Source: a virus. From it: 52,671 bases of DNA. The position numbers were made by a program, and so were the translations under genes. The notes under the pieces were generated by a model. The model did not search any database. It was not told the DNA's origin and saw only the letters and a program-made list of their open reading frames with translations. Shown piece by piece: positions 1-52,671 of this stretch (its first letter is position 1; each line of letters begins with the position of its first letter). The DNA lies in the IMG/VR virus record IMGVR_UViG_3300042562_000640, positions 1 to 52,671 of that record; one strand, given 5' to 3'.

Positions 1-164
1 TAATCACAAAAGCCGCCGGCGTCTAGCTTGTCACGTACAATAATTTTAATAGATAAGTGTTTGGTCAATTGTGGGGACATTAAATTTTTGGCAAATGAAT
101 CGGCAGCTAACTTTAGTAAATACACTAGCATTCTATCTCTTGCATTTCTAACGGAAACCTTCAT
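1..164 (-). CDS. Hypothetical phage protein, C-terminus cut by window edge
   Basis: A minus-strand frame opens with ATG at 164 and stays open to the window edge, giving at least 54 codons. A good Shine-Dalgarno (GGAGGA) lies 6-7 bases upstream and a TATAAATA box lies just beyond it. The visible N-terminus is basic and helical (starts MKVSVRNARDRML) with no motif that I recognise. Because it has its own late-type promoter it may be expressed late. Product unknown. Confidence 0.6.
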   Translation of the reverse strand, partial: MKVSVRNARDRMLVYLLKLAADSFAKNLMSPQLTKHLSIKIIVRDKLDAGGFCD

Positions 165-182
165 TTTATTGTCCTCCACTTT

Positions 183-190
183 TATTTATA
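183..190 (-). promoter_or_regulatory. T4-type late promoter (TATAAATA)
   Basis: The minus strand reads TATAAATA, the exact T4 late-promoter core recognised by gp55 with gp33/gp45. It sits in the short gap between the gene ending at 196 and the start codon at 164, which would give a leader of only about 13 bases including the ribosome-binding site. Confidence 0.55.
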
Positions 191-195
191 ACGCT

Positions 196-375
196 TTAGT
201 CGGTGAAGTGATTCGGTTCCTCACCATATAGTTTAGATAAATTCTCGCCGTAAACTTCACTCTCAGATTTCAATATACTATCTGTAGATGATCTAGGTCC
301 GTTTTCAATGACTTCTTGCAGAAACCCTGGCTTATTTGTTTCAATAAGTGTTTCGGGATTTGTTTTAGTTTGCAT
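196..375 (-). CDS. Small hypothetical protein (59 aa)
   Basis: ATG at 375 follows a Shine-Dalgarno CAGGAGA. The 59-residue product is acidic and hydrophilic (begins MQTKTNPETLIETNKPG, ends EEPNHFTD). No domain is recognised. It lies in the same direction as, and upstream of, the left-edge gene, in a run of small early-type genes. Confidence 0.6.
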   Translation of the reverse strand: MQTKTNPETLIETNKPGFLQEVIENGPRSSTDSILKSESEVYGENLSKLYGEEPNHFTD

Positions 376-405
376 TAGTTTCTCCTGTTGAGTTACAAAT
401 AATAT

Positions 406-579
406 TTAGCCTATTATCGTTTTGGATAAAATGATTTGTTCACCAGACATTTTCCATTCCAAAGTATCGCCTTCTACCCATTGAACTTGTTTAAGAAGAT
501 CCTCGGGCAATTCAATAATAAATTCGCCAGGTTGATCTGGATCATCTTGTACAATGGTGTGCCAAACCTTATCATTCAT
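406..579 (-). CDS. AbrB/MazE-like swapped-hairpin protein (57 aa)
   Basis: This 57-residue protein contains the pattern GEFIIELPEDLL...VQWVEGDTLEW, followed by a short strand ending in ILSK. That is the layout of the SpoVT/AbrB-type DNA-binding half-fold found in AbrB regulators and MazE antitoxins: strand, helix, strand-turn-strand with a GD turn. No partner toxin gene is beside it, so a small transcriptional regulator is more likely than an antitoxin. It starts 1 nt past the stop of the preceding gene (stop 581-583, start 579), so the two are probably translationally coupled. Family assignment rests on motif shape only. Confidence 0.65.
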   Translation of the reverse strand: MNDKVWHTIVQDDPDQPGEFIIELPEDLLKQVQWVEGDTLEWKMSGEQIILSKTIIG

Positions 580-580
580 T

Positions 581-787
581 TTAGCACTTTTCTAATTCGT
601 TTGCTTCTTTAAGCAATGTAGTTACTTCGTCTAGATTAGAACATAAGATTTTTACGTTTGTCCAATCATCGTCAAGCCCTCTTCCGCTGACTTCAACCAT
701 ATATCCGTTGTCATATAAATTGATAGTTATTGAATCGTTAACTTTTGATAGTTTGTCGCTAATTTTTTTAACTTGTTTCTTTGTCAT
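581..787 (-). CDS. Conserved small phage protein (68 aa)
   Basis: ATG at 787 has a strong AAAGGA site. The 68-aa product begins with a Lys-rich helix (MTKKQVKKISDKL), then a strand-rich middle with a VSGRGLDDDW motif, and ends with an acidic helix. It resembles small proteins of unknown function in T4-like marine phages. It lies directly after the 270-aa gene and directly before the AbrB-like gene. Confidence 0.6.
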   Translation of the reverse strand: MTKKQVKKISDKLSKVNDSITINLYDNGYMVEVSGRGLDDDWTNVKILCSNLDEVTTLLKEANELEKC

Positions 788-797
788 TTTATTTCCT

Positions 798-1610
798 TTA
801 AGTCCAAAGTGCGTGTCTAATTTTAATGAGGCGAATCAACATTGCTTCATCCTCTGCCATATATTCTGCTTCAATTTTATGTGACAAATCTAAAGCAGTC
901 ATACATTCTTTTCGTTCTTCTTCTGTTTCATTTTCGTGACCCCATAGATCACCTCCAGCTTTTTGCCTACGTTTTTCGCAATATGCAGACCATCCGCTTG
1001 CTTCATGGGCATCTGGTCTTTTAGGGTATACTGTAGTCCACCACAAGTAAAGTTCTTTAATTTCTTTTGCAGAAGATGCTTGACTTGTGTCTTCCACTTT
1101 ACCATTTTCATCTTCATGGGTAAGTGTTGCCGCCCAATCAAGATGATCTAAACCAGCTTGAGGACTACGCCATGTTCTCCAACGGAACCAACCTTTGGCA
1201 TAGAATGGGGGATTATATTTTTTAGTTGCTTCGTCATCCCATGCAATATGCAACCAAGCTGTTTCTACCTCAACAAACTCCACAAGCTCATTGAATAAGC
1301 AAGGCAAAAAGCGATTACCCACGTCTTGCCACTGACCAGGTTTGATGTCTCTGGGATGTGCAGTAAGACTGTTAGTGCGAGTAACCCAACGATTGTTAAT
1401 GTAATATTTTGCATTGTATAATGTATCCATCGGTAACCGAATAAAGGTTTGGATTTTATCAAGACCTTCTTCTACAATCCAATAACGAATTGGATGTTTT
1501 TCTTTTGCGTCTTTTTCCCAGTTATGCCAACCAGAACTAGTTGCAGACGTAGGCTTAATGCTACCTCGAATCCAATTCGCAATGTTTGTGTTTGACCAAT
1601 ATTGTTTCAT
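798..1610 (-). CDS. Conserved T4-like phage protein of unknown function (270 aa)
   Basis: The 270-aa protein is very rich in Trp and charged residues, starting YWSNTNIANWIRG and containing a WRTWRSPQAGLDHLDWA segment. The N-terminal FWS-x-x-x-x-A-x-W-LRG type motif is familiar from conserved proteins of T4-like cyanophages and pelagiphages. The function of those proteins is not known to me. No signal peptide or membrane segment is visible. It begins 2 bases after the gp41 stop and is part of the uvsX-41 operon. Its ribosome-binding site is weak, so it may depend on coupling to gp41 translation. Confidence 0.7.
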   Translation of the reverse strand: MKQYWSNTNIANWIRGSIKPTSATSSGWHNWEKDAKEKHPIRYWIVEEGLDKIQTFIRLPMDTLYNAKYYINNRWVTRTNSLTAHPRDIKPGQWQDVGNRFLPCLFNELVEFVEVETAWLHIAWDDEATKKYNPPFYAKGWFRWRTWRSPQAGLDHLDWAATLTHEDENGKVEDTSQASSAKEIKELYLWWTTVYPKRPDAHEASGWSAYCEKRRQKAGGDLWGHENETEEERKECMTALDLSHKIEAEYMAEDEAMLIRLIKIRHALWT

Positions 1611-1612
1611 TT

Positions 1613-3025
1613 TTATAACTTTATAGATGAGAAATCTCTAGACCGTTTATTAAACGCATCTCCTATATTATAATTGCTTTTTTGTGGTTTGTCAACTCTA
1701 TCGATATCCAAATTGGCATCTGTTAGTCCTTTTTGAGCAGACTGTTCCAAATCATATAATTTCATCTTAGATCTATCAACACCAATCATAAATCGTTTAT
1801 TAGCTGTCGGGTCATTATATCGATTCTTCAATTGCTTAACCATAATCTGATTTGTTTGTTCAAGTTCCTCAGTCGAAATCAAAGCAAACATAAAGTCAAC
1901 TGTTGCAGGCAAACCAAAAGATTCAGATGTATCTGTTAGTTCAACATCTGTATTTCCATACCCACTTCGAGTTGTCTGTGTAGCTGATAGAATCGGAAGA
2001 TCTTCTTCAACCGCCAAACCACGAAGTTCTTCTGCAATAGACTTAATCAAAGTATAAGAATTAATATTTGAACCAGATTTGAATCTTGAACTCGAACAAA
2101 TATTCAAGTAGTCAATAATAATCATTGCAGGTTTAAATTGTTTCTTTAGTTGCAATTCATTTAACAAAGCCTTAAAGTGTCCAGTATGTGCGCCAGCAGT
2201 AGGATATTCTTTAATGATTAATCTGCCTTCAGTCTTGTTTCTAATCTTTTCAATTCGATTGTCAAATATAGACTTCGGCAAATCTTTCAATTGATCCAAA
2301 GTAATATTCATTAAGTTCGCATCAATACGTTCCGCAATTCTTTCTTCAGCCATCTCAAGAGTAATATACAAAACATTCTTACCTTGAGCCAAAGTCGATG
2401 CTGCTACGTGACACATGAACAAAGACTTACCAACACCTGTACCTGCAAGAACAACATTCAATGTCTTATTAGGCAACCCGCCATTTGTGATCTTGTTAAA
2501 ATACTCAAGATCAAAGGGTGTTCTTGATTCTACCCTATGATAAAATTCATATCGACTATCTGCATTCTCAATATAATCATGTCCAACATTGTTGTCAAAA
2601 CAAACACCAAGTGCATCCTGCAATAATTGAGGAATACCATCTTGAGTCTTGGCCGCATCTCTACCATCAATGATTGCAATTGAATTTAAAATTGCGTTAT
2701 AAATTGCTTTGTCTTTACAGAACTTTTCAGTCTCTTTGTAGAGCCAATCTTTATTGTGTTCTGTAGGGTTTAGCTCTTGAATGATACCTGCAACTTCTTT
2801 GTACTGTTCTTCATTTAAAGTTTTATCATTTTGAAGTGCAACAATCAAAGCATCTTTGTTCGGAGGTGTATTATACTCATCTATAAACGCTTTGACTCTA
2901 TCAAAAATTAATCGATCACTATTTTCTAAAAAATAATCCCGCTTTAAGAAAGGGATTACTTTTCTCATATACGCATCATCTGTTACCAGGTTTTGCAGAA
3001 TCACCTGTTCGATTTTCGAATTCAT
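1613..3025 (-). CDS. 41: Replicative DNA helicase, T4 gp41 / DnaB family
   Basis: This is the hexameric 5'-3' helicase that unwinds DNA at the fork and works with primase gp61. The 470-aa length matches T4 gp41. The N-terminal helical domain is followed by a RecA-like ATPase core with Walker A AGTGVGKS at about residues 194-201. An acidic Walker B strand (MIIIDYLN) and a DnaB-like SATQTTRSGYG arginine/sensor region come later. It overlaps the upstream 103-aa gene by 50 bases. It belongs to the operon that starts at the uvsX promoter. Confidence 0.95.
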   Translation of the reverse strand: MNSKIEQVILQNLVTDDAYMRKVIPFLKRDYFLENSDRLIFDRVKAFIDEYNTPPNKDALIVALQNDKTLNEEQYKEVAGIIQELNPTEHNKDWLYKETEKFCKDKAIYNAILNSIAIIDGRDAAKTQDGIPQLLQDALGVCFDNNVGHDYIENADSRYEFYHRVESRTPFDLEYFNKITNGGLPNKTLNVVLAGTGVGKSLFMCHVAASTLAQGKNVLYITLEMAEERIAERIDANLMNITLDQLKDLPKSIFDNRIEKIRNKTEGRLIIKEYPTAGAHTGHFKALLNELQLKKQFKPAMIIIDYLNICSSSRFKSGSNINSYTLIKSIAEELRGLAVEEDLPILSATQTTRSGYGNTDVELTDTSESFGLPATVDFMFALISTEELEQTNQIMVKQLKNRYNDPTANKRFMIGVDRSKMKLYDLEQSAQKGLTDANLDIDRVDKPQKSNYNIGDAFNKRSRDFSSIKL

Positions 3026-3287
3026 TAATTGCCTTTGCTAATATATCGTTAATTATGTCTGCTACCACGCCGTTGAACTCTGCAGAATTTAAATCTTCTT
3101 CTGTTTTTCCTTTTGGTCTTTGGACAAAGTTGAAGTCAAGTGCAACGGTTCCGTCGTCAGATTTATCATCCATCTCGACGGAATTAATACTGATGATTGT
3201 TCCGGTATAATTACCTTCCAGAAGTTTGAAACCCCATAGATCACCTTTTTCATTTTTAATTGCCCACGGTTCATACTTCACTGGCAT
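2976..3287 (-). CDS. Conserved small protein between uvsX and gene 41 (103 aa)
   Basis: I place the start at ATG 3287 (MPVKYEPW) because GAGGAA lies 7 bases upstream. Longer upstream extensions lack a ribosome-binding site and run back into uvsX. The predicted 103-aa protein has a beta-rich N-terminal half with a D-x-S-D-D-G-T-V loop and an acidic helical C-terminus. It overlaps the uvsX end (17 bases) and the gp41 start (50 bases). Position suggests a recombination or replication accessory factor, but it does not resemble UvsY or gp40 clearly enough to name. Confidence 0.65.
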   Translation of the reverse strand: MPVKYEPWAIKNEKGDLWGFKLLEGNYTGTIISINSVEMDDKSDDGTVALDFNFVQRPKGKTEEDLNSAEFNGVVADIINDILAKAINEFENRTGDSAKPGNR

Positions 3288-4350
3288 TTGTAAATTCCTC
3301 ATCCAAATCAATGTTACTAAAGCTAGCACCTAACATCTCGCCACCTGCGATACGATACTTGTTCTCAATAAAAGTTCTGAAGTCTTGCGATGTAATAATT
3401 GGTAACCAAAACTCTTTAGTGTATGTGTCTTTAAGTCTAAGCTTCTTGTCCGATACTACACCGGTCTCTTTATTGACCGAAGAATACCAACCATTAGATG
3501 GCTTAATAACAAACCCACCTTCAAGTGCTACATCCAATAGACCAGACCATTTGCTAATACCACCTTCGAATGTAACTTCAACTGGAATCTTAGACTTCTC
3601 ACGAACAAACCTAGACTTCTCAACATTGATAATAAAGTTATATCCAATAACTTCTGTACCTTCTTTTTCTTGTTGACGACCAATAATAAAGATTTGATCT
3701 GCAGAATAATAAATGCCTGTACCGCCTGAAACAATTTGTTTAGGGAACAAACCAATTTCAGAATAAGTATGATTAACAACAACCATTGGAATATCTTTAA
3801 TAGTCAAGTGAGGTGTAATCATTCTGAATAAAGACTTCATCTGTTTAGCGCGAGTCATATCTGCAACAGACTTGCCTTCAAGTGCATCATCAACTTCTTT
3901 CTTTGAAGCTAGATTACCTACTGAATCAACTACAATTATAACATGATCGCCACGCTCTACATTGTTAATTTGGCTCATCACATCAAATTTAAGTTGTTCA
4001 ATGTCAGTAATAGGAGTGTGCAAAACACGCCCAGGATCAATTCCAAAGTTGTCAAAGTAGGATTGAGGTGAACCAAATTCTGAATCATAGAATAAAACGA
4101 CAGCATCCTCATACTTATCCAAATAGGCTTTGGCAAGCAATAACGAGAATGCTGTTTTAAAATGTTTAGATGGACCTGCAAATACTGTGAGACCCGGAGT
4201 CAACCCGCCCTCAAGACTTCCAGACATCGCGACGTTAACCATAGGAACAGAGGTTTGAATCATATCCTTCTTTGCAAAGAATTTGGATTTGCTCAAAGTT
4301 TCTGTTTCTTTGATTGTCGAATTTTTCTTTAATTTTTCAAGTAACGACAT
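3271..4350 (-). CDS. uvsX: RecA-like recombinase UvsX
   Basis: This is the phage strand-exchange protein for recombination-dependent replication and repair. At 359 aa it is close to T4 UvsX. The Walker A motif is the characteristic UvsX form AGPSKHFKT (residues 58-66), followed by a Walker B strand IIVVDSVGN and a VVNHTY sensor strand. It is the first gene after a consensus sigma-70 promoter (4375-4403), with AAGGAG upstream of its ATG. Confidence 0.95.
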   Translation of the reverse strand: MSLLEKLKKNSTIKETETLSKSKFFAKKDMIQTSVPMVNVAMSGSLEGGLTPGLTVFAGPSKHFKTAFSLLLAKAYLDKYEDAVVLFYDSEFGSPQSYFDNFGIDPGRVLHTPITDIEQLKFDVMSQINNVERGDHVIIVVDSVGNLASKKEVDDALEGKSVADMTRAKQMKSLFRMITPHLTIKDIPMVVVNHTYSEIGLFPKQIVSGGTGIYYSADQIFIIGRQQEKEGTEVIGYNFIINVEKSRFVREKSKIPVEVTFEGGISKWSGLLDVALEGGFVIKPSNGWYSSVNKETGVVSDKKLRLKDTYTKEFWLPIITSQDFRTFIENKYRIAGGEMLGASFSNIDLDEEFTNASEV

Positions 4351-4374
4351 AATAACTCCTTAAGTAATTTCAAT

Positions 4375-4403
4375 ATTATAATATAACCATGACAAAAAGT
4401 CAA
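4375..4403 (-). promoter_or_regulatory. Sigma-70-type early promoter for uvsX operon
   Basis: The minus strand reads TTGACT, a 17-base spacer, then TATAAT, about 25 bases upstream of the uvsX start. This is near the perfect host sigma-70 consensus and implies early transcription by unmodified host RNA polymerase. Confidence 0.8.
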
Positions 4404-4406
4404 TAG

Positions 4407-4847
4407 TTAGTTGCACCAACTTTGTTTGGCATCTCCGTAATATTCACGGGCGAATCCGTTTTTAATTAATTCTGCTCTTAGGCTTACACCGTTTAGAATT
4501 AGATCACCTAAAACACGTCCACCGAATTTATCCCAACCATATAACATGACTTGATGTTTTTGTGTGGAATTTATTGCATTTTTGGTAAACACACTAGCAG
4601 CTTCTCCGCGTTGTTTTTCCAAATCGCATTGTCCTCTAAATCCCTTTTCGGGAGTATCTACTCCAAATACTCGAACGGCAATTTCTGGTTTGATGGGTGC
4701 AGGCAAATACGGTGCAGCAATAACTACAGTATCTCCGTCTGTCACTCTTATAATGTTAGCATCATATAATACTCCTTTTGGAGTCTTTTGAGCATAACTT
4801 GTAGATGCACATAATAGAAATGCAAGTGTTAATAATAATTTTTTCAT
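4407..4847 (-). CDS. Secreted thermonuclease-like (SNase family) nuclease
   Basis: The 146-aa protein has a clear Sec signal peptide (MKKLLLTLAFLLCASTSYA) followed by a staphylococcal-nuclease OB-fold domain. The three catalytic positions are visible: Arg59 and Glu67 in VRVFGVDTPEKG, and Arg111 in GGRVLGDL, with calcium-type acidic residues in TDGDTVV. The family is a Ca-dependent phosphodiesterase on DNA or RNA. Export to the periplasm is predicted. The ATG overlaps the gp43 stop (ATGA) and has AAGGAT upstream, so it is co-translated with DNA polymerase. A cytoplasmic start at 4889 would bypass the signal peptide but has no better ribosome-binding site. Confidence 0.85.
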   Translation of the reverse strand: MKKLLLTLAFLLCASTSYAQKTPKGVLYDANIIRVTDGDTVVIAAPYLPAPIKPEIAVRVFGVDTPEKGFRGQCDLEKQRGEAASVFTKNAINSTQKHQVMLYGWDKFGGRVLGDLILNGVSLRAELIKNGFAREYYGDAKQSWCN

Positions 4848-7333
4848 GCGAATAATCCTTCCAATGTTGCTTGTGGCTTTGCAGACCAACCCACACCATT
4901 CAATATTGTTGTTAACGGTTCAAGAAATGATTTCTCAAACATTGTGTCATAATCTACATACTGCTTCAAATTGAACTCTTCAGGAATCACATTGATAAAA
5001 GCAATACAATTTTCTTTAATCAAGTTTGGTTCTTTTAAGTAAATGAATTTGATCTTATCGCCTTCACTTATAAGTTCATACTTTTTATCTATTTGCTTTT
5101 CTTTTAAATAGAAGTTATACAGCAAGGCTCCCCGAACGTGCATTGGAGTAGCTGGTTTATAAATAGATGATCTATCTGTATATTTATCGACTCCATTTAC
5201 ACCTCTAGGGAATGCGATTAATTCTGGTTCTAATTTACGATACTTAGTTTCAAACTCTCGAATGTAATCTTGTAGCTCTTGTTCTGTTCCGGTCAATGCC
5301 AATTTAACTGCCTGCTTCAACGCGTCTCGTACAGGTTCGGGAGTAGATGATCTAACAATCTCCAATCCCATAACCTTTAGCTTTGGTTCCTTATATTGAA
5401 CACCCTCATTGTTATAAACATTTAAAGCATATCGTTTCTTAGCAACCCAAATGCCTCGATCTGCAATAACCTCACGCTTAAAATAAATCTTTGTCTCAAA
5501 GGCATTAGTATATTCTGCAAGCATATCGCATGACTTGTTAATTGCCTTTTCAATCTTCTCATTACAAATCTTATCGAGAATCTCTACGATCTTTTCTTTT
5601 GGTTGATCTTTGTAGAACTTTTGAACCAATGGGTCAAGTGTAATATAACACGCATCTGTATCTGAATAGAATGAATAAATGTGATCTTTTGTGTCACACA
5701 CTTTGTTCAAATACTCATTCAATGCTGCACCCACAGTCTGAATAATATACTGTCCGGTCAACGTAATACCTTCAGCAATATTTGAATCATAGAATCTAAA
5801 AAACTCATTGCCCCATGCACCAAACAAAGAGTTTAATTGAATCTTACGAGCCATCTGAAAGTTGTTATATTTTGCAATCTCTTTTTGCCACTTCTTATCT
5901 TTTGATTCTTCATACTTAGATTGAGCGACCAACATCAACTTCTTATACTTTTGTCGATCGTCAAATAACTTCTGAACAATCTCGGGAAACAATCCTTGCT
6001 TCTCTCTGGTATAGCAAAAGCCATTTGCAGACATACAATAGTTGTTATCTTTTAGATCATCTAGATTGATAGATTGTTTTAACAATGAATTTACATCTGC
6101 ATTTTTTGTTGCTTTTCTAATTTGTGTTTCTGGCGACAAATTATACTGCATAATAATACTAGGATACAGACTTGTTGCATCAAAAGAAACCACCCAATCA
6201 TATTTGCCTGGTCGTGGTTCTTGAACAAATGCCCCGACAATTTGTCTACCGGGCAAACCTTCTCGCTGATGCACAACAATGTTTTGTTTCCACAAATGAT
6301 TCCATAAGATACAGTCCCAAGTTCTTACAGCTGAGAATACATCAACATAATTACATTTCGCATCATATGCCATTGTAAGAATCAATTCAATCAACTTCAT
6401 CTTGTCTTCAAGCTGGTCAACAAGTTCTACGTCAACTACGTTATACTCGACAAACTTTTGCCAATCATTTTTATAGAAGTCTCGGAACGAAGTATATTCG
6501 TCATACGATAATTTCTCTTTGCCAAGTTCTACTTTGGCAATGTGATCCAACTTATATGATTCTTGAGCACTGTAGGTAAACTTCTTATACAGATCAAGAT
6601 AGTCTAGAATGGCTACACCAAGAATATCATAAATAAGTTCTGTGCGACTCATGCGGGTAAATTCTTTTGGATTTACCACACCCCAAGGTGATAGCTTTTT
6701 AACAGCATCATCTCCAAGAATACGTGCCATTCTAGAACACAAATATGGAATATCAAAGAATTCAATGTTCCATCCTGTAAGAATGTTAGGGCAATTCTCT
6801 TGGAAATAAATTAAGAACTTCTGAAATAGATCATACTCATCTCTACATTGAATATAGGTATGATTGTCTTTTGTTACTTTAAATTGTTTCGATCCAAATG
6901 TCACAAGCTCTTTAGTACTTGCATCTTGAATCGTAATCAATAACAATTCTTCTTTTGGATCTCTGACATTGGGGAATCCAAGTTCTGCAGAGGTCTCAAT
7001 ATCAAGAGACCAAATTTTAATCTGCGAAATATCGAATTCTACTTCGTCGGGAAACGTCTTTGTGATATACTGATATGCGTAATTTGTGTTGCCAAAGATG
7101 GGATAATTTTCTACTTCTTTATATCTTTTGACATAATCTTTGGCATCGTTTATATCTGCGAATTCTATTTCTTCAAGATTATCTCCGAATAACGACTTAT
7201 AGTATGATTCTTTCTGTGACTTTGTAAATAAGCTTGGTTTGAATTCGATCTTTTCCTGAACGGTTTTGCCGTTATTTACGCCCCTGACCAGAATACGATT
7301 ACCATACTGATTCACGTTAGTGTAGAACTTCAT
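4844..7333 (-). CDS. 43: DNA polymerase, family B, T4 gp43
   Basis: This is the replicative polymerase with 3'-5' proofreading. Exo I is WSLDIETS (Asp111, Glu113) and Exo II is the GWNIEFFD region. Polymerase motifs A (SFDATSLYPS, Asp385), B (KIQLNSLFG, about 497-504) and C (YSDTD, 556-560) are all intact. I chose ATG 7333 because AAGG lies upstream and T4 gp43 also starts near its first beta strand. The 829 aa is shorter than T4 gp43 (about 900) but usual for marine T4-like phages. The C-terminus TLEGLFA fits the S/T-L-x-x-L/M-F clamp-binding tail known in RB69/T4 polymerase. Confidence 0.97.
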   Translation of the reverse strand: MKFYTNVNQYGNRILVRGVNNGKTVQEKIEFKPSLFTKSQKESYYKSLFGDNLEEIEFADINDAKDYVKRYKEVENYPIFGNTNYAYQYITKTFPDEVEFDISQIKIWSLDIETSAELGFPNVRDPKEELLLITIQDASTKELVTFGSKQFKVTKDNHTYIQCRDEYDLFQKFLIYFQENCPNILTGWNIEFFDIPYLCSRMARILGDDAVKKLSPWGVVNPKEFTRMSRTELIYDILGVAILDYLDLYKKFTYSAQESYKLDHIAKVELGKEKLSYDEYTSFRDFYKNDWQKFVEYNVVDVELVDQLEDKMKLIELILTMAYDAKCNYVDVFSAVRTWDCILWNHLWKQNIVVHQREGLPGRQIVGAFVQEPRPGKYDWVVSFDATSLYPSIIMQYNLSPETQIRKATKNADVNSLLKQSINLDDLKDNNYCMSANGFCYTREKQGLFPEIVQKLFDDRQKYKKLMLVAQSKYEESKDKKWQKEIAKYNNFQMARKIQLNSLFGAWGNEFFRFYDSNIAEGITLTGQYIIQTVGAALNEYLNKVCDTKDHIYSFYSDTDACYITLDPLVQKFYKDQPKEKIVEILDKICNEKIEKAINKSCDMLAEYTNAFETKIYFKREVIADRGIWVAKKRYALNVYNNEGVQYKEPKLKVMGLEIVRSSTPEPVRDALKQAVKLALTGTEQELQDYIREFETKYRKLEPELIAFPRGVNGVDKYTDRSSIYKPATPMHVRGALLYNFYLKEKQIDKKYELISEGDKIKFIYLKEPNLIKENCIAFINVIPEEFNLKQYVDYDTMFEKSFLEPLTTILNGVGWSAKPQATLEGLFA

Positions 7334-7367
7334 TAAAAACCTTTTAGACACAATAAATAATTATATC

Positions 7368-7396
7368 ATTATATATGAAAAGTGCTTATTTGTCAA
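7368..7396 (-). promoter_or_regulatory. Sigma-70-type early promoter for gene 43
   Basis: The minus strand has TTGACA, 17 bases, then TATAAT, which is a perfect consensus. It lies about 35 bases upstream of the gp43 start, in the divergent gap with the plus-strand late unit. Confidence 0.85.
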
Positions 7397-7440
7397 TAGG
7401 TTATGTAATAAAGATGACCAAATCTTTATATTTGATTAGA

Positions 7441-7448
7441 TATAAATA
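7441..7448 (+). promoter_or_regulatory. T4-type late promoter for the plus-strand block
   Basis: TATAAATA on the plus strand sits 33 bases upstream of the ATG at 7481. It is the only promoter I can see for the whole plus-strand run of overlapping or closely spaced genes to 16358, so the entire block is probably late-expressed. Confidence 0.75.
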
Positions 7449-7480
7449 TATGAATACGCATATATTAGTAGGATAATCAA

Positions 7481-8599
7481 ATGGAATTTACAGCTGGATT
7501 TACGTTAGTTGGTGGTGGGACTTTTGTTGCGCCTCCACCGCCTCCCCCTGATCCATATCTATGGGCATGGGGCGACAATGACTTTGGTCGATTGGGATTA
7601 GGTAATACTACAGATTATTCAAGTCCAAAACAAGTTGGTGCACTAACTACTTGGTCAAGTATTTCCGGTGGTGAATTGCACAGCGCGGCCATTAAAACAG
7701 ATGGTACAATATGGTCTTGGGGCAAAAATGAGTACGGCCAACTGGGCCTAGGCAATACTACAAATATATCTAGTCCAGTACAAGTTGGAGCCCTAACTAC
7801 TTGGTTAAATATTGCTGCGGGTGAGGAACACGCCCTGGCCGTTAAAACAGATGGTACCTTGTGGTCATGGGGTAGAGCTTCGAACGGTAGATTGGGTCTA
7901 GGCAATACTATAAATAGATCTAGTCCAGTACAAGTTGGTGCATTAACTACTTGGTCAAGTATTAGTGCGGGCGGTGGTCACAGCTTAGCTGTCAAAACAG
8001 ATGGTACCATGTGGTCTTGGGGAAGCGGTGGCCAAGGCAAATTAGGATTAGGGGACACTACGGCTAGATCTAGTCCAGTACAGGTTGGTGCGTTAAACAC
8101 TTGGTCAAGTGTTGCTGGAGGCAATTATCACAGTTTAGCAATTAAAACAGATGGTACCATGTGGTCATGGGGGTACAATTTCACTTATGGCCTGCTAGGG
8201 TTAGGAGATACTAACGATAGATCTAGTCCAGTACAGATTGGAGCTTTAACTACCTGGTCAAGTATTTCTGCAGGTTATTTTCATAGCATGGCAGTCAAAA
8301 CAGATGGTACCATGTGGGCATGGGGTTTCAATAGCGGTCGATTAGGTGTAGGCGATACTGCAAACAGATCAAGTCCAGTACAGGTTGGAGCATTAACTAC
8401 TTGGTTAAATGTTAGTGCAGGTAGGTATCACAGCTTGGCCATTAAAACAGATGGTACATTATGGTCGTGGGGGGAGAATAATGGCGGCATTTTGGGATTA
8501 GGGGACACTACGGCTAGATCTAGTCCAGTACAGGTTGGTGCGTTAAACACTTGGGCAAGTGTTGCTGCAGGCCATATACACAGCATGGCAATCGGTTAA
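7481..8599 (+). CDS. RCC1-repeat beta-propeller protein, putative virion adhesin
   Basis: The 372-aa protein has a short N-terminal segment (MEFTAGFTLVGGGTF), a polyproline linker (about residues 26-31) and then seven RCC1-type repeats of about 50 residues. Each repeat carries forms of HSLAVKTDGTMWSWG and LGLGDTT. RCC1 repeats build a seven-bladed propeller, which matches the count here. There is no classical signal peptide. In phages such repeat proteins are found beside tail-fibre or surface genes, and the short N-terminal anchor plus Pro linker is typical of fibre tips. Late transcription agrees with a virion role. Receptor binding is inference. Confidence 0.75.
   Translation: MEFTAGFTLVGGGTFVAPPPPPPDPYLWAWGDNDFGRLGLGNTTDYSSPKQVGALTTWSSISGGELHSAAIKTDGTIWSWGKNEYGQLGLGNTTNISSPVQVGALTTWLNIAAGEEHALAVKTDGTLWSWGRASNGRLGLGNTINRSSPVQVGALTTWSSISAGGGHSLAVKTDGTMWSWGSGGQGKLGLGDTTARSSPVQVGALNTWSSVAGGNYHSLAIKTDGTMWSWGYNFTYGLLGLGDTNDRSSPVQIGALTTWSSISAGYFHSMAVKTDGTMWAWGFNSGRLGVGDTANRSSPVQVGALTTWLNVSAGRYHSLAIKTDGTLWSWGENNGGILGLGDTTARSSPVQVGALNTWASVAAGHIHSMAIG
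8045..8554 (+). repeat. Identical 60-base repeat pair inside the RCC1 gene
   Basis: Positions 8045-8104 and 8495-8554 are identical over 60 bases, while other repeats of this gene differ at many silent sites. The offset is exactly 450 bases, three 50-residue propeller repeats, keeping frame and blade register. This points to recent copying or gene conversion between blades. Confidence 0.8.
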
Positions 8600-8636
8600 A
8601 GTATCAAATTAAAAGTAAAACAAAATAGGAGAAAAA

Positions 8637-9851
8637 ATGTTCAACAAAAAGGTAGCCGCATTGGCACTTTTTGTTATGATGTTTGGTAGCACTTTAGCAC
8701 AAACGACAAGTGGAACCTCTAGCACAACTGGGGGAACAACGACAGGGACTACAAGTCTTATCAATCAAGGCACATACGATAGTAAATCATTAGTAGATAC
8801 TAATAGTACTTCTAATAGTGTCAGTACAGTTAACAGTAATAGCAATGCTACAAGTACAAGCACTGCTACAAGCAATTCAACTGTTAACAGTACCTCGGTA
8901 AATACTAACAATAATAATAGTGCAAGTACCAGCACAAATGTTAATACCAACAACAATATTAACAGCGGTACTCAGACGTTAAATAATAACAACGTCAATT
9001 CTGGCACAATGACGTACAATAATAACAACGTCAATTCTGGCACAATGACAAACATTAATCAGAATACATCAACATCTACAAGTAACAATACTAACGTTAA
9101 TACTAATCACAATATTAATAGCGGTACTCAGACGTTTAATAATAACAATGTCAGTACCAGCACTTCAACCAATACCAATATTAATAAAAATGAAAATAGC
9201 GGTACAATGACGTACAATAACAACAATGTTAGTACATCTACAAATAACAACGTAAATACTTCTACAAATAATAATGTAAATACTGGAGATATGACTAATC
9301 GCAATATTAGTACATCTACATCGCAAAGTGTTAATACAAATAATAATGTTAACCAAAATGCAAACATTAATCAGAACATAAATTCTGGCGAAGTAACTAA
9401 CATTAATAAAAACGAAACTCTTATTACACAAAGAGTAATTCAACCTCCACCCACAGCAGTTGCACCTTCAATGATGAGTGGGGGAAACAATGATCTATGT
9501 AGTACTGGATCATCTGGCTCAGTACAAACACAAGTATTTGGTGTTTCATCTGGAGGCACAATACGAGATCTAAATTGTGAAAGATTAAAACTTTCTAAAA
9601 CTCTGTATGACATGGGCATGAAGGTTGCGGCAGTTAGCACTATGTGTCAAGATTATCGTGTATTTAAAGCAATGATGGATGCCGGAACACCTTGTCCAAT
9701 TGATGGCAAGATTGGTGAACAGGCTAAACTTGCATGGGAAGAGAACAAAGATAAAATCCCAACACCACCAAAAGAAGACAAATATGAAACTGCTAAAAAC
9801 ATTGGCTTCGGCTCTTTGCTTGGCGTTATCGTTCACGCCGCTTTTAAGTAA
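8637..9851 (+). CDS. Secreted Asn/Ser/Thr-repeat protein with conserved Cys-containing C-terminal domain
   Basis: The 404-aa protein begins with a signal peptide (about residues 1-21, ending TLAQ). From about residue 22 to 265 it is a low-complexity stretch built of N-I-N-S-G-T-Q-T, N-V-N-S-G-T-M-T and similar units. The C-terminal part (about 275-404) is ordinary sequence with paired cysteines (NNDLCSTGSSG, RDLNCERLKL, STMCQDYRVF, GTPCPIDGK). It ends with a hydrophobic helix near the terminus. The repeats look like a beta-solenoid or flexible stalk; the C-terminal domain resembles conserved proteins of unknown function in other phages. An exported or surface/virion role is inferred. A strong AGGAG site precedes the ATG. 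Confidence 0.75.
   Translation: MFNKKVAALALFVMMFGSTLAQTTSGTSSTTGGTTTGTTSLINQGTYDSKSLVDTNSTSNSVSTVNSNSNATSTSTATSNSTVNSTSVNTNNNNSASTSTNVNTNNNINSGTQTLNNNNVNSGTMTYNNNNVNSGTMTNINQNTSTSTSNNTNVNTNHNINSGTQTFNNNNVSTSTSTNTNINKNENSGTMTYNNNNVSTSTNNNVNTSTNNNVNTGDMTNRNISTSTSQSVNTNNNVNQNANINQNINSGEVTNINKNETLITQRVIQPPPTAVAPSMMSGGNNDLCSTGSSGSVQTQVFGVSSGGTIRDLNCERLKLSKTLYDMGMKVAAVSTMCQDYRVFKAMMDAGTPCPIDGKIGEQAKLAWEENKDKIPTPPKEDKYETAKNIGFGSLLGVIVHAAFK
8890..9420 (+). repeat. Asn-rich tandem-repeat coding region
   Basis: Within the 8637 gene, short units such as acgtcaattctggcacaatg recur almost exactly (for example about 8990-9010 and about 9029-9049). The stretch cggtactcagacgtt also recurs near 8967 and 9123. 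Repeat copies differ by small length changes, which suggests growth by slippage or recombination. Confidence 0.7.
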
Positions 9852-11607
9852 AGCACAAACAGTAGAGCCCGGGCAAGTCTACACTACCGGGAATATTGTA
9901 CAAGATACTCCCTATGGTGGACCTACCCCTTGGGTTGGCGGTGTTTATCAAGACAATCTAACTTGTTGGGGACAACAAGGCGATACAGGATACTGTGGAC
10001 CGAATGCTATCGTGCGTCCAGGCGGTAACATTAACTTCTCTTATGGTTCAACATATCTGTATCAACAACAACATATTTCAACGTTGTTACCTTCTGCTAC
10101 GGGACTTCAAGTCAATGGATATAACTTTGGATTCACAGCAAAGAATGGTAATGGTTGGGATGATGGCCGTGTAGACCAACTGACAGCACTTGTTCGCTTT
10201 TGGGATAACACAGGCGGCAGAGGTGCTAACAATTTATTATACGGAGATGTTTACGATTTAACTCGTAAATATAATTGGACTACATTTGATTACTCCAAAA
10301 CATTTACGACACCTCTTGCAGTACCTTCTATCGGACAAGTACAATACGGATTTATTGGTAGAGACAATAATTTTTGGGCAGGCCCATATGGCCCAGAATT
10401 ATACAATGTAAATTTCAGCTTAAAATATTCTGTAGACCCATGTGCAAGTAATCCATTATACAGCCCAACTTGTTCTGGATATTTAGATGCATTAGCAAAA
10501 TTAATACCCAAGACTGCAGCATCTCCTTTAGAAACAGCATCACCTCCCCCTCCTTTTGAAACAGTTGCAATTGCACCAGGTGCTCCTCCCCCTCCTGGAT
10601 CACCTCCGCCACCAGGCGCACCGCCGGTTCAAGAATCACCGCAACAACCTCAACCGGGACAAAATCCACCCGGGCCAGCAGCGGCTGGACCAGCACCACA
10701 GCAAGCTGCGTCACAACCTGCTGCCAACAATCAACAACCAAGAGCAGGAGAAGTAGCAGATTCTGGAGGTGGAAAAAGTTCATCACCTGTTTCTCTATCA
10801 TCAGTTCTTAGTATGATTAGTTCTAATCAAGATAAAACAGCATCATTAGAAAAATCAGTAGTACAATCTGCAGATGCTCAGGCATTTTCTGCAGGGGAGA
10901 CTGCAAAACAACAAGCAGAGAAAGTTGCAGGAGATGCGCAATCGCAAAGTCTCGGTGGCGGTGCAGGATCATCTACCGGCGGCCAAACGGCAGGAACACA
11001 ATCTTCATTTACACAAACACAAAGTTCGATGGCGGCTTTGCAAGGAAATCAGCAATCAAGCAATGCATCCAATTCTGCAAGAATACAACAATCTATTAAT
11101 ACCAGTGTTAGTTCACAATCAAGCGAAGTAAATTTTGCCGGAGCAACTACTCAACAGAATAGTTATCAAAATACTACAAGGCAAGAAGTTAATGTAGCAA
11201 TGGCTGCACCTATTACCTCATATAGTTTAGCTGCACCTACAAGATCTTCTGCTCAGCCTCAAATTGAAATACCTATGCTCGAAGGAATAAAATTTGGACA
11301 TAGAGGTGCGGTTGATAATGCAATGGAAGCAAAACCATTTATTCCTCAGTTGAATGATAACTCTCAACAAAGTGATAGTGTAAAAAAGAATATAGACAAC
11401 AATGAATTAGCCGGTAATATAACAATAGAATCAATTGCAAAACAGCCTGCAAATTATTCACAATATTTCTTTATGCTACAAGATGTTGCATTTTACGCAC
11501 CAAAAGAAATTTACAAGAATCAAAAGACAGTAGATAATGTTAGAGCATTAAGACAAATGAGTTCAGATAAACTACATCAAGACTTAGTTAACTTACAATA
11601 CAAATAA
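9784..11607 (+). CDS. Large secreted protein with Pro-rich and Gln/Ser-rich regions (607 aa)
   Basis: I place the start at 9784 because the first 26 residues then form a signal peptide (MKLLKTLASALCLALSF...SKA). An earlier in-frame start would bury it. Residues about 27-240 form a folded domain with the motif TCWGQQGDTGYCGPNAI and many Trp, Tyr and Gly. Next come a polyproline linker (about 255-320), a long Gln/Ser/Ala region with repeated SQSS-like units (to about 500), and an ordinary C-terminal helix-rich end. The start overlaps the previous gene by 68 bases, so the two are coupled and probably act together at the cell surface or in the virion. Function unknown. Confidence 0.75.
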   Translation: MKLLKTLASALCLALSFTPLLSKAQTVEPGQVYTTGNIVQDTPYGGPTPWVGGVYQDNLTCWGQQGDTGYCGPNAIVRPGGNINFSYGSTYLYQQQHISTLLPSATGLQVNGYNFGFTAKNGNGWDDGRVDQLTALVRFWDNTGGRGANNLLYGDVYDLTRKYNWTTFDYSKTFTTPLAVPSIGQVQYGFIGRDNNFWAGPYGPELYNVNFSLKYSVDPCASNPLYSPTCSGYLDALAKLIPKTAASPLETASPPPPFETVAIAPGAPPPPGSPPPPGAPPVQESPQQPQPGQNPPGPAAAGPAPQQAASQPAANNQQPRAGEVADSGGGKSSSPVSLSSVLSMISSNQDKTASLEKSVVQSADAQAFSAGETAKQQAEKVAGDAQSQSLGGGAGSSTGGQTAGTQSSFTQTQSSMAALQGNQQSSNASNSARIQQSINTSVSSQSSEVNFAGATTQQNSYQNTTRQEVNVAMAAPITSYSLAAPTRSSAQPQIEIPMLEGIKFGHRGAVDNAMEAKPFIPQLNDNSQQSDSVKKNIDNNELAGNITIESIAKQPANYSQYFFMLQDVAFYAPKEIYKNQKTVDNVRALRQMSSDKLHQDLVNLQYK

Positions 11608-11616
11608 GGAAGTAAA

Positions 11617-12204
11617 ATGGGAGAAGAAATTAAAAACGTCAACGCTAAGATTGACGACGCAGAAGCTGCCGTAAAGAAATATGCAAGTAAAGATACTGTT
11701 ATTAGTATTGGTGGTTATGAATTTACTCCTGCAAAATTAATGGTCGCTGCTACTATTGTGTCATCTGTGTTAGGTGGCTTATATGGGACATTTGAAGTAT
11801 ATAAAGATTACGTAGGTATGAAGAAAAAGATTGCATCATACGAAGCGCCAGACTTGTCGGGATTTGATAAGCGTCTGGCGGTTATAGAAGAAAATAGTCA
11901 AAAGGGTGCAGATTATACCCGTGATATTAAAGTTGATTTGAAAAACGATATTCGCCGTAATGAAACAGTAACCGAACAAGTGGAACGTAGTGTTAAAAAT
12001 GCGCAACGTGAAACAGAATCAGAAATGCGTGATATGCGTAAAGCAGTTCGTGAGGATTTAGAAAAAGCTCGTAATGAAGCCAATGTTATTCGTAGAGAAA
12101 TGGCTGAAGCACGTAGAGAGATCGAACGTGAGGTTATCCAGTTGAAGAAAGAAGTTGATAGCAAAATTCAAAAAGCTATTGACAATCCATTAGCGAATAA
12201 ATAA
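11617..12204 (+). CDS. Membrane-anchored coiled-coil protein (195 aa)
   Basis: One hydrophobic segment (about residues 40-60, KLMVAATIVSSVLGGLYGTF) is followed by a long, highly charged Arg/Glu coiled coil (about 85-190, with repeated REMAEARREIE-like heptads). AAGGAAG precedes the ATG. This architecture fits a bitopic inner-membrane protein with a long helical rod. It could be part of a lysis, spanin-like or virion-assembly device, but no family signature decides this. Confidence 0.7.
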   Translation: MGEEIKNVNAKIDDAEAAVKKYASKDTVISIGGYEFTPAKLMVAATIVSSVLGGLYGTFEVYKDYVGMKKKIASYEAPDLSGFDKRLAVIEENSQKGADYTRDIKVDLKNDIRRNETVTEQVERSVKNAQRETESEMRDMRKAVREDLEKARNEANVIRREMAEARREIEREVIQLKKEVDSKIQKAIDNPLANK

Positions 12205-12350
12205 TGTTTGCTACAGTTCTGGCCTTTGCCTTGCAGGTACAACTACCTGCTTGTAAAAAATGGACCTGGATTGGCGATGTCTATAATAGAAAAGTGATTT
12301 GTTTGGAGTGGAGAAAAGAAGAAAAACCCAAAGAAGGTAAAAAGAAATGA
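12204..12350 (+). CDS. Conserved micro-protein with hydrophobic N-terminus (48 aa)
   Basis: A short frame starts at ATG 12204, overlapping the previous stop (TAATG), and ends in an ATGA overlap with the next gene. It encodes MFATVLAFALQVQLPACKKW and a Lys-rich tail. Double coupling to both neighbours and a hydrophobic start followed by conserved-looking W-T-W-x-G-D-V-Y support a real gene. Similar peptides occur in other marine T4-like phages. Function unknown. Confidence 0.65.
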   Translation: MFATVLAFALQVQLPACKKWTWIGDVYNRKVICLEWRKEEKPKEGKKK

Positions 12351-12844
12351 TAGATCCAATGACAGCACTCGCAGGCATACAGTCTGCAATAAGCATGGTT
12401 AAAAAAGCTAGTAAAGTAGCTAATGATCTAGGCTCTCTTGCTCCCATGATTGGGAAAATGTTTGACGCTAAGAGTACTGCTACTAAAGCATTGATGGAAG
12501 CCAAAAAGTCTAAGAAAGGTTCTAATATGGGAACCGCACTTCAGATTGAAATGGCATTAGAACAAGCCAGAGCATTTGAAGAAGAATTAAAGATGTTGTT
12601 TATGCAGACAGGCAAGATTGACGTATGGAATAAGATCAAAGCTCGCCAAGCAGAAATGGACGCGGACGATGCTAATGATATAAGAATGTTCAACGATCAA
12701 GAACGCAAGCGTAAACAAAAAGAAGAAGAATTAAACGAATGGGCAATGATACTTGGTGGAGCTGCTTTTGTCTTGTTCATATTGTTTATTGGTGGCTATG
12801 AACTAATGCAGTTTTGTCAAACAGGTAATAGGTGCGGAAGATGA
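12347..12844 (+). CDS. Conserved phage protein with C-terminal membrane segment (165 aa)
   Basis: The 165-aa protein starts MIDPMTALAGIQSAISMVKKA and has an amphipathic helical body with Lys/Glu-rich coiled coil. One transmembrane helix lies near the end (about 140-158, MILGGAAFVLFILFIGGYE). It is recognisable as a family common in T4-like cyanophages and pelagiphages, with no known role. It is coupled at both ends by ATGA overlaps. Confidence 0.7.
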   Translation: MIDPMTALAGIQSAISMVKKASKVANDLGSLAPMIGKMFDAKSTATKALMEAKKSKKGSNMGTALQIEMALEQARAFEEELKMLFMQTGKIDVWNKIKARQAEMDADDANDIRMFNDQERKRKQKEEELNEWAMILGGAAFVLFILFIGGYELMQFCQTGNRCGR

Positions 12845-12990
12845 ACGAATACCAAAAAACATTTGATATGTGTTTAAAAATATTTGTATATGGTAGCGTG
12901 GCGTTATATTTTTTAGGGTTTCTTAAATTTCTTCCAGATGACTTATCAGATAGATTAGTTAACGGGTTAATAGGTAGATTTTTACCTTAA
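12841..12990 (+). CDS. Small membrane protein (49 aa)
   Basis: ATG at 12841 overlaps the previous stop (ATGA). The 49-aa product has one hydrophobic helix (about residues 11-31, CLKIFVYGSVALYFLGFLKF) and a short polar C-terminus. No family is recognised. It is part of the run of membrane micro-proteins. Confidence 0.6.
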   Translation: MNEYQKTFDMCLKIFVYGSVALYFLGFLKFLPDDLSDRLVNGLIGRFLP

Positions 12991-13009
12991 TATTTAAAAG
13001 GAGACAATT

Positions 13010-13126
13010 ATGTTAGATATTTTACTTTGGGTAGCAGTAGGGGCATTTATCGGCTGGAATTTTCCACAACCATTCTGGGCTAAGATGATGCAAGAAAAAA
13101 TTCAAGCAATGATTGCTAAGAAATAA
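13010..13126 (+). CDS. Small membrane protein (38 aa)
   Basis: A strong AAAAGGAG site precedes ATG 13010. The 38-aa peptide is MLDILLWVAVGAFIGWNFPQ followed by a short amphipathic Lys-rich helix. The W-N-x-P-Q-P-x-W motif after the membrane helix looks conserved and similar peptides occur in other T4-like marine phages. Function unknown. Confidence 0.65.
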   Translation: MLDILLWVAVGAFIGWNFPQPFWAKMMQEKIQAMIAKK

Positions 13127-13135
13127 GGAAGCAGT

Positions 13136-13684
13136 ATGTCAGAAGAAAAGAAACCATTATCACGTTCTGAGCGTGAAGCGCAAATTAAAGATAAAGCAGG
13201 TTGGTTAATTACTGTACTTGCTGCTCTTTTAGCTATTAATACTTACATTGCGTCAGGCAATAGTTCTAAGGTATTAAACAATACTATTAAAGCAAATGAT
13301 ACTTGGGCATTCTATCAGGCAAAATCTATTAAACAGACATTAGCTGAAATGGCTAGAGACGATGCGGTTGAAAGAAAACAATTTGAAAAGGCAGATAAAT
13401 TAACTGCAAAAATTAATAGATACGAGAGCGAGCCTGCAACGGGTGAGGGTAAGAAAGAGTTATTTGCTAAAGCCCGAGCATTAGAAGCAGAGCGCGATCA
13501 AGTACGTAAATCAGGGCCCTGGATGACATTTGCTGGCTCAGGGTTCCAGATTTCTATTGTTCTACTATCAGCTAGTATCTTAGCTGTTGCACCTGCCTTG
13601 TATTTGGCAAGTATTGCTGTTGGCGCATTATCCGCGTTGTTAATGAGCCAAGGAATATGGCTCTGGTTGCCGATTGTACTATAA
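13136..13684 (+). CDS. DUF4337-like membrane protein (182 aa)
   Basis: The protein has an N-terminal transmembrane helix (about 22-40) and the DUF4337 signature NDTWAFYQAKSIKQT (about 62-76). A charged coiled-coil middle follows, then two C-terminal membrane helices (about 128-178). DUF4337 proteins are bacterial inner-membrane proteins of unknown function. It is unusual cargo for a phage and, with a stop overlapping the iscU start (TAATG), it is coupled to the Fe-S cassette. Whether it has any link to iron is unknown. Confidence 0.8.
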   Translation: MSEEKKPLSRSEREAQIKDKAGWLITVLAALLAINTYIASGNSSKVLNNTIKANDTWAFYQAKSIKQTLAEMARDDAVERKQFEKADKLTAKINRYESEPATGEGKKELFAKARALEAERDQVRKSGPWMTFAGSGFQISIVLLSASILAVAPALYLASIAVGALSALLMSQGIWLWLPIVL

Positions 13685-14091
13685 TGGCCTATTCACAACA
13701 AGTAATTGATCATTATGAAAATCCCAGGAATGTGGGATCTTTTGACAAGACTGATACTGATATTGGTACCGGTATGGTCGGTGCGCCAGCTTGCGGCGAC
13801 GTAATGAAACTACAAATAAAGGTTGACCATGATACAGGTATTATTACAGATGCGAAATTTAAAACGTATGGCTGCGGATCGGCTATTGCGAGTTCGAGTC
13901 TCATTACAGAATGGGTCAAAGGAAAAACCCTTGACCAAGCAGGATCAATTAAAAATTCCGACATTGCCGAAGAACTAGCACTGCCGCCGGTAAAGATACA
14001 TTGTTCGATCCTAGCAGAAGATGCAATTAAAGCCGCAGTAGCCGACTACAAAAGAAAAGAATGGTTAGCAAATCATGATCTCATTAACTGA
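13684..14091 (+). CDS. iscU: Fe-S cluster scaffold IscU
   Basis: IscU is the scaffold on which [2Fe-2S] clusters are built from IscS sulfur and iron. The 135-aa product is full length. Ligand residues Cys37, Asp39, Cys64, His106 and Cys107 are present, as is the LPPVK loop (100-104) that HscA recognises, so it should work with the host IscS and HscA/HscB. The start at 13684 (MAYSQQVIDHYENPRNVG) matches bacterial IscU. The sequence is very close to proteobacterial IscU, implying recent acquisition from a host. It overlaps iscA by 17 bases. Confidence 0.96.
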   Translation: MAYSQQVIDHYENPRNVGSFDKTDTDIGTGMVGAPACGDVMKLQIKVDHDTGIITDAKFKTYGCGSAIASSSLITEWVKGKTLDQAGSIKNSDIAEELALPPVKIHCSILAEDAIKAAVADYKRKEWLANHDLIN

Positions 14092-14401
14092 AAAGGCATA
14101 TGAGAAAGTTAAAACCCTACTTCAGAAACGAGGCAAAGGAGTCGGTATTCGATTGGGTGTAAAGACTACTGGTTGTAGTGGTTTAGCGTATACCATGGAA
14201 TATGTTGACAACTATGTTACTGACGTTAGCACAACAAACTACGCTCAAAAAGATTTTGTAGTATTAGTAGATACTAAAAGTTTAGCTTACTTAAACGGAG
14301 TAGTAATGGATTGGGTTCGTAATGGACTTAATGAAGGATTTGATTTTAAAAACCCCAACGAACGTGACCGATGCGGATGCGGAGAAAGTTTCAGAGTATG
14401 A
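14075..14401 (+). CDS. iscA: A-type Fe-S carrier IscA
   Basis: The 108-aa A-type carrier has the three ligand cysteines Cys34 (TTGCSGLAY), Cys100 and Cys102 (RCGCGESF). The LNEGF segment (85-89) is typical of IscA rather than ErpA. A-type proteins take clusters from IscU and hand them to target enzymes, or store iron. It sits between iscU (17-base overlap) and erpA (ATGA overlap). All key residues are intact. Confidence 0.93.
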
Positions 14402-14721
14402 TAACAATAACAGAATCAGCAAAAACAAAAATTCTAGATCTTTTCGCAGAAGAAGGTAATCCTGACTTATGTTTAAGAACATTTGTGCAGGGTGGAGGAT
14501 GTAGCGGAATGAGTTATGGATTCACATTCGATGAGATAATGAACGAAGACGATTTCGAAATGCCGCTTGAAAAAACTAAAATATTAATTGATGCCATGAG
14601 CATGCAATATCTAACAGGCGCAACTGTGGATTACAAAGAAGATATACAAGGTTCACAGTTTGTTATAACTAATCCAAATGCTCAATCCACTTGCGGTTGC
14701 GGTAGTTCGTTTAGTGTATGA
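14398..14721 (+). CDS. erpA: A-type Fe-S carrier ErpA
   Basis: This second A-type carrier of 107 aa has Cys35 ([14 protein letters not shown]), Cys99 and Cys101 (STCGCGSSF). The GFTFDE, VDYKED and ITNPNA segments are those of ErpA. The start at 14398 overlaps the iscA stop and makes the N-terminus shorter than E. coli ErpA. ErpA delivers clusters to apo-enzymes, classically IspG/H and respiratory enzymes. It overlaps the downstream phosphoesterase by ATGA. Confidence 0.92.
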
Positions 14722-15476
14722 AATATCGTGCGATATTTATAAGTGATGTTCACTTAGGTACTCGTGATTGTCAAGCAAACAAGTTAAATAATTTTCTCAA
14801 ACATAATACCGGCGACACCCTCTATTTGGTCGGAGATATTATTGATGCATGGCGTATACAACAGAACAACTGGCGGTGGAAACAAAGCCATACCAACGTT
14901 GTGCGCAGAGTATTAGGTCACGCTAAACGCGGTACGCGGGTTGTTTATGTTGCAGGAAATCACGATGAGTTCTTAAGACCAATGATACCGTATGGTTTTA
15001 GTTTTGGTCTAGTAGAAATTCATAATCAAATAGAACACATAGGTGCTGATGGTAAGCACTATTTAGTAACACACGGTGACTTGTTTGATGGTATAACAAG
15101 GCTAGCACCGTGGATATCATTTTTAGGAGATAAAGCATATGACTTCATTTTGTCACTCAATAGCAAGTTCAATTGGATACGTCATCGTATGGGTTTTGGG
15201 TACTTTAGCCTTAGCAAGTTCCTTAAACACAAAGTAAAAAAAGCAGTAGACTTTATATTTCAGTTTGAAAAGAATCTAGCTGCCTATTGTAAGAAGCGTG
15301 GGTATGATGGAGTTATATGTGGCCACATACACCATGCTGAGATCAAAGAGATAGATGGAATTATCTATATGAATGATGGTGACTGGGTTGAATCATGTAC
15401 GGCACTTGTAGAGCATCATGATGGTCGATGGGAAATAGTTACCTGGACTAAGGAAAAAGATGATGAACCTCAGTAA
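14718..15476 (+). CDS. LpxH-like calcineurin-type phosphoesterase (UDP-2,3-diacylglucosamine diphosphatase family)
   Basis: The 252-aa metallophosphoesterase has the complete metal-binding set: Asp10/His12 (SDVHLG), Asp40 (VGDIIDAW), Asn81-His82-Asp83 (GNHDE), His119 (THGD), and His203/His205 (GHIHHAE). It belongs to the LpxH/COG2908 branch whose members cleave UDP-2,3-diacylglucosamine in lipid A synthesis. This longer subfamily ([15 protein letters not shown] at the end) is not proven to do that reaction. Context with a glycosyltransferase supports an envelope-lipid or LPS role. Start codon overlaps erpA. Confidence 0.85.
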
Positions 15477-16173
15477 TAAAATTACGATTGTTGTGCCTTG
15501 TAAGAATGAAGAAAACTATATTCATCATTTGTTAGATGCTTTGCGCCAACAAGACATTGGCGATACAAGAATCATTATTGCCGATTGCTCTACTGACAAT
15601 ACTAGACAAGTTATACAGGATAATAGCTCTTCATTAAATGTTGAAATTATTGAAGGTGGGCCAGTTTCATTTGCCAAGAATAACGGAGCAAGATTAGTTA
15701 CTACTCCCTACATTTTATTCATTGATGCAGATGTTCGGTTCTTTAAAAACACAGTAATCAAAGATGCCGTTAACGAAATTGTGTCCAATGACTTAGATCT
15801 AATTGGGTTAAACATTAAATGTTATGACAAAGACTTACGTGCAATAATTGGATTTACAATTTTTAATATTATAAATCACATATTAAAATTCTTTTCCCCA
15901 TTTGCAATCGGGGCATTTATGTTGACTCGCAGAGATAGATTTGAAGAATATGGCGGGTTCCCTGAAAAGACAGTAACATCTGAAGATTACTTTCTATCAA
16001 GAATGTATAACCCAAAGAAGTTTAAAATTGCAAATCACTACTTTGGCCAAGATTCTCGCAGGTTTAAAAAGATGGGATACTTCGGTATGGGATGGTATCT
16101 AATTAAGAATTTTATAAACCGAAACAACAAGGCATATTGGGATCGCCTAGATTCTTCCAAATATTGGAATTAA
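15460..16173 (+). CDS. Family 2 glycosyltransferase (GT-A)
   Basis: The 237-aa GT-A enzyme begins with the family 2 strand ITIVVPCKNEENYI and has a DxD motif (FIDADVRF, about residues 85-92). It also has an acceptor-side ED (SEDYFLSRM) and a hydrophobic stretch (about 135-150) that may dip into the membrane. It probably transfers a sugar to a lipid or surface acceptor. It overlaps the LpxH-like gene by 17 bases, with AAGGA before the ATG. An ATG three bases later is equally possible. Confidence 0.85.
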   Translation: MMNLSNKITIVVPCKNEENYIHHLLDALRQQDIGDTRIIIADCSTDNTRQVIQDNSSSLNVEIIEGGPVSFAKNNGARLVTTPYILFIDADVRFFKNTVIKDAVNEIVSNDLDLIGLNIKCYDKDLRAIIGFTIFNIINHILKFFSPFAIGAFMLTRRDRFEEYGGFPEKTVTSEDYFLSRMYNPKKFKIANHYFGQDSRRFKKMGYFGMGWYLIKNFINRNNKAYWDRLDSSKYWN

Positions 16174-16175
16174 TA

Positions 16176-16358
16176 ATGTCTCATATAAAAAAATTTATTG
16201 CTCTTTTTCCCACCCCATTGTTTATGATTATGGGGTTTGTTAATTTGTTTTACTTCAATCTACCCATGTGTGGTGGCCAATCATTTGAAATGGCGTTAAT
16301 GTGGTTTGCCATGTCAATTGCACATTCTAAACCATGGATTAATTTTATAGACAATTAA
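16176..16358 (+). CDS. Small membrane protein (60 aa)
   Basis: ATG 16176 follows the glycosyltransferase stop by 2 bases. The product has two hydrophobic segments (about 8-28 and 39-50) joined by a polar PMCGGQS turn. It is the last gene of the plus-strand block and its stop lies against the end of the convergent peptidase frame. Function unknown. Confidence 0.55.
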   Translation: MSHIKKFIALFPTPLFMIMGFVNLFYFNLPMCGGQSFEMALMWFAMSIAHSKPWINFIDN

Positions 16359-16450
16359 GGTGCTTTAGGTATTGTCCTTGGTCTAGGAATATCCCCAGAT
16401 ACAATCTGAATACCTGTACCAAATATTGGAATTGAATTAGTAAATTTTAT
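16355..16450 (-). other. Displaced C-terminal reading frame of the D,D-peptidase
   Basis: Just after the peptidase stop (16437-16439), another minus-strand frame stays open from 16450 to a TAA at 16355-16357. It encodes a tail containing NSIPIFGTGIQIVSGDIP and ending PKAP, without a start codon. Removing one A from the A4 run at 16445-16448 would fuse it in frame to the peptidase, extending it by about 29 residues. The extended end would overlap the convergent plus-strand stop by 2 bases, as expected for tightly packed convergent genes. This could be a real 1-base indel, a sequencing error or a programmed shift. Confidence 0.5.
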
Positions 16451-17165
16451 CTAATTGATATTCCTGAAGTGCGATAAATTCGGCTTCAGGAATTCTTGTC
16501 TTACCGTTTTTACTTCCAAGAACAACAACGATACGTCTGCCGATATCGGTATCAAGCATCATAACGATGCAACCACCGGCAGCATTTGTTGTTCCAGTTT
16601 TACTCACAATAAAATTATGTCTCTTTCCAATAATAGGGTTTGTATTATTAAAAAAGAGCCACTTCTTTTTGATCTGAATTTTTACTTGCGGAGTTTTACT
16701 TGCTTCAACGATTTCAGGATAGTAGCTTGCAGCCAAAGTTAATTCCAACAAATCTTTAGCAGTACTAATATTCATTGGGCTTAATCCCGATGCCTCAACA
16801 AATTTGGTGTTGTGCATATTAAGTGCAACAGCTTTTTCATTCATATCTCGAATACATTTAGATTTGCCGCCGGGATATTTGTCACATAATAAAATAGCAG
16901 ATTCATTACTTGACTTAACAAGAGCCAACTGTATATGTTGTTCCCTTGTAAACTTTCCAATTTTTTCTTTTGGATTTTGCCCAGCATCTATTACAACCAT
17001 TGCAGCCATAAGTTTTGTGATACTGGCAATTGAACGAGATTCATTAATATTCTCGCCTTCAATAATTTTACCGTTACTATTAGAAACAAGCCATGATTGA
17101 GCAGTCAAGTTCATGGAAAAGGCATTACCCGTTAAAAGTAATGCCAATAATAATATATACTTCAT
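16437..17165 (-). CDS. Exported PBP7-like D,D-peptidase (serine peptidase S11)
   Basis: The 242-aa protein has a signal peptide (residues 1-17). It carries all penicillin-binding-protein motifs: S-x-x-K at Ser48-Lys51 (SITK), S-x-N at 85-87 (SSN) and K-T-G at 189-191. It resembles PbpG/PBP7 and D-Ala-D-Ala carboxypeptidases, which cut peptidoglycan cross-links in the periplasm, but lacks their C-terminal extension. In a phage this could serve lysis, wall remodelling or exclusion. It overlaps the upstream gene by ATGA. See the displaced C-terminal frame for a possible frameshift. Confidence 0.88.
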   Translation of the reverse strand: MKYILLLALLLTGNAFSMNLTAQSWLVSNSNGKIIEGENINESRSIASITKLMAAMVVIDAGQNPKEKIGKFTREQHIQLALVKSSNESAILLCDKYPGGKSKCIRDMNEKAVALNMHNTKFVEASGLSPMNISTAKDLLELTLAASYYPEIVEASKTPQVKIQIKKKWLFFNNTNPIIGKRHNFIVSKTGTTNAAGGCIVMMLDTDIGRRIVVVLGSKNGKTRIPEAEFIALQEYQLDKIY

Positions 17166-17464
17166 ATGTAATCTTTACTTGATACTCGCCCCAGTATCTT
17201 ATAATTTTTTCCGGAACCTAACAGACATGCCTTTTCAGTATTATACTCGACCAATGACCATGTTTTTGTAGAGGAGTTAACGGTTAATACAATCTTGGTA
17301 GTAAATGAATCTTGATCAAATACCATAAGTATTGTCTCGCGGTATTCTTCAAATATTGCGTCAAACATTTCTTTTGTATCTAAACAAATTACGGGTTTGT
17401 TTCTTTCTTCACTACACGCAATTGTGGATATAGTTAATAGCAGTGATAATATAATTTTTTTCAT
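17162..17464 (-). CDS. Exported small protein, possible lipoprotein (100 aa)
   Basis: The 100-aa protein has a signal peptide (MKKIILSLLLTISTIAC) ending at a Cys that could be lipidated, although the lipobox (TIAC) is not ideal. The mature part has the layout I-x-L-T-V-N-x-x-T-x-T-W-S-L-V and ends with ACLLGSGKNYK, a pattern seen in small periplasmic proteins of phages and proteobacteria. It is coupled to the D,D-peptidase, so a shared periplasmic role is likely. Function unknown. Confidence 0.65.
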   Translation of the reverse strand: MKKIILSLLLTISTIACSEERNKPVICLDTKEMFDAIFEEYRETILMVFDQDSFTTKIVLTVNSSTKTWSLVEYNTEKACLLGSGKNYKILGRVSSKDYI

Positions 17465-17466
17465 AA

Positions 17467-17540
17467 TGGATGCGGACCCCAGAGTTGAACTAGGAACTAA
17501 GGATTATGAGTCCTTTGTGATACCATTTCACCAATCCGCG
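17467..17540 (-). tRNA. tRNA-Met/Ile2 (anticodon CAT), CCA encoded, C1:A72 mismatch
   Basis: The minus strand folds into a full 74-base cloverleaf. It has a 7-bp acceptor, D stem GTGA/TCAC with a GG-containing loop, and anticodon stem AAGGA/TCCTT with loop CTCATAA. The T stem is CCTAG/CTGGG with loop TTCAACT, and the 3' end is T then CCA. The first acceptor pair is C1:A72, the hallmark of bacterial initiator tRNA. However, the D stem has T11:A24 (elongator type) and the anticodon stem lacks three G:C pairs. So it may be fMet-like, elongator Met or tRNA-Ile2. Confidence 0.93.
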
Positions 17541-17547
17541 GTATAAT

Positions 17548-17727
17548 TTATTTATAATCTTTTTCTGTTAACTTCTCAGAATCTTCATAGTATTCATTTT
17601 TCATAATCGCATCATCAAATTTTTCTTCATCTGTTTTTTTATAATTACGAAAAATAGCATCGTAATTATTATCAAATGTAGCAATTGGAACACTATATGG
17701 TCTAGGTTTACTACCCTTACCGCTCAT
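17548..17727 (-). CDS. Conserved small phage protein (59 aa)
   Basis: The 59-aa product starts MSGKGSKPRPYSVPIATFDN and contains NYDAIFRNYKKTDEEK. This SGKGSxxRP...F..NYD.IF pattern recurs in small proteins of T4-like phages and some bacteria, with unknown function. AGGG precedes the ATG, which directly abuts the upstream stop. Its last codons contain a TATAAATA sequence. Confidence 0.65.
   Translation of the reverse strand: MSGKGSKPRPYSVPIATFDNNYDAIFRNYKKTDEEKFDDAIMKNEYYEDSEKLTEKDYK
17549..17556 (-). promoter_or_regulatory. Possible late promoter upstream of the tRNA
   Basis: TATAAATA on the minus strand, 8 bases upstream of the tRNA 5' end, overlaps the last codons of the 59-aa gene. It would place a late start near the tRNA. 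Because the sequence encodes DYK-stop, chance is possible. Confidence 0.35.
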
Positions 17728-17844
17728 TTATTTGCCCTGGCCTCTATATGCTTTGTAGGTTCTCTTTTGAGTCTTATTCATACTTGAGGTTTTTGCTCTG
17801 CCGCCTTGCTTGGTGCGCTTTTTAAAGTTGTGTACTGTTTTCAT
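17728..17844 (-). CDS. Small basic phage protein (38 aa)
   Basis: A 38-aa very basic peptide (MKTVHNFKKRTKQGGRAKTS, ending YKAYRGQGK) starts at 17844 with AAGG upstream. Its overall pattern, KxxTKxGGRxKTSxMNK...R.YKAYRGQG, resembles micro-proteins in other T4-like marine phages. Nucleic-acid binding is plausible from charge alone. Confidence 0.65.
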   Translation of the reverse strand: MKTVHNFKKRTKQGGRAKTSSMNKTQKRTYKAYRGQGK

Positions 17845-17846
17845 TT

Positions 17847-18164
17847 TTATGCCTTAGTATTAAGTTCTTGCTCAATTTTAGTCAATGACACATTTAGAGA
17901 TGTTAATGCACGATTGTAGTCTGCAATCATACTATCGGGTAATTCTGCAATCCATATAACTTTTGAAGCATCGACTTCAATTGTATGGTTAACAACATAT
18001 GGGGCATATGGAAACAATGCCAATGTCATTTCTTTCTCAAACCCAGGTTCACGATTGGGAGTCATTGTTAAAATGAATGGTTGCACAAGTTTAATACTTG
18101 CTGTTTCCATTGTCATATCGGCAACTAATTCTTCGCCAGTTTGTAGCTTTAAAATTTTAATCAT
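17847..18164 (-). CDS. Conserved T4-like phage protein, possibly Sm-like fold (105 aa)
   Basis: The 105-aa protein begins MIKILKLQTGEELVADM, then beta strands including LVQPFILTM and LALFPYAPYV, and ends with a helical tail. The start K-I-x-K-L-x-T-G-E-E-L-V is shared by a conserved family in T4-like cyanophages. Its small beta-barrel appearance recalls Sm/Lsm proteins, but this is only a shape argument. It has its own extended -10 promoter. Confidence 0.65.
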   Translation of the reverse strand: MIKILKLQTGEELVADMTMETASIKLVQPFILTMTPNREPGFEKEMTLALFPYAPYVVNHTIEVDASKVIWIAELPDSMIADYNRALTSLNVSLTKIEQELNTKA

Positions 18165-18189
18165 TCAATTCTCCGTTATAATAAGTCTT

Positions 18190-18195
18190 ATTATA
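18190..18195 (-). promoter_or_regulatory. Extended -10 promoter (TGTTATAAT)
   Basis: TATAAT on the minus strand is preceded by TG at the extended -10 position and by AAAGATGT, the same spacer end as in the promoter at 42459. The -35 region is weak. It lies about 25 bases upstream of the gene starting at 18164. Confidence 0.6.
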
Positions 18196-18240
18196 ACATC
18201 TTTCATATAGAAAACATATTATAATAAAGAGTTTTGGACA

Positions 18241-18260
18241 ACTAGGGCCGAAGCCCTAGT
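18241..18260 (-). terminator. Transcription terminator hairpin with TTCG loop
   Basis: A perfect 8-bp inverted repeat (actagggc / gccctagt) reads TTCG in the loop on the minus strand, the stable tetraloop typical of T4-type terminators. It follows the 30-aa gene ending at 18265. There is no long T run after it on the minus strand; the plus strand has TTTTT. Confidence 0.75.
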
Positions 18261-18264
18261 GTTT

Positions 18265-18357
18265 TTATGAACCAATTGAAGGATGCTTGTTCCTACGTGT
18301 GGCCAATCGGTGTCGTACTTCATGTACGATTTTAATAAAAGCCTTAATGAATTTCAT
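18265..18357 (-). CDS. Basic micro-protein (30 aa), tentative
   Basis: A 30-codon frame starts at ATG 18357, overlapping the previous stop by ATGA, and ends just before the terminator. The peptide (MKFIKAFIKIVHEVRHRLAT..., ending IGS) is amphipathic and basic. Coupling and position support it; size makes it uncertain. Confidence 0.45.
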   Translation of the reverse strand: MKFIKAFIKIVHEVRHRLATRRNKHPSIGS

Positions 18358-18539
18358 AATAATCCTCTACGTGCTAATACCTGCATTCTATGTTCTAGAT
18401 CTTTGTAATCTACAGAATCTTTCAAATACATATCAATTTCTTTTTGATATGAAGGAGTAAAGGCTTTTTCAACCCATGACCAAAAGTCTTTCATTGCAGG
18501 GAAATGAACTCCCTCAAATTCTTTTAGATCATTATTCAT
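18354..18539 (-). CDS. Small DUF3563-like protein (61 aa)
   Basis: The 61-aa protein ends with MYLKDSVDYKDLEHRMQVLARR, the pattern of DUF3563 proteins (xYLAxAxDxxDLExRxRxL) found in proteobacteria. It follows hsp20 with a 1-base overlap. Function unknown; the family match rests on that C-terminal motif. Confidence 0.55.
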   Translation of the reverse strand: MNNDLKEFEGVHFPAMKDFWSWVEKAFTPSYQKEIDMYLKDSVDYKDLEHRMQVLARRGLL

Positions 18540-19063
18540 TATAGGTCTCTATTTTCTACAGGATCTTCTGTAAGCAATTGAGGTTTAGATTTCTTTGTAG
18601 GCTTTGTGCTTACTTCAGAATCTTTAACTTCAATTTTCTTTGGCTTTTTATGTTCTGGAATAATACGCTCTAAGAAAATCTTAAGCATACCATTTAACAT
18701 GGCAGCATCTTGAACTTCAATATGGTCTTCCAAAGCAAATGTACGAGTGAATGCTCTATTAGCAATACCCTTGAACAAGAAATTATCTTCTTGCTCTGCA
18801 CCATTTACATTACCTTTAATAATCATTTTGCCATCGGCAAGTTCAATTTCAATATCCTGTCTGGCAAAACCAGCAACTGCAACTTCAATAACATAAGTTG
18901 TATCGCCAGTTTTCTTAATATTATATGGTGGATAATTTGGAATGCTCTTTGTTAGATCATCATGAATCTTAGCCATCTTGCTAAATTGATCGTCAAAGCC
19001 TACATATAGTTTATCAAAGTCTTTGAACATATCACGGCCAAATATTTGTGGAACAAATGTCAT
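18539..19063 (-). CDS. hsp20: Small heat-shock protein, Hsp20/alpha-crystallin family
   Basis: The 174-aa chaperone has an N-terminal region like IbpA (FDDQFSKMAKI...SIPNYPPYNI) and an alpha-crystallin domain (about 45-140) with the strand VIEVAVAGFARQDIEIEL and the LNGMLKIFLER signature. The C-terminal tail is Lys/Pro-rich. It should hold unfolding proteins in the cytoplasm. Hsp20 genes are a known feature of T4-like cyanophages. The start overlaps the phasin-like gene by ATGA, and both follow a structured leader. Confidence 0.92.
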   Translation of the reverse strand: MTFVPQIFGRDMFKDFDKLYVGFDDQFSKMAKIHDDLTKSIPNYPPYNIKKTGDTTYVIEVAVAGFARQDIEIELADGKMIIKGNVNGAEQEDNFLFKGIANRAFTRTFALEDHIEVQDAAMLNGMLKIFLERIIPEHKKPKKIEVKDSEVSTKPTKKSKPQLLTEDPVENRDL

Positions 19064-19290
19064 TTTGATTCTCCCTTTTTACTTGTTTTACCAGTAATCG
19101 AATTGGCAAAAGTCTCTGAGGCAATATTCATTACATCGTTAGCAGACTTAGCAACTTGTTTTGTAAAGACACGTTGTGCTTCTACAAAATCGACTAGAGG
19201 TTTTTGAAGGGAATCTTCCTTGACTGTTTGTTTGAGGAAGTTGATTTTGGCGTCTTGAATTGAATCGATAGCCATGTTTGCGTAAAACAT
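19060..19290 (-). CDS. Phasin-like small protein (76 aa)
   Basis: The 76-aa helical protein contains FLKQTVKEDSLQKPLVDFVE and AQRVFTKQVAKSANDVM, the amphipathic pattern of phasin-type proteins that coat polyhydroxyalkanoate granules. AGGAG precedes the ATG and a structured leader lies upstream. If it is a phasin, it suggests a PHA-storing host. Phasins can also act as chaperones, which would fit with hsp20 next to it. The match is by pattern only. Confidence 0.55.
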   Translation of the reverse strand: MFYANMAIDSIQDAKINFLKQTVKEDSLQKPLVDFVEAQRVFTKQVAKSANDVMNIASETFANSITGKTSKKGESK

Positions 19291-19482
19291 ATAGTTCTCC
19301 TATTAAGCGAGTTTAAAATTTGCTACCCCGAAGGCATAGCGTTAATCCTGCTTACTGACTACAGGGGTACCATACGTTGTACCAGCTTTAGACGTTCCCA
19401 AGGTAGTGGGACTTAAATTAGTTCGGCTTCTGGTTTATACAGCCCACACCGATTGCTGCGTTTCCCATCCCGGGGATATTAT
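19291..19482 (-). ncRNA. Structured leader RNA upstream of the phasin-like/hsp20 genes
   Basis: These 192 bases without a credible gene hold a row of hairpins on the minus strand: GGCT/AGCC (about 19425-19444), TCCCA/TGGGA (19396-19411), GGTAC/GTACC (19366-19383), CCTG/CAGG (19347-19365) and GCTA/TAGC (19322-19340). The last lies just before the ribosome-binding site. A TATAAATA box sits at the upstream edge. The layout fits a cis-regulatory or structured phage RNA. The manA RNA motif, reported upstream of small heat-shock genes in marine phage sequences, is one candidate. Confidence 0.5.
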
Positions 19483-19490
19483 TATTTATA
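19483..19490 (-). promoter_or_regulatory. T4-type late promoter for the leader/hsp20 unit
   Basis: TATAAATA on the minus strand between the regA stop (19495) and the structured leader. It would produce a transcript starting with the leader and carrying the phasin-like and hsp20 genes. Confidence 0.6.
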
Positions 19491-19494
19491 CAGA

Positions 19495-19926
19495 TTATTC
19501 ATCTGTAGGTTGTTTTTTCTTACCAATATTATACTTTGTTTGTAAAGACCATTCGCTTTTATCTTTAAAAGCAATTACTTTGATTTGCGACAATGGTGCT
19601 AAATCTGTAAATTTATCAGGATCAATAATTTTTACTAGGCCCCAATCTATTAGCAATTTGGCAATTGTATTACGTCTTTGTAAATCGTTCTCTGTTAAAT
19701 CTGCAGTCTTACCATCAAGAGCAAAAAGCTCTTTAAAATGCACAATGAAATATCTACCTTGCTTATGTAAAATATGGCAGGATTGATACAGTACTTTATC
19801 TTTGCGTGATGCTACACCTATGCGTGTGAGAGTTTCTCTGACTTTCAAAAAATCGTCAGGTTGTGCCATGGTTACTTCCAGCGGGTTGTATCCAGGATAA
19901 TCAATGTGAAAAATATCTTCAGCCAT
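19495..19926 (-). CDS. regA: Translational repressor RegA
   Basis: T4 RegA represses translation of many early mRNAs by binding their start regions. The 143-aa product contains the highly conserved block DDFLKVRETLTRIGVA, KDKVLYQSCHIL and RYFIVHFKELFALDG. The start at 19926 (MAEDIF) follows AAGGTGG and overlaps the end of gene 62. The gene order 44-62-regA matches T4 and points to coupled regulation of the clamp loader. Confidence 0.95.
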   Translation of the reverse strand: MAEDIFHIDYPGYNPLEVTMAQPDDFLKVRETLTRIGVASRKDKVLYQSCHILHKQGRYFIVHFKELFALDGKTADLTENDLQRRNTIAKLLIDWGLVKIIDPDKFTDLAPLSQIKVIAFKDKSEWSLQTKYNIGKKKQPTDE

Positions 19927-20359
19927 TACGACCACCTTTTATTAGTTTTGTTCTTAAATAATCTAATTTTGAGTCGTCGAGAAGAGGGAGTACTTGGCGG
20001 GCCTTTTCTGTGCTATATCCATAGTATTCTTTTATTACTTCGATCGATTCAATTTTCTCCGCTTTGATCCATTTGTTGAATCTTTTACGGGGCCTAATAG
20101 TATTTATAAGAAACGAAAACTGCATCTTTTTCTCAAGATGTGGTCGCGAATTCATCTCATTCGCAGGGATTACTGTGTCATGTCCGTAAGATAGTCCTTT
20201 ATTAATAATAAATGCGTTATACTGTTTCTCCGACCAATCGTCTACGATTAAATTATCTTTGCTATAATGAATAGCATTAATAAAGTCAAAGGGGGAAATT
20301 GCAGGAGCCTTATATGGAACTTCTGCTGGTTTTTCCACAGGGGTTCCAAACAAACTCAT
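19919..20359 (-). CDS. 62: Clamp-loader small subunit, T4 gp62
   Basis: The 146-aa protein starts MSLFGTPVEKPAEVPYKAPA and contains SPFDFINAIHYSKDNLI and FSFLINTIRPRKRF, as in marine T4-like gp62. gp62 joins four gp44 subunits to load the gp45 clamp. It overlaps the upstream membrane-protein gene by ATGA and regA by 8 bases. Confidence 0.9.
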   Translation of the reverse strand: MSLFGTPVEKPAEVPYKAPAISPFDFINAIHYSKDNLIVDDWSEKQYNAFIINKGLSYGHDTVIPANEMNSRPHLEKKMQFSFLINTIRPRKRFNKWIKAEKIESIEVIKEYYGYSTEKARQVLPLLDDSKLDYLRTKLIKGGRNG

Positions 20360-20643
20360 GATAGCATCCTTATCAATCCTACCGAATCTATTGTTACCAA
20401 TAACAGGTAGTTAGCCAGCATGCCAAAAGATTTGCGAGTCCAAGCAGCCCAAGCATACATACCACAGCCGACGATCCATATAGGGTAAAGAGAAAGTAAG
20501 GGCGGATTGGGAACTGTGACAGCCATGGTAATTGAACACCCAATACTAATAGCCCAAGCAAGCAACTCAACGCAAAAACGAAAGCGATTAGTAATGTAGT
20601 CATCTTTGATCCAATCAAATGTAGGTTTTAATAAGTCATTCAT
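20356..20643 (-). CDS. Conserved membrane protein between genes 44 and 62 (95 aa)
   Basis: The 95-aa protein has an N-terminal amphipathic segment (FDWIKDDYITNRFRFC) and about three hydrophobic helices, with AWAAWTRKSFGMLANYLLL near the end. Similar small membrane proteins occur in bacteria and marine phages. It overlaps gene 44 and gene 62 by ATGA at each end, so it is translated at a similar level to the clamp loader. It could tether something to the membrane, but that is speculation. Confidence 0.7.
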   Translation of the reverse strand: MNDLLKPTFDWIKDDYITNRFRFCVELLAWAISIGCSITMAVTVPNPPLLSLYPIWIVGCGMYAWAAWTRKSFGMLANYLLLVTIDSVGLIRMLS

Positions 20644-21581
20644 TTAAATTCAACCGATGCCATAATCTCTGTTAAACACGCAACAAGATTAATTTCTTGG
20701 TCTGCACAAAATGCCGCTTTATACTGATAGTCTGCAAGCAACAAAACAAGTTGTGGAACTTGAACAACGGAATCTAATAGGGTATCGTATATTTTTCTAA
20801 AAAGAGTTTGCGGATCGTTATCTAGATTGTTAACAACCCAGGTACGCATCTTTTTCCAATCTTTGTCTTTGAGAGCAGAGATAAGGTCTTGCATATTAAC
20901 CTCACCCATATTAACAAGAATGCCCTCATCAATTTTACCCGAAGATGCATAACGCTGTAACTCATTAAGTACACGACGGTAATCGGGAAAATGTTTCTCA
21001 AGAACTTTTGCTACAACTTTAGGGTCGGCTTCGACCTTTTCGTTTGCCAAGATTTCATTAACACGTTTAAAGAAACGAGCAGCAATCTTAGGACGCTCTT
21101 CTTTACCAATTTTAAATTCGATTACCGCACATCGAGAATGAAGCGGAGGAATAATACGATTTTTAAAATTACAAGTAAAAATAAATCTGCAATTTGCTGA
21201 GAATTCTTCAATGAATGCTCGCAATGCAGGTTGTGTAGAATTAGGGTTTAGATAATCAGCCTCGTCTAGAATAACAACTTTAGTCTTGCCACTAAAGGAT
21301 ACTGTAGATGCGAACTGTTTGATTTTAGTTCTAAGAACATCAATACCAGATTCTTCTGAACCGTTAATGATGATATAGTCTGTACCTAGTTCTTCACACA
21401 ATGCTCGGGCAATAGTAGTCTTGCCCACACCGGCCGAACCACACAATAGCATGTTTTGTATTTCATCTTTTTCAACCATGTCCTGAAAGACCTTCTTTTG
21501 GTCTACAGGTAAAATACATTCATCTAGTTTACGAGGGCGATACTTTTCAACCCACAAAAATTGATCTTCACGAAATTCCAT
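20640..21581 (-). CDS. 44: Clamp-loader large subunit (AAA+), T4 gp44
   Basis: The 313-aa AAA+ ATPase of the clamp loader begins with FLWVEKYRPRKLDECILP, typical of RFC/gp44. Walker A is GSAGVGKT (48-55), Walker B is LDEAD (105-109) and the SRC motif with the arginine finger is HSRC (148-151). It loads gp45 at primer ends with gp62. GGAG precedes the ATG. Confidence 0.96.
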   Translation of the reverse strand: MEFREDQFLWVEKYRPRKLDECILPVDQKKVFQDMVEKDEIQNMLLCGSAGVGKTTIARALCEELGTDYIIINGSEESGIDVLRTKIKQFASTVSFSGKTKVVILDEADYLNPNSTQPALRAFIEEFSANCRFIFTCNFKNRIIPPLHSRCAVIEFKIGKEERPKIAARFFKRVNEILANEKVEADPKVVAKVLEKHFPDYRRVLNELQRYASSGKIDEGILVNMGEVNMQDLISALKDKDWKKMRTWVVNNLDNDPQTLFRKIYDTLLDSVVQVPQLVLLLADYQYKAAFCADQEINLVACLTEIMASVEFK

Positions 21582-21609
21582 AATAACTCCATAATATTAA
21601 AATTGCGTA

Positions 21610-22281
21610 TTAACGCAGCCAGTTTCGATTGAACAACGAATCTGGATTACTTACAATGTCGGTAGGGACCCCGACTTTTTCAATCAAATCATTTCTAATG
21701 TAGATATTGTTTCCTGTATGCATAACTAAAGTATATCCCTTTTCTTTAGCAACTTCGTTTGTTGCGGAGAATGTATTACCGCCCGGCAATCCATCTTGTC
21801 GTATAGATTCGGGATCTCCATTGCGCCATACAATCCCAGGTGCAATACTACTATTAACTTCGATAACTACAATCTTAGGAGAATATTCTTTAAGTGATTC
21901 CCACACAGCAAGATCATACGAATCAATATCAATTGATATACATTCAAAATCTTTAGGTATAGGTGTTCTTTTTAAAATATTATCTAGACTATTTTCGTCT
22001 GCGGGATTGTGTGATACAAATGCTTCAATTGGAATAATTTTTTTATAAAATTTAGCTGTATTATTTAAATCAGGAATTTTTTCACTTGCACCTTCTACAA
22101 ACACACCGTGCATACCTTTTTTTACAAGATTGTATGTATTACTATACAGTATACCATCCCATGCACCAATGTCTACACACCAAGAGGTGTTATAATCAAC
22201 ATCTAACCTATGAAGAATTTCTTCGATAATTCCATCTTCTCCATTTTGAGAATGAACATTTTTATTATAATTTCCAAACAT
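21610..22281 (-). CDS. FkbM-like methyltransferase-type protein (223 aa)
   Basis: The 223-aa protein starts with NVHSQNGEDGIIEEIL and CVDIGAWDGILYSNTYNL, a Rossmann-type Asp-x-Gly-Ala-x-x-G loop, then VFVEGASEKIPDL. FSATNEVAKEKGYTLV and YIRNDLI are near the end. This resembles FkbM-family SAM-dependent methyltransferases, often acting on sugars. It lies between genes 45 and 44, where T4 has nothing comparable, so it is probably acquired cargo. Substrate unknown; possibly linked to the glycan operon. Confidence 0.65.
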   Translation of the reverse strand: MFGNYNKNVHSQNGEDGIIEEILHRLDVDYNTSWCVDIGAWDGILYSNTYNLVKKGMHGVFVEGASEKIPDLNNTAKFYKKIIPIEAFVSHNPADENSLDNILKRTPIPKDFECISIDIDSYDLAVWESLKEYSPKIVVIEVNSSIAPGIVWRNGDPESIRQDGLPGGNTFSATNEVAKEKGYTLVMHTGNNIYIRNDLIEKVGVPTDIVSNPDSLFNRNWLR

Positions 22282-22282
22282 T

Positions 22283-22939
22283 TTATATTACCGAATCGGG
22301 TTCCATTGCAATAAAATATTCTAATGGCTTTGTAGCGTTTTTAAAGTGGAACAATTTCTTTTTAGCAACTGTTACTGCATAAGCATCGGGAATGATCTTA
22401 AAGTTTTCAACTGCCATATGACATTCAAATGTTGCATCTGATGCTCCGATTGTCTTTTTATAAGTGTTTGCAGTATCATTTTTCTTATCACCAATGGTCA
22501 ATGTAACTTGTCCATTTTTGCTAATAACAGAAATTGTAGGTGCTGCTGTAATTGCGGCTGCCTTCATAATCATGTTAACATCTTCAGATGATAGATTGAA
22601 TTTAAAGTGTTCGTCAATCTCAATGTTCTTATCGGGTGCTGCTACAATAACGCTTGCGTTAGAATAGAAGTATTCAAATTTACCATTGTCTTTAGAGATA
22701 GTCAAAGACTTTTCGCCAAAATCAACTTGCTGATTCTCCATCAATGTTAACAATGCCAACAATGAATTCAAATCATAAACAGGAACTTCTACTGGGAAGT
22801 CTTCGTTAACTGTTACACGCGCAAATATATTCTTTGCTGTGCTGATTGTAGATAACGTCTGACCTTTACGGATCAAGATGTTACTATTAATTGCGGCGAA
22901 GTTCTTTAAGAACTGGATTGTTTCATTACTAAATTGCAT
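22283..22939 (-). CDS. 45: Sliding clamp, T4 gp45
   Basis: The 218-aa protein forms the trimeric ring that keeps gp43 on DNA and also activates late transcription. It begins MQFSNETIQFLKNFAAINSN and has the two-domain clamp pattern with VEVPVYDLNSLLALLTL and a C-terminal FHFKNATKPLEYFIAME. It is the likely partner for the LF-type C-terminal tails noted on gp43, the TGT-like protein and a glycosyltransferase. A promoter lies just upstream. Confidence 0.95.
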   Translation of the reverse strand: MQFSNETIQFLKNFAAINSNILIRKGQTLSTISTAKNIFARVTVNEDFPVEVPVYDLNSLLALLTLMENQQVDFGEKSLTISKDNGKFEYFYSNASVIVAAPDKNIEIDEHFKFNLSSEDVNMIMKAAAITAAPTISVISKNGQVTLTIGDKKNDTANTYKKTIGASDATFECHMAVENFKIIPDAYAVTVAKKKLFHFKNATKPLEYFIAMEPDSVI

Positions 22940-22978
22940 AATATCTCCTAAATTGCAATATCATTTACATAAAAATAT

Positions 22979-23007
22979 ATTATAACACCTATGTGCGTAT
23001 AAGTCTA
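22979..23007 (-). promoter_or_regulatory. Early promoter for gene 45 operon
   Basis: TATAAT with extended -10 TG (AGGTGTTATAAT) and a -35-like TAGACT at 17 bases spacing, about 40 bases upstream of the gp45 start. It sits in the 70-base gap after the glycan operon. Confidence 0.7.
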
Positions 23008-23009
23008 TA

Positions 23010-23885
23010 CTATTTCCCATACATAGCCATCATTTTTTCATAGGTCTCTGTTAGACCTTCTTCCAAATTATATTTCGGTTCCCATTCAATTAATTTCTTA
23101 ATCAATGTATTGTCCGAAACAAATTGCATATGTCCAGTTGCTGGACCGTCACCTATTTCAATTTTAATTCCAGAAAGTTTTTCTAAAATTTTAACAACAT
23201 CACTTATGGAATGCATTTGACCTGTAGCAACATTAACGGGACCTGTATAATCAGTATCCAATAATTTTACAATTGCGTCAGAAGCATCTGCAGTATAAAT
23301 AAAATCTCGCTGTGGTCTTAAATTTAATACTCGTGCTTTTTTACGAATAACCAAACCTTCAACTAATTGATTAACCAAATCTGGTCTATCTAATGCTGTA
23401 GTTGGTCCGTAAATGTTTGTTAATCTCACAATGATGTTAGGTACATCAGAATAAAATTTTGCCACTTCTTCGCCTAAGAACTTACTGAAAATGTATTCAT
23501 TCTGATAAGTACTTAATGGTTGTGATTCGTCAACCGGCAAAGTCATTTTACTGCGATCATATAAAAGAATAGAACTAAAACTTAATAGCTTTTTAATTGG
23601 TCTATTCTTGAAATATGCAAATACCTTTTTCAACGGTATTACATTCTTTTCAATCGCTAACATATTCTGACAATTTAATTCTGTATGATTAGAACTACCA
23701 ATCATCATAATCACTTTATCAAAATCTAATTTGTCTAGAACTTCAGGTAGATGCTCCAATGTAGGACAATCCACGTGCTTCATTCCTGTTGCAGGTTTTG
23801 TGCGACCAACAGAAACAATATCAGGATATTTTTCTAATATTTGTGGGCCTAGAAACCCGCTTGAACCTAGAAGAATAGTGCTCAT
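23010..23885 (-). CDS. NAD-dependent epimerase/dehydratase-like SDR (291 aa)
   Basis: This extended short-chain dehydrogenase has a slightly unusual N-terminal loop GSSGFLG (8-14), SFSSILLYD as the catalytic serine strand, a Tyr-x-x-x-Lys equivalent in NEYIFSKFLGEE, and RLTNIYGP. It should act on a nucleotide sugar, but the exact reaction cannot be told. It is the last gene of the 19-gene glycan operon. Confidence 0.8.
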   Translation of the reverse strand: MSTILLGSSGFLGPQILEKYPDIVSVGRTKPATGMKHVDCPTLEHLPEVLDKLDFDKVIMMIGSSNHTELNCQNMLAIEKNVIPLKKVFAYFKNRPIKKLLSFSSILLYDRSKMTLPVDESQPLSTYQNEYIFSKFLGEEVAKFYSDVPNIIVRLTNIYGPTTALDRPDLVNQLVEGLVIRKKARVLNLRPQRDFIYTADASDAIVKLLDTDYTGPVNVATGQMHSISDVVKILEKLSGIKIEIGDGPATGHMQFVSDNTLIKKLIEWEPKYNLEEGLTETYEKMMAMYGK

Positions 23886-24199
23886 TTATTTACCTTACGT
23901 ATTTCAAAATTATCAGCATTGCCTTCGCCTGTTTCAAGATCATGCACATATAACAACATCAATGCGTAGTGTAAAACCTTTAACAAGTCTTGTCTGTTAC
24001 GACCAGCTTTTTTGCCATATCTTTGGACGTATTTCATTACATTGCCTGCAGTAAATCCTACACCATGCCCATTATCAATAATAAACTCGGATGCTTGGAA
24101 TCTATTCATTGAATAATGTTGTCCATATGTTGCATCAATGTATTCTTGAAACTCTTTAATTAACCCACCCTCATTATATTTGTAGTCTATTTCTGCCAT
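23882..24199 (-). CDS. DUF3310-like protein (105 aa)
   Basis: The pattern HYSMNRFQASEFIIDN, GFTAGNVMKYVQRYGKK, DLLKVLHYALML matches DUF3310, a family including parts of T7 gp1.7 and many phage nucleotide-related proteins. Its biochemical role here is unknown. It is an odd member of a sugar operon, overlapping both neighbours. Confidence 0.75.
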   Translation of the reverse strand: MAEIDYKYNEGGLIKEFQEYIDATYGQHYSMNRFQASEFIIDNGHGVGFTAGNVMKYVQRYGKKAGRNRQDLLKVLHYALMLLYVHDLETGEGNADNFEIRKVNK

Positions 24200-24912
24200 G
24201 GTAGCTCTCCATTATATTTTTGTTTCATTATTTCATTACCTTGCAGGAAAAATTTAGCTTGAACCGAATCTGCTCTATTTCCTGCTCGGTAGTTTACAGT
24301 ATACTTTCCCGTCACCTCACATGCTATTTTATTATCTTTTAGCGTGTACGTCAATGCTCGATCTACTTCAGGTTGATCGTCTGGATGTCTTGCACGTCTA
24401 TACCAAATAGGACTTAATTGAAGCGCAAGAGGTTTGGTGAAGAAGAAACAATTAACATCTACAAAATAATCTCTAATAACCGATTCCCAATTACACAGAC
24501 TTTCGCAATCATCATTACAAATGAACTTACCTTCGTTATCTACAATCTTACGCAAGGTTGCTGCCCATTGATTATCTTTTACAGTATCAAGCAATACTTC
24601 CACATGTTCTGGCTCTAGCCAGTTATCTTCATCTAGGTAACCAATGTAATCACCTTTTGCAATGTGGGTAAATCCGCCATAGATTCGGTGACCATTATAT
24701 TGTTCTTTACCTGTAGCATAAGGCAAAACAACCATATCTATATTTGGAAAATCGTGCTCTGCTAATATAGCAGCAACCTTCTCAAAATGTTCCTCACCAT
24801 CAACAACAATTAGATGCTGAATATCTTTATGTGTTTGCAATTGAACCGATTTAATATTATCGTGAAGATAATTAGAACCAGTTGTTGCTGTTATAATAGT
24901 CACTTCACTCAT
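24187..24912 (-). CDS. Family 2-like glycosyltransferase (GT-A, 241 aa)
   Basis: The 241-aa GT-A enzyme has the N-terminal strand VTIITATTGSNYL, an HLIVVDGEEHFEK nucleotide-binding loop and a DxD-type IGYLDEDNWLEPEH motif (about 92-105). NYRAGNRADS lies near the end. It transfers an unknown sugar in the glycan operon. Start overlaps the upstream glycosyltransferase by ATGA. Confidence 0.8.
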   Translation of the reverse strand: MSEVTIITATTGSNYLHDNIKSVQLQTHKDIQHLIVVDGEEHFEKVAAILAEHDFPNIDMVVLPYATGKEQYNGHRIYGGFTHIAKGDYIGYLDEDNWLEPEHVEVLLDTVKDNQWAATLRKIVDNEGKFICNDDCESLCNWESVIRDYFVDVNCFFFTKPLALQLSPIWYRRARHPDDQPEVDRALTYTLKDNKIACEVTGKYTVNYRAGNRADSVQAKFFLQGNEIMKQKYNGELPWQK

Positions 24913-25703
24913 CGTTTTCCCTCAAAATAATTTCTATATGTTCTTGCAAGATATTGTCTATTGCGTTCCTGTATTTGTCCCATCTTAGAATTAACTTCTG
25001 TTTCAGCCTTTTCTCTTGTAGAACCCCAATCAACATCGCTTCTATATTTTAAAGCATATACACCATTGCGATATCCATTCATATTCATACGAATACTAAA
25101 ATCTTGGCAGTCGTAACCGCAAGGAGCAAGATCGTCATTGTAGAATCCTACCTCCTGATAACGCTTCCATAGAACGCAAGTAGGACTTCTAATAACTGCT
25201 TCAGCTTCAACTAAATCACCGTGTTTAATTTCCCGAAAATGTTTTAGACCTAATTGTTTCCAATGTCCAAATTCAGACTCTGCAAAGTTATATTCAGATA
25301 TACCATCACCCGCTAATTGCATACTGATACCCAATCTAAAAGACATGTATCCTAAATCAGTATATTCCTCAAACAAATTAGTAAATAGTATATCAATATT
25401 TTCTTCTTCAATAATTACATCGTCTTGTACTGTGAATATTAAATCATTTGGGTTGGGATTGCAATTATCTCTAATATATGATAGACCAATATTTAAACTT
25501 TTAATCTCATGAACATTCGGGGCATGCAATAAAACAATATTTGGATTGTTATAGCTCTTAATAACTTCTTCGCTTTTATCAGTGCATCCATCAATAATAA
25601 AAATTGCAGTATATTTACCTGCAACAGATTGCGCAATTCCTTCAAGTACTTTCCCAATCATATTCTCTTTATTGAATACGGGAGTAATAAAATAGCTTTT
25701 CAT
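24909..25703 (-). CDS. Family 2 glycosyltransferase (264 aa)
   Basis: The 264-aa enzyme begins YFITPVFNKENMIGKVLEGI and has IIDGCTDKSEEVI (typical GT2 D-G-S-x-D-x-S loop) and a metal-binding VQDDVIIEEEN. CGYDCQDFSIRMN in the acceptor region is reminiscent of the ED motif. It probably uses a nucleotide sugar made in this operon. It overlaps both neighbours by ATGA. Confidence 0.85.
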   Translation of the reverse strand: MKSYFITPVFNKENMIGKVLEGIAQSVAGKYTAIFIIDGCTDKSEEVIKSYNNPNIVLLHAPNVHEIKSLNIGLSYIRDNCNPNPNDLIFTVQDDVIIEEENIDILFTNLFEEYTDLGYMSFRLGISMQLAGDGISEYNFAESEFGHWKQLGLKHFREIKHGDLVEAEAVIRSPTCVLWKRYQEVGFYNDDLAPCGYDCQDFSIRMNMNGYRNGVYALKYRSDVDWGSTREKAETEVNSKMGQIQERNRQYLARTYRNYFEGKR

Positions 25704-26398
25704 TTTGTTAAAATGCCTTTGTTAAATTTAAATTCTTTAGAGGTATTTTTAGGGTCAAATCCTGCGCATTCCGCTAAAGTTGGCGGATACAACGGCATAT
25801 CATTTTCGTCATATCCGTTGCCACAAAAATCATATGGATTAACTAATTGTGTTCTTGTTTCTTTGAACCATCCATCTTTCATGCAATGAATCATTGCATC
25901 GTCTTTAACTAATGGCCAAATTACATCTCTTAAAAATATTTGATCGCCCACATAATAATTCATCTGAGATGTATAAGAATTTAATAAATTTAATATAGGA
26001 GTTCCAAATTTACCCTTGTATCCAAATGCGCATCCGATAATAGGGAATTCAAAATGTGCTTCGTGATCTCGGAATGTGTGGAATTTTTCATTAGATTGCA
26101 ACCATTGATTGACTGCTTGATGTTCTCTGAAAGTAATTCTACTATCCGAGTCTCTGACAATTACAATATTAGATTCATCCTCAAACATTGCTCTGAACCT
26201 CCAGAACATACCATATGTTCCATCAGTTACTTCTATAATGTTAGCATCTGTTAGATTAGAAAATTTATTTTTATCATCAGTATAAATTCTAAATTCCCAA
26301 TCAGGATAATATTTCTTTGCTAATTCATACTGACGATTTGCGCCAACGATATATCTGGGATCATTTCCCCAAACACTTAATGATATAATTTTTACCAT
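25700..26398 (-). CDS. GT-A-type glycosyltransferase-like protein (232 aa)
   Basis: The 232-aa protein starts IISLSVWGNDPRYIVGANRQ and has IVIVRDSDSRITFRE, a DxD-like metal motif. GCAFGYKGKFGTPIL and GDQIFLRDVIWPL follow, the layout of family 8/32-like or phage-type GT-A transferases. The RDSDSR form is common among capsule and LPS transferases. Specificity unknown. Confidence 0.7.
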   Translation of the reverse strand: MVKIISLSVWGNDPRYIVGANRQYELAKKYYPDWEFRIYTDDKNKFSNLTDANIIEVTDGTYGMFWRFRAMFEDESNIVIVRDSDSRITFREHQAVNQWLQSNEKFHTFRDHEAHFEFPIIGCAFGYKGKFGTPILNLLNSYTSQMNYYVGDQIFLRDVIWPLVKDDAMIHCMKDGWFKETRTQLVNPYDFCGNGYDENDMPLYPPTLAECAGFDPKNTSKEFKFNKGILTK

Positions 26399-27342
26399 AT
26401 AAAATTCTTTTTATAGTATTCCACAATCTCAACTAATGAATCTTTAAACTCTGCTTCTGGTTTCCAACCCAATGCTTTTAATTTAGAATCATCTATAGCA
26501 TATCTAACATCTTGGCCGACACGCTTTTCTGAAAAATCCATAAATTCTGTATAGTGGATAACATTCCAATTAAAGAATAAATCAACTAAATGTTTAGCAA
26601 CAATAATATTTTGTTCCTCATAATTGCCTGATATATTGTAGGTTTCGTTAACTGTTCCCGATTCAATAATTTTTAATACTGCAGTTGCTGTATCGGATAC
26701 GTGCAACCAAGTTCTTCTAGGAGATCCGTTGTCATGCATAATAATAGGTCTACCTAGAGATAAATTTTTAATTGCTTTAGGAATAAACTTCTCAACATAT
26801 TGACCAATTCCATAATTATTAGTTGGTCTAACAATTACATAGGGAACATCATATGTTCTTGCCCATGCTGTTACCAACATATCAGCTGCAGCTTTTGTCG
26901 CTGAATACGGATTGCTTGGTTTTAATAAATCTGTTTCAGTATGAAACCCATCTACGATATCCCCATACACTTCATCTGTACTAAAGTGTAATAATATTGG
27001 TCTACGAGCTTTTGGTATAGCTTTAATTAGTTCTAGTATTTTATGGACACCGTTGATGTTGCTTCTAAGGAAAACATCTGAACTAACAATACTATTGTCG
27101 ACGTGTGTTTCAGCTGCGGTATTAATAAAATAATCGCAGTCATGAAGTCTGTCTAGATCATTAATATCCAATTCTAAAAATTTGAATTTTGGATACTTTA
27201 ATAAGTCTGGAAGTAAATTTAGATTGCTCGCATATGTTTTACTATCTATCCCTAAAACATGATACCCCGCATCTAAACATTTTTTGGTTACATGATAACC
27301 TATAAATCCAATGCACCCTGTAACATAAACAACTTTAGTCAT
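26392..27342 (-). CDS. RmlB-like nucleotide-sugar 4,6-dehydratase
   Basis: The 316-aa extended SDR follows RmlB closely: NAD loop TGCIGFIG (about 9-16), AAETHVDNSI, HFSTDEVYGD, catalytic YSATKAAAD (Tyr-x-x-x-Lys), RPTNNYG, RRTWLHVSD and VRYAIDDSKL. RmlB converts dTDP-glucose to dTDP-4-keto-6-deoxyglucose. A CDP-glucose specificity cannot be excluded and would suit the E1-type dehydrase in this operon. No sugar nucleotidyltransferase is in the window, so the substrate would come from the host. Confidence 0.85.
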   Translation of the reverse strand: MTKVVYVTGCIGFIGYHVTKKCLDAGYHVLGIDSKTYASNLNLLPDLLKYPKFKFLELDINDLDRLHDCDYFINTAAETHVDNSIVSSDVFLRSNINGVHKILELIKAIPKARRPILLHFSTDEVYGDIVDGFHTETDLLKPSNPYSATKAAADMLVTAWARTYDVPYVIVRPTNNYGIGQYVEKFIPKAIKNLSLGRPIIMHDNGSPRRTWLHVSDTATAVLKIIESGTVNETYNISGNYEEQNIIVAKHLVDLFFNWNVIHYTEFMDFSEKRVGQDVRYAIDDSKLKALGWKPEAEFKDSLVEIVEYYKKNFIW

Positions 27343-28117
27343 TATAAACTTTCAATCCATGTCCAATGCCATACAACTTCAATCCTCCGAACTCTTCTAG
27401 AGTACTGATATCAACTGGATGGCCTATATATTTTTCATCACTTGTAGATTCAACTACAAATCTTTTCTCTATATTATTTATATCGCAGTACATCCCCAAA
27501 AATTCACTTAGGGTAATTTTGTTCCGATATACACAATCTATATCATTACCTACTAACCAATCGCTAGTGGCATAATTATTCAATGAATAATCAATAACAT
27601 TGTATAAATCTTGTACTGAAAAATAGTCGAATTCGCGATCATTCTTTATTTTAAATTCACCTTCGGTTGCATTGTATTGTTTTAACAATCTATGCGAGGG
27701 TTCACCTGCACCAAAACATCCATATATTCTTAGTGTCAGATACTTAGGACCAAAACACAAATTCTTAATTAATCTTTTGGAAAATACATACGCATTTCTT
27801 GCATTGGTTTTTTCAATGCCAGAACCCAAATTAATATAAAATTTAAATTTATCCTCATTAGTATAGAAGTTATAGAACAATGACATGTTCTTGCCAACAT
27901 TCGAAGCATTGTTTTCGTGTAGTTCTGTTTTGCCGCCGAAGGTTAAACAATTAATAACAACATCGGGACGAAGAACATCTAATATCTTTGTAACTGTTTG
28001 ATTATCTAAAAGATCTATCTCATTTTTATAGATAGGAATAACTTCATGTTTTTTAGATAATAACGGAACGATATATGAGCCAACAAATCCGCCGGCGCCT
28101 ACAACTAATATTTTCAT
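27335..28117 (-). CDS. SDR-family nucleotide-sugar epimerase/reductase (260 aa)
   Basis: Begins MKILVVGAGGFVGSYIVPLL with a Gly-rich NAD loop, and has INLGSGIEK, a Tyr-x-x-x-Lys pair in AYVFSKRLIKN and LRIYGCFGAGE. It resembles RmlD or 4-reductase type SDRs. In this operon it could reduce a 4-keto sugar made by the RmlB-like or E1-type enzymes. Exact product unknown. Confidence 0.75.
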   Translation of the reverse strand: MKILVVGAGGFVGSYIVPLLSKKHEVIPIYKNEIDLLDNQTVTKILDVLRPDVVINCLTFGGKTELHENNASNVGKNMSLFYNFYTNEDKFKFYINLGSGIEKTNARNAYVFSKRLIKNLCFGPKYLTLRIYGCFGAGEPSHRLLKQYNATEGEFKIKNDREFDYFSVQDLYNVIDYSLNNYATSDWLVGNDIDCVYRNKITLSEFLGMYCDINNIEKRFVVESTSDEKYIGHPVDISTLEEFGGLKLYGIGHGLKVYND

Positions 28118-28129
28118 AAAATACTCAAT

Positions 28130-28918
28130 TTAATAAAGCTTAGCTAATATACATAAATTATTTTTATGGGCGACAGCAAATGAATCAAACCCATACTCAC
28201 ACACATCTATGACCTTAAATCCATTACGATTTAACAATGCCGTGGCTGATTTAATATTAAAGAAATTAATATGTTCGTGGATAATACCAATGTACGGTGC
28301 AGGGTTGTTTGGTATTTCAAAATAAATCCAGGTATTATCATTCGCATGTTCTTTTATTTTACCCAATGTATCATTAGGATCAGACACGTGTTCTAATAGA
28401 TGCGTGCATAATATAAAATCAAAAATTTTGTTTTCATTAAGAGATATTGATTCAACCTTAGATGTCAATGGAACGTTACTAATATCAAAAACATATTTTT
28501 TAGATTTATCAAACCAATCAGGAATAACCGATCCATTGTCGCCACCGTAATCTAATACTGTATGTATTTGATCAACATCGATATATTGTTTAATTAATTT
28601 TTGTATACCTTCTTGTCTATGTGTTTTATAGGCAATACTATTAAACTTTTCTATATCAGTATATCCTGGCTCAAACATAATTCGAGTACGCGTATATTCG
28701 TTGTCTCTATATCCGTTATAATATATTTTAGTTTCATCATCTGTGAATCTATCAGCAGATCCAACAAAAGAACAATCTAAACATTTCATACCAACTATTG
28801 GCATGCCATTATCTGTATTATTTCCGAATATACGAAATTGTATAAATTTAGCTAAACCAGTTTCTTTGTATTCAACATTATTAGAATCACATGCTACACA
28901 CTTAAAAACTTTATACAT
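28130..28918 (-). CDS. Class I SAM methyltransferase with N-terminal zinc ribbon
   Basis: The 262-aa protein has an N-terminal C-x-x-C pair (FKCVACDS) and a second pair (MKCLDCSF), forming a zinc ribbon. A methyltransferase domain follows with VLDYGGDNGSV as the SAM loop and FILCTHLLEHVSDPNDTL. Zinc-ribbon plus this core is seen in sugar C- and N-methyltransferases acting on nucleotide-linked deoxysugars. Placed after the TPP enzyme, it may finish a branched or methylated sugar. Confidence 0.82.
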   Translation of the reverse strand: MYKVFKCVACDSNNVEYKETGLAKFIQFRIFGNNTDNGMPIVGMKCLDCSFVGSADRFTDDETKIYYNGYRDNEYTRTRIMFEPGYTDIEKFNSIAYKTHRQEGIQKLIKQYIDVDQIHTVLDYGGDNGSVIPDWFDKSKKYVFDISNVPLTSKVESISLNENKIFDFILCTHLLEHVSDPNDTLGKIKEHANDNTWIYFEIPNNPAPYIGIIHEHINFFNIKSATALLNRNGFKVIDVCEYGFDSFAVAHKNNLCILAKLY

Positions 28919-29651
28919 TATATTTTACAATCATCTCTCGGTTTAATTCTTCGTCACTTAAAAATGGGAATAAATCATGCAGGCCTGCTTGTTTACCATT
29001 CTTTAGCCCTTGTGCTGGAGCAATTTCTTGGTCTGTATTACATTTACAAACTACAAGCATAGGGCCAGGAGTGTTTAATATATGTTCAAATTCTTTTAAC
29101 TGATCTACATCATTTATTTCTTTATAACCTAAACCAAATGTAGTTGCTACATTCTCAAACAATGGAAACCAAATACCTGTAGTATTACTTGTACCATATA
29201 CTCTACCTTGATAGTATTTTGTTTGCGTATTCCGAATACAAGAATATCCGTTGTTATTGAGAATGACAAATTTAATATCTAGATTGTGTTGTTTAGCAAC
29301 GGCAAGTTCTTGTATGTTAGACATAAAACTGCCATCGCCTAAGAATGTTATAGCTTGTTGTTTACTCGCTAATGCTACGCCCACTGCCGCAGGAACTGCC
29401 CAGCCCATATCTGCTTGGGATACGCTACAAACAAATCGTTGTCCTTGTTTGGGTTTAAATGCAGTGCTTCCGATATAATACCCACTACCCGCGTCTGCCA
29501 TTACTGTAGCAGTTGGTTTACTATATTTGTTTATAGCATCTATCACTGCGTACATATTAATTTCGTCACCGGCTTGTAAATATTCCTGTTGTATTACCGG
29601 CCATTTATTTTTCCAATGATTACATTTGTCTATCCATTCAGTTCTATTCAT
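28911..29651 (-). CDS. TPP-dependent enzyme, C-terminal (pyrophosphate-binding) subunit
   Basis: The 246-aa protein carries the TPP pyrophosphate domain: GSTAFKPKQG, QADMGWAVPAAVGVALAS and the GDGSF...NNNGY motif (GDG-x-N to NN) that binds Mg-TPP. It is the missing C-terminal third of the upstream 337-aa gene; together they total about 583 residues, the size of acetolactate synthase or YerE. Start overlaps the partner stop by ATGA, so the split is translationally coupled and looks functional. Confidence 0.85.
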   Translation of the reverse strand: MNRTEWIDKCNHWKNKWPVIQQEYLQAGDEINMYAVIDAINKYSKPTATVMADAGSGYYIGSTAFKPKQGQRFVCSVSQADMGWAVPAAVGVALASKQQAITFLGDGSFMSNIQELAVAKQHNLDIKFVILNNNGYSCIRNTQTKYYQGRVYGTSNTTGIWFPLFENVATTFGLGYKEINDVDQLKEFEHILNTPGPMLVVCKCNTDQEIAPAQGLKNGKQAGLHDLFPFLSDEELNREMIVKYNV

Positions 29652-30661
29652 ACCATAACCTCAAAGAAATCGGAAAGATCCATATTGTATTTTTCACTTA
29701 TGTCTAATATATCTTTATTTAGTTCGTCAGAATCAATATCAACAACGATCTTTTTGCTACCAATACTAAACTGTTTAGGGTCATAACCTATCACACTACT
29801 ATTTAAACTACTACCAAGAACTAATAATAGACTTGCATTTTGTACTACAAAATTTCCATATCGGCAACCCTTGATACCAATTGCTCCCATATTTAATTCA
29901 TGATCGTTACTTGCATAATCGGTTGCGCCGTATGTTGTTACAAATGGTAGTTTATATTTTTCTATAAATTTAATAAAGGAATCTACTGTATTTGTTTGTC
30001 TAATGCCCTGACCAACTAACACAACTGGTCTTTCTGATTGTTCTAATTGATTCTTTAATTCGTCAAGATTTGTATGAATACGATTAATAGGATCATCTGC
30101 AATAAACAATTTATATGTTTCTGGCATTTCTGCAGTTTGTATATCTCCGGGAATATCAACCCAGCACGGCCCAGGTCTTCCTTCTTTTGCCATATATAAC
30201 GCCTTTGTAATTACATATGCAACTTCATCTATGCTTGTTATAAAATGAGCATACTTAGTCATGTTCTTATACATAGAAACAACATTGTGTTCCTGAATAC
30301 CATACTTACGCAAGTTAATGTTCTTTGTGGTATTAATCCAACTAGAACAAGTATTCATTCTAACATTGCCAGATATGAATAATACCGGTACTCCATCTTG
30401 CCATGCATCTAATACAGATGTGGCACAATTTGTTCCTGCACACCCGGTAGTAGGATTAACAACGGATACTTTACCGGTATAAATTGCTTCGCCCATTGCC
30501 GAATGGCCTGCACCTTGTTCGTTATGATAACAGATATAGTTTATTTTACCATTCTTAATAAACCCATCATTTAATCCGCTAGCGCCGCCGCCCATAATCC
30601 CATGTACATTTTCAATGCCTAAATTATAAAGATAATCTGATATCCAATCGCATACACGCAT
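29648..30661 (-). CDS. TPP-dependent enzyme, N-terminal (PYR plus central domain) subunit; acetolactate-synthase/YerE-like
   Basis: I place the start at 30661 because GGAGG lies 5 bases upstream. The 337-aa product has the PYR domain with the catalytic Glu48 in CYHNEQGAGHSAMGEA, TTGCAGTNCATSVLDAW, and a central Rossmann domain (RPVVLVGQGIRQ, LLLVLGSSLN). YerE, a relative, adds a two-carbon unit from pyruvate to a 3,6-dideoxy-4-keto sugar in yersiniose synthesis. The neighbouring E1-type dehydrase makes this parallel attractive. The reaction here is inferred. Confidence 0.82.
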   Translation of the reverse strand: MRVCDWISDYLYNLGIENVHGIMGGGASGLNDGFIKNGKINYICYHNEQGAGHSAMGEAIYTGKVSVVNPTTGCAGTNCATSVLDAWQDGVPVLFISGNVRMNTCSSWINTTKNINLRKYGIQEHNVVSMYKNMTKYAHFITSIDEVAYVITKALYMAKEGRPGPCWVDIPGDIQTAEMPETYKLFIADDPINRIHTNLDELKNQLEQSERPVVLVGQGIRQTNTVDSFIKFIEKYKLPFVTTYGATDYASNDHELNMGAIGIKGCRYGNFVVQNASLLLVLGSSLNSSVIGYDPKQFSIGSKKIVVDIDSDELNKDILDISEKYNMDLSDFFEVMV

Positions 30662-30662
30662 A

Positions 30663-31988
30663 TTAACCTCCAAATAAACTCATAAAACTATCTACTACTT
30701 CACCAATATATTTAATTTGTTCAGGAGTAATAACGGGACTAGTACCATGGAAATAAGTATTAGTCATTGTCATTGTAGCAATTGGAAAATTATCTCTTGC
30801 ATCTGCAGGGTTCATTAAATGCGAATATGCAGGCTGTAGCATAATATTGCCAGCAAAATATGGTCTTGTCTGAATTAATTTTTCTTCTAAGTAATCTACA
30901 ATGTCACTACGCTTGAAAGGAGATCCCGCCCGAATTGTTAATGGGAATGCGAACCAACTTGGGTCTGAGTATTCTTGTGCTCTTGGTAGATGGAAATACT
31001 CCTCGTACTTGCTGTAGATATCAAAAAGCAAACTATAATTACGACGACGTAGTGCATGTATTGTCCCCAATTTTTCTAATTGAACTAATCCCATTGCGCC
31101 TTGTAATTCAATAGGCTTAAGATTATATCCAATCTCGTCATAAACATATTTGTGGTCAAAAATTTCACCTGGCATTTCAGGAATCCATTCTTGAAATCGT
31201 TTGCCACAAGAACCACATTTTAATTTATTAGCTTCCGGCCCTACACAGTAACAACCTCGGCCCCATTCTCTAAATGAACGAAGAATAACTTCTGTCTCAT
31301 AATTCTTACATGCTACAAATCCGCCTTCGCCCATTGTCATATGGTGTGCTGGATAGAATGAGCAAGATGCCATTTCACCAAATGATCCCAATGGTTGTCC
31401 GCCATAGGTTGAACCTAAAGCATCGCAACAATCTTCTAATAGAATCAAATCATAACGATTGACAAGTTCCATCACCCAACGCATATTAGGGGGATTGCCC
31501 AAGACGTGAGCAAATGTGATTACTCGAATGTCATGTTTCTTAATTAGTTCTTCCGCTCTAGTTAAATCTAAATTAAGTGTATCCAATTCAATATCTAAAA
31601 ACACAGGTTCAAACCCTACTTGTAATGTAGGATTTAATGTTGTAGGAAAACCTGCAATAGGCATCAACACCTTTGTACCTTTAGGTAAGTTGTATCCTCG
31701 CTTAGATGTAAGCGTAGACATCATTAATAAATTAGAACTTGATCCTGAATTAGTAAGTATTCCAAAGTTCTTTTGAAATTGCTTAGGAAATTGTTTCTCA
31801 AATTTTATTGATTGATCGCCCATTACAAGCCAGCTATCTAACAATGTAGAAACTGCCGCCATAATTTCATGTTCGTCAAAATATGGACCAGCATAATTTA
31901 CAAAATCCTTACCGGCAGTCCATGTCTTATTTGCTGCCTTGTTTTGGAAATATGCAGCTACTCCGTTAATGATGTCTTGTTTATTCAT
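30663..31988 (-). CDS. rfbH: E1-type sugar 3-dehydrase with PLP and [2Fe-2S] (RfbH/DdhC/AscC-like)
   Basis: Start at 31988 overlaps the previous stop by ATGA, giving 441 aa. This DegT-fold enzyme has His216 in FYPAHHMTMGEGG where aminotransferases have the PLP lysine, the hallmark of 3-dehydrases. It also has the [2Fe-2S] cysteine pattern of E1: Cys188, then exactly 57 residues to Cys246, Cys248, and Cys261 in CGKRF (spacing to the last Cys is longer than in Yersinia E1). E1 removes the C-3 hydroxyl of CDP-4-keto-6-deoxyglucose with an E3 reductase. No E3 is in the window. Confidence 0.9.
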   Translation of the reverse strand: MNKQDIINGVAAYFQNKAANKTWTAGKDFVNYAGPYFDEHEIMAAVSTLLDSWLVMGDQSIKFEKQFPKQFQKNFGILTNSGSSSNLLMMSTLTSKRGYNLPKGTKVLMPIAGFPTTLNPTLQVGFEPVFLDIELDTLNLDLTRAEELIKKHDIRVITFAHVLGNPPNMRWVMELVNRYDLILLEDCCDALGSTYGGQPLGSFGEMASCSFYPAHHMTMGEGGFVACKNYETEVILRSFREWGRGCYCVGPEANKLKCGSCGKRFQEWIPEMPGEIFDHKYVYDEIGYNLKPIELQGAMGLVQLEKLGTIHALRRRNYSLLFDIYSKYEEYFHLPRAQEYSDPSWFAFPLTIRAGSPFKRSDIVDYLEEKLIQTRPYFAGNIMLQPAYSHLMNPADARDNFPIATMTMTNTYFHGTSPVITPEQIKYIGEVVDSFMSLFGG

Positions 31989-32917
31989 GGTTTCCAATAG
32001 GCATAATTGCCTTCCAAATGTCTTACTTGATTTTTATTCCTTGCTTCGTCTTCTTTAAAAGGATATGTCCAATGTTCATTATAATATTCTGCCCATACTC
32101 TATATCCGTTGTTTGCCTCAGGTGACCAACGATATCCTAATATGCCGAAGAATAACTGATGCACGCCGCCAGTTTGTATACCTACTTTGCCTCGTTTTTT
32201 CGCATGTTCTACATATATAGGAGAAGATGTGGATGCTCCAGAAATTAAAACGTCATATTCATACTTATCAATTTCATTTTTTATGTATTCTACATTTTGT
32301 TCCCACGTTTCGCAACCAGGATATTGTCTGTCATCCATTAAAGGATGGTACGGAGTACGAATACATCCTACTAAATCAAACGGTGCAACTAAATCTAAAT
32401 TGTCTCCCCATATTTTATCAATCTGTTGCCATTGCGATTTAATAGTTTCACAATGCGTAGATATAATTAATACTTTTTTATTTTTTAAATATTTTGTCCA
32501 AGGTGTTTCGACCTTAAATGTTCCGCATAGCCCGCCTCTTAGAACACCGATAGGATCCAAAACCATAAGACTATCATGCCCAAAGAACATAGGCTTTTCG
32601 CCGAATGTTTTTGTAAAGGTCGTATCATTTTGTATGGCTAATGACATATCAACAAATCCGAGTATATCACATTCTTTCATGGATTGTGTTAACATAGGAA
32701 CAATGGTATCTATATAATAGTCAGTTGTACCTGGAGTTACCCCACCCTCAAAAGAAATAACAGTATTATTAAAGAATTGTGAGGATATACTAGTATTGTT
32801 AAACAGATTTTGTAGAACATACCCCGCACTATTATCTAGACGCAATAATGAAAAAGGTTCATTTGATTGCAATTTTTCTGAAATTAAATCATTAACCTCA
32901 AAGAAGTTTTTAAGCAT
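31985..32917 (-). CDS. GT-D (DUF1792)-like glycosyltransferase (310 aa)
   Basis: The N-terminus FSLLRLDNSAGYVLQ resembles the R-x-G-D-G-E-region of DUF1792 GT-D enzymes with altered residues. The C-terminal VLISGASTSSPIYVEHAKKR followed by KVGIQTGGVHQLFF matches the GT-D G-x-T-A...G..v.D.G.i pattern. Intervening VLIISTHCETIKSQWQQI also fits. The altered first motif makes activity less certain. The family adds glucose or other sugars to growing glycans. Confidence 0.6.
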   Translation of the reverse strand: MLKNFFEVNDLISEKLQSNEPFSLLRLDNSAGYVLQNLFNNTSISSQFFNNTVISFEGGVTPGTTDYYIDTIVPMLTQSMKECDILGFVDMSLAIQNDTTFTKTFGEKPMFFGHDSLMVLDPIGVLRGGLCGTFKVETPWTKYLKNKKVLIISTHCETIKSQWQQIDKIWGDNLDLVAPFDLVGCIRTPYHPLMDDRQYPGCETWEQNVEYIKNEIDKYEYDVLISGASTSSPIYVEHAKKRGKVGIQTGGVHQLFFGILGYRWSPEANNGYRVWAEYYNEHWTYPFKEDEARNKNQVRHLEGNYAYWKP

Positions 32918-33620
32918 AATATTTTCCTAAATGTTCTTTGTCTTGTTTAATATATTTAAATGCAGTCTGAATATCGGAAGGCAGTTTTGAGTAAAACGTA
33001 TGCATCTCAGTCTCAGCTTGTTGTTTACTATAGTTTGTTCCTGGCGGATGTGAGATTGTGTAACGATAATCTCTGATAACAGGCCTCTTACTAATATAAC
33101 CAATTGCAGTATATACTATATCAAAGCTCCATCCCATTTTATAGGGGGCAAAATCGATATTACGATTCTTAGCATCCTCAATAATATCTTTATGAATGAA
33201 CCAACAAGTACAATCAGGATTTGCAACCATTTTATAATAAGGCTCTTCTAGATCAAAAGATTTAAGATCAGCTCTACTAGAATCATAGAATGTATAATCT
33301 ACATTCGGAGCATAGATGCCCCAGTTGTAAGTGTCAAAACATTCTTCAGCGCCAGCATAAATTTCAGTCCAATTATCATAAGATGCATCTGCTTGAATGT
33401 GAAACATTACATCCGCATCAAACAACTCAATTGCTTTTAAAAATTGTGCTGTAAAATAACTGTCCTCGCCAATGTTGTGCCAATTAGGATCGTCCTCACG
33501 GTGATTGTCGTCACTATTAATAACGACAGGCACGACCCCAATGGCACTCAGTTGCTTTTGCTTTTCTTTTGTTTTTTCATACTGTCCGCGCCAGTTAAAG
33601 ATAAATGTTTGTATTTTCAT
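32910..33620 (-). CDS. Putative GT-A glycosyltransferase-like protein (236 aa)
   Basis: The 236-aa protein starts KIQTFIFNWRGQYEKTKEKQ and has MFHIQADASYDNWTEIY, an acidic D-type motif at the usual GT-A metal position. NPDCTCWFIHKDIIEDA and YKMGWSFDIVYTAIG are in the second half. It looks like GT2-derived transferases in phage and LPS clusters. Specificity unknown. Confidence 0.65.
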   Translation of the reverse strand: MKIQTFIFNWRGQYEKTKEKQKQLSAIGVVPVVINSDDNHREDDPNWHNIGEDSYFTAQFLKAIELFDADVMFHIQADASYDNWTEIYAGAEECFDTYNWGIYAPNVDYTFYDSSRADLKSFDLEEPYYKMVANPDCTCWFIHKDIIEDAKNRNIDFAPYKMGWSFDIVYTAIGYISKRPVIRDYRYTISHPPGTNYSKQQAETEMHTFYSKLPSDIQTAFKYIKQDKEHLGKYYA

Positions 33621-34492
33621 CGTTTTAAAATTTTATTATACACTATAGCATCGAACCAATTAAGGAAGTTATCCAATACTACAAATGACGGAGGGATTCC
33701 GTTTAAAAATTTTGGAGCATTAACATAAGATGCATATAGTTCGTCATCTTGATCAACCTTCATTATATGTGCAATAGCCTCTTCCTGGCTATTGAAATCG
33801 TGTAAATTTATGAATGCGGCAGGATTAAAGTCATTTGCAATTGTTTCGGACCCCCAATAAATTGGAACAGTTCCTGCATAGAATGCGTGAAGAATTTTCT
33901 CCGTAGTATAACCGGGATGAGAAGTATGTTCAAAACAAATATTAAATTTTCTTGTCGAAAGGAAATTTATTTTGCTTTCTTCGCCTGTTAAATTAGCATT
34001 GATGTTGTTATACAATTTGCCGCCGCTATCTACACGTTTAATATTATTTAGCTTATTAAAGAATTCATTGCGCTCATTACAATTTGGATTCGATACTACA
34101 AACGTACAAAAGTCTGTTTTTTCTTTAATCTCGGGATTAAAGATATAGTTAAAATCAAATCTTGTTTCATGGATATGCTCTAATGCCCACATATAAATTA
34201 CATACAAGGGTAATCTGTAATGCCATGGTTCAAATATATGGTCAAAACTAATAGCATAGTCGCAATCAAAATTCTCAGGTCTACGATTTTCACCTGTGAA
34301 CAATATCTTAGTACATTGATCTCTGGTGATATTTAAGTTATTACGACCAAAGTTATCATCACCGAATAATAAAAAATCCGGCGATTCACTCATGCCTACG
34401 ATATCTACTTTATATCTAGTCTGAAAAAGATATATAAAGAACGTTGCAAGATGATCATGTGTATCTGCAAATGCTATTCTCAACGGCTTCAT
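33617..34492 (-). CDS. GT10 family fucosyltransferase-like protein
   Basis: The 291-aa protein has the GT10 signatures: FTGENRRPENFDCDYAISFD (65-84), FCTFVVSNPNCNERNEFF (128-145), and the nucleotide-binding YTTEKILHAFYAGTVPIYWG (195-214). GT10 enzymes transfer L-fucose from GDP-fucose (alpha-1,3/4). The same operon encodes Gmd and Fcl, which make GDP-fucose, and a ColD-like enzyme, so GDP-fucose or GDP-colitose is the likely donor. Acceptor unknown. Confidence 0.9.
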   Translation of the reverse strand: MKPLRIAFADTHDHLATFFIYLFQTRYKVDIVGMSESPDFLLFGDDNFGRNNLNITRDQCTKILFTGENRRPENFDCDYAISFDHIFEPWHYRLPLYVIYMWALEHIHETRFDFNYIFNPEIKEKTDFCTFVVSNPNCNERNEFFNKLNNIKRVDSGGKLYNNINANLTGEESKINFLSTRKFNICFEHTSHPGYTTEKILHAFYAGTVPIYWGSETIANDFNPAAFINLHDFNSQEEAIAHIMKVDQDDELYASYVNAPKFLNGIPPSFVVLDNFLNWFDAIVYNKILKR

Positions 34493-35403
34493 GCAAATGC
34501 CTGATTCAATGCAGACATAATGTTTTCGTGATCTTTAGCAGTCAATGAATTGCTAAAGATTGGGATTGCATGATACGTACATTTGATATTTAAATCTTTT
34601 GACATTGTCTCATGTACATCTTCATAATCTGGATGCTTAGTATTAAATGATACAAATGTTTTTGTGTCATCCATATAATTATCATAAGTCTCGCAGAATA
34701 CATACGGGCCAGAGTTCTTACCAACAATAACATTGCAGTATGTACTTAGATAAGAAATCTCCTGTAGATCTCCATCGGTAACAGGACCTATAATATCGCC
34801 GGTGAATAAAATATTTGTAGCACCCTCAGTATCAAATTTATTAGTGCAGATAAAATGTGTATTGGGATACATTTCTGCAAAGGGCAAAATGTGTTCCTTC
34901 ATATCAGAAGAGAATGACTGATTAGATTGAGGTACATTATTGCAGACTAATACTTTTCGAACACCAATTGTAGAATTAACATATTGATCTACGCCTGCAA
35001 TACTTAAAGCATTGTAGCTGATACGAGGCAAATAATCTTCTTTATCTTTATGTAATTTAACAGAAGTACCGAATGTCTCATTAATTGTATCTACAATGTC
35101 GCCCCATTCTTCGTAGATAGTATTCATATTAATACCACCATACTTACAGAACACATCCCAGTTACATCCAACCCACGTATTAACAAACAAAGTATCTTCA
35201 TCCTGATAGAATGGAGTCTTGTTGTCTAAATCATCAGGCGACCCTATTAAAGGAATGCCCAATTCTGCAGTTAACTTTTCTGCATTTTTATGCAGATATT
35301 CGAATGTAAATTCTGGTAGTTGTGATTGAATGTGACGAATAAATTCTTTATGCGTATGTAGATCACCTTTGTGATAATGATTAAAGAAAACAATTTTAGA
35401 CAT
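34489..35403 (-). CDS. Putative glycosyltransferase, GT-B-like (304 aa)
   Basis: The start is placed at ATG 35403 (MSKIVFFNHYHKGDLHTHKE), 8 bases after AAAGG. HYHKGDL..HKEF resembles the first strand-loop of GT9-like or ADP-heptose-transferase-like enzymes. KVLVCNNVPQSNQSF, FICTNKFDTEG and VGKNSGPYVFCETYDN provide the C-terminal half. No firm family. Next to the DUF4254-like gene, as is usual in LPS clusters. Confidence 0.6.
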   Translation of the reverse strand: MSKIVFFNHYHKGDLHTHKEFIRHIQSQLPEFTFEYLHKNAEKLTAELGIPLIGSPDDLDNKTPFYQDEDTLFVNTWVGCNWDVFCKYGGINMNTIYEEWGDIVDTINETFGTSVKLHKDKEDYLPRISYNALSIAGVDQYVNSTIGVRKVLVCNNVPQSNQSFSSDMKEHILPFAEMYPNTHFICTNKFDTEGATNILFTGDIIGPVTDGDLQEISYLSTYCNVIVGKNSGPYVFCETYDNYMDDTKTFVSFNTKHPDYEDVHETMSKDLNIKCTYHAIPIFSNSLTAKDHENIMSALNQAFA

Positions 35404-35755
35404 TATCAATACCTTTATACAATTTAACAGAATCTTCTCTCAAAGATTTTTCATTTTTAATAGCATCATCAACTAGCAAGTTAATAGCTTGAACATATTT
35501 AGGACGCTTAACCTTGAAGCAAATATCAACTTTGCGTTTTAGATCAGCCATCTCTTCATCTGATTTTGCAGTTTGAAATGCATCTTCAAGCATCCACATT
35601 CTAATATGAATGATAGCAAGTTTCTCAACAATCTCACCAAGATTGTCAGTTGCAATATAATTAGAATCTGGCATACCAAAGTCTTTAGCATTATCTAAAA
35701 CATCGTTAACTGTTCTTTTGATAACTTCCTCAATGCTTTCACCTAAATTGGTCAT
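35396..35755 (-). CDS. DUF4254-like protein (119 aa)
   Basis: The 119-aa helical protein has LGEIVEKLAIIHIRMWMLED and ADLKRKVDICFKVKRPKYVQ, matching the DUF4254 pattern of L...N..LWHLED...D.....LKR.ID..N..RND. DUF4254 genes are found in LPS and capsule clusters beside glycosyltransferases; their role is unknown. Overlaps both neighbours. Confidence 0.7.
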   Translation of the reverse strand: MTNLGESIEEVIKRTVNDVLDNAKDFGMPDSNYIATDNLGEIVEKLAIIHIRMWMLEDAFQTAKSDEEMADLKRKVDICFKVKRPKYVQAINLLVDDAIKNEKSLREDSVKLYKGIDNV

Positions 35756-36908
35756 TGATTTCTCCCACTACTTTATCTAAAAATTTCATGTCTGATTCTG
35801 TAACAAAATGATTGTTACCGATATAAACACCTTGTGTCTGAATAATGTCAGCATTGGTTCTTTTCTTAGTAGTTTCTATTTTATAATCTTTAAGAAAAGG
35901 CTGTGACAATAAATTACCCGCAACAACTGGTCTGTATTCAATTGTATGTTTAGTGAATGTATCCTTCATAGCTAACATGATCTCATTTGATCTGCAGATA
36001 AAAGGAAAACAGAAGCTGCTAATTGTTTTGGGGTTTTTAATAGTATAAAACAGATTGGGATATTTGTCAATAATTTCCGTAAATAGTTTGTGATTTCTAT
36101 TTCGAATCTCAACCATTTTATCCAAACGTTTTAATTGCGAGATACCAAGTACAGCACAAATTTCATGATTTCTAAAATTGTATCCGTCGGTAACAAACAA
36201 GAATTGTTTATCCACATCAGGATATTTTTTAGCATACTCATCGAATTTAATTGATTCTCTTGCCATACCATGGCTTCGTTTAATTTTCATCAAATCATAA
36301 AGCTTAGTATTGTTTGTGGAAATCATTCCACCTTCTACTGTAGACATATGATGTCCAAAATAGAAACTGAATGTGGCGCCTAAACTATTTGAACCACATT
36401 TTTCGCCGTATGGTGTTTTGCAACCATGTGATTCGCAGATATCATCTAATATAATTGCTCTAGGGAAAATGCGTTTAATACCTTCATTGTTTGCGGAAAA
36501 CCCTAACAAATGAGTAATGAATACCATTTTAATATCATGCTTCAATGCAATCAATCTAGCTTCTTCGAGATCAAAACTAAAATTATCTAGATTAACATCA
36601 CAAAATACTGGTTCAAGACCAAGCTGCATAATAGGTGAAACATTCGTCATCCATGTGCAAGCAGGAACTAATACTTTGTCACCCGCTTTTAATTTGTATA
36701 ACTCTTTAACTGCCGCTACCAATAAGAAGTTTGCAGTACTTCCGCTAGAAACATATAAAGAATGTTTTGCGCCAAGCCATTCACTCCATTCGTTTTCGAA
36801 TTGTTTTACCTTTTCACCGAATGTGAATTTCTTAGCTGTCAGCGCAAAATGCGCCATCTTCAATCTGTCCATAAAGGTGATTGTCTCACCCATCAACGGC
36901 CACTTCAT
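35739..36908 (-). CDS. colD: ColD-like GDP-4-keto-6-deoxymannose 3-dehydratase
   Basis: The 389-aa DegT-fold enzyme has His187 in SFYFGHHMSTVEGGM, in place of the PLP lysine, exactly as in E. coli ColD. Other ColD-like features are VPACTWMTNVSPIMQLG and ILDDICESHGCK. ColD uses PLP and glutamate to remove the C-3 hydroxyl of GDP-4-keto-6-deoxymannose in GDP-L-colitose synthesis. The substrate is the product of Gmd, encoded two genes upstream; Fcl/ColC-type reduction would finish the sugar. Confidence 0.88.
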   Translation of the reverse strand: MKWPLMGETITFMDRLKMAHFALTAKKFTFGEKVKQFENEWSEWLGAKHSLYVSSGSTANFLLVAAVKELYKLKAGDKVLVPACTWMTNVSPIMQLGLEPVFCDVNLDNFSFDLEEARLIALKHDIKMVFITHLLGFSANNEGIKRIFPRAIILDDICESHGCKTPYGEKCGSNSLGATFSFYFGHHMSTVEGGMISTNNTKLYDLMKIKRSHGMARESIKFDEYAKKYPDVDKQFLFVTDGYNFRNHEICAVLGISQLKRLDKMVEIRNRNHKLFTEIIDKYPNLFYTIKNPKTISSFCFPFICRSNEIMLAMKDTFTKHTIEYRPVVAGNLLSQPFLKDYKIETTKKRTNADIIQTQGVYIGNNHFVTESDMKFLDKVVGEINDQFR

Positions 36909-37840
36909 AGTATACCTTTTTCTGTTTTATACCAATCAATCGTACGCTTGAGTCCTTCCTCAAACGATACCTTTGGTTTCCATCCCATGGAAAACAATCT
37001 TGAGTTTTCCATTTTGCGTCTAGGTGTACCATTAGGTAGAGTTGTATCCCACTTAATTTCACCCTTGAAACCAACAGCATCTTTAATTAATTCTGAAAGT
37101 TCTTTAATTGGAATTTCAACATCGCTACCTACATTAATAAATTCAGCTTTGTCGTAATTATTCATCAAGAACAAACAAGCATCTGCTAAATCATCTACAT
37201 ATAAAAATTCTCGTGTAGGTGATCCATCTCCCCAGCACATAATACTATCTTCATTGTTCTTCATTGCGTTAAAGAACTTAGTAATGATACCTGGGATAAC
37301 GTGACCTTGCTCAGGAATAAAATTGTCATGAGGCCCATACAAATTTGCAGGCATCAAACTAATAGCGTTGAAACCATATTGACGTCTGTAATATTCGCAC
37401 ATACGCATACCTGTAATTTTAGCTAATGCGTAACCTTCATTAGAAGGTTCTAGTGGCGCTGTTAACAGGTATTCTTCTTTAATAGGTTGAGGGGTGACCT
37501 TAGGATAAATGCAGGCCGAACCCAAGAACAATAATTTACTACAATTGTTTCTATATGCTGCATCAATTACGTTAGTCTGAATAGCAAGGTTATCATAAAT
37601 AAACTCAGCAGGATTAGTTGCGTTATAATTGATACCTCCGACTTTAGCTGCTGCTAAGAAAACATATTCAGGTTTTTCTGTACTAAAGAAATTACGAACT
37701 GCTTGTTGATCTCGTAAATCCAATTCACTTTTAGAACGAAGAATTAGATTATCGTAACCCTCATTCTGAAGTTTACGCACAATAGCAGATCCTACTAAAC
37801 CATTATGACCTGCAATAAAAATTTTACTATTTTTTTCCAT
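36905..37840 (-). CDS. fcl: GDP-L-fucose synthase Fcl (or ColC-like GDP-colitose synthase)
   Basis: ATG 37840 follows GAGGA. The 311-aa extended SDR has IFIAGHNGLVGSAIVR, AAAKVGGINYN, FLGSACIYPK, the catalytic Tyr-x-x-x-Lys in GYALAKITGMR, and MPANLYGPHDNF, all Fcl/WcaG signatures. Fcl epimerises C-3/C-5 and reduces C-4 of GDP-4-keto-6-deoxymannose. ColC is a close relative acting on the 3-deoxy form. Both products are possible given the ColD-like neighbour. Confidence 0.92.
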   Translation of the reverse strand: MEKNSKIFIAGHNGLVGSAIVRKLQNEGYDNLILRSKSELDLRDQQAVRNFFSTEKPEYVFLAAAKVGGINYNATNPAEFIYDNLAIQTNVIDAAYRNNCSKLLFLGSACIYPKVTPQPIKEEYLLTAPLEPSNEGYALAKITGMRMCEYYRRQYGFNAISLMPANLYGPHDNFIPEQGHVIPGIITKFFNAMKNNEDSIMCWGDGSPTREFLYVDDLADACLFLMNNYDKAEFINVGSDVEIPIKELSELIKDAVGFKGEIKWDTTLPNGTPRRKMENSRLFSMGWKPKVSFEEGLKRTIDWYKTEKGIL

Positions 37841-37847
37841 ATTATCC

Positions 37848-38855
37848 TCACTCAAAATTAGTACACATATCTTCAACTAAACTATCGAATGTATGCTCAG
37901 GCTGCCAACCTAACACACTCTTTGCCTTTGATGGATCGCCCAATAAAGTTTCTACTTCTGCAGGGCGGAAGTATTTTTCATCTACTCGAATAATTACTTT
38001 ATTATTGTAATTATTAATACCTACTTCGTTTAGGCCTGCGCCTTCCCAACGAATAGACAAGTGATAGTATGGCGCGCACTTATTAACAAAATCTTTTACC
38101 GAATATTGTTCACCGGTGGCAATAACAAAATCATCAGGTGTGTCTTGTTGCAACATTAACCACATTGCTTTAACATAATCTTTAGCGTGCCCCCAATCAC
38201 GTTTTGCATTTAAATTGCCCATAGATAAACATTCTTGCCGACCTGAACTAATTGCTTCAAGTCCATCTACAATTTTCTTGGTTACAAAATTATGTCCTCG
38301 ACGAGGAGATTCATGATTAAATAAAATACCAGAACAGGCAAACATATTATAAGATTCACGATAATTTTTAACAATCCAAAATCCATATAGTTTAGCTACA
38401 CCATATGGTGAGCGAGGATAAAATGGGGTTGTTTCTTTTTGTGGGATTTCTTGCACCAATCCATATAACTCAGATGTAGATGCCTGATAAATTTTAGTCT
38501 TATGTTCTAAATTTAGTAATCTAACTGATTCAAGAATTTTTAAAGTACCTAATGCATCAACTTGTGCAGTATATTCAGGAGTCTCAAATGAAACTTTAAC
38601 ATGACTTTGTGCAGCCAAATTATAGATTTCATCTGGCTCATACTTTTTAAGTATGTTCATAAGTGACAAAGAGTCAGTTACGTCGCCATAATGTAGTTTT
38701 AAATTTGGGTTATCGTAGATGTGGTCGATGCGACCTGTGTTGATTGACGAACTACGTCTAATAATGCCGTGAACCATATAACCCTTTTCGAGTAATAGTT
38801 CTGCAAGGTACGATCCGTCTTGGCCTGTAATACCAGTAATTAATGCTGTTTTCAT
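37848..38855 (-). CDS. gmd: GDP-mannose 4,6-dehydratase Gmd
   Basis: The 335-aa enzyme converts GDP-mannose to GDP-4-keto-6-deoxymannose. It has [71 protein letters not shown] (Tyr-x-x-x-Lys) and [15 protein letters not shown]. The start at 38855 follows AGGA. It is the first gene of the glycan operon, directly after a late-promoter-like sequence. Confidence 0.95.
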
Positions 38856-38889
38856 TTTCAATTCCTATAATGAATTTATAATATACATT

Positions 38890-38897
38890 TATTTATA
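38890..38897 (-). promoter_or_regulatory. Late-type promoter (TATAAATA) for the glycan operon
   Basis: The minus strand reads AAGGTGTTATAAATA about 35 bases upstream of gmd. It contains the exact late core but also the TGT-TATAA extended -10 context of several early promoters here, so it could serve early and late polymerase. It is the only promoter I see for the 19 genes down to 23010. Confidence 0.6.
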
Positions 38898-38913
38898 ACA
38901 CCTTAAATAGGTT

Positions 38914-38935
38914 AAAGGGCACTTTCGTGCCCTTT
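38914..38935 (-). terminator. Terminator hairpin after the cobS-like gene
   Basis: A perfect 9-bp stem (aaagggcac / gtgcccttt) with a 4-base loop (GAAA on the minus strand) lies between the cobS-like stop and the promoter of the glycan operon. A T-rich tail is weak. Confidence 0.7.
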
Positions 38936-38951
38936 GGTTAAATTAAAGTAT

Positions 38952-40139
38952 TTAAAATGGGATGTCTTCATCCTCTGTAACCTTGTTTTCTTGAACTGAA
39001 TTAACTGGTTCTTCCATGGGAGGCGAATCAATCTTAGAGTACAAATCCATAAACGCATTCTTCGTGTCATCGTCAAAACGATTAATACACAGATTAATTG
39101 CCTTGCTACGATCTTTAAATACTGAGAATGCTTTTACAATATGAACAAGACGTCGAGTAGAAATCAATTCGTCAATTGCATCTTCCATATATGTCTTACG
39201 AATAATCTCAGCCCAAGCTACCAACTTGTCTGCAAATTCTTCATCTACGCAATTGCTTGTTTCCATATTGTTGATAATGATCTTGCGCTCGATTGAGGTT
39301 GAAGGATATTCTTGTTCAACTGTAATTGGGAATCGCTCTAAGAAAGCTTCGTCAAGAATTTGTGCCGCAATATACTTGCCGTCATCTGTACCGCGACCTT
39401 TAGTATTTGCTGTAGCAATAACATTAAAGCCTTCGGCCGGATAAATTACTTCACCGTTCTTTTTATTAAAGTATGACTTGCCTTCAAGGATACCCTGAAT
39501 ACACATCAACTTATTTGAACCACGATCAATTTCGTCAATCAAAAGAACTGCGCCACGCTTCATTGCTGTAATAACTGGACCTTCACGGAATGTAACATTG
39601 CCGTCAATCAAAGTAGAACCACCTACAAGGTCATCCTCATCGGTTTCAATAGAAACATTGACACGAATACATTCACGTTTTAATTTAGCACATACTTGTT
39701 CTACCATTGTAGTTTTACCGTTACCAGTAAGACCAGTAATAAACAATGGATAAAATGCTTTAGATTTTACAATAGATTCTAGATCTTTATAAAAACCAAA
39801 CGGCACATATGTTGCGTCTTTATTTGGAATTAGGTTGTCAACCTCTGTTACTAGTTTGCGTTGACGCAATTGAACAACTTGAGCTTGCATTGCAGGCATT
39901 TCTACAGGAGAAGCTGTTACTGGAGTATGGGGAATGTTATTCATTTTATCTGTTCCAAATGCATCAAGATTAATAATACCACGGCCTGCTCGATATGCCT
40001 CACCGTTGATCAACCAGTTAGGCATAGTAATGTCTTTTTGCTTGATAAAAGCAATAACATCTTTTCTAGCAGCGGTTTTACCAAATGCTTGAATCAGATC
40101 AGATACAATTTGTTTCTTTTGAATGTCAGTAGATTTCAT
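38952..40139 (-). CDS. cobS: MoxR/CobS-like AAA+ ATPase
   Basis: The 395-aa protein has a Walker A GLTGNGKTT (136-144) and Walker B LLIDEID (199-205), with VIATANTKGRG sensor and DEAFLERF. These are the features of the MoxR/CobS class. T4-like cyanophages carry the same gene under the name cobS, but its role in phages is not cobalt chelation for certain; MoxR proteins usually remodel partner complexes with VWA proteins. The partner here is the upstream CobT-like gene. A perfect consensus promoter precedes it. Confidence 0.88.
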   Translation of the reverse strand: MKSTDIQKKQIVSDLIQAFGKTAARKDVIAFIKQKDITMPNWLINGEAYRAGRGIINLDAFGTDKMNNIPHTPVTASPVEMPAMQAQVVQLRQRKLVTEVDNLIPNKDATYVPFGFYKDLESIVKSKAFYPLFITGLTGNGKTTMVEQVCAKLKRECIRVNVSIETDEDDLVGGSTLIDGNVTFREGPVITAMKRGAVLLIDEIDRGSNKLMCIQGILEGKSYFNKKNGEVIYPAEGFNVIATANTKGRGTDDGKYIAAQILDEAFLERFPITVEQEYPSTSIERKIIINNMETSNCVDEEFADKLVAWAEIIRKTYMEDAIDELISTRRLVHIVKAFSVFKDRSKAINLCINRFDDDTKNAFMDLYSKIDSPPMEEPVNSVQENKVTEDEDIPF

Positions 40140-40170
40140 AATAAAGTAGTCTCACGGTTAATCATAATTA

Positions 40171-40199
40171 ATTATAACACCTTTTGGTTTCGGTGTCAA
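40171..40199 (-). promoter_or_regulatory. Sigma-70 promoter for the cobS-like gene
   Basis: Perfect TTGACA, 17 bases, TATAAT with extended -10 TG. The -35 box overlaps the stop codon of the CobT-like gene, so the cobS-like gene can be transcribed separately. Confidence 0.85.
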
Positions 40200-42436
40200 G
40201 CAATTTCTGCAATAAATTTGTTCAAAAGCACACGATTAATTAGCTTTTTCTTTTGATTTGTAATAAAAGCTTTCATAATATCCTTTTTGGACGAATCTTT
40301 TTCAACAGATAATTCGGAATTTTCTACAATCAAATCTTTATTATTTACCAAAAAATACTTGTCATATCCTGCATCTTTTAGATCGTAAAATTTATTCTTT
40401 CGCATAAATGTATAAATCGAATCCACATTCTCAGTAGGCTGACCTGCAGTACCGAGGAATCCTTTAATACCATTTCTGCTAGTATATGAACTAATATAAT
40501 ATCCAACTAAATTTGTACCTGTGCGTTCTTTCAACAAACGAAGTAAAGCAGTAGTCATATGTTCACGGGGTTTTGCATAACCAACTTTACCTGTTTCTTT
40601 ATCAGTTATAATAAGATTATAACCTTTATGCTTGCTTGCATTATATTCGGAAGATATCATACGACCATAAGATCTCTGTTCGCCATTTTTTTCGTCAATC
40701 ACAACTAGCATATCGGTATCGTTAGCTTCGCCATCTGTTAGGAAAATAGTGTTTACTACATCTAATCGATAAGCTGTCTTAAATTCTGGAATGATATAAT
40801 TAGCAAGAACCAATGCTTCATTCAACGGGGTACCTGCTAAACGCAATTCAAGAGGTAATTGGCGTTCACGAAATCTTGCAATTGATGCGTCTGTATGGTT
40901 ATATCTATCTTTAAGATAATATTCATACACTTTACCATATTGAAGCAGACGTGTTTGAGCTGTACGATATTGTTTGCTATCCATAGTATTAGATAATAAC
41001 TGCAACAAACGGAAACTTCTGTCTTCTAAGCAAAGATCTTTCGATCTGCGGGAATACCGAATTTTAGCATTTTTAGGAAAACCTAAATGAGATTCAAATC
41101 CTGCATCGCAGTTTGTAAACGCATAAACTTCAAAAGGAATATTAACCTTGCGACAAAAATCTGCAAGAATCAAAGTTTGTTCAATTGTAGATGTAATGTT
41201 GTTTGTCATTGAACCCGACCAATCAACGAACATTACCATGCCGTGATTCTTGCCGAATGGAATTTTAGTAACACGCTTGAAAAGATCTTCTTTGAATTTA
41301 TATGCGAATACTTTTTCAACATCCAACTCACCTGTCTTAGACACACTTGCTCTGGCAAATTGCGCAGCATTTCGTTTCAATTCAAATTCTTTAACAAGAT
41401 ATTGAATGAATCTTGAATTTGTTTCTTTGTATTCTGATAATAGTGTAGTTGGATTAAATGCGTCGCCTTCTTTCAATGTCATGTCATACGTTGCATTGGC
41501 AACCTGTTCTTTAACAAAGGTTTGATAATTATCAACTGAGGTCCAAGCAGATTGTTCGTATACTTTTTTATAGGATACAATAAAATCTTTAGTATTTACT
41601 AATGGTAAATTGACATAACAGTATGGTCGGATTTCGTCAGAAATAAGGGTTTCTTCTTTTTGACGGAATACTTTGTCTGTGAATGATTCTGGGTCAATAT
41701 CCCTAGTCATTCCACGATATTGTTTTCTCTTTGAATCTAAGTCCTCGTCACCATCCTCATCTTCATCTGAAAAGTCTGAATCATATTCAGAATCAATATC
41801 ATAATCGCCACCTTCGTCTTCACCATCTTCACCATCTTCCCCTGGTTCATATTCAAAATCGTCAAACGAGTTTGTTTGCATTTCTTCTTTGCGAAGCTCA
41901 TAAAGACTTTTGGCAATTCTAAGAACATCATCCCAGTGCGATGCATTATCAATGTCAGTTAAAATTGCTTGTTCATCGGATGAGAAATGAACATTCATAA
42001 AAGGACCAACCTTATAGTGCAGATTAATTCGGTCTATCAATGCCAAGCCATTAATATCCACATCTGCAATACCAAAGAAGTCTTTTTCAATCAGTTCTTT
42101 GTATGCCTTGTAAAAAGCAGAACGAAGACCAGGGTATCGAGATTTAATAGCTTTCTCGATACGTGCATCTTCGATCACATTAAGATATGATTTAAAACCT
42201 TTTGGATGTGATGTGACGGCTGTGTGCCAGCCTTCGGCGGGGGTTTCCCATGCATGACCTACTTCATGACCTACAAGCAAGTCATAAAGTTCAGTGGACA
42301 TTTCTTTCCAGATGGGGAGAACAAGAACTCTGTTCTTGGGATCAAAATAAGCAGTGCTTACATTGCGGTGCTCAACCGAAAGATTTTCTTGAGCTAGAAG
42401 TTTGGCAAGCGTTGACTTTGAATTTGCTAGTGTCAT
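40196..42436 (-). CDS. CobT-like VWA protein with N-terminal zincin-type motif (746 aa)
   Basis: The 746-aa protein starts with a domain holding VGHEVGHAW (His57, Glu58, His61), a metallopeptidase-type H-E-x-x-H, and a possible third ligand in NVIEDAR (about residue 89). A very acidic linker (about 190-240) follows. The C-terminal half is a von Willebrand A domain with the MIDAS motif FVDWSGSMTNN and later IFLTDGEAND. CobT-type VWA proteins work with CobS/MoxR AAA+ partners, encoded next door. Its substrate in phage infection is unknown. Confidence 0.85.
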   Translation of the reverse strand: MTLANSKSTLAKLLAQENLSVEHRNVSTAYFDPKNRVLVLPIWKEMSTELYDLLVGHEVGHAWETPAEGWHTAVTSHPKGFKSYLNVIEDARIEKAIKSRYPGLRSAFYKAYKELIEKDFFGIADVDINGLALIDRINLHYKVGPFMNVHFSSDEQAILTDIDNASHWDDVLRIAKSLYELRKEEMQTNSFDDFEYEPGEDGEDGEDEGGDYDIDSEYDSDFSDEDEDGDEDLDSKRKQYRGMTRDIDPESFTDKVFRQKEETLISDEIRPYCYVNLPLVNTKDFIVSYKKVYEQSAWTSVDNYQTFVKEQVANATYDMTLKEGDAFNPTTLLSEYKETNSRFIQYLVKEFELKRNAAQFARASVSKTGELDVEKVFAYKFKEDLFKRVTKIPFGKNHGMVMFVDWSGSMTNNITSTIEQTLILADFCRKVNIPFEVYAFTNCDAGFESHLGFPKNAKIRYSRRSKDLCLEDRSFRLLQLLSNTMDSKQYRTAQTRLLQYGKVYEYYLKDRYNHTDASIARFRERQLPLELRLAGTPLNEALVLANYIIPEFKTAYRLDVVNTIFLTDGEANDTDMLVVIDEKNGEQRSYGRMISSEYNASKHKGYNLIITDKETGKVGYAKPREHMTTALLRLLKERTGTNLVGYYISSYTSRNGIKGFLGTAGQPTENVDSIYTFMRKNKFYDLKDAGYDKYFLVNNKDLIVENSELSVEKDSSKKDIMKAFITNQKKKLINRVLLNKFIAEIA

Positions 42437-42458
42437 AAGATCTCCTGTCTATAAGACT

Positions 42459-42487
42459 ATTATAACATCTTTCGGGGTAGAAGTCAA
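42459..42487 (-). promoter_or_regulatory. Sigma-70 promoter for the CobT-like gene
   Basis: TTGACT, 17 bases, TATAAT with extended -10 TG (AAAGATGTTATAAT), about 25 bases upstream of the ATG at 42436. Confidence 0.82.
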
Positions 42488-42498
42488 CAGAAATTTTG

Positions 42499-42912
42499 CT
42501 AGTTTGGACGAGTAATCGAAAGTATTTTTTGGATTTGTGCTTCGATAATCGGAGTTCTATTAGGCCATTTAATATAATCTTTATCCGGATTTTTTAATAA
42601 ATTAGCTAATAATGGCAGTATTAATGCCTCAACCTTTTTAAGTTTCTCATTAGAATCTTTATCAACCAAAACCTTATAACTATCAATATCAAAATTAGAA
42701 CCAGCTCCCGCTTTGATTATCTCTTCCATTGAATCAATTTTATTATATACGGAATCTAATTTATCTTTTAATAATGTTAATTCAACAGATACAGAATCAA
42801 CTATATCTTGAGTTTTAACTACTGGTTTTTCTACAATAGACTCTTCTGAATCTACAGCTGTAAATCCAAAATCAAAACCATTATCATATTCAGTCGGAAT
42901 CTTTATTGACAT
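42499..42912 (-). CDS. Coiled-coil phage protein (137 aa)
   Basis: The 137-aa protein has an acidic N-terminus (MSIKIPTEYDNGFDFGF), a predicted coiled coil (about 38-70, VELTLLKDKLDSVYNKIDSME) and a C-terminal region with NLLKNPDKDYIKWPNR. The pattern resembles a conserved T4-like phage protein of unknown function found near gp46/47. It overlaps the deformylase gene by 23 bases. Confidence 0.65.
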   Translation of the reverse strand: MSIKIPTEYDNGFDFGFTAVDSEESIVEKPVVKTQDIVDSVSVELTLLKDKLDSVYNKIDSMEEIIKAGAGSNFDIDSYKVLVDKDSNEKLKKVEALILPLLANLLKNPDKDYIKWPNRTPIIEAQIQKILSITRPN

Positions 42913-43465
42913 TTAGTGCCTCTATCATTGTTTTAACTGCGTATTTTTTAATTATCTTTTTACGCTTATTTTCGAATTTCTTTTTAGCATAATCTAATTT
43001 AAATTTAGAAACTCGGTCGGTATAATCAGTACCATTCATATGGTCATATTCATGTTGGAATATTCTAGCAGTTAATCCATTAAACTCTTGCTCAATTATC
43101 TGCCCCGTTTCATTCTGATATGTAGCTTTAATTTTAATTGGTCTTTTAATACCTAACACAATGCCAGGATAAGATAAACAACCTTCATTAAATAATTCTT
43201 CAATATCACTATATTCTATTATCTCGGGATTAAATACTGCAATTTTAGTTTCACCTAATCCCATTACAAATACTCGCAGGTCTAACCCTACTTGATTTGC
43301 ACTCAAACCTACACCACCTAGTTGTTTCATTCTTTCAAATAAAACAGTAGAAATGCCAGGCGCGCTTTCACCTTCATTGGTAAAATCATAAAGCGCAGGG
43401 GGAGCACGCATTACCTCATTATCGGGTTCAACTAAATTTAATTTGTCTTTTCTTAATATAATCAT
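42890..43465 (-). CDS. def: Peptide deformylase
   Basis: The 191-aa enzyme removes the formyl group from new proteins. All three motifs are present: GVGLSANQVG (Gln58), EGCLSYPG (metal ligand Cys96), and QHEYDHMNG (His138, Glu139, His142). A basic C-terminal tail is typical of marine phage forms. Cyanophage deformylases are known auxiliary genes. Start overlaps gene 46 by ATGA. Confidence 0.95.
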   Translation of the reverse strand: MIILRKDKLNLVEPDNEVMRAPPALYDFTNEGESAPGISTVLFERMKQLGGVGLSANQVGLDLRVFVMGLGETKIAVFNPEIIEYSDIEELFNEGCLSYPGIVLGIKRPIKIKATYQNETGQIIEQEFNGLTARIFQHEYDHMNGTDYTDRVSKFKLDYAKKKFENKRKKIIKKYAVKTMIEALNVNKDSD

Positions 43466-45174
43466 GATATTCTACTAAAATTTTGATACTTTTGAAACTT
43501 AATTACAGACTTAAATTTATCTAGTAGTTGATCGCCTTTATGCGAAATTACAAATACGTTTGTATCTTCACCAATTGTATTTAATAAATTCATTACATAG
43601 TCTGTGCCATTTGTGTCTAATGAAGAATCAAATACTTCATCTAATAATAGTAAATTTGTACTTGCACTATTTTTCATCTTGGCAATTGTTCGCCAAGTAA
43701 ACAATAACGCTAAATCTATTCTTTGTTTTTCGCCTTCACTAAATGAAGCATAACTAAACTCGTCTCTGTGTCTAGATTTAATTACTTCATTAAAAGATTC
43801 ATCCAATTCAAAGTGAACAAAGAAATCCATTGCCGCCAAATACTTATTTACTAATTTATTTATTGCAGGTAAGTATTGACGAATGATCTTTGTTTTAATG
43901 CCGGTATCTTTTAGCAATACACTTGCAATATCTAAATAATGCTTATCTTCTGATAATTTACTTTTTTCCCCTGCAAGTGCGACCACTTCCTTGGCCAAGT
44001 TTTTAAGTTTCCTCGTTTCATCTTCAATGTTTGCCGTATCATTATTGTTGACTGCCAGGTCCGCCTGTAGCTTTTGAATGTATGTTTGAGATGCGATGAT
44101 CTTTGATTGGTATCGAATGATGTTGCTTGTATATTCAGAGATTTTCTTTTCGATCGCATCAATCTCATTAAGTCTAGTTTCAACACCTTCAAGTTGCAAG
44201 CCAAGGGCTTCAATCGCAGATTGCACTTCTTCACGTTTATGTGTATGAAGTTCGATTGCGGATCCTTTGAGATGTTCGTCAAGATCCTGGCTACACGTTG
44301 GACAAACATCGTGGTCGTGGTAAAATTGTATGCTTGTTTCTTGATTAGTAATTCTTTCGGAAAGCTTTCTAAGCAACGCTCCCATCTCCGTACGCTTGTT
44401 ACGCTTCTCATCGGCGTCAGATATAGAGGATTTGCAACTCGTTTCTTTTTCTTGCTCGACCAGCATTCCTGCATTAAGTTGTGATATCTCAGCATTCGAT
44501 TCAAGTATGCGCTTTTGTACATCTTCAACTTTCTTTTGTTTGTCGTTTTCGAGGGTTGCAATATATTGTTGATGCAACTTGACCTTATTTTTACCTAAGG
44601 TAATATCATTTTCAATCTCTGTTATACGAGCTTTTATTTCAGTTGTTTTATCTTTTAATACTGCATTCATAACTGTGAAAATTTGAATGTCTAAAATATC
44701 CTCAATAATTTCACGTCTCGATCCCAATGCTAATTGCATAAAGGGAGTAAATGATGCAGATCCTAATATAACAATCTGAGTGAATGATTTGTAATTTAAT
44801 TTTAAAATACTTTCTTCAAGATACTTTTGATAGTCTCTTGCGGCAGCATCTTGATTCAATAATACGTCATTGCAATAGATTTCAAATATGCCAGGTTTCA
44901 TTCCTCGCACAATTCTATAATCTTTGTTACCGATAGAAAATTCAACCTCAACAACAAGTAACTTGCCGTTGATAGTATTCATTAACTGCGGTTTGTTAAT
45001 ATTCCTAAATGGTTTATTAAAAAGTACAAAACAAATTGCATCTAAAATAGTGCTTTTGCCTGCACCGTTTTCGCCCACAATTAAAGTAGATGAGGATTTA
45101 GTAAAATCTATTTCAGTAAATTGTCCGCCGGTTGATAAGAAGTTTTTCCAACGTATTTTCTTAAATTTTATCAT
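43462..45174 (-). CDS. 46: Recombination endonuclease large subunit, T4 gp46 (SbcC/Rad50-like)
   Basis: The 570-aa ATPase has Walker A GENGAGKST (34-42), long coiled-coil arms and a zinc hook CPTC (Cys291, Cys294). ABC signature FSEGEKQRIDLAL and Walker B LLLLDEVFDSS are at the C-terminal end. With gp47 it resects DNA ends for recombination-dependent replication. It overlaps gp47 by ATGA. Confidence 0.95.
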   Translation of the reverse strand: MIKFKKIRWKNFLSTGGQFTEIDFTKSSSTLIVGENGAGKSTILDAICFVLFNKPFRNINKPQLMNTINGKLLVVEVEFSIGNKDYRIVRGMKPGIFEIYCNDVLLNQDAAARDYQKYLEESILKLNYKSFTQIVILGSASFTPFMQLALGSRREIIEDILDIQIFTVMNAVLKDKTTEIKARITEIENDITLGKNKVKLHQQYIATLENDKQKKVEDVQKRILESNAEISQLNAGMLVEQEKETSCKSSISDADEKRNKRTEMGALLRKLSERITNQETSIQFYHDHDVCPTCSQDLDEHLKGSAIELHTHKREEVQSAIEALGLQLEGVETRLNEIDAIEKKISEYTSNIIRYQSKIIASQTYIQKLQADLAVNNNDTANIEDETRKLKNLAKEVVALAGEKSKLSEDKHYLDIASVLLKDTGIKTKIIRQYLPAINKLVNKYLAAMDFFVHFELDESFNEVIKSRHRDEFSYASFSEGEKQRIDLALLFTWRTIAKMKNSASTNLLLLDEVFDSSLDTNGTDYVMNLLNTIGEDTNVFVISHKGDQLLDKFKSVIKFQKYQNFSRIS

Positions 45175-46226
45175 GCTTCATTATAATGTTGTGCTTCTAC
45201 ATATAAAGTCTTTAGCAAAGTCTTTAACCGCTCTTTGTCAGAATCTGTTTCAACGCTATCTACATAATCAGATAACAATGTCATAGTATCTTCTAGATCA
45301 ATTGAATCATCCAATGCACTAGCTTCAAACTCTGAAAAGTCTTCTATAATTTTTAATTCTATAGGATTGTTTGTATAAATAGCTTCTACAAATTTATCGA
45401 ATTTTAAAATATCTTTTTTGTTAACTACTACGAGTTTAACATACTTGTTAGTAAATATTGACTTGTCAATTAGATTAGGATCTGTCTTTTCATCGTCATA
45501 GTAATGTTTAATAAACATATTAAACGGATTCTGAATAAAATCAAACAAACCAGTATCAGTATCGAAGATGTAAAATCCTTTAGGATCGCCTTCATCGTTC
45601 CAAGCCAGTTCGTATGGAGTACCCAAATATACGATGTTATCTTCGTGCGACCTAGTATGATAATGTCCACTGAAAACAGTATTATAGGTTTTCAGCATTG
45701 CTCGATCCATACCATCATGACTATCAATACCTTTCATCATTTGAAATCCTGATAGCTCAAAATGACCGGCACAAAAATCGGATGCGGATTTAGTTATAAA
45801 GTCTGCAATGTCATTTTCATTTTCTTTACAGATCCAAGGAATAATGTCCATTTGAGCATTGTCAAATTTTAACGTTGTAGGTTCTTGAATGATAGTAATG
45901 TTATCGTAATCTTGTAATAACAAATCTGGAGAATTTACTTTTAGGCTTTCTTTCCAGAATATATCGTGATTGCCAATTAAGGCAATTAGATCCATTTTCT
46001 TTTCAACTATCACATCAAAGAAATATCGTCGTGCCTCAGCAAGAGACATAAAGTTAATATATTTTCTTCTATCAAATAGATCACCTAGTTGCAATATAGT
46101 TTTTATATTGTTTTGTTCTAGATATGGAAAAAGAATCTCGCTATAAAATTTCTCATAATATGCATGGAATGCTTTAGAATCATTCCTAACACCAAAATGA
46201 GTATCGCCCAATAAACAAAGTTTCAT
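45171..46226 (-). CDS. 47: Recombination endonuclease small subunit, T4 gp47 (SbcD/Mre11-like)
   Basis: The 351-aa nuclease begins CLLGDTHFG (Asp8, His10), followed by LGDLFDRR, GNHDIF and the metal-binding FSGHYHTRSHE. It is the Mre11-type partner of gp46. Length and order match T4-like phages. Confidence 0.95.
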   Translation of the reverse strand: MKLCLLGDTHFGVRNDSKAFHAYYEKFYSEILFPYLEQNNIKTILQLGDLFDRRKYINFMSLAEARRYFFDVIVEKKMDLIALIGNHDIFWKESLKVNSPDLLLQDYDNITIIQEPTTLKFDNAQMDIIPWICKENENDIADFITKSASDFCAGHFELSGFQMMKGIDSHDGMDRAMLKTYNTVFSGHYHTRSHEDNIVYLGTPYELAWNDEGDPKGFYIFDTDTGLFDFIQNPFNMFIKHYYDDEKTDPNLIDKSIFTNKYVKLVVVNKKDILKFDKFVEAIYTNNPIELKIIEDFSEFEASALDDSIDLEDTMTLLSDYVDSVETDSDKERLKTLLKTLYVEAQHYNEA

Positions 46227-46229
46227 GTA

Positions 46230-46712
46230 TTAATTAAATTCGTTGTCTTCTCTATGACCAGAACGGCCTGCCATATTAGAATCAGTCTCGCGAACTTCTA
46301 CTCGGCAGCACCAAACTCTTTTAGCTTCTTCGCTGCCGCAATTTGGCAAAAAGATTGTGTTAATATATTCATATAAGAAGTCAGATAAACCTTCACACCC
46401 TGTACGCTCTACTTCTGTGATCTTAGCTAGTTTTAATCTACCCAATTCCAATAGATGTTCGCGCATTGGATCATCTTGTGCAACTAGCAGAGTGTGGTCA
46501 AACCATTCTTCTAGCTTGTCTTTAAGTGGTCGTAGCCCACCAAAATCAGTTACCCAATTACGAGCATCCAATGTATCTGCTTCAAATTCGAAATGAAAAC
46601 TCATGGCATAACCATGAATCAAATTACAATGTGAATCTGCACGCCATTGCCGATATGCAACCGGACCTATTTGTCTATATGTTTTTGTTGAGAAGAATTT
46701 TTTATTTGCCAT
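46230..46712 (-). CDS. queD: 6-carboxy-tetrahydropterin synthase (QueD) family, phage type
   Basis: The 160-aa T-fold protein has YRQWRADSHCNLIHGYAMSF: the catalytic Cys29 and zinc-type His33 of QueD, but HGY replaces the usual HGH. DFGGLRPLKDKL, FDHTLLVA and VEVRETDSN complete the family pattern. QueD turns dihydroneopterin triphosphate into CPH4 in the 7-deazaguanine pathway. The HGY variant is familiar in phage-type members. FolE, which makes its substrate, is at the right edge of the same operon. Confidence 0.88.
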   Translation of the reverse strand: MANKKFFSTKTYRQIGPVAYRQWRADSHCNLIHGYAMSFHFEFEADTLDARNWVTDFGGLRPLKDKLEEWFDHTLLVAQDDPMREHLLELGRLKLAKITEVERTGCEGLSDFLYEYINTIFLPNCGSEEAKRVWCCRVEVRETDSNMAGRSGHREDNEFN

Positions 46713-46750
46713 CTCTTGCCTCTTTAAGTAAGTTTGACGACATGCAGAAT

Positions 46751-47773
46751 TTATAAAGCGGGATGAATGTTCGGGTAAGACCGCTGGTTTGTTAAAGCCT
46801 CATATGTTTGAGAATTATACCATGTGTTTAAAGATGATAAAATATCAGACATATCATATACAGGTGTCCAATCTGCAAGACGTTTAAACATTGTACTATC
46901 AGCAACTAACGATGGAGGATCTCCATCGCGTCGTTTATTAATAAATGTTACAATTTCTTTATTGGTAATTTTTTCTACAAGCATTTGAATTTGTAGATTA
47001 GAATGCCCCTGAAGCATCCCTAAATTATATATGCCTTGAATAGAATTGTCAATAGCTTTTATGTGTGCAAGTGCAATATCTTGAACATGAATATAATCTC
47101 TAATACAAGTTCCGTCGGGCGTATCATAGTCTGCACCATTTAAAGTGAATGATGTATTATGTTTGACTGCTTCAAATAGTTTGGCAAAGATATGTGTTGC
47201 ATTTGGTTCTTGCCCATGCTGACCTTTATCGTCAGCTCCGCATGCATTGAAATATCTAAATGCAGTGAAATTTAAGTTGTGGCATCGATGATACCATTCC
47301 AATAAATGTTCAACCATTAATTTAGATTGACCATAAGGAGAAATAGGATCGACCTTATCGTTTTCCCTCAATGGTGTTTTTGTTGTAGGAATGCCGTAAA
47401 CAGATGCGCTACTACTAAAAATAATCTTAGTCTTTGGAATATGTTTAGCAACGAAATCTAAAAGCAAATTTGTTTTAGATACATTGTTGTGAAAGTAATG
47501 TCCTGGATTTTTCATACTAGGACCAACAAGGCTAGTGCCTGCACAATGAATAATTGCTACAGGATAAACCTTTTTATATAGACTAAACGCATCCATGTCT
47601 GTAAAATCACATTGAAGAAACTCATCTTGAAATGCATCAAGATGATCGTTGTGTCTGTTATCAATACCGATAACTTCGTAGCCTTGTTTCTTTAATTCGA
47701 TGCAAGTCTGGCCGCCGATATAACCGGCAGAACCCGTAACAACGACTAATTTAGTACTTGGCTGCTGGGACAT
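46751..47773 (-). CDS. galE: UDP-glucose 4-epimerase GalE
   Basis: The 340-aa SDR has VVVTGSAGYIGGQTCIELKK, HCAGTSLVGPSMKNPGHYFH, FSSSASVYG, catalytic SPYGQSKLMVEH and FRYFNACGAD, then GTCIRDYIHVQDIA, all GalE. It interconverts UDP-glucose and UDP-galactose. The ATG at 47773 overlaps the adjacent glycosyltransferase by 23 bases, implying that it feeds that enzyme. Longer upstream starts run into the neighbour without benefit. Confidence 0.93.
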   Translation of the reverse strand: MSQQPSTKLVVVTGSAGYIGGQTCIELKKQGYEVIGIDNRHNDHLDAFQDEFLQCDFTDMDAFSLYKKVYPVAIIHCAGTSLVGPSMKNPGHYFHNNVSKTNLLLDFVAKHIPKTKIIFSSSASVYGIPTTKTPLRENDKVDPISPYGQSKLMVEHLLEWYHRCHNLNFTAFRYFNACGADDKGQHGQEPNATHIFAKLFEAVKHNTSFTLNGADYDTPDGTCIRDYIHVQDIALAHIKAIDNSIQGIYNLGMLQGHSNLQIQMLVEKITNKEIVTFINKRRDGDPPSLVADSTMFKRLADWTPVYDMSDILSSLNTWYNSQTYEALTNQRSYPNIHPAL

Positions 47774-48920
47774 GATCTCTATAATCCTTACCGCTACGAT
47801 ACCATTTAGCATTATCCTCAAACATAATATCCAAACAACGATCAATAGTACCAGATGTCCAGTCAGACAACTTGCCTAGATTTGCTCGCTCTTGAACCAG
47901 CAATGTATTTAATTTAAATACTGCGTCATCTTGTGACCATGGAATATAAAGACATTCGCGATCATTAGCAAATGATTCTGGGAAAGATCTATAAGCAGGA
48001 TACAAACAATTTGTACCTAATGCATCTGCCTCTGATGCAGTGTTGCTTACCCAATCCTGCAATGCACAATTAAACAATACTCGAGAATCGCCCAACAATT
48101 CATAATACTCATTCTTTTTAAGATTTTCATAGATTTTAAAATTATGAGTCTTTTCCAATGCTCGCGCGCGAGTCAAATACTTTTCGTTATTACTACGCAA
48201 AGGTCCACCCGATAACACAGCAAATTCTACACCCGGGTTAACTGTATGATATCTTTCAATAAGATCCATAAAGAAATCAGGTTGTTTCTCCTGATCAAAT
48301 CTTGCAGCAAATACCACACGTTGTTTACGCTGATTAAATGGAATACGATTTGCTACACGACTACGAACTTCATCTTTATCAAATGCAAGTCCGGAGATAT
48401 TAAAGATTGGCGCTTCCCAACCTGCAATTTTCATATGAGCAACCATTTCTTCGTTAGATGCAAGTACACCTGTAACAAATTGATCTGTCATTTTCTCATA
48501 AAGACCCATCCACTTCTGCATATCCCATACGTGAACAAAATCATCGGGGTCAATAGATTGTGCAAGACAACGAACAAAAATTCTAGGTTGATATTCGTAG
48601 CTTACTTGATCCATAATATAAGGCAGCGCCTCAATACCGGGAGTAAACATATCTTCAAAAAAGATTGTGTCTTCAAATGTTATTTCGCCAGCTTTCATCT
48701 TCTTAATAAGATTAGCCATTTGTGTCAGCGAATAATAACTACGCCCATGTGCATCAAGCACTTGACCGGTAACAATTGCTTTAGAGTCATCTAGAATATC
48801 ACCATGAATTACTTCATAGTCAATACCTCTGCGTTTAAATGCAGCTTCGCTCCATTGTTGCAATTGTAAAGTATAGCGACCTTCATAAGGTTCTAAACCC
48901 ATATAATATAATTTACTCAC
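47751..48920 (-). CDS. GT-B glycosyltransferase (389 aa), modification cluster
   Basis: I use the GTG start at 48920 because AAAGGA lies 6 bases upstream and the result begins SKLYYMGLEPYEGRYT, a start typical of a phage GT-B family. The C-terminal half has VVFAARFDQEKQPDFFMDLI and FNCALQDWVSNTASEADALG, the usual GT4-like donor site pattern. No membrane segment or signal peptide, so cytoplasmic. It is sandwiched between GalE and the TGT-like cluster, which suggests DNA, pterin-derivative or phage-component glycosylation, rather than LPS. That is inference. Confidence 0.8.
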   Translation of the reverse strand: MSKLYYMGLEPYEGRYTLQLQQWSEAAFKRRGIDYEVIHGDILDDSKAIVTGQVLDAHGRSYYSLTQMANLIKKMKAGEITFEDTIFFEDMFTPGIEALPYIMDQVSYEYQPRIFVRCLAQSIDPDDFVHVWDMQKWMGLYEKMTDQFVTGVLASNEEMVAHMKIAGWEAPIFNISGLAFDKDEVRSRVANRIPFNQRKQRVVFAARFDQEKQPDFFMDLIERYHTVNPGVEFAVLSGGPLRSNNEKYLTRARALEKTHNFKIYENLKKNEYYELLGDSRVLFNCALQDWVSNTASEADALGTNCLYPAYRSFPESFANDRECLYIPWSQDDAVFKLNTLLVQERANLGKLSDWTSGTIDRCLDIMFEDNAKWYRSGKDYRDHVPAAKY

Positions 48921-49365
48921 CTGCTATCCTTTCAAAACTAATTCTGCAACCGTTTTCACCATCTTCTGATACTTCAATAGTATAATCCCTATCAGGCCAT
49001 TGTGCCGCACATTTATCATAAAGCTCACATGCCATCATTTCGCATGACTTATAATCTAAATGTAGTGTGCCATCAGAATACCATCGTTCCATAATGCGTT
49101 TTGCCTGAATAAATTCTACATCTCGATCATCATGAAATACTTCCATCTCTACGCGGAAATGAAAAATATGTCTATGCGGTGTTCCTAAGAATGAAACATC
49201 CAGCCAATCGCCTGTTGCTAATTTAGGATCAGTTGCTGCTTGGGGATATTTATGAATACCCTCTTTACGAAAGGTAACCCAAATAGAACTTTTCTTTTTA
49301 ATTAATTTACTGTGTATAATTGTATCTGTAAAAAATACTGGCTCGTTTGAAATAATATCGGTCAT
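48913..49365 (-). CDS. T-fold-like conserved phage protein near DpdA-like gene (150 aa)
   Basis: The 150-aa protein has GTPHRHIFHFRVEMEVFHDD with H-x-H, then VEFIQAKRIMERWY, LDYKSCEMMACELYDK, and VSEDGENG at the C-terminus. The order H-x-H, V-E-F..K, C-E, V-x-E-D looks like a divergent QueD/6-pyruvoyl-tetrahydropterin-type T-fold with changed residues. Such proteins occur beside phage TGT-like genes. It overlaps the TGT-like gene by ATGA and the next glycosyltransferase by 8 bases. Its role is unproven. Confidence 0.55.
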   Translation of the reverse strand: MTDIISNEPVFFTDTIIHSKLIKKKSSIWVTFRKEGIHKYPQAATDPKLATGDWLDVSFLGTPHRHIFHFRVEMEVFHDDRDVEFIQAKRIMERWYSDGTLHLDYKSCEMMACELYDKCAAQWPDRDYTIEVSEDGENGCRISFERIAGE

Positions 49366-50648
49366 GCAAATAAATCCTCAAGTGAAACTGGTGGTTGTGT
49401 GTTAACTGGTTCAGACTCCATATACTTTCCTACATTTCTTTCCCAATCTTCAAAATCAGAAAGATTCTTAACATCAAACAATGTAGCGTATTCATTCTCA
49501 CAGCCTTTTTCTCTACAGAACTTTAAGAACAATTCTTTCGATTCTGTTAAAGCATTGACATCGTGAGTAAAATTATGTACGTTTGTTAAAATAAAAGCAA
49601 GACGTGCTCGCATAATATCAACAAATTTTCCGCCTGCTTCTAAATGAACGCCGACCCCTCGGTTCATTAAGATATGGTATTCTTCAGGAGTATAATTTGT
49701 TCCACATACTGCATTAATTTCTGTAGTAACTGTTCTATAAATGTTAGAATACTCTCTGCCCATTTTTACAGATGTGCCGCCATATGGGGAACCTGCTGCC
49801 TTTTTAGCGAATGAAAAATAAAACAATCCATTATCTAATGACATGGAATGTGTAGTAGAGTCATATGAAATATCAATACCTTCATATAGACCAGATTGAC
49901 TAAAACAAATATAAGGCAGAATGCGACGTAATGCACCTACACCCAATACGTGTAAATGAAATGGTCTAGTATACGGCATCTGTGTAACATAGAATGCTCG
50001 TTTAACGTCTTCTAATTGTCCCATACCCAGAGCAGCCGATCCCATAGCAAGACCACCGATACGATGATGCAATGCCGGAGTAATTTCTTCGAGTACTAAT
50101 TTTGCCCAGCGTGAATATGATTCTTGCGATGAACCCTGCATAATAACAAATGGTCTACATTTGCTACCCATCTTATCGAATGTTTCAATTTGCGATTTTA
50201 CATTCCTGCCCGTTTGTCTTGCATAATCATCAAAATTATCCATGTCTGCATATCTACGCTTAGTATCAATCTTAGATGATACGCCACTTGTAGAAGTTGT
50301 CTTAACAGGAATCTCATCAAACGACATACCAATGTCTGCATATGCACCTTGATTCAAATAAACTTTTTCTCTAACTTCTGGAGTATTTTTTAAACCGCGA
50401 GTAATAATCTGCAAACCTCCAGAGTCAGCATGAATATTATTAATTGAAGCACGAAACTTTTGTAACTTAGGTCCAAAGTTCTTTTCCGTAAATCCATTAT
50501 ACAATAATGAGAATGTGTGGTTGTTTTGTTTATGACATACTTTAGCAATCATGTCAAGCATCATTTCTAATACATCGGGGTCATTACATTGTTCTGCACC
50601 CAGCCGCAAATATGCTGGGCCAGAAATTACGTATTCATATGTTCTCAT
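49362..50648 (-). CDS. TGT/DpdA-like transglycosylase with clamp-binding-type tail
   Basis: The 428-aa protein has TGT-superfamily signatures: NIHADSGGLQI (Asp75), RIGGLAMGSAALG (about 196-208) and YEGIDISYDSTTHS (Asp259, with Asp263 at the expected nucleophile position). The zinc cysteines of tRNA-type TGT are not obvious. DpdA proteins of this superfamily swap guanine in DNA for 7-deazaguanines. The C-terminus is PPVSLEDLFA, matching the gp43 tail LEGLFA. Start and stop are both ATGA-coupled. tRNA rather than DNA as substrate remains possible, but clamp binding would favour DNA. Confidence 0.85.
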   Translation of the reverse strand: MRTYEYVISGPAYLRLGAEQCNDPDVLEMMLDMIAKVCHKQNNHTFSLLYNGFTEKNFGPKLQKFRASINNIHADSGGLQIITRGLKNTPEVREKVYLNQGAYADIGMSFDEIPVKTTSTSGVSSKIDTKRRYADMDNFDDYARQTGRNVKSQIETFDKMGSKCRPFVIMQGSSQESYSRWAKLVLEEITPALHHRIGGLAMGSAALGMGQLEDVKRAFYVTQMPYTRPFHLHVLGVGALRRILPYICFSQSGLYEGIDISYDSTTHSMSLDNGLFYFSFAKKAAGSPYGGTSVKMGREYSNIYRTVTTEINAVCGTNYTPEEYHILMNRGVGVHLEAGGKFVDIMRARLAFILTNVHNFTHDVNALTESKELFLKFCREKGCENEYATLFDVKNLSDFEDWERNVGKYMESEPVNTQPPVSLEDLFA

Positions 50649-52006
50649 GCAAACAGGCTTTCTAATGAAGAAGTGACTTCTTCTTTTGGTATAAAATTAG
50701 GATCTTTAGATAAGTATGTGTCGTTGTCTGTGTAAATTATATTATATTTAGACTTATTTGTCAATATACTTTTGACATCATCTATAGCTAATTGTGATCT
50801 ATTTAGGATTTTAATAAAGTCTGAATATTTGATTTCGGTATAATCATTAATTTTTGCAGAATCAGATCGTGACAAAGATGTTTGAGTGTAACTAGATAAG
50901 AATTTTTTCCATCTATCAGATGTTTGAAAATCCAAATGTTTGATATACTGCAACGCATCATGGTTGCGTTGTTTTCGATCAGCATTATATTCTACTTTTA
51001 ATACTTCGGCAACTTCATTTAACGGTAACCGAATATAATATGCAGGATCAAAATTAGTTACCCATTCAGATTTGTCAATAACAATACAAGGCATATGACC
51101 TAAACATTCAAAAAATGTGAACGGGTAATTTTCTCTTAGTGAAGGGTTAAAGTGAACCTTTGCAGATTTAATAAAGTCAACTTTTTCTTTACCAACAATA
51201 CTAGCTTTAATCTCATAATCGGTAATACCAAGTTCTGCAAGACGAGCTTCAAACTTTTTCTTGCCGTTAGCATTCGTCATAATTTTTGCAGGCAATCCAG
51301 TCTCTTTAATTACTTTTAAAAATGCTTCTGGATTTTTACGATCTTCCCACCGACCAATATATAAGACGCCTTTTCTTTCTGAATAATCACTTGTGAGCAA
51401 TTCTCTTTCAGACATAGGCATACTTAAATGTTCTACATCAACTCCGCCATTATTTTTAATTTCAGTTACATTACGTGCAGATTGTGTGCCAATATAACAA
51501 CTTTCAAGATTCATTAAGTTGTTAAAAAATTCATTACAACTTTCTAAGAATACGCCTTTGAATTTTCTAGTATCACGGAACACCATACTCTCTTCATGCG
51601 TGTAAAATACTACAGGAATGTAACTATTAAGATCAAAACTCAATACTGCGGGCATAGCCTCTAAAGAATTACATACTACCATATCATAGATATTAGTATG
51701 AAAAGCATTCATAACAGCATCACGGAAATTAATCATCTTTTCAAAGTTAATTGAATCAGTAAATGCAAAAGTACCGGTATGATTTTTATATGACAAGGCA
51801 TTTTTCGGAGCAATTAAATTTGCGCCCAATGATTCAACTAATTTTGCAAACTCATTTGTTGTGGGTTTGTCCGTAATAATATCAACCTTCCAGTCAATTT
51901 TATTTGCCATTTCAACAAATCCCTTTGCAAATTGTCCAATCCCACCATGCGGAACAAGGTGTTGATCGCTAATGCAAAACGCAACTCTCTTTTTATAAAG
52001 ACGCAT
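50645..52006 (-). CDS. GT-B glycosyltransferase with clamp-binding-type tail (453 aa)
   Basis: Start at ATG 52006, preceded by GGTGAG. RVAFCISDQHLVPHGGIGQF matches the donor/acceptor Gly-rich loop of GT4-type enzymes; GVLYIGRWEDRKNPEAFLKV and NPSLRENYPFTFFECLGHMP give the C-terminal E-x7-E-like site. The C-terminal 90 residues are extra and end VTSSLESLFA, the same type of tail as gp43 and the TGT-like protein. No signal or membrane helix. I infer a DNA-directed glycosyltransferase at the replication clamp, comparable to T4 alpha-glucosyltransferase, which is also reported to contact gp45. Confidence 0.8.
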   Translation of the reverse strand: MRLYKKRVAFCISDQHLVPHGGIGQFAKGFVEMANKIDWKVDIITDKPTTNEFAKLVESLGANLIAPKNALSYKNHTGTFAFTDSINFEKMINFRDAVMNAFHTNIYDMVVCNSLEAMPAVLSFDLNSYIPVVFYTHEESMVFRDTRKFKGVFLESCNEFFNNLMNLESCYIGTQSARNVTEIKNNGGVDVEHLSMPMSERELLTSDYSERKGVLYIGRWEDRKNPEAFLKVIKETGLPAKIMTNANGKKKFEARLAELGITDYEIKASIVGKEKVDFIKSAKVHFNPSLRENYPFTFFECLGHMPCIVIDKSEWVTNFDPAYYIRLPLNEVAEVLKVEYNADRKQRNHDALQYIKHLDFQTSDRWKKFLSSYTQTSLSRSDSAKINDYTEIKYSDFIKILNRSQLAIDDVKSILTNKSKYNIIYTDNDTYLSKDPNFIPKEEVTSSLESLFA

Positions 52007-52007
52007 A

Positions 52008-52517
52008 TTACTCACCAAGAATTTTAATTAAGTGTTTTGTTTGATGCATCGCATCATCTAAGGCATTATGATACGTACCTTCGCGTTTGTCTTCTGGAAT
52101 CCAATTGAACATTGCTTTAGCAGTTCGGTAACAACGATCATCCCAGCATTTCCAAGGTGGTTCTCTGCCTGTAATGAAGTATGCATTACCTAAAATTGTG
52201 TTATCAAATACAGCACCGTTTCCCCAAATAGGTAAACTCTTAGGGCCAAACCATAACTCAAATTTATCCAATGCTTCTTGCAATGATATATTATTCTTTG
52301 TTAATTCTCGCAAGGCTTCTTTATTTTGTTTAGACCACCATGCAACGGTATCTTTAGAAATATGCATTCCAGCTTCTTTACAGCTAGCAAGATCAATGGT
52401 GCAATAAAATGTATCTACAATTTTACTACCTTCAAATTTTACTGCACCAATTGAACAAATTGCTGCGTGTGATCTTGTTGACATTGTTTCCAAGTCAACC
52501 ATTACATTAATTGTCAT
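52008..52517 (-). CDS. DnaQ-type 3'-5' exonuclease (DexA/Rv2179c-like)
   Basis: The 169-aa nuclease has the DEDD motif set: MVDLETMST (Asp8, Glu10), a [12 protein letters not shown] middle motif and a C-terminal [11 protein letters not shown]. It resembles T4 DexA-like and Rv2179c-type exonucleases. It lies between FolE and the glycosyltransferase, with ATGA coupling to folE and a start-stop near contact to the next gene. Its role in a modification operon could be nucleotide recycling or fork processing. Confidence 0.85.
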
Positions 52518-52671
52518 TTACATCCTTGTCGGGCAATCTGATAAAACTCGTTTCTTACTGCTGGATCATTTTTAAATCCACCACCTAAACGAACTGTTAC
52601 TGTAGAGCTACCTGTGTCTTCAACACCTCTAGATTTTACGCAATAATGTTGAGCATCAATCAAGACTGCAA
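52514..52671 (-). CDS. folE: GTP cyclohydrolase I (FolE), C-terminal part, cut by window edge
   Basis: The minus frame ending at 52514 reads [20 protein letters not shown] then [12 protein letters not shown] and ends GCK. The H-Y-C zinc ligand site and R-G-V-x-D-x-G-S-S-T-V-T segment are the C-terminal signature of FolE. FolE converts GTP to dihydroneopterin triphosphate, the first step of 7-deazaguanine and folate synthesis and the substrate source for QueD. The N-terminus lies beyond the window. Stop overlaps the exonuclease start. Confidence 0.9.

Follow-up and report, generated by a model that had tools for sequence, protein, structure and literature searches.

Sliding-clamp-type C-terminal peptides on a DpdA2-family enzyme and a neighboring glycosyltransferase in a phage with T4-like replication genes: a possible clamp-tethered DNA hypermodification system

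Two elements of the arrangement described here are already known, i.e., DpdA2 enzymes associated with 7-deazaguanine DNA and the binding of a DNA-glycosylating enzyme, the T4 alpha-glucosyltransferase (alpha-GT), to the gp45 sliding clamp. The Vibrio phage nt-1 protein YP_008125322 was named DpdA2 by Hutinet et al. in 2019 (PMC6884629), and the DNA of this phage, a DpdA2 encoder, contains dPreQ0 (PMC6884629). The binding of T4 alpha-GT to gp45 is attributed to Sommer 2004 as cited in PMC13216743; pull-down experiments in a 2026 study bore this out, but that study traced the share of alpha-glucose mainly to the strength of expression and not to binding of the clamp (PMC13216743). The earlier note on this DNA had invoked alpha-GT as a precedent. 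The contact with gp45 stands, but the parallel extends neither to the tail, since the T4 alpha-GT sequence ends in FKEQFDIITK and has no SLxxLF anywhere, nor to clamp binding as the main cause of the predominance of alpha-glucose.

Short clamp-docking peptides are likewise known from T4. The clamp-interacting peptide (CIP) of the DNA polymerase gp43, 892-SLDFLF-897, occupies a hydrophobic pocket between gp45 domains as seen by cryo-EM (PMC12746103). The C terminus of gp55 also binds gp45 (PMC7892883); this protein ends in SLDFLYEAND, in which SLDFLY is the same kind of motif.

Gene layout and the three C-terminal tails

The window, i.e., the whole stretch of DNA that was analyzed, is a 52.7-kb viral contig from IMG/VR. 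Its replication genes are T4-like and comprise gp43, UvsX, a DnaB-type helicase, gp44, gp45, and gp46/gp47. A 7-deazaguanine cluster forms the right end of the window on the minus strand and contains, in order from that end, the 3′ end of FolE, an exonuclease, a GT-B glycosyltransferase, a TGT-like enzyme, a small phrog_17812 protein, a second glycosyltransferase (GT2), GalE, and QueD (Table 1). The likely start codon of the GT-B gene is the ATG at position 52006. A possible role of GalE in the cluster is the supply of the sugar donor.

Table 1. Coordinates of the replication genes, 7-deazaguanine cluster genes, and C-terminal peptides discussed in the text
Feature	Position in window	Strand	Basis or remark
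gp43 family-B DNA polymerase	4844..7351	-	PF00136, phrog_262
gp43 clamp-interacting peptide, ATLEGLFA, C-terminal	4847..4870	-	same position as T4 gp43 SLDFLFG
gp44 clamp-loader subunit	20640..21581	-	phrog_168, E 1e-121; PF21328
gp45 sliding clamp (218 aa), to which the tails are predicted to bind	22283..22939	-	phrog_223, E 8e-63; PF09116 above cut-off
QueD-like enzyme (7-deazaguanine pathway), tail-less	46230..46712	-	phrog_2389, PF01242
GalE, UDP-glucose 4-epimerase, tail-less	46751..47845	-	TIGR01179 above curated cut-off
GT2, second GT-B-like glycosyltransferase, without clamp tail	47751..48920	-	PF00534, weak
Small conserved protein, phrog_17812, tail-less; its start overlaps the dpdA2 stop (ATGA)	48913..49365	-	
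Predicted DNA guanine transglycosylase of the DpdA2 family, with a TGT fold (428 aa)	49362..50648	-	phrog_10773, fold
DpdA2 predicted clamp-interacting peptide, VSLEDLFA, C-terminal	49365..49388	-	
GT-B / GT4-type glycosyltransferase, 453-457 aa	50645..52018	-	PF00534/PF13692, weak; fold
GT-B predicted clamp-interacting peptide, SSLESLFA, C-terminal	50648..50671	-	
FolE (GTP cyclohydrolase I), 3′ end, gene cut by contig end	52514..52669	-	C-terminal stretch same as that of the L190 FolE

The end motif that the earlier note had reported on gp43, the TGT-like protein, and GT-B was confirmed in all three translations, and the codon readout bore out its remark that the three genes encode it differently: GCA ACA TTG GAA GGA TTA TTC GCA in gp43, GTT TCA CTT GAG GAT TTA TTT GCA in dpdA2, and TCT TCA TTA GAA AGC CTG TTT GCA in the GT-B gene. 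In DpdA2 and GT, the final Ala (GCA) is weak evidence because it falls inside an ATGA overlap with the start of the next gene; the informative tail positions are therefore only L..LF and the Ser/acidic residues. All three tails fit the T4 CIP pattern SLDFLF, each being an SLxxLF-type C-terminal peptide after a flexible linker, and the cognate gp45 is encoded by the same phage. The final residues are the least certain part of the DpdA2 structural model and include a short helix (residues 423-427); the tail of the GT model is also of low confidence, with a short helix at residues 452-456.

Identity of the tailed enzymes and of their predicted substrates

The TGT-like protein matched phrog_10773 (E 3e-99), the PHROG to which nt-1 YP_008125322 also belongs, and aligned with this nt-1 DpdA2 at 36.5% identity over residues 5-273 (E 6e-37). 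Its match to TIGR00449 (tgt_general; E 6e-7) was under the curated cut-off, and the silence of PF01702 is uninformative because the Pfam TGT model misses this DpdA2 family. A fold search was needed because a PDB sequence search with the DpdA2 profile gave chance matches only. Among PDB entries, the AlphaFold model (pLDDT 91.7) best matched the TGTs of mouse and human and DpdA (7ui4), which inserts preQ0 into DNA, and all five Foldseek matches with E < 1e-4 were TGTs or DpdA, placing the protein in the TGT fold. Residues D75 (DSGGLQ) and D263 (YDST) were invariant in 30 divergent relatives and, by motif, are candidates for the TGT-type catalytic aspartates. Linked 7-deazaguanine genes were QueD and FolE in the window and FolE, QueD, and QueE in relatives. 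Together, the homology to nt-1 DpdA2 and the fold support the TGT/DpdA reading made initially from the letters of the DNA.

The model of the neighboring glycosyltransferase (pLDDT 87) had the GT-B fold, with Foldseek matches to WlaC, sucrose-phosphate synthase (SPS), MshA, and BshA, and two of its glutamates, E296 and E304, were spaced as in an EX7E motif and did not vary in 16 proteins. On this modeled fold, the protein is a GT4-type GT-B enzyme.

Other proteins carry the tail in related clusters. In contigs L113-L115, L117, and L142, DpdA2 is present and GT-B absent, and an unrelated 300-aa protein overlaps the start of dpdA2. This protein ends in SSLESLFL and has an internal DND motif, and a 34% homologue in L327 ends in PSLEDLFS. 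None of the family models searched recognized the 300-aa protein; the annotation of its distant phage relatives as glycosyltransferases, together with the DND motif, makes it a putative glycosyltransferase. In nt-1, an ArcS-like protein of the cluster (NF040592, E 2e-7, under cut-off) ends in NSLANFF and gp43 ends in TLESFFG, and DpdA2 is tail-less.

The tails could bind gp45 and the GT nonetheless act on some other DNA base or on a protein, sharing with DpdA2 only the recruiting device. We hold this alternative to be unlikely, though it retains real weight. The acceptor is not told by the GT4 fold, and a search did not find DpdA2 in the group-2 phages, in which a tailed GT is accompanied by folE/queD/queE; the GT may therefore be independent of DpdA2, or there may be a different route of insertion. 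However, the GT adjoins dpdA2 or folE/queD/queE in both GT groups, and where GT-B is missing, it is another putative glycosyltransferase beside dpdA2 that is tailed. Moreover, the GT-bearing records that were searched had no match to PF00303 (ThyA/dCMP hydroxymethylase), which makes hydroxymethylcytosine an unlikely acceptor.

It is very improbable that the tail takes these proteins to gp45 for other ends, e.g., competition with gp43 or gp55 to switch the phage from DNA replication into late transcription, modification then being secondary. The same kind of peptide is indeed used by gp55 on gp45 (PMC7892883), but the catalytic folds and invariant motif residues are retained and the tail goes with the predicted enzyme type, including the nt-1 ArcS-like protein. 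Still less probable is that the TGT-like enzyme acts on tRNA rather than DNA and that its tail is incidental: although the fold is common to tRNA TGTs, the DpdA2-encoding nt-1 has dPreQ0 in its DNA (PMC6884629), and a clamp tail would be expected to be useful on DNA only.

Conservation, rarity, and co-variation of the tails

Across 53 distinct DpdA2s of the window type and 54 GTs, tail positions L-6, L-3, and F-2 were invariant despite the use of several synonymous codons, and E-5 was conserved in 53/53 and 53/54 proteins, respectively; the linker before the tail varied freely beside this invariant core. At a broader scale, 23 of 30 DpdA2 clusters from IMG/VR (70% identity) had an LxxLF-type tail, and conservation at L423 and F427 reached 90% or more across 30 divergent proteins. 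Several other DpdA2 clusters had shortened tails (SLPEDF, SLELEF, and NILDL), for which clamp binding is uncertain. The expectation that homologues keep the tail was thus upheld for most DpdA2 relatives but not for those of KVP40 and nt-1, in which it is missing, or of pf16, in which it is degenerate; the tail is also missing from the GT of X1. In a DpdA2 tree made without the tails, the tailed members were spread over the family, and KVP40, nt-1, and pf16 formed a supported tail-less group. Judged from these alignments, the tail is under selection in both DpdA2 and GT.

To assess the rarity of the tail, all ORFs of 60 aa or longer were scanned in Synechococcus phage BUCT-ZZ01, which is a cultured relative, in ACP17, X1, and Ps15, in the window, and in two near-complete relatives, contigs G023 (222 kb) and G024 (202 kb). 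In these seven, the motif was confined to gp43, the TGT-like protein, and, where tailed, the GT; the exceptions were an unrelated 1467-aa protein of G023 and a small number of ORFs dropped for overlap with longer ones. Among 3815 distinct tails of other ORFs, the strict motif, [ST]Lxx[LIMF]Fx0-2$, occurred in only five, and four of the five were encoded next to or close to dpdA2, namely, two copies of the 300-aa protein (directly upstream), its 340-aa homologue (near), and the nt-1 ArcS-like protein; outside the dpdA2 neighborhood the frequency is therefore about 1 in 3815 tails. The strict motif was absent from all distinct sequences of FolE (n = 158), QueE (159), QueD (124), GT2 (75), GalE (81), the small phrog_17812 protein (128), gp46 (89), and gp47 (94). 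Because FolE, QueE, QueD, GalE, and the others never carry it, the tail marks the predicted DNA-acting enzymes and not the makers of precursors.

The tail scan also showed a recurrent protein with a GLxxFF end. A 247-aa protein ending in VDFFTG/VDMFVG was considered as a tail carrier and rejected, as it is a head-tail adaptor. A scan of bacterial genomes yielded two loci only, both probably on viral contigs since the two bins also carry a gp43-like polymerase.

The tails of the modifying enzymes also followed those of the polymerase of the same phage. When gp43 tails were classed as FF or LF and set against DpdA2 tails classed in the same way, FF tails tended to pair with FF tails and LF with LF, the counts being 5,1;0,13 (Fisher p = 5e-4, uncorrected for ancestry). 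In group 1, 54/56 GT tails have one residue after LF, as does gp43 (GLFA), and in the cyanophage-like group 2, 38/39 GT tails have three, again as in gp43 (DLFSFG). In contig L393, gp43 ends in NTVDDLFG, DpdA2 in STVDSLFD, and GT in STCEDIFS, V replacing the first L in both gp43 and DpdA2. A mismatch was seen in L321, with PPQSFF in gp43 versus SLDDLFD in DpdA2.

The interpretation of these ends as clamp tails, put forward in the earlier note, gains support from the likeness to the T4 CIP and gp55 motif and its retention in most DpdA2 homologues at ~30 to 45% identity, and further from its tracking of the phage's own gp43 tail and from the tail-less state of the small-molecule enzymes of the same clusters. 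That the ends are merely coincidental hydrophobic C termini, or one tail copied between genes via recombination, has a negligible probability and was rejected for this DpdA2/GT family: the motif is short, two of the three genes are neighbors, and the ATGA overlap goes some way to dictating the final Ala, but the codons and linkers differ, the motif is rare away from dpdA2, and it is kept at ~30% identity.

Proposed tethering to gp45 and comparison with known systems

Overall, we consider it likely that gp45 acts as the tether for those enzymes of a 7-deazaguanine hypermodification pathway that work at the DNA level. The final 7 to 8 residues of DpdA2 and GT would be gp43-type CIPs docking in the hydrophobic pocket of the gp45 trimer. 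The clamp, staying on the DNA after the replisome passes, would hold both enzymes on the new DNA, where DpdA2 would put a 7-deazaguanine base in place of guanine and the GT would attach a sugar to that base, with GalE interconverting UDP-glucose and UDP-galactose. As the tail pairing of DpdA2 and GT, of the same kind as on gp43, recurs in many distantly related phages, the DNA is probably modified close behind the replisome. A search of GT-bearing records gave no QueC; the base may therefore be 7-carboxy-7-deazaguanine (or a derivative), or the host may supply QueC.

In a more general form, to which we incline only slightly, the CIP would be a portable recruitment module on the 7-deazaguanine enzymes that act on DNA, coupling base exchange and glycosylation to replication and giving an undescribed glycosylated 7-deazaguanine. 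With similarly guarded confidence, the carriers of the module would be DpdA2, GT-B, the unrelated putative glycosyltransferase, and the ArcS-like enzyme. If true, phage DNA could be modified fast enough to evade restriction, by modifying enzymes carried on the replication clamp. A further prediction of clamp tethering is a modified base of a new kind, i.e., glycosylated 7-deazaguanine. The 6-residue C-terminal signature would in addition serve as a search handle for unknown phage DNA-modifying enzymes, having already picked out the putative glycosyltransferase and the ArcS-like protein.

The author of the earlier note knew of no description of a clamp-tethered TGT/DpdA paired with a glycosyltransferase; in agreement, our literature search found no paper joining DpdA or the 7-deazaguanine pathway to the sliding clamp. 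The DpdA enzymes of bacteria and phages (7ui4; 9g and CAjan) resemble the window protein as TGT-fold DNA insertases for 7-deazaguanine bases but constitute a separate subfamily, for which a clamp tail is not described in the literature searched. The peptides of T4 gp43, gp55, and gp33 share with the tails reported here the short C-terminal location, the flexible linker, and the docking on gp45 (predicted for our proteins), whereas their bearers are a polymerase and late-transcription factors, not base-modifying enzymes. T4 alpha-GT is comparable in that it glycosylates DNA and binds the sliding clamp; in contrast to the predicted system, it acts on hydroxymethylcytosine and has no transglycosylase partner. 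The nt-1 DpdA2 shares with that of the window its PHROG (phrog_10773), ~36% identity over the N-terminal two thirds, and a location beside 7-deazaguanine biosynthesis genes. Compared to nt-1, QueC was not found in the near-complete relatives of the window phage, whose lineage has a tailed GT and GalE as additions. The DpdA2s of nt-1 and KVP40, in turn, are without a clamp tail, and in the nt-1 cluster it is the ArcS-like protein that is tailed instead.

Tailed glycosyltransferases, some putative, and a recurring C-terminus

Two contigs carrying the predicted DNA guanine transglycosylase DpdA2, L113 and L327, each encode a protein with a predicted clamp-interacting tail of the gp43 type. These proteins form a new family, putatively of glycosyltransferases, with a DND motif; Pfam, PHROG, and PDB comparisons returned no convincing match for it. 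In cyanophage-like contigs (L190 and other group 2 loci within L170-L222), a tailed GT-B glycosyltransferase is encoded alongside folE, queD, and queE, as well as genes for nucleotidyltransferases, an epimerase, and a protein resembling NagB; neither DpdA2 nor Pfam TGT was found in these loci. Separately, the C-terminus GLxxFF recurs on a protein of similar size in several of the related phages.

Features of the window and of related contigs
Feature	Location	Strand	Remark
GLxxFF-ending protein	G023:129246-129938		230-260 aa
GLxxFF-ending protein	G024:74428-75120		230-260 aa
GLxxFF-ending protein	BUCT-ZZ01:7844-8554		230-260 aa
GLxxFF-ending protein	X1:84546-85328		230-260 aa
Tailed protein, putative glycosyltransferase	L113:9096-9998		DND motif
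Tailed protein, putative glycosyltransferase	L327:6782-7804		DND motif
Nucleotide-sugar and glycan cassette	window 21610-38861	-	adjoins gp45/gp44
RCC1-type repeat protein	window 7481-8599	+	regulator of chromosome condensation repeats

Neighbors of the replication genes

The cassette adjoining the clamp and clamp loader genes encodes GDP-mannose 4,6-dehydratase, epimerases, two aminotransferases, a GT10 fucosyltransferase, a GT2-family glycosyltransferase, and a TPP enzyme fragment. The RCC1-type repeat protein neighbors gp43 on the other strand.

DpdA2 loci in cellular bins

DpdA2 loci were also present within an Anaerolineae bin (L419) and a Nitrosarchaeum bin (L420). Each includes a gp43-like polymerase as well, and the FF tail of this polymerase agrees with that of the accompanying DpdA2. 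The two are probably viral contigs, that of L420 possibly from an archaeal virus.
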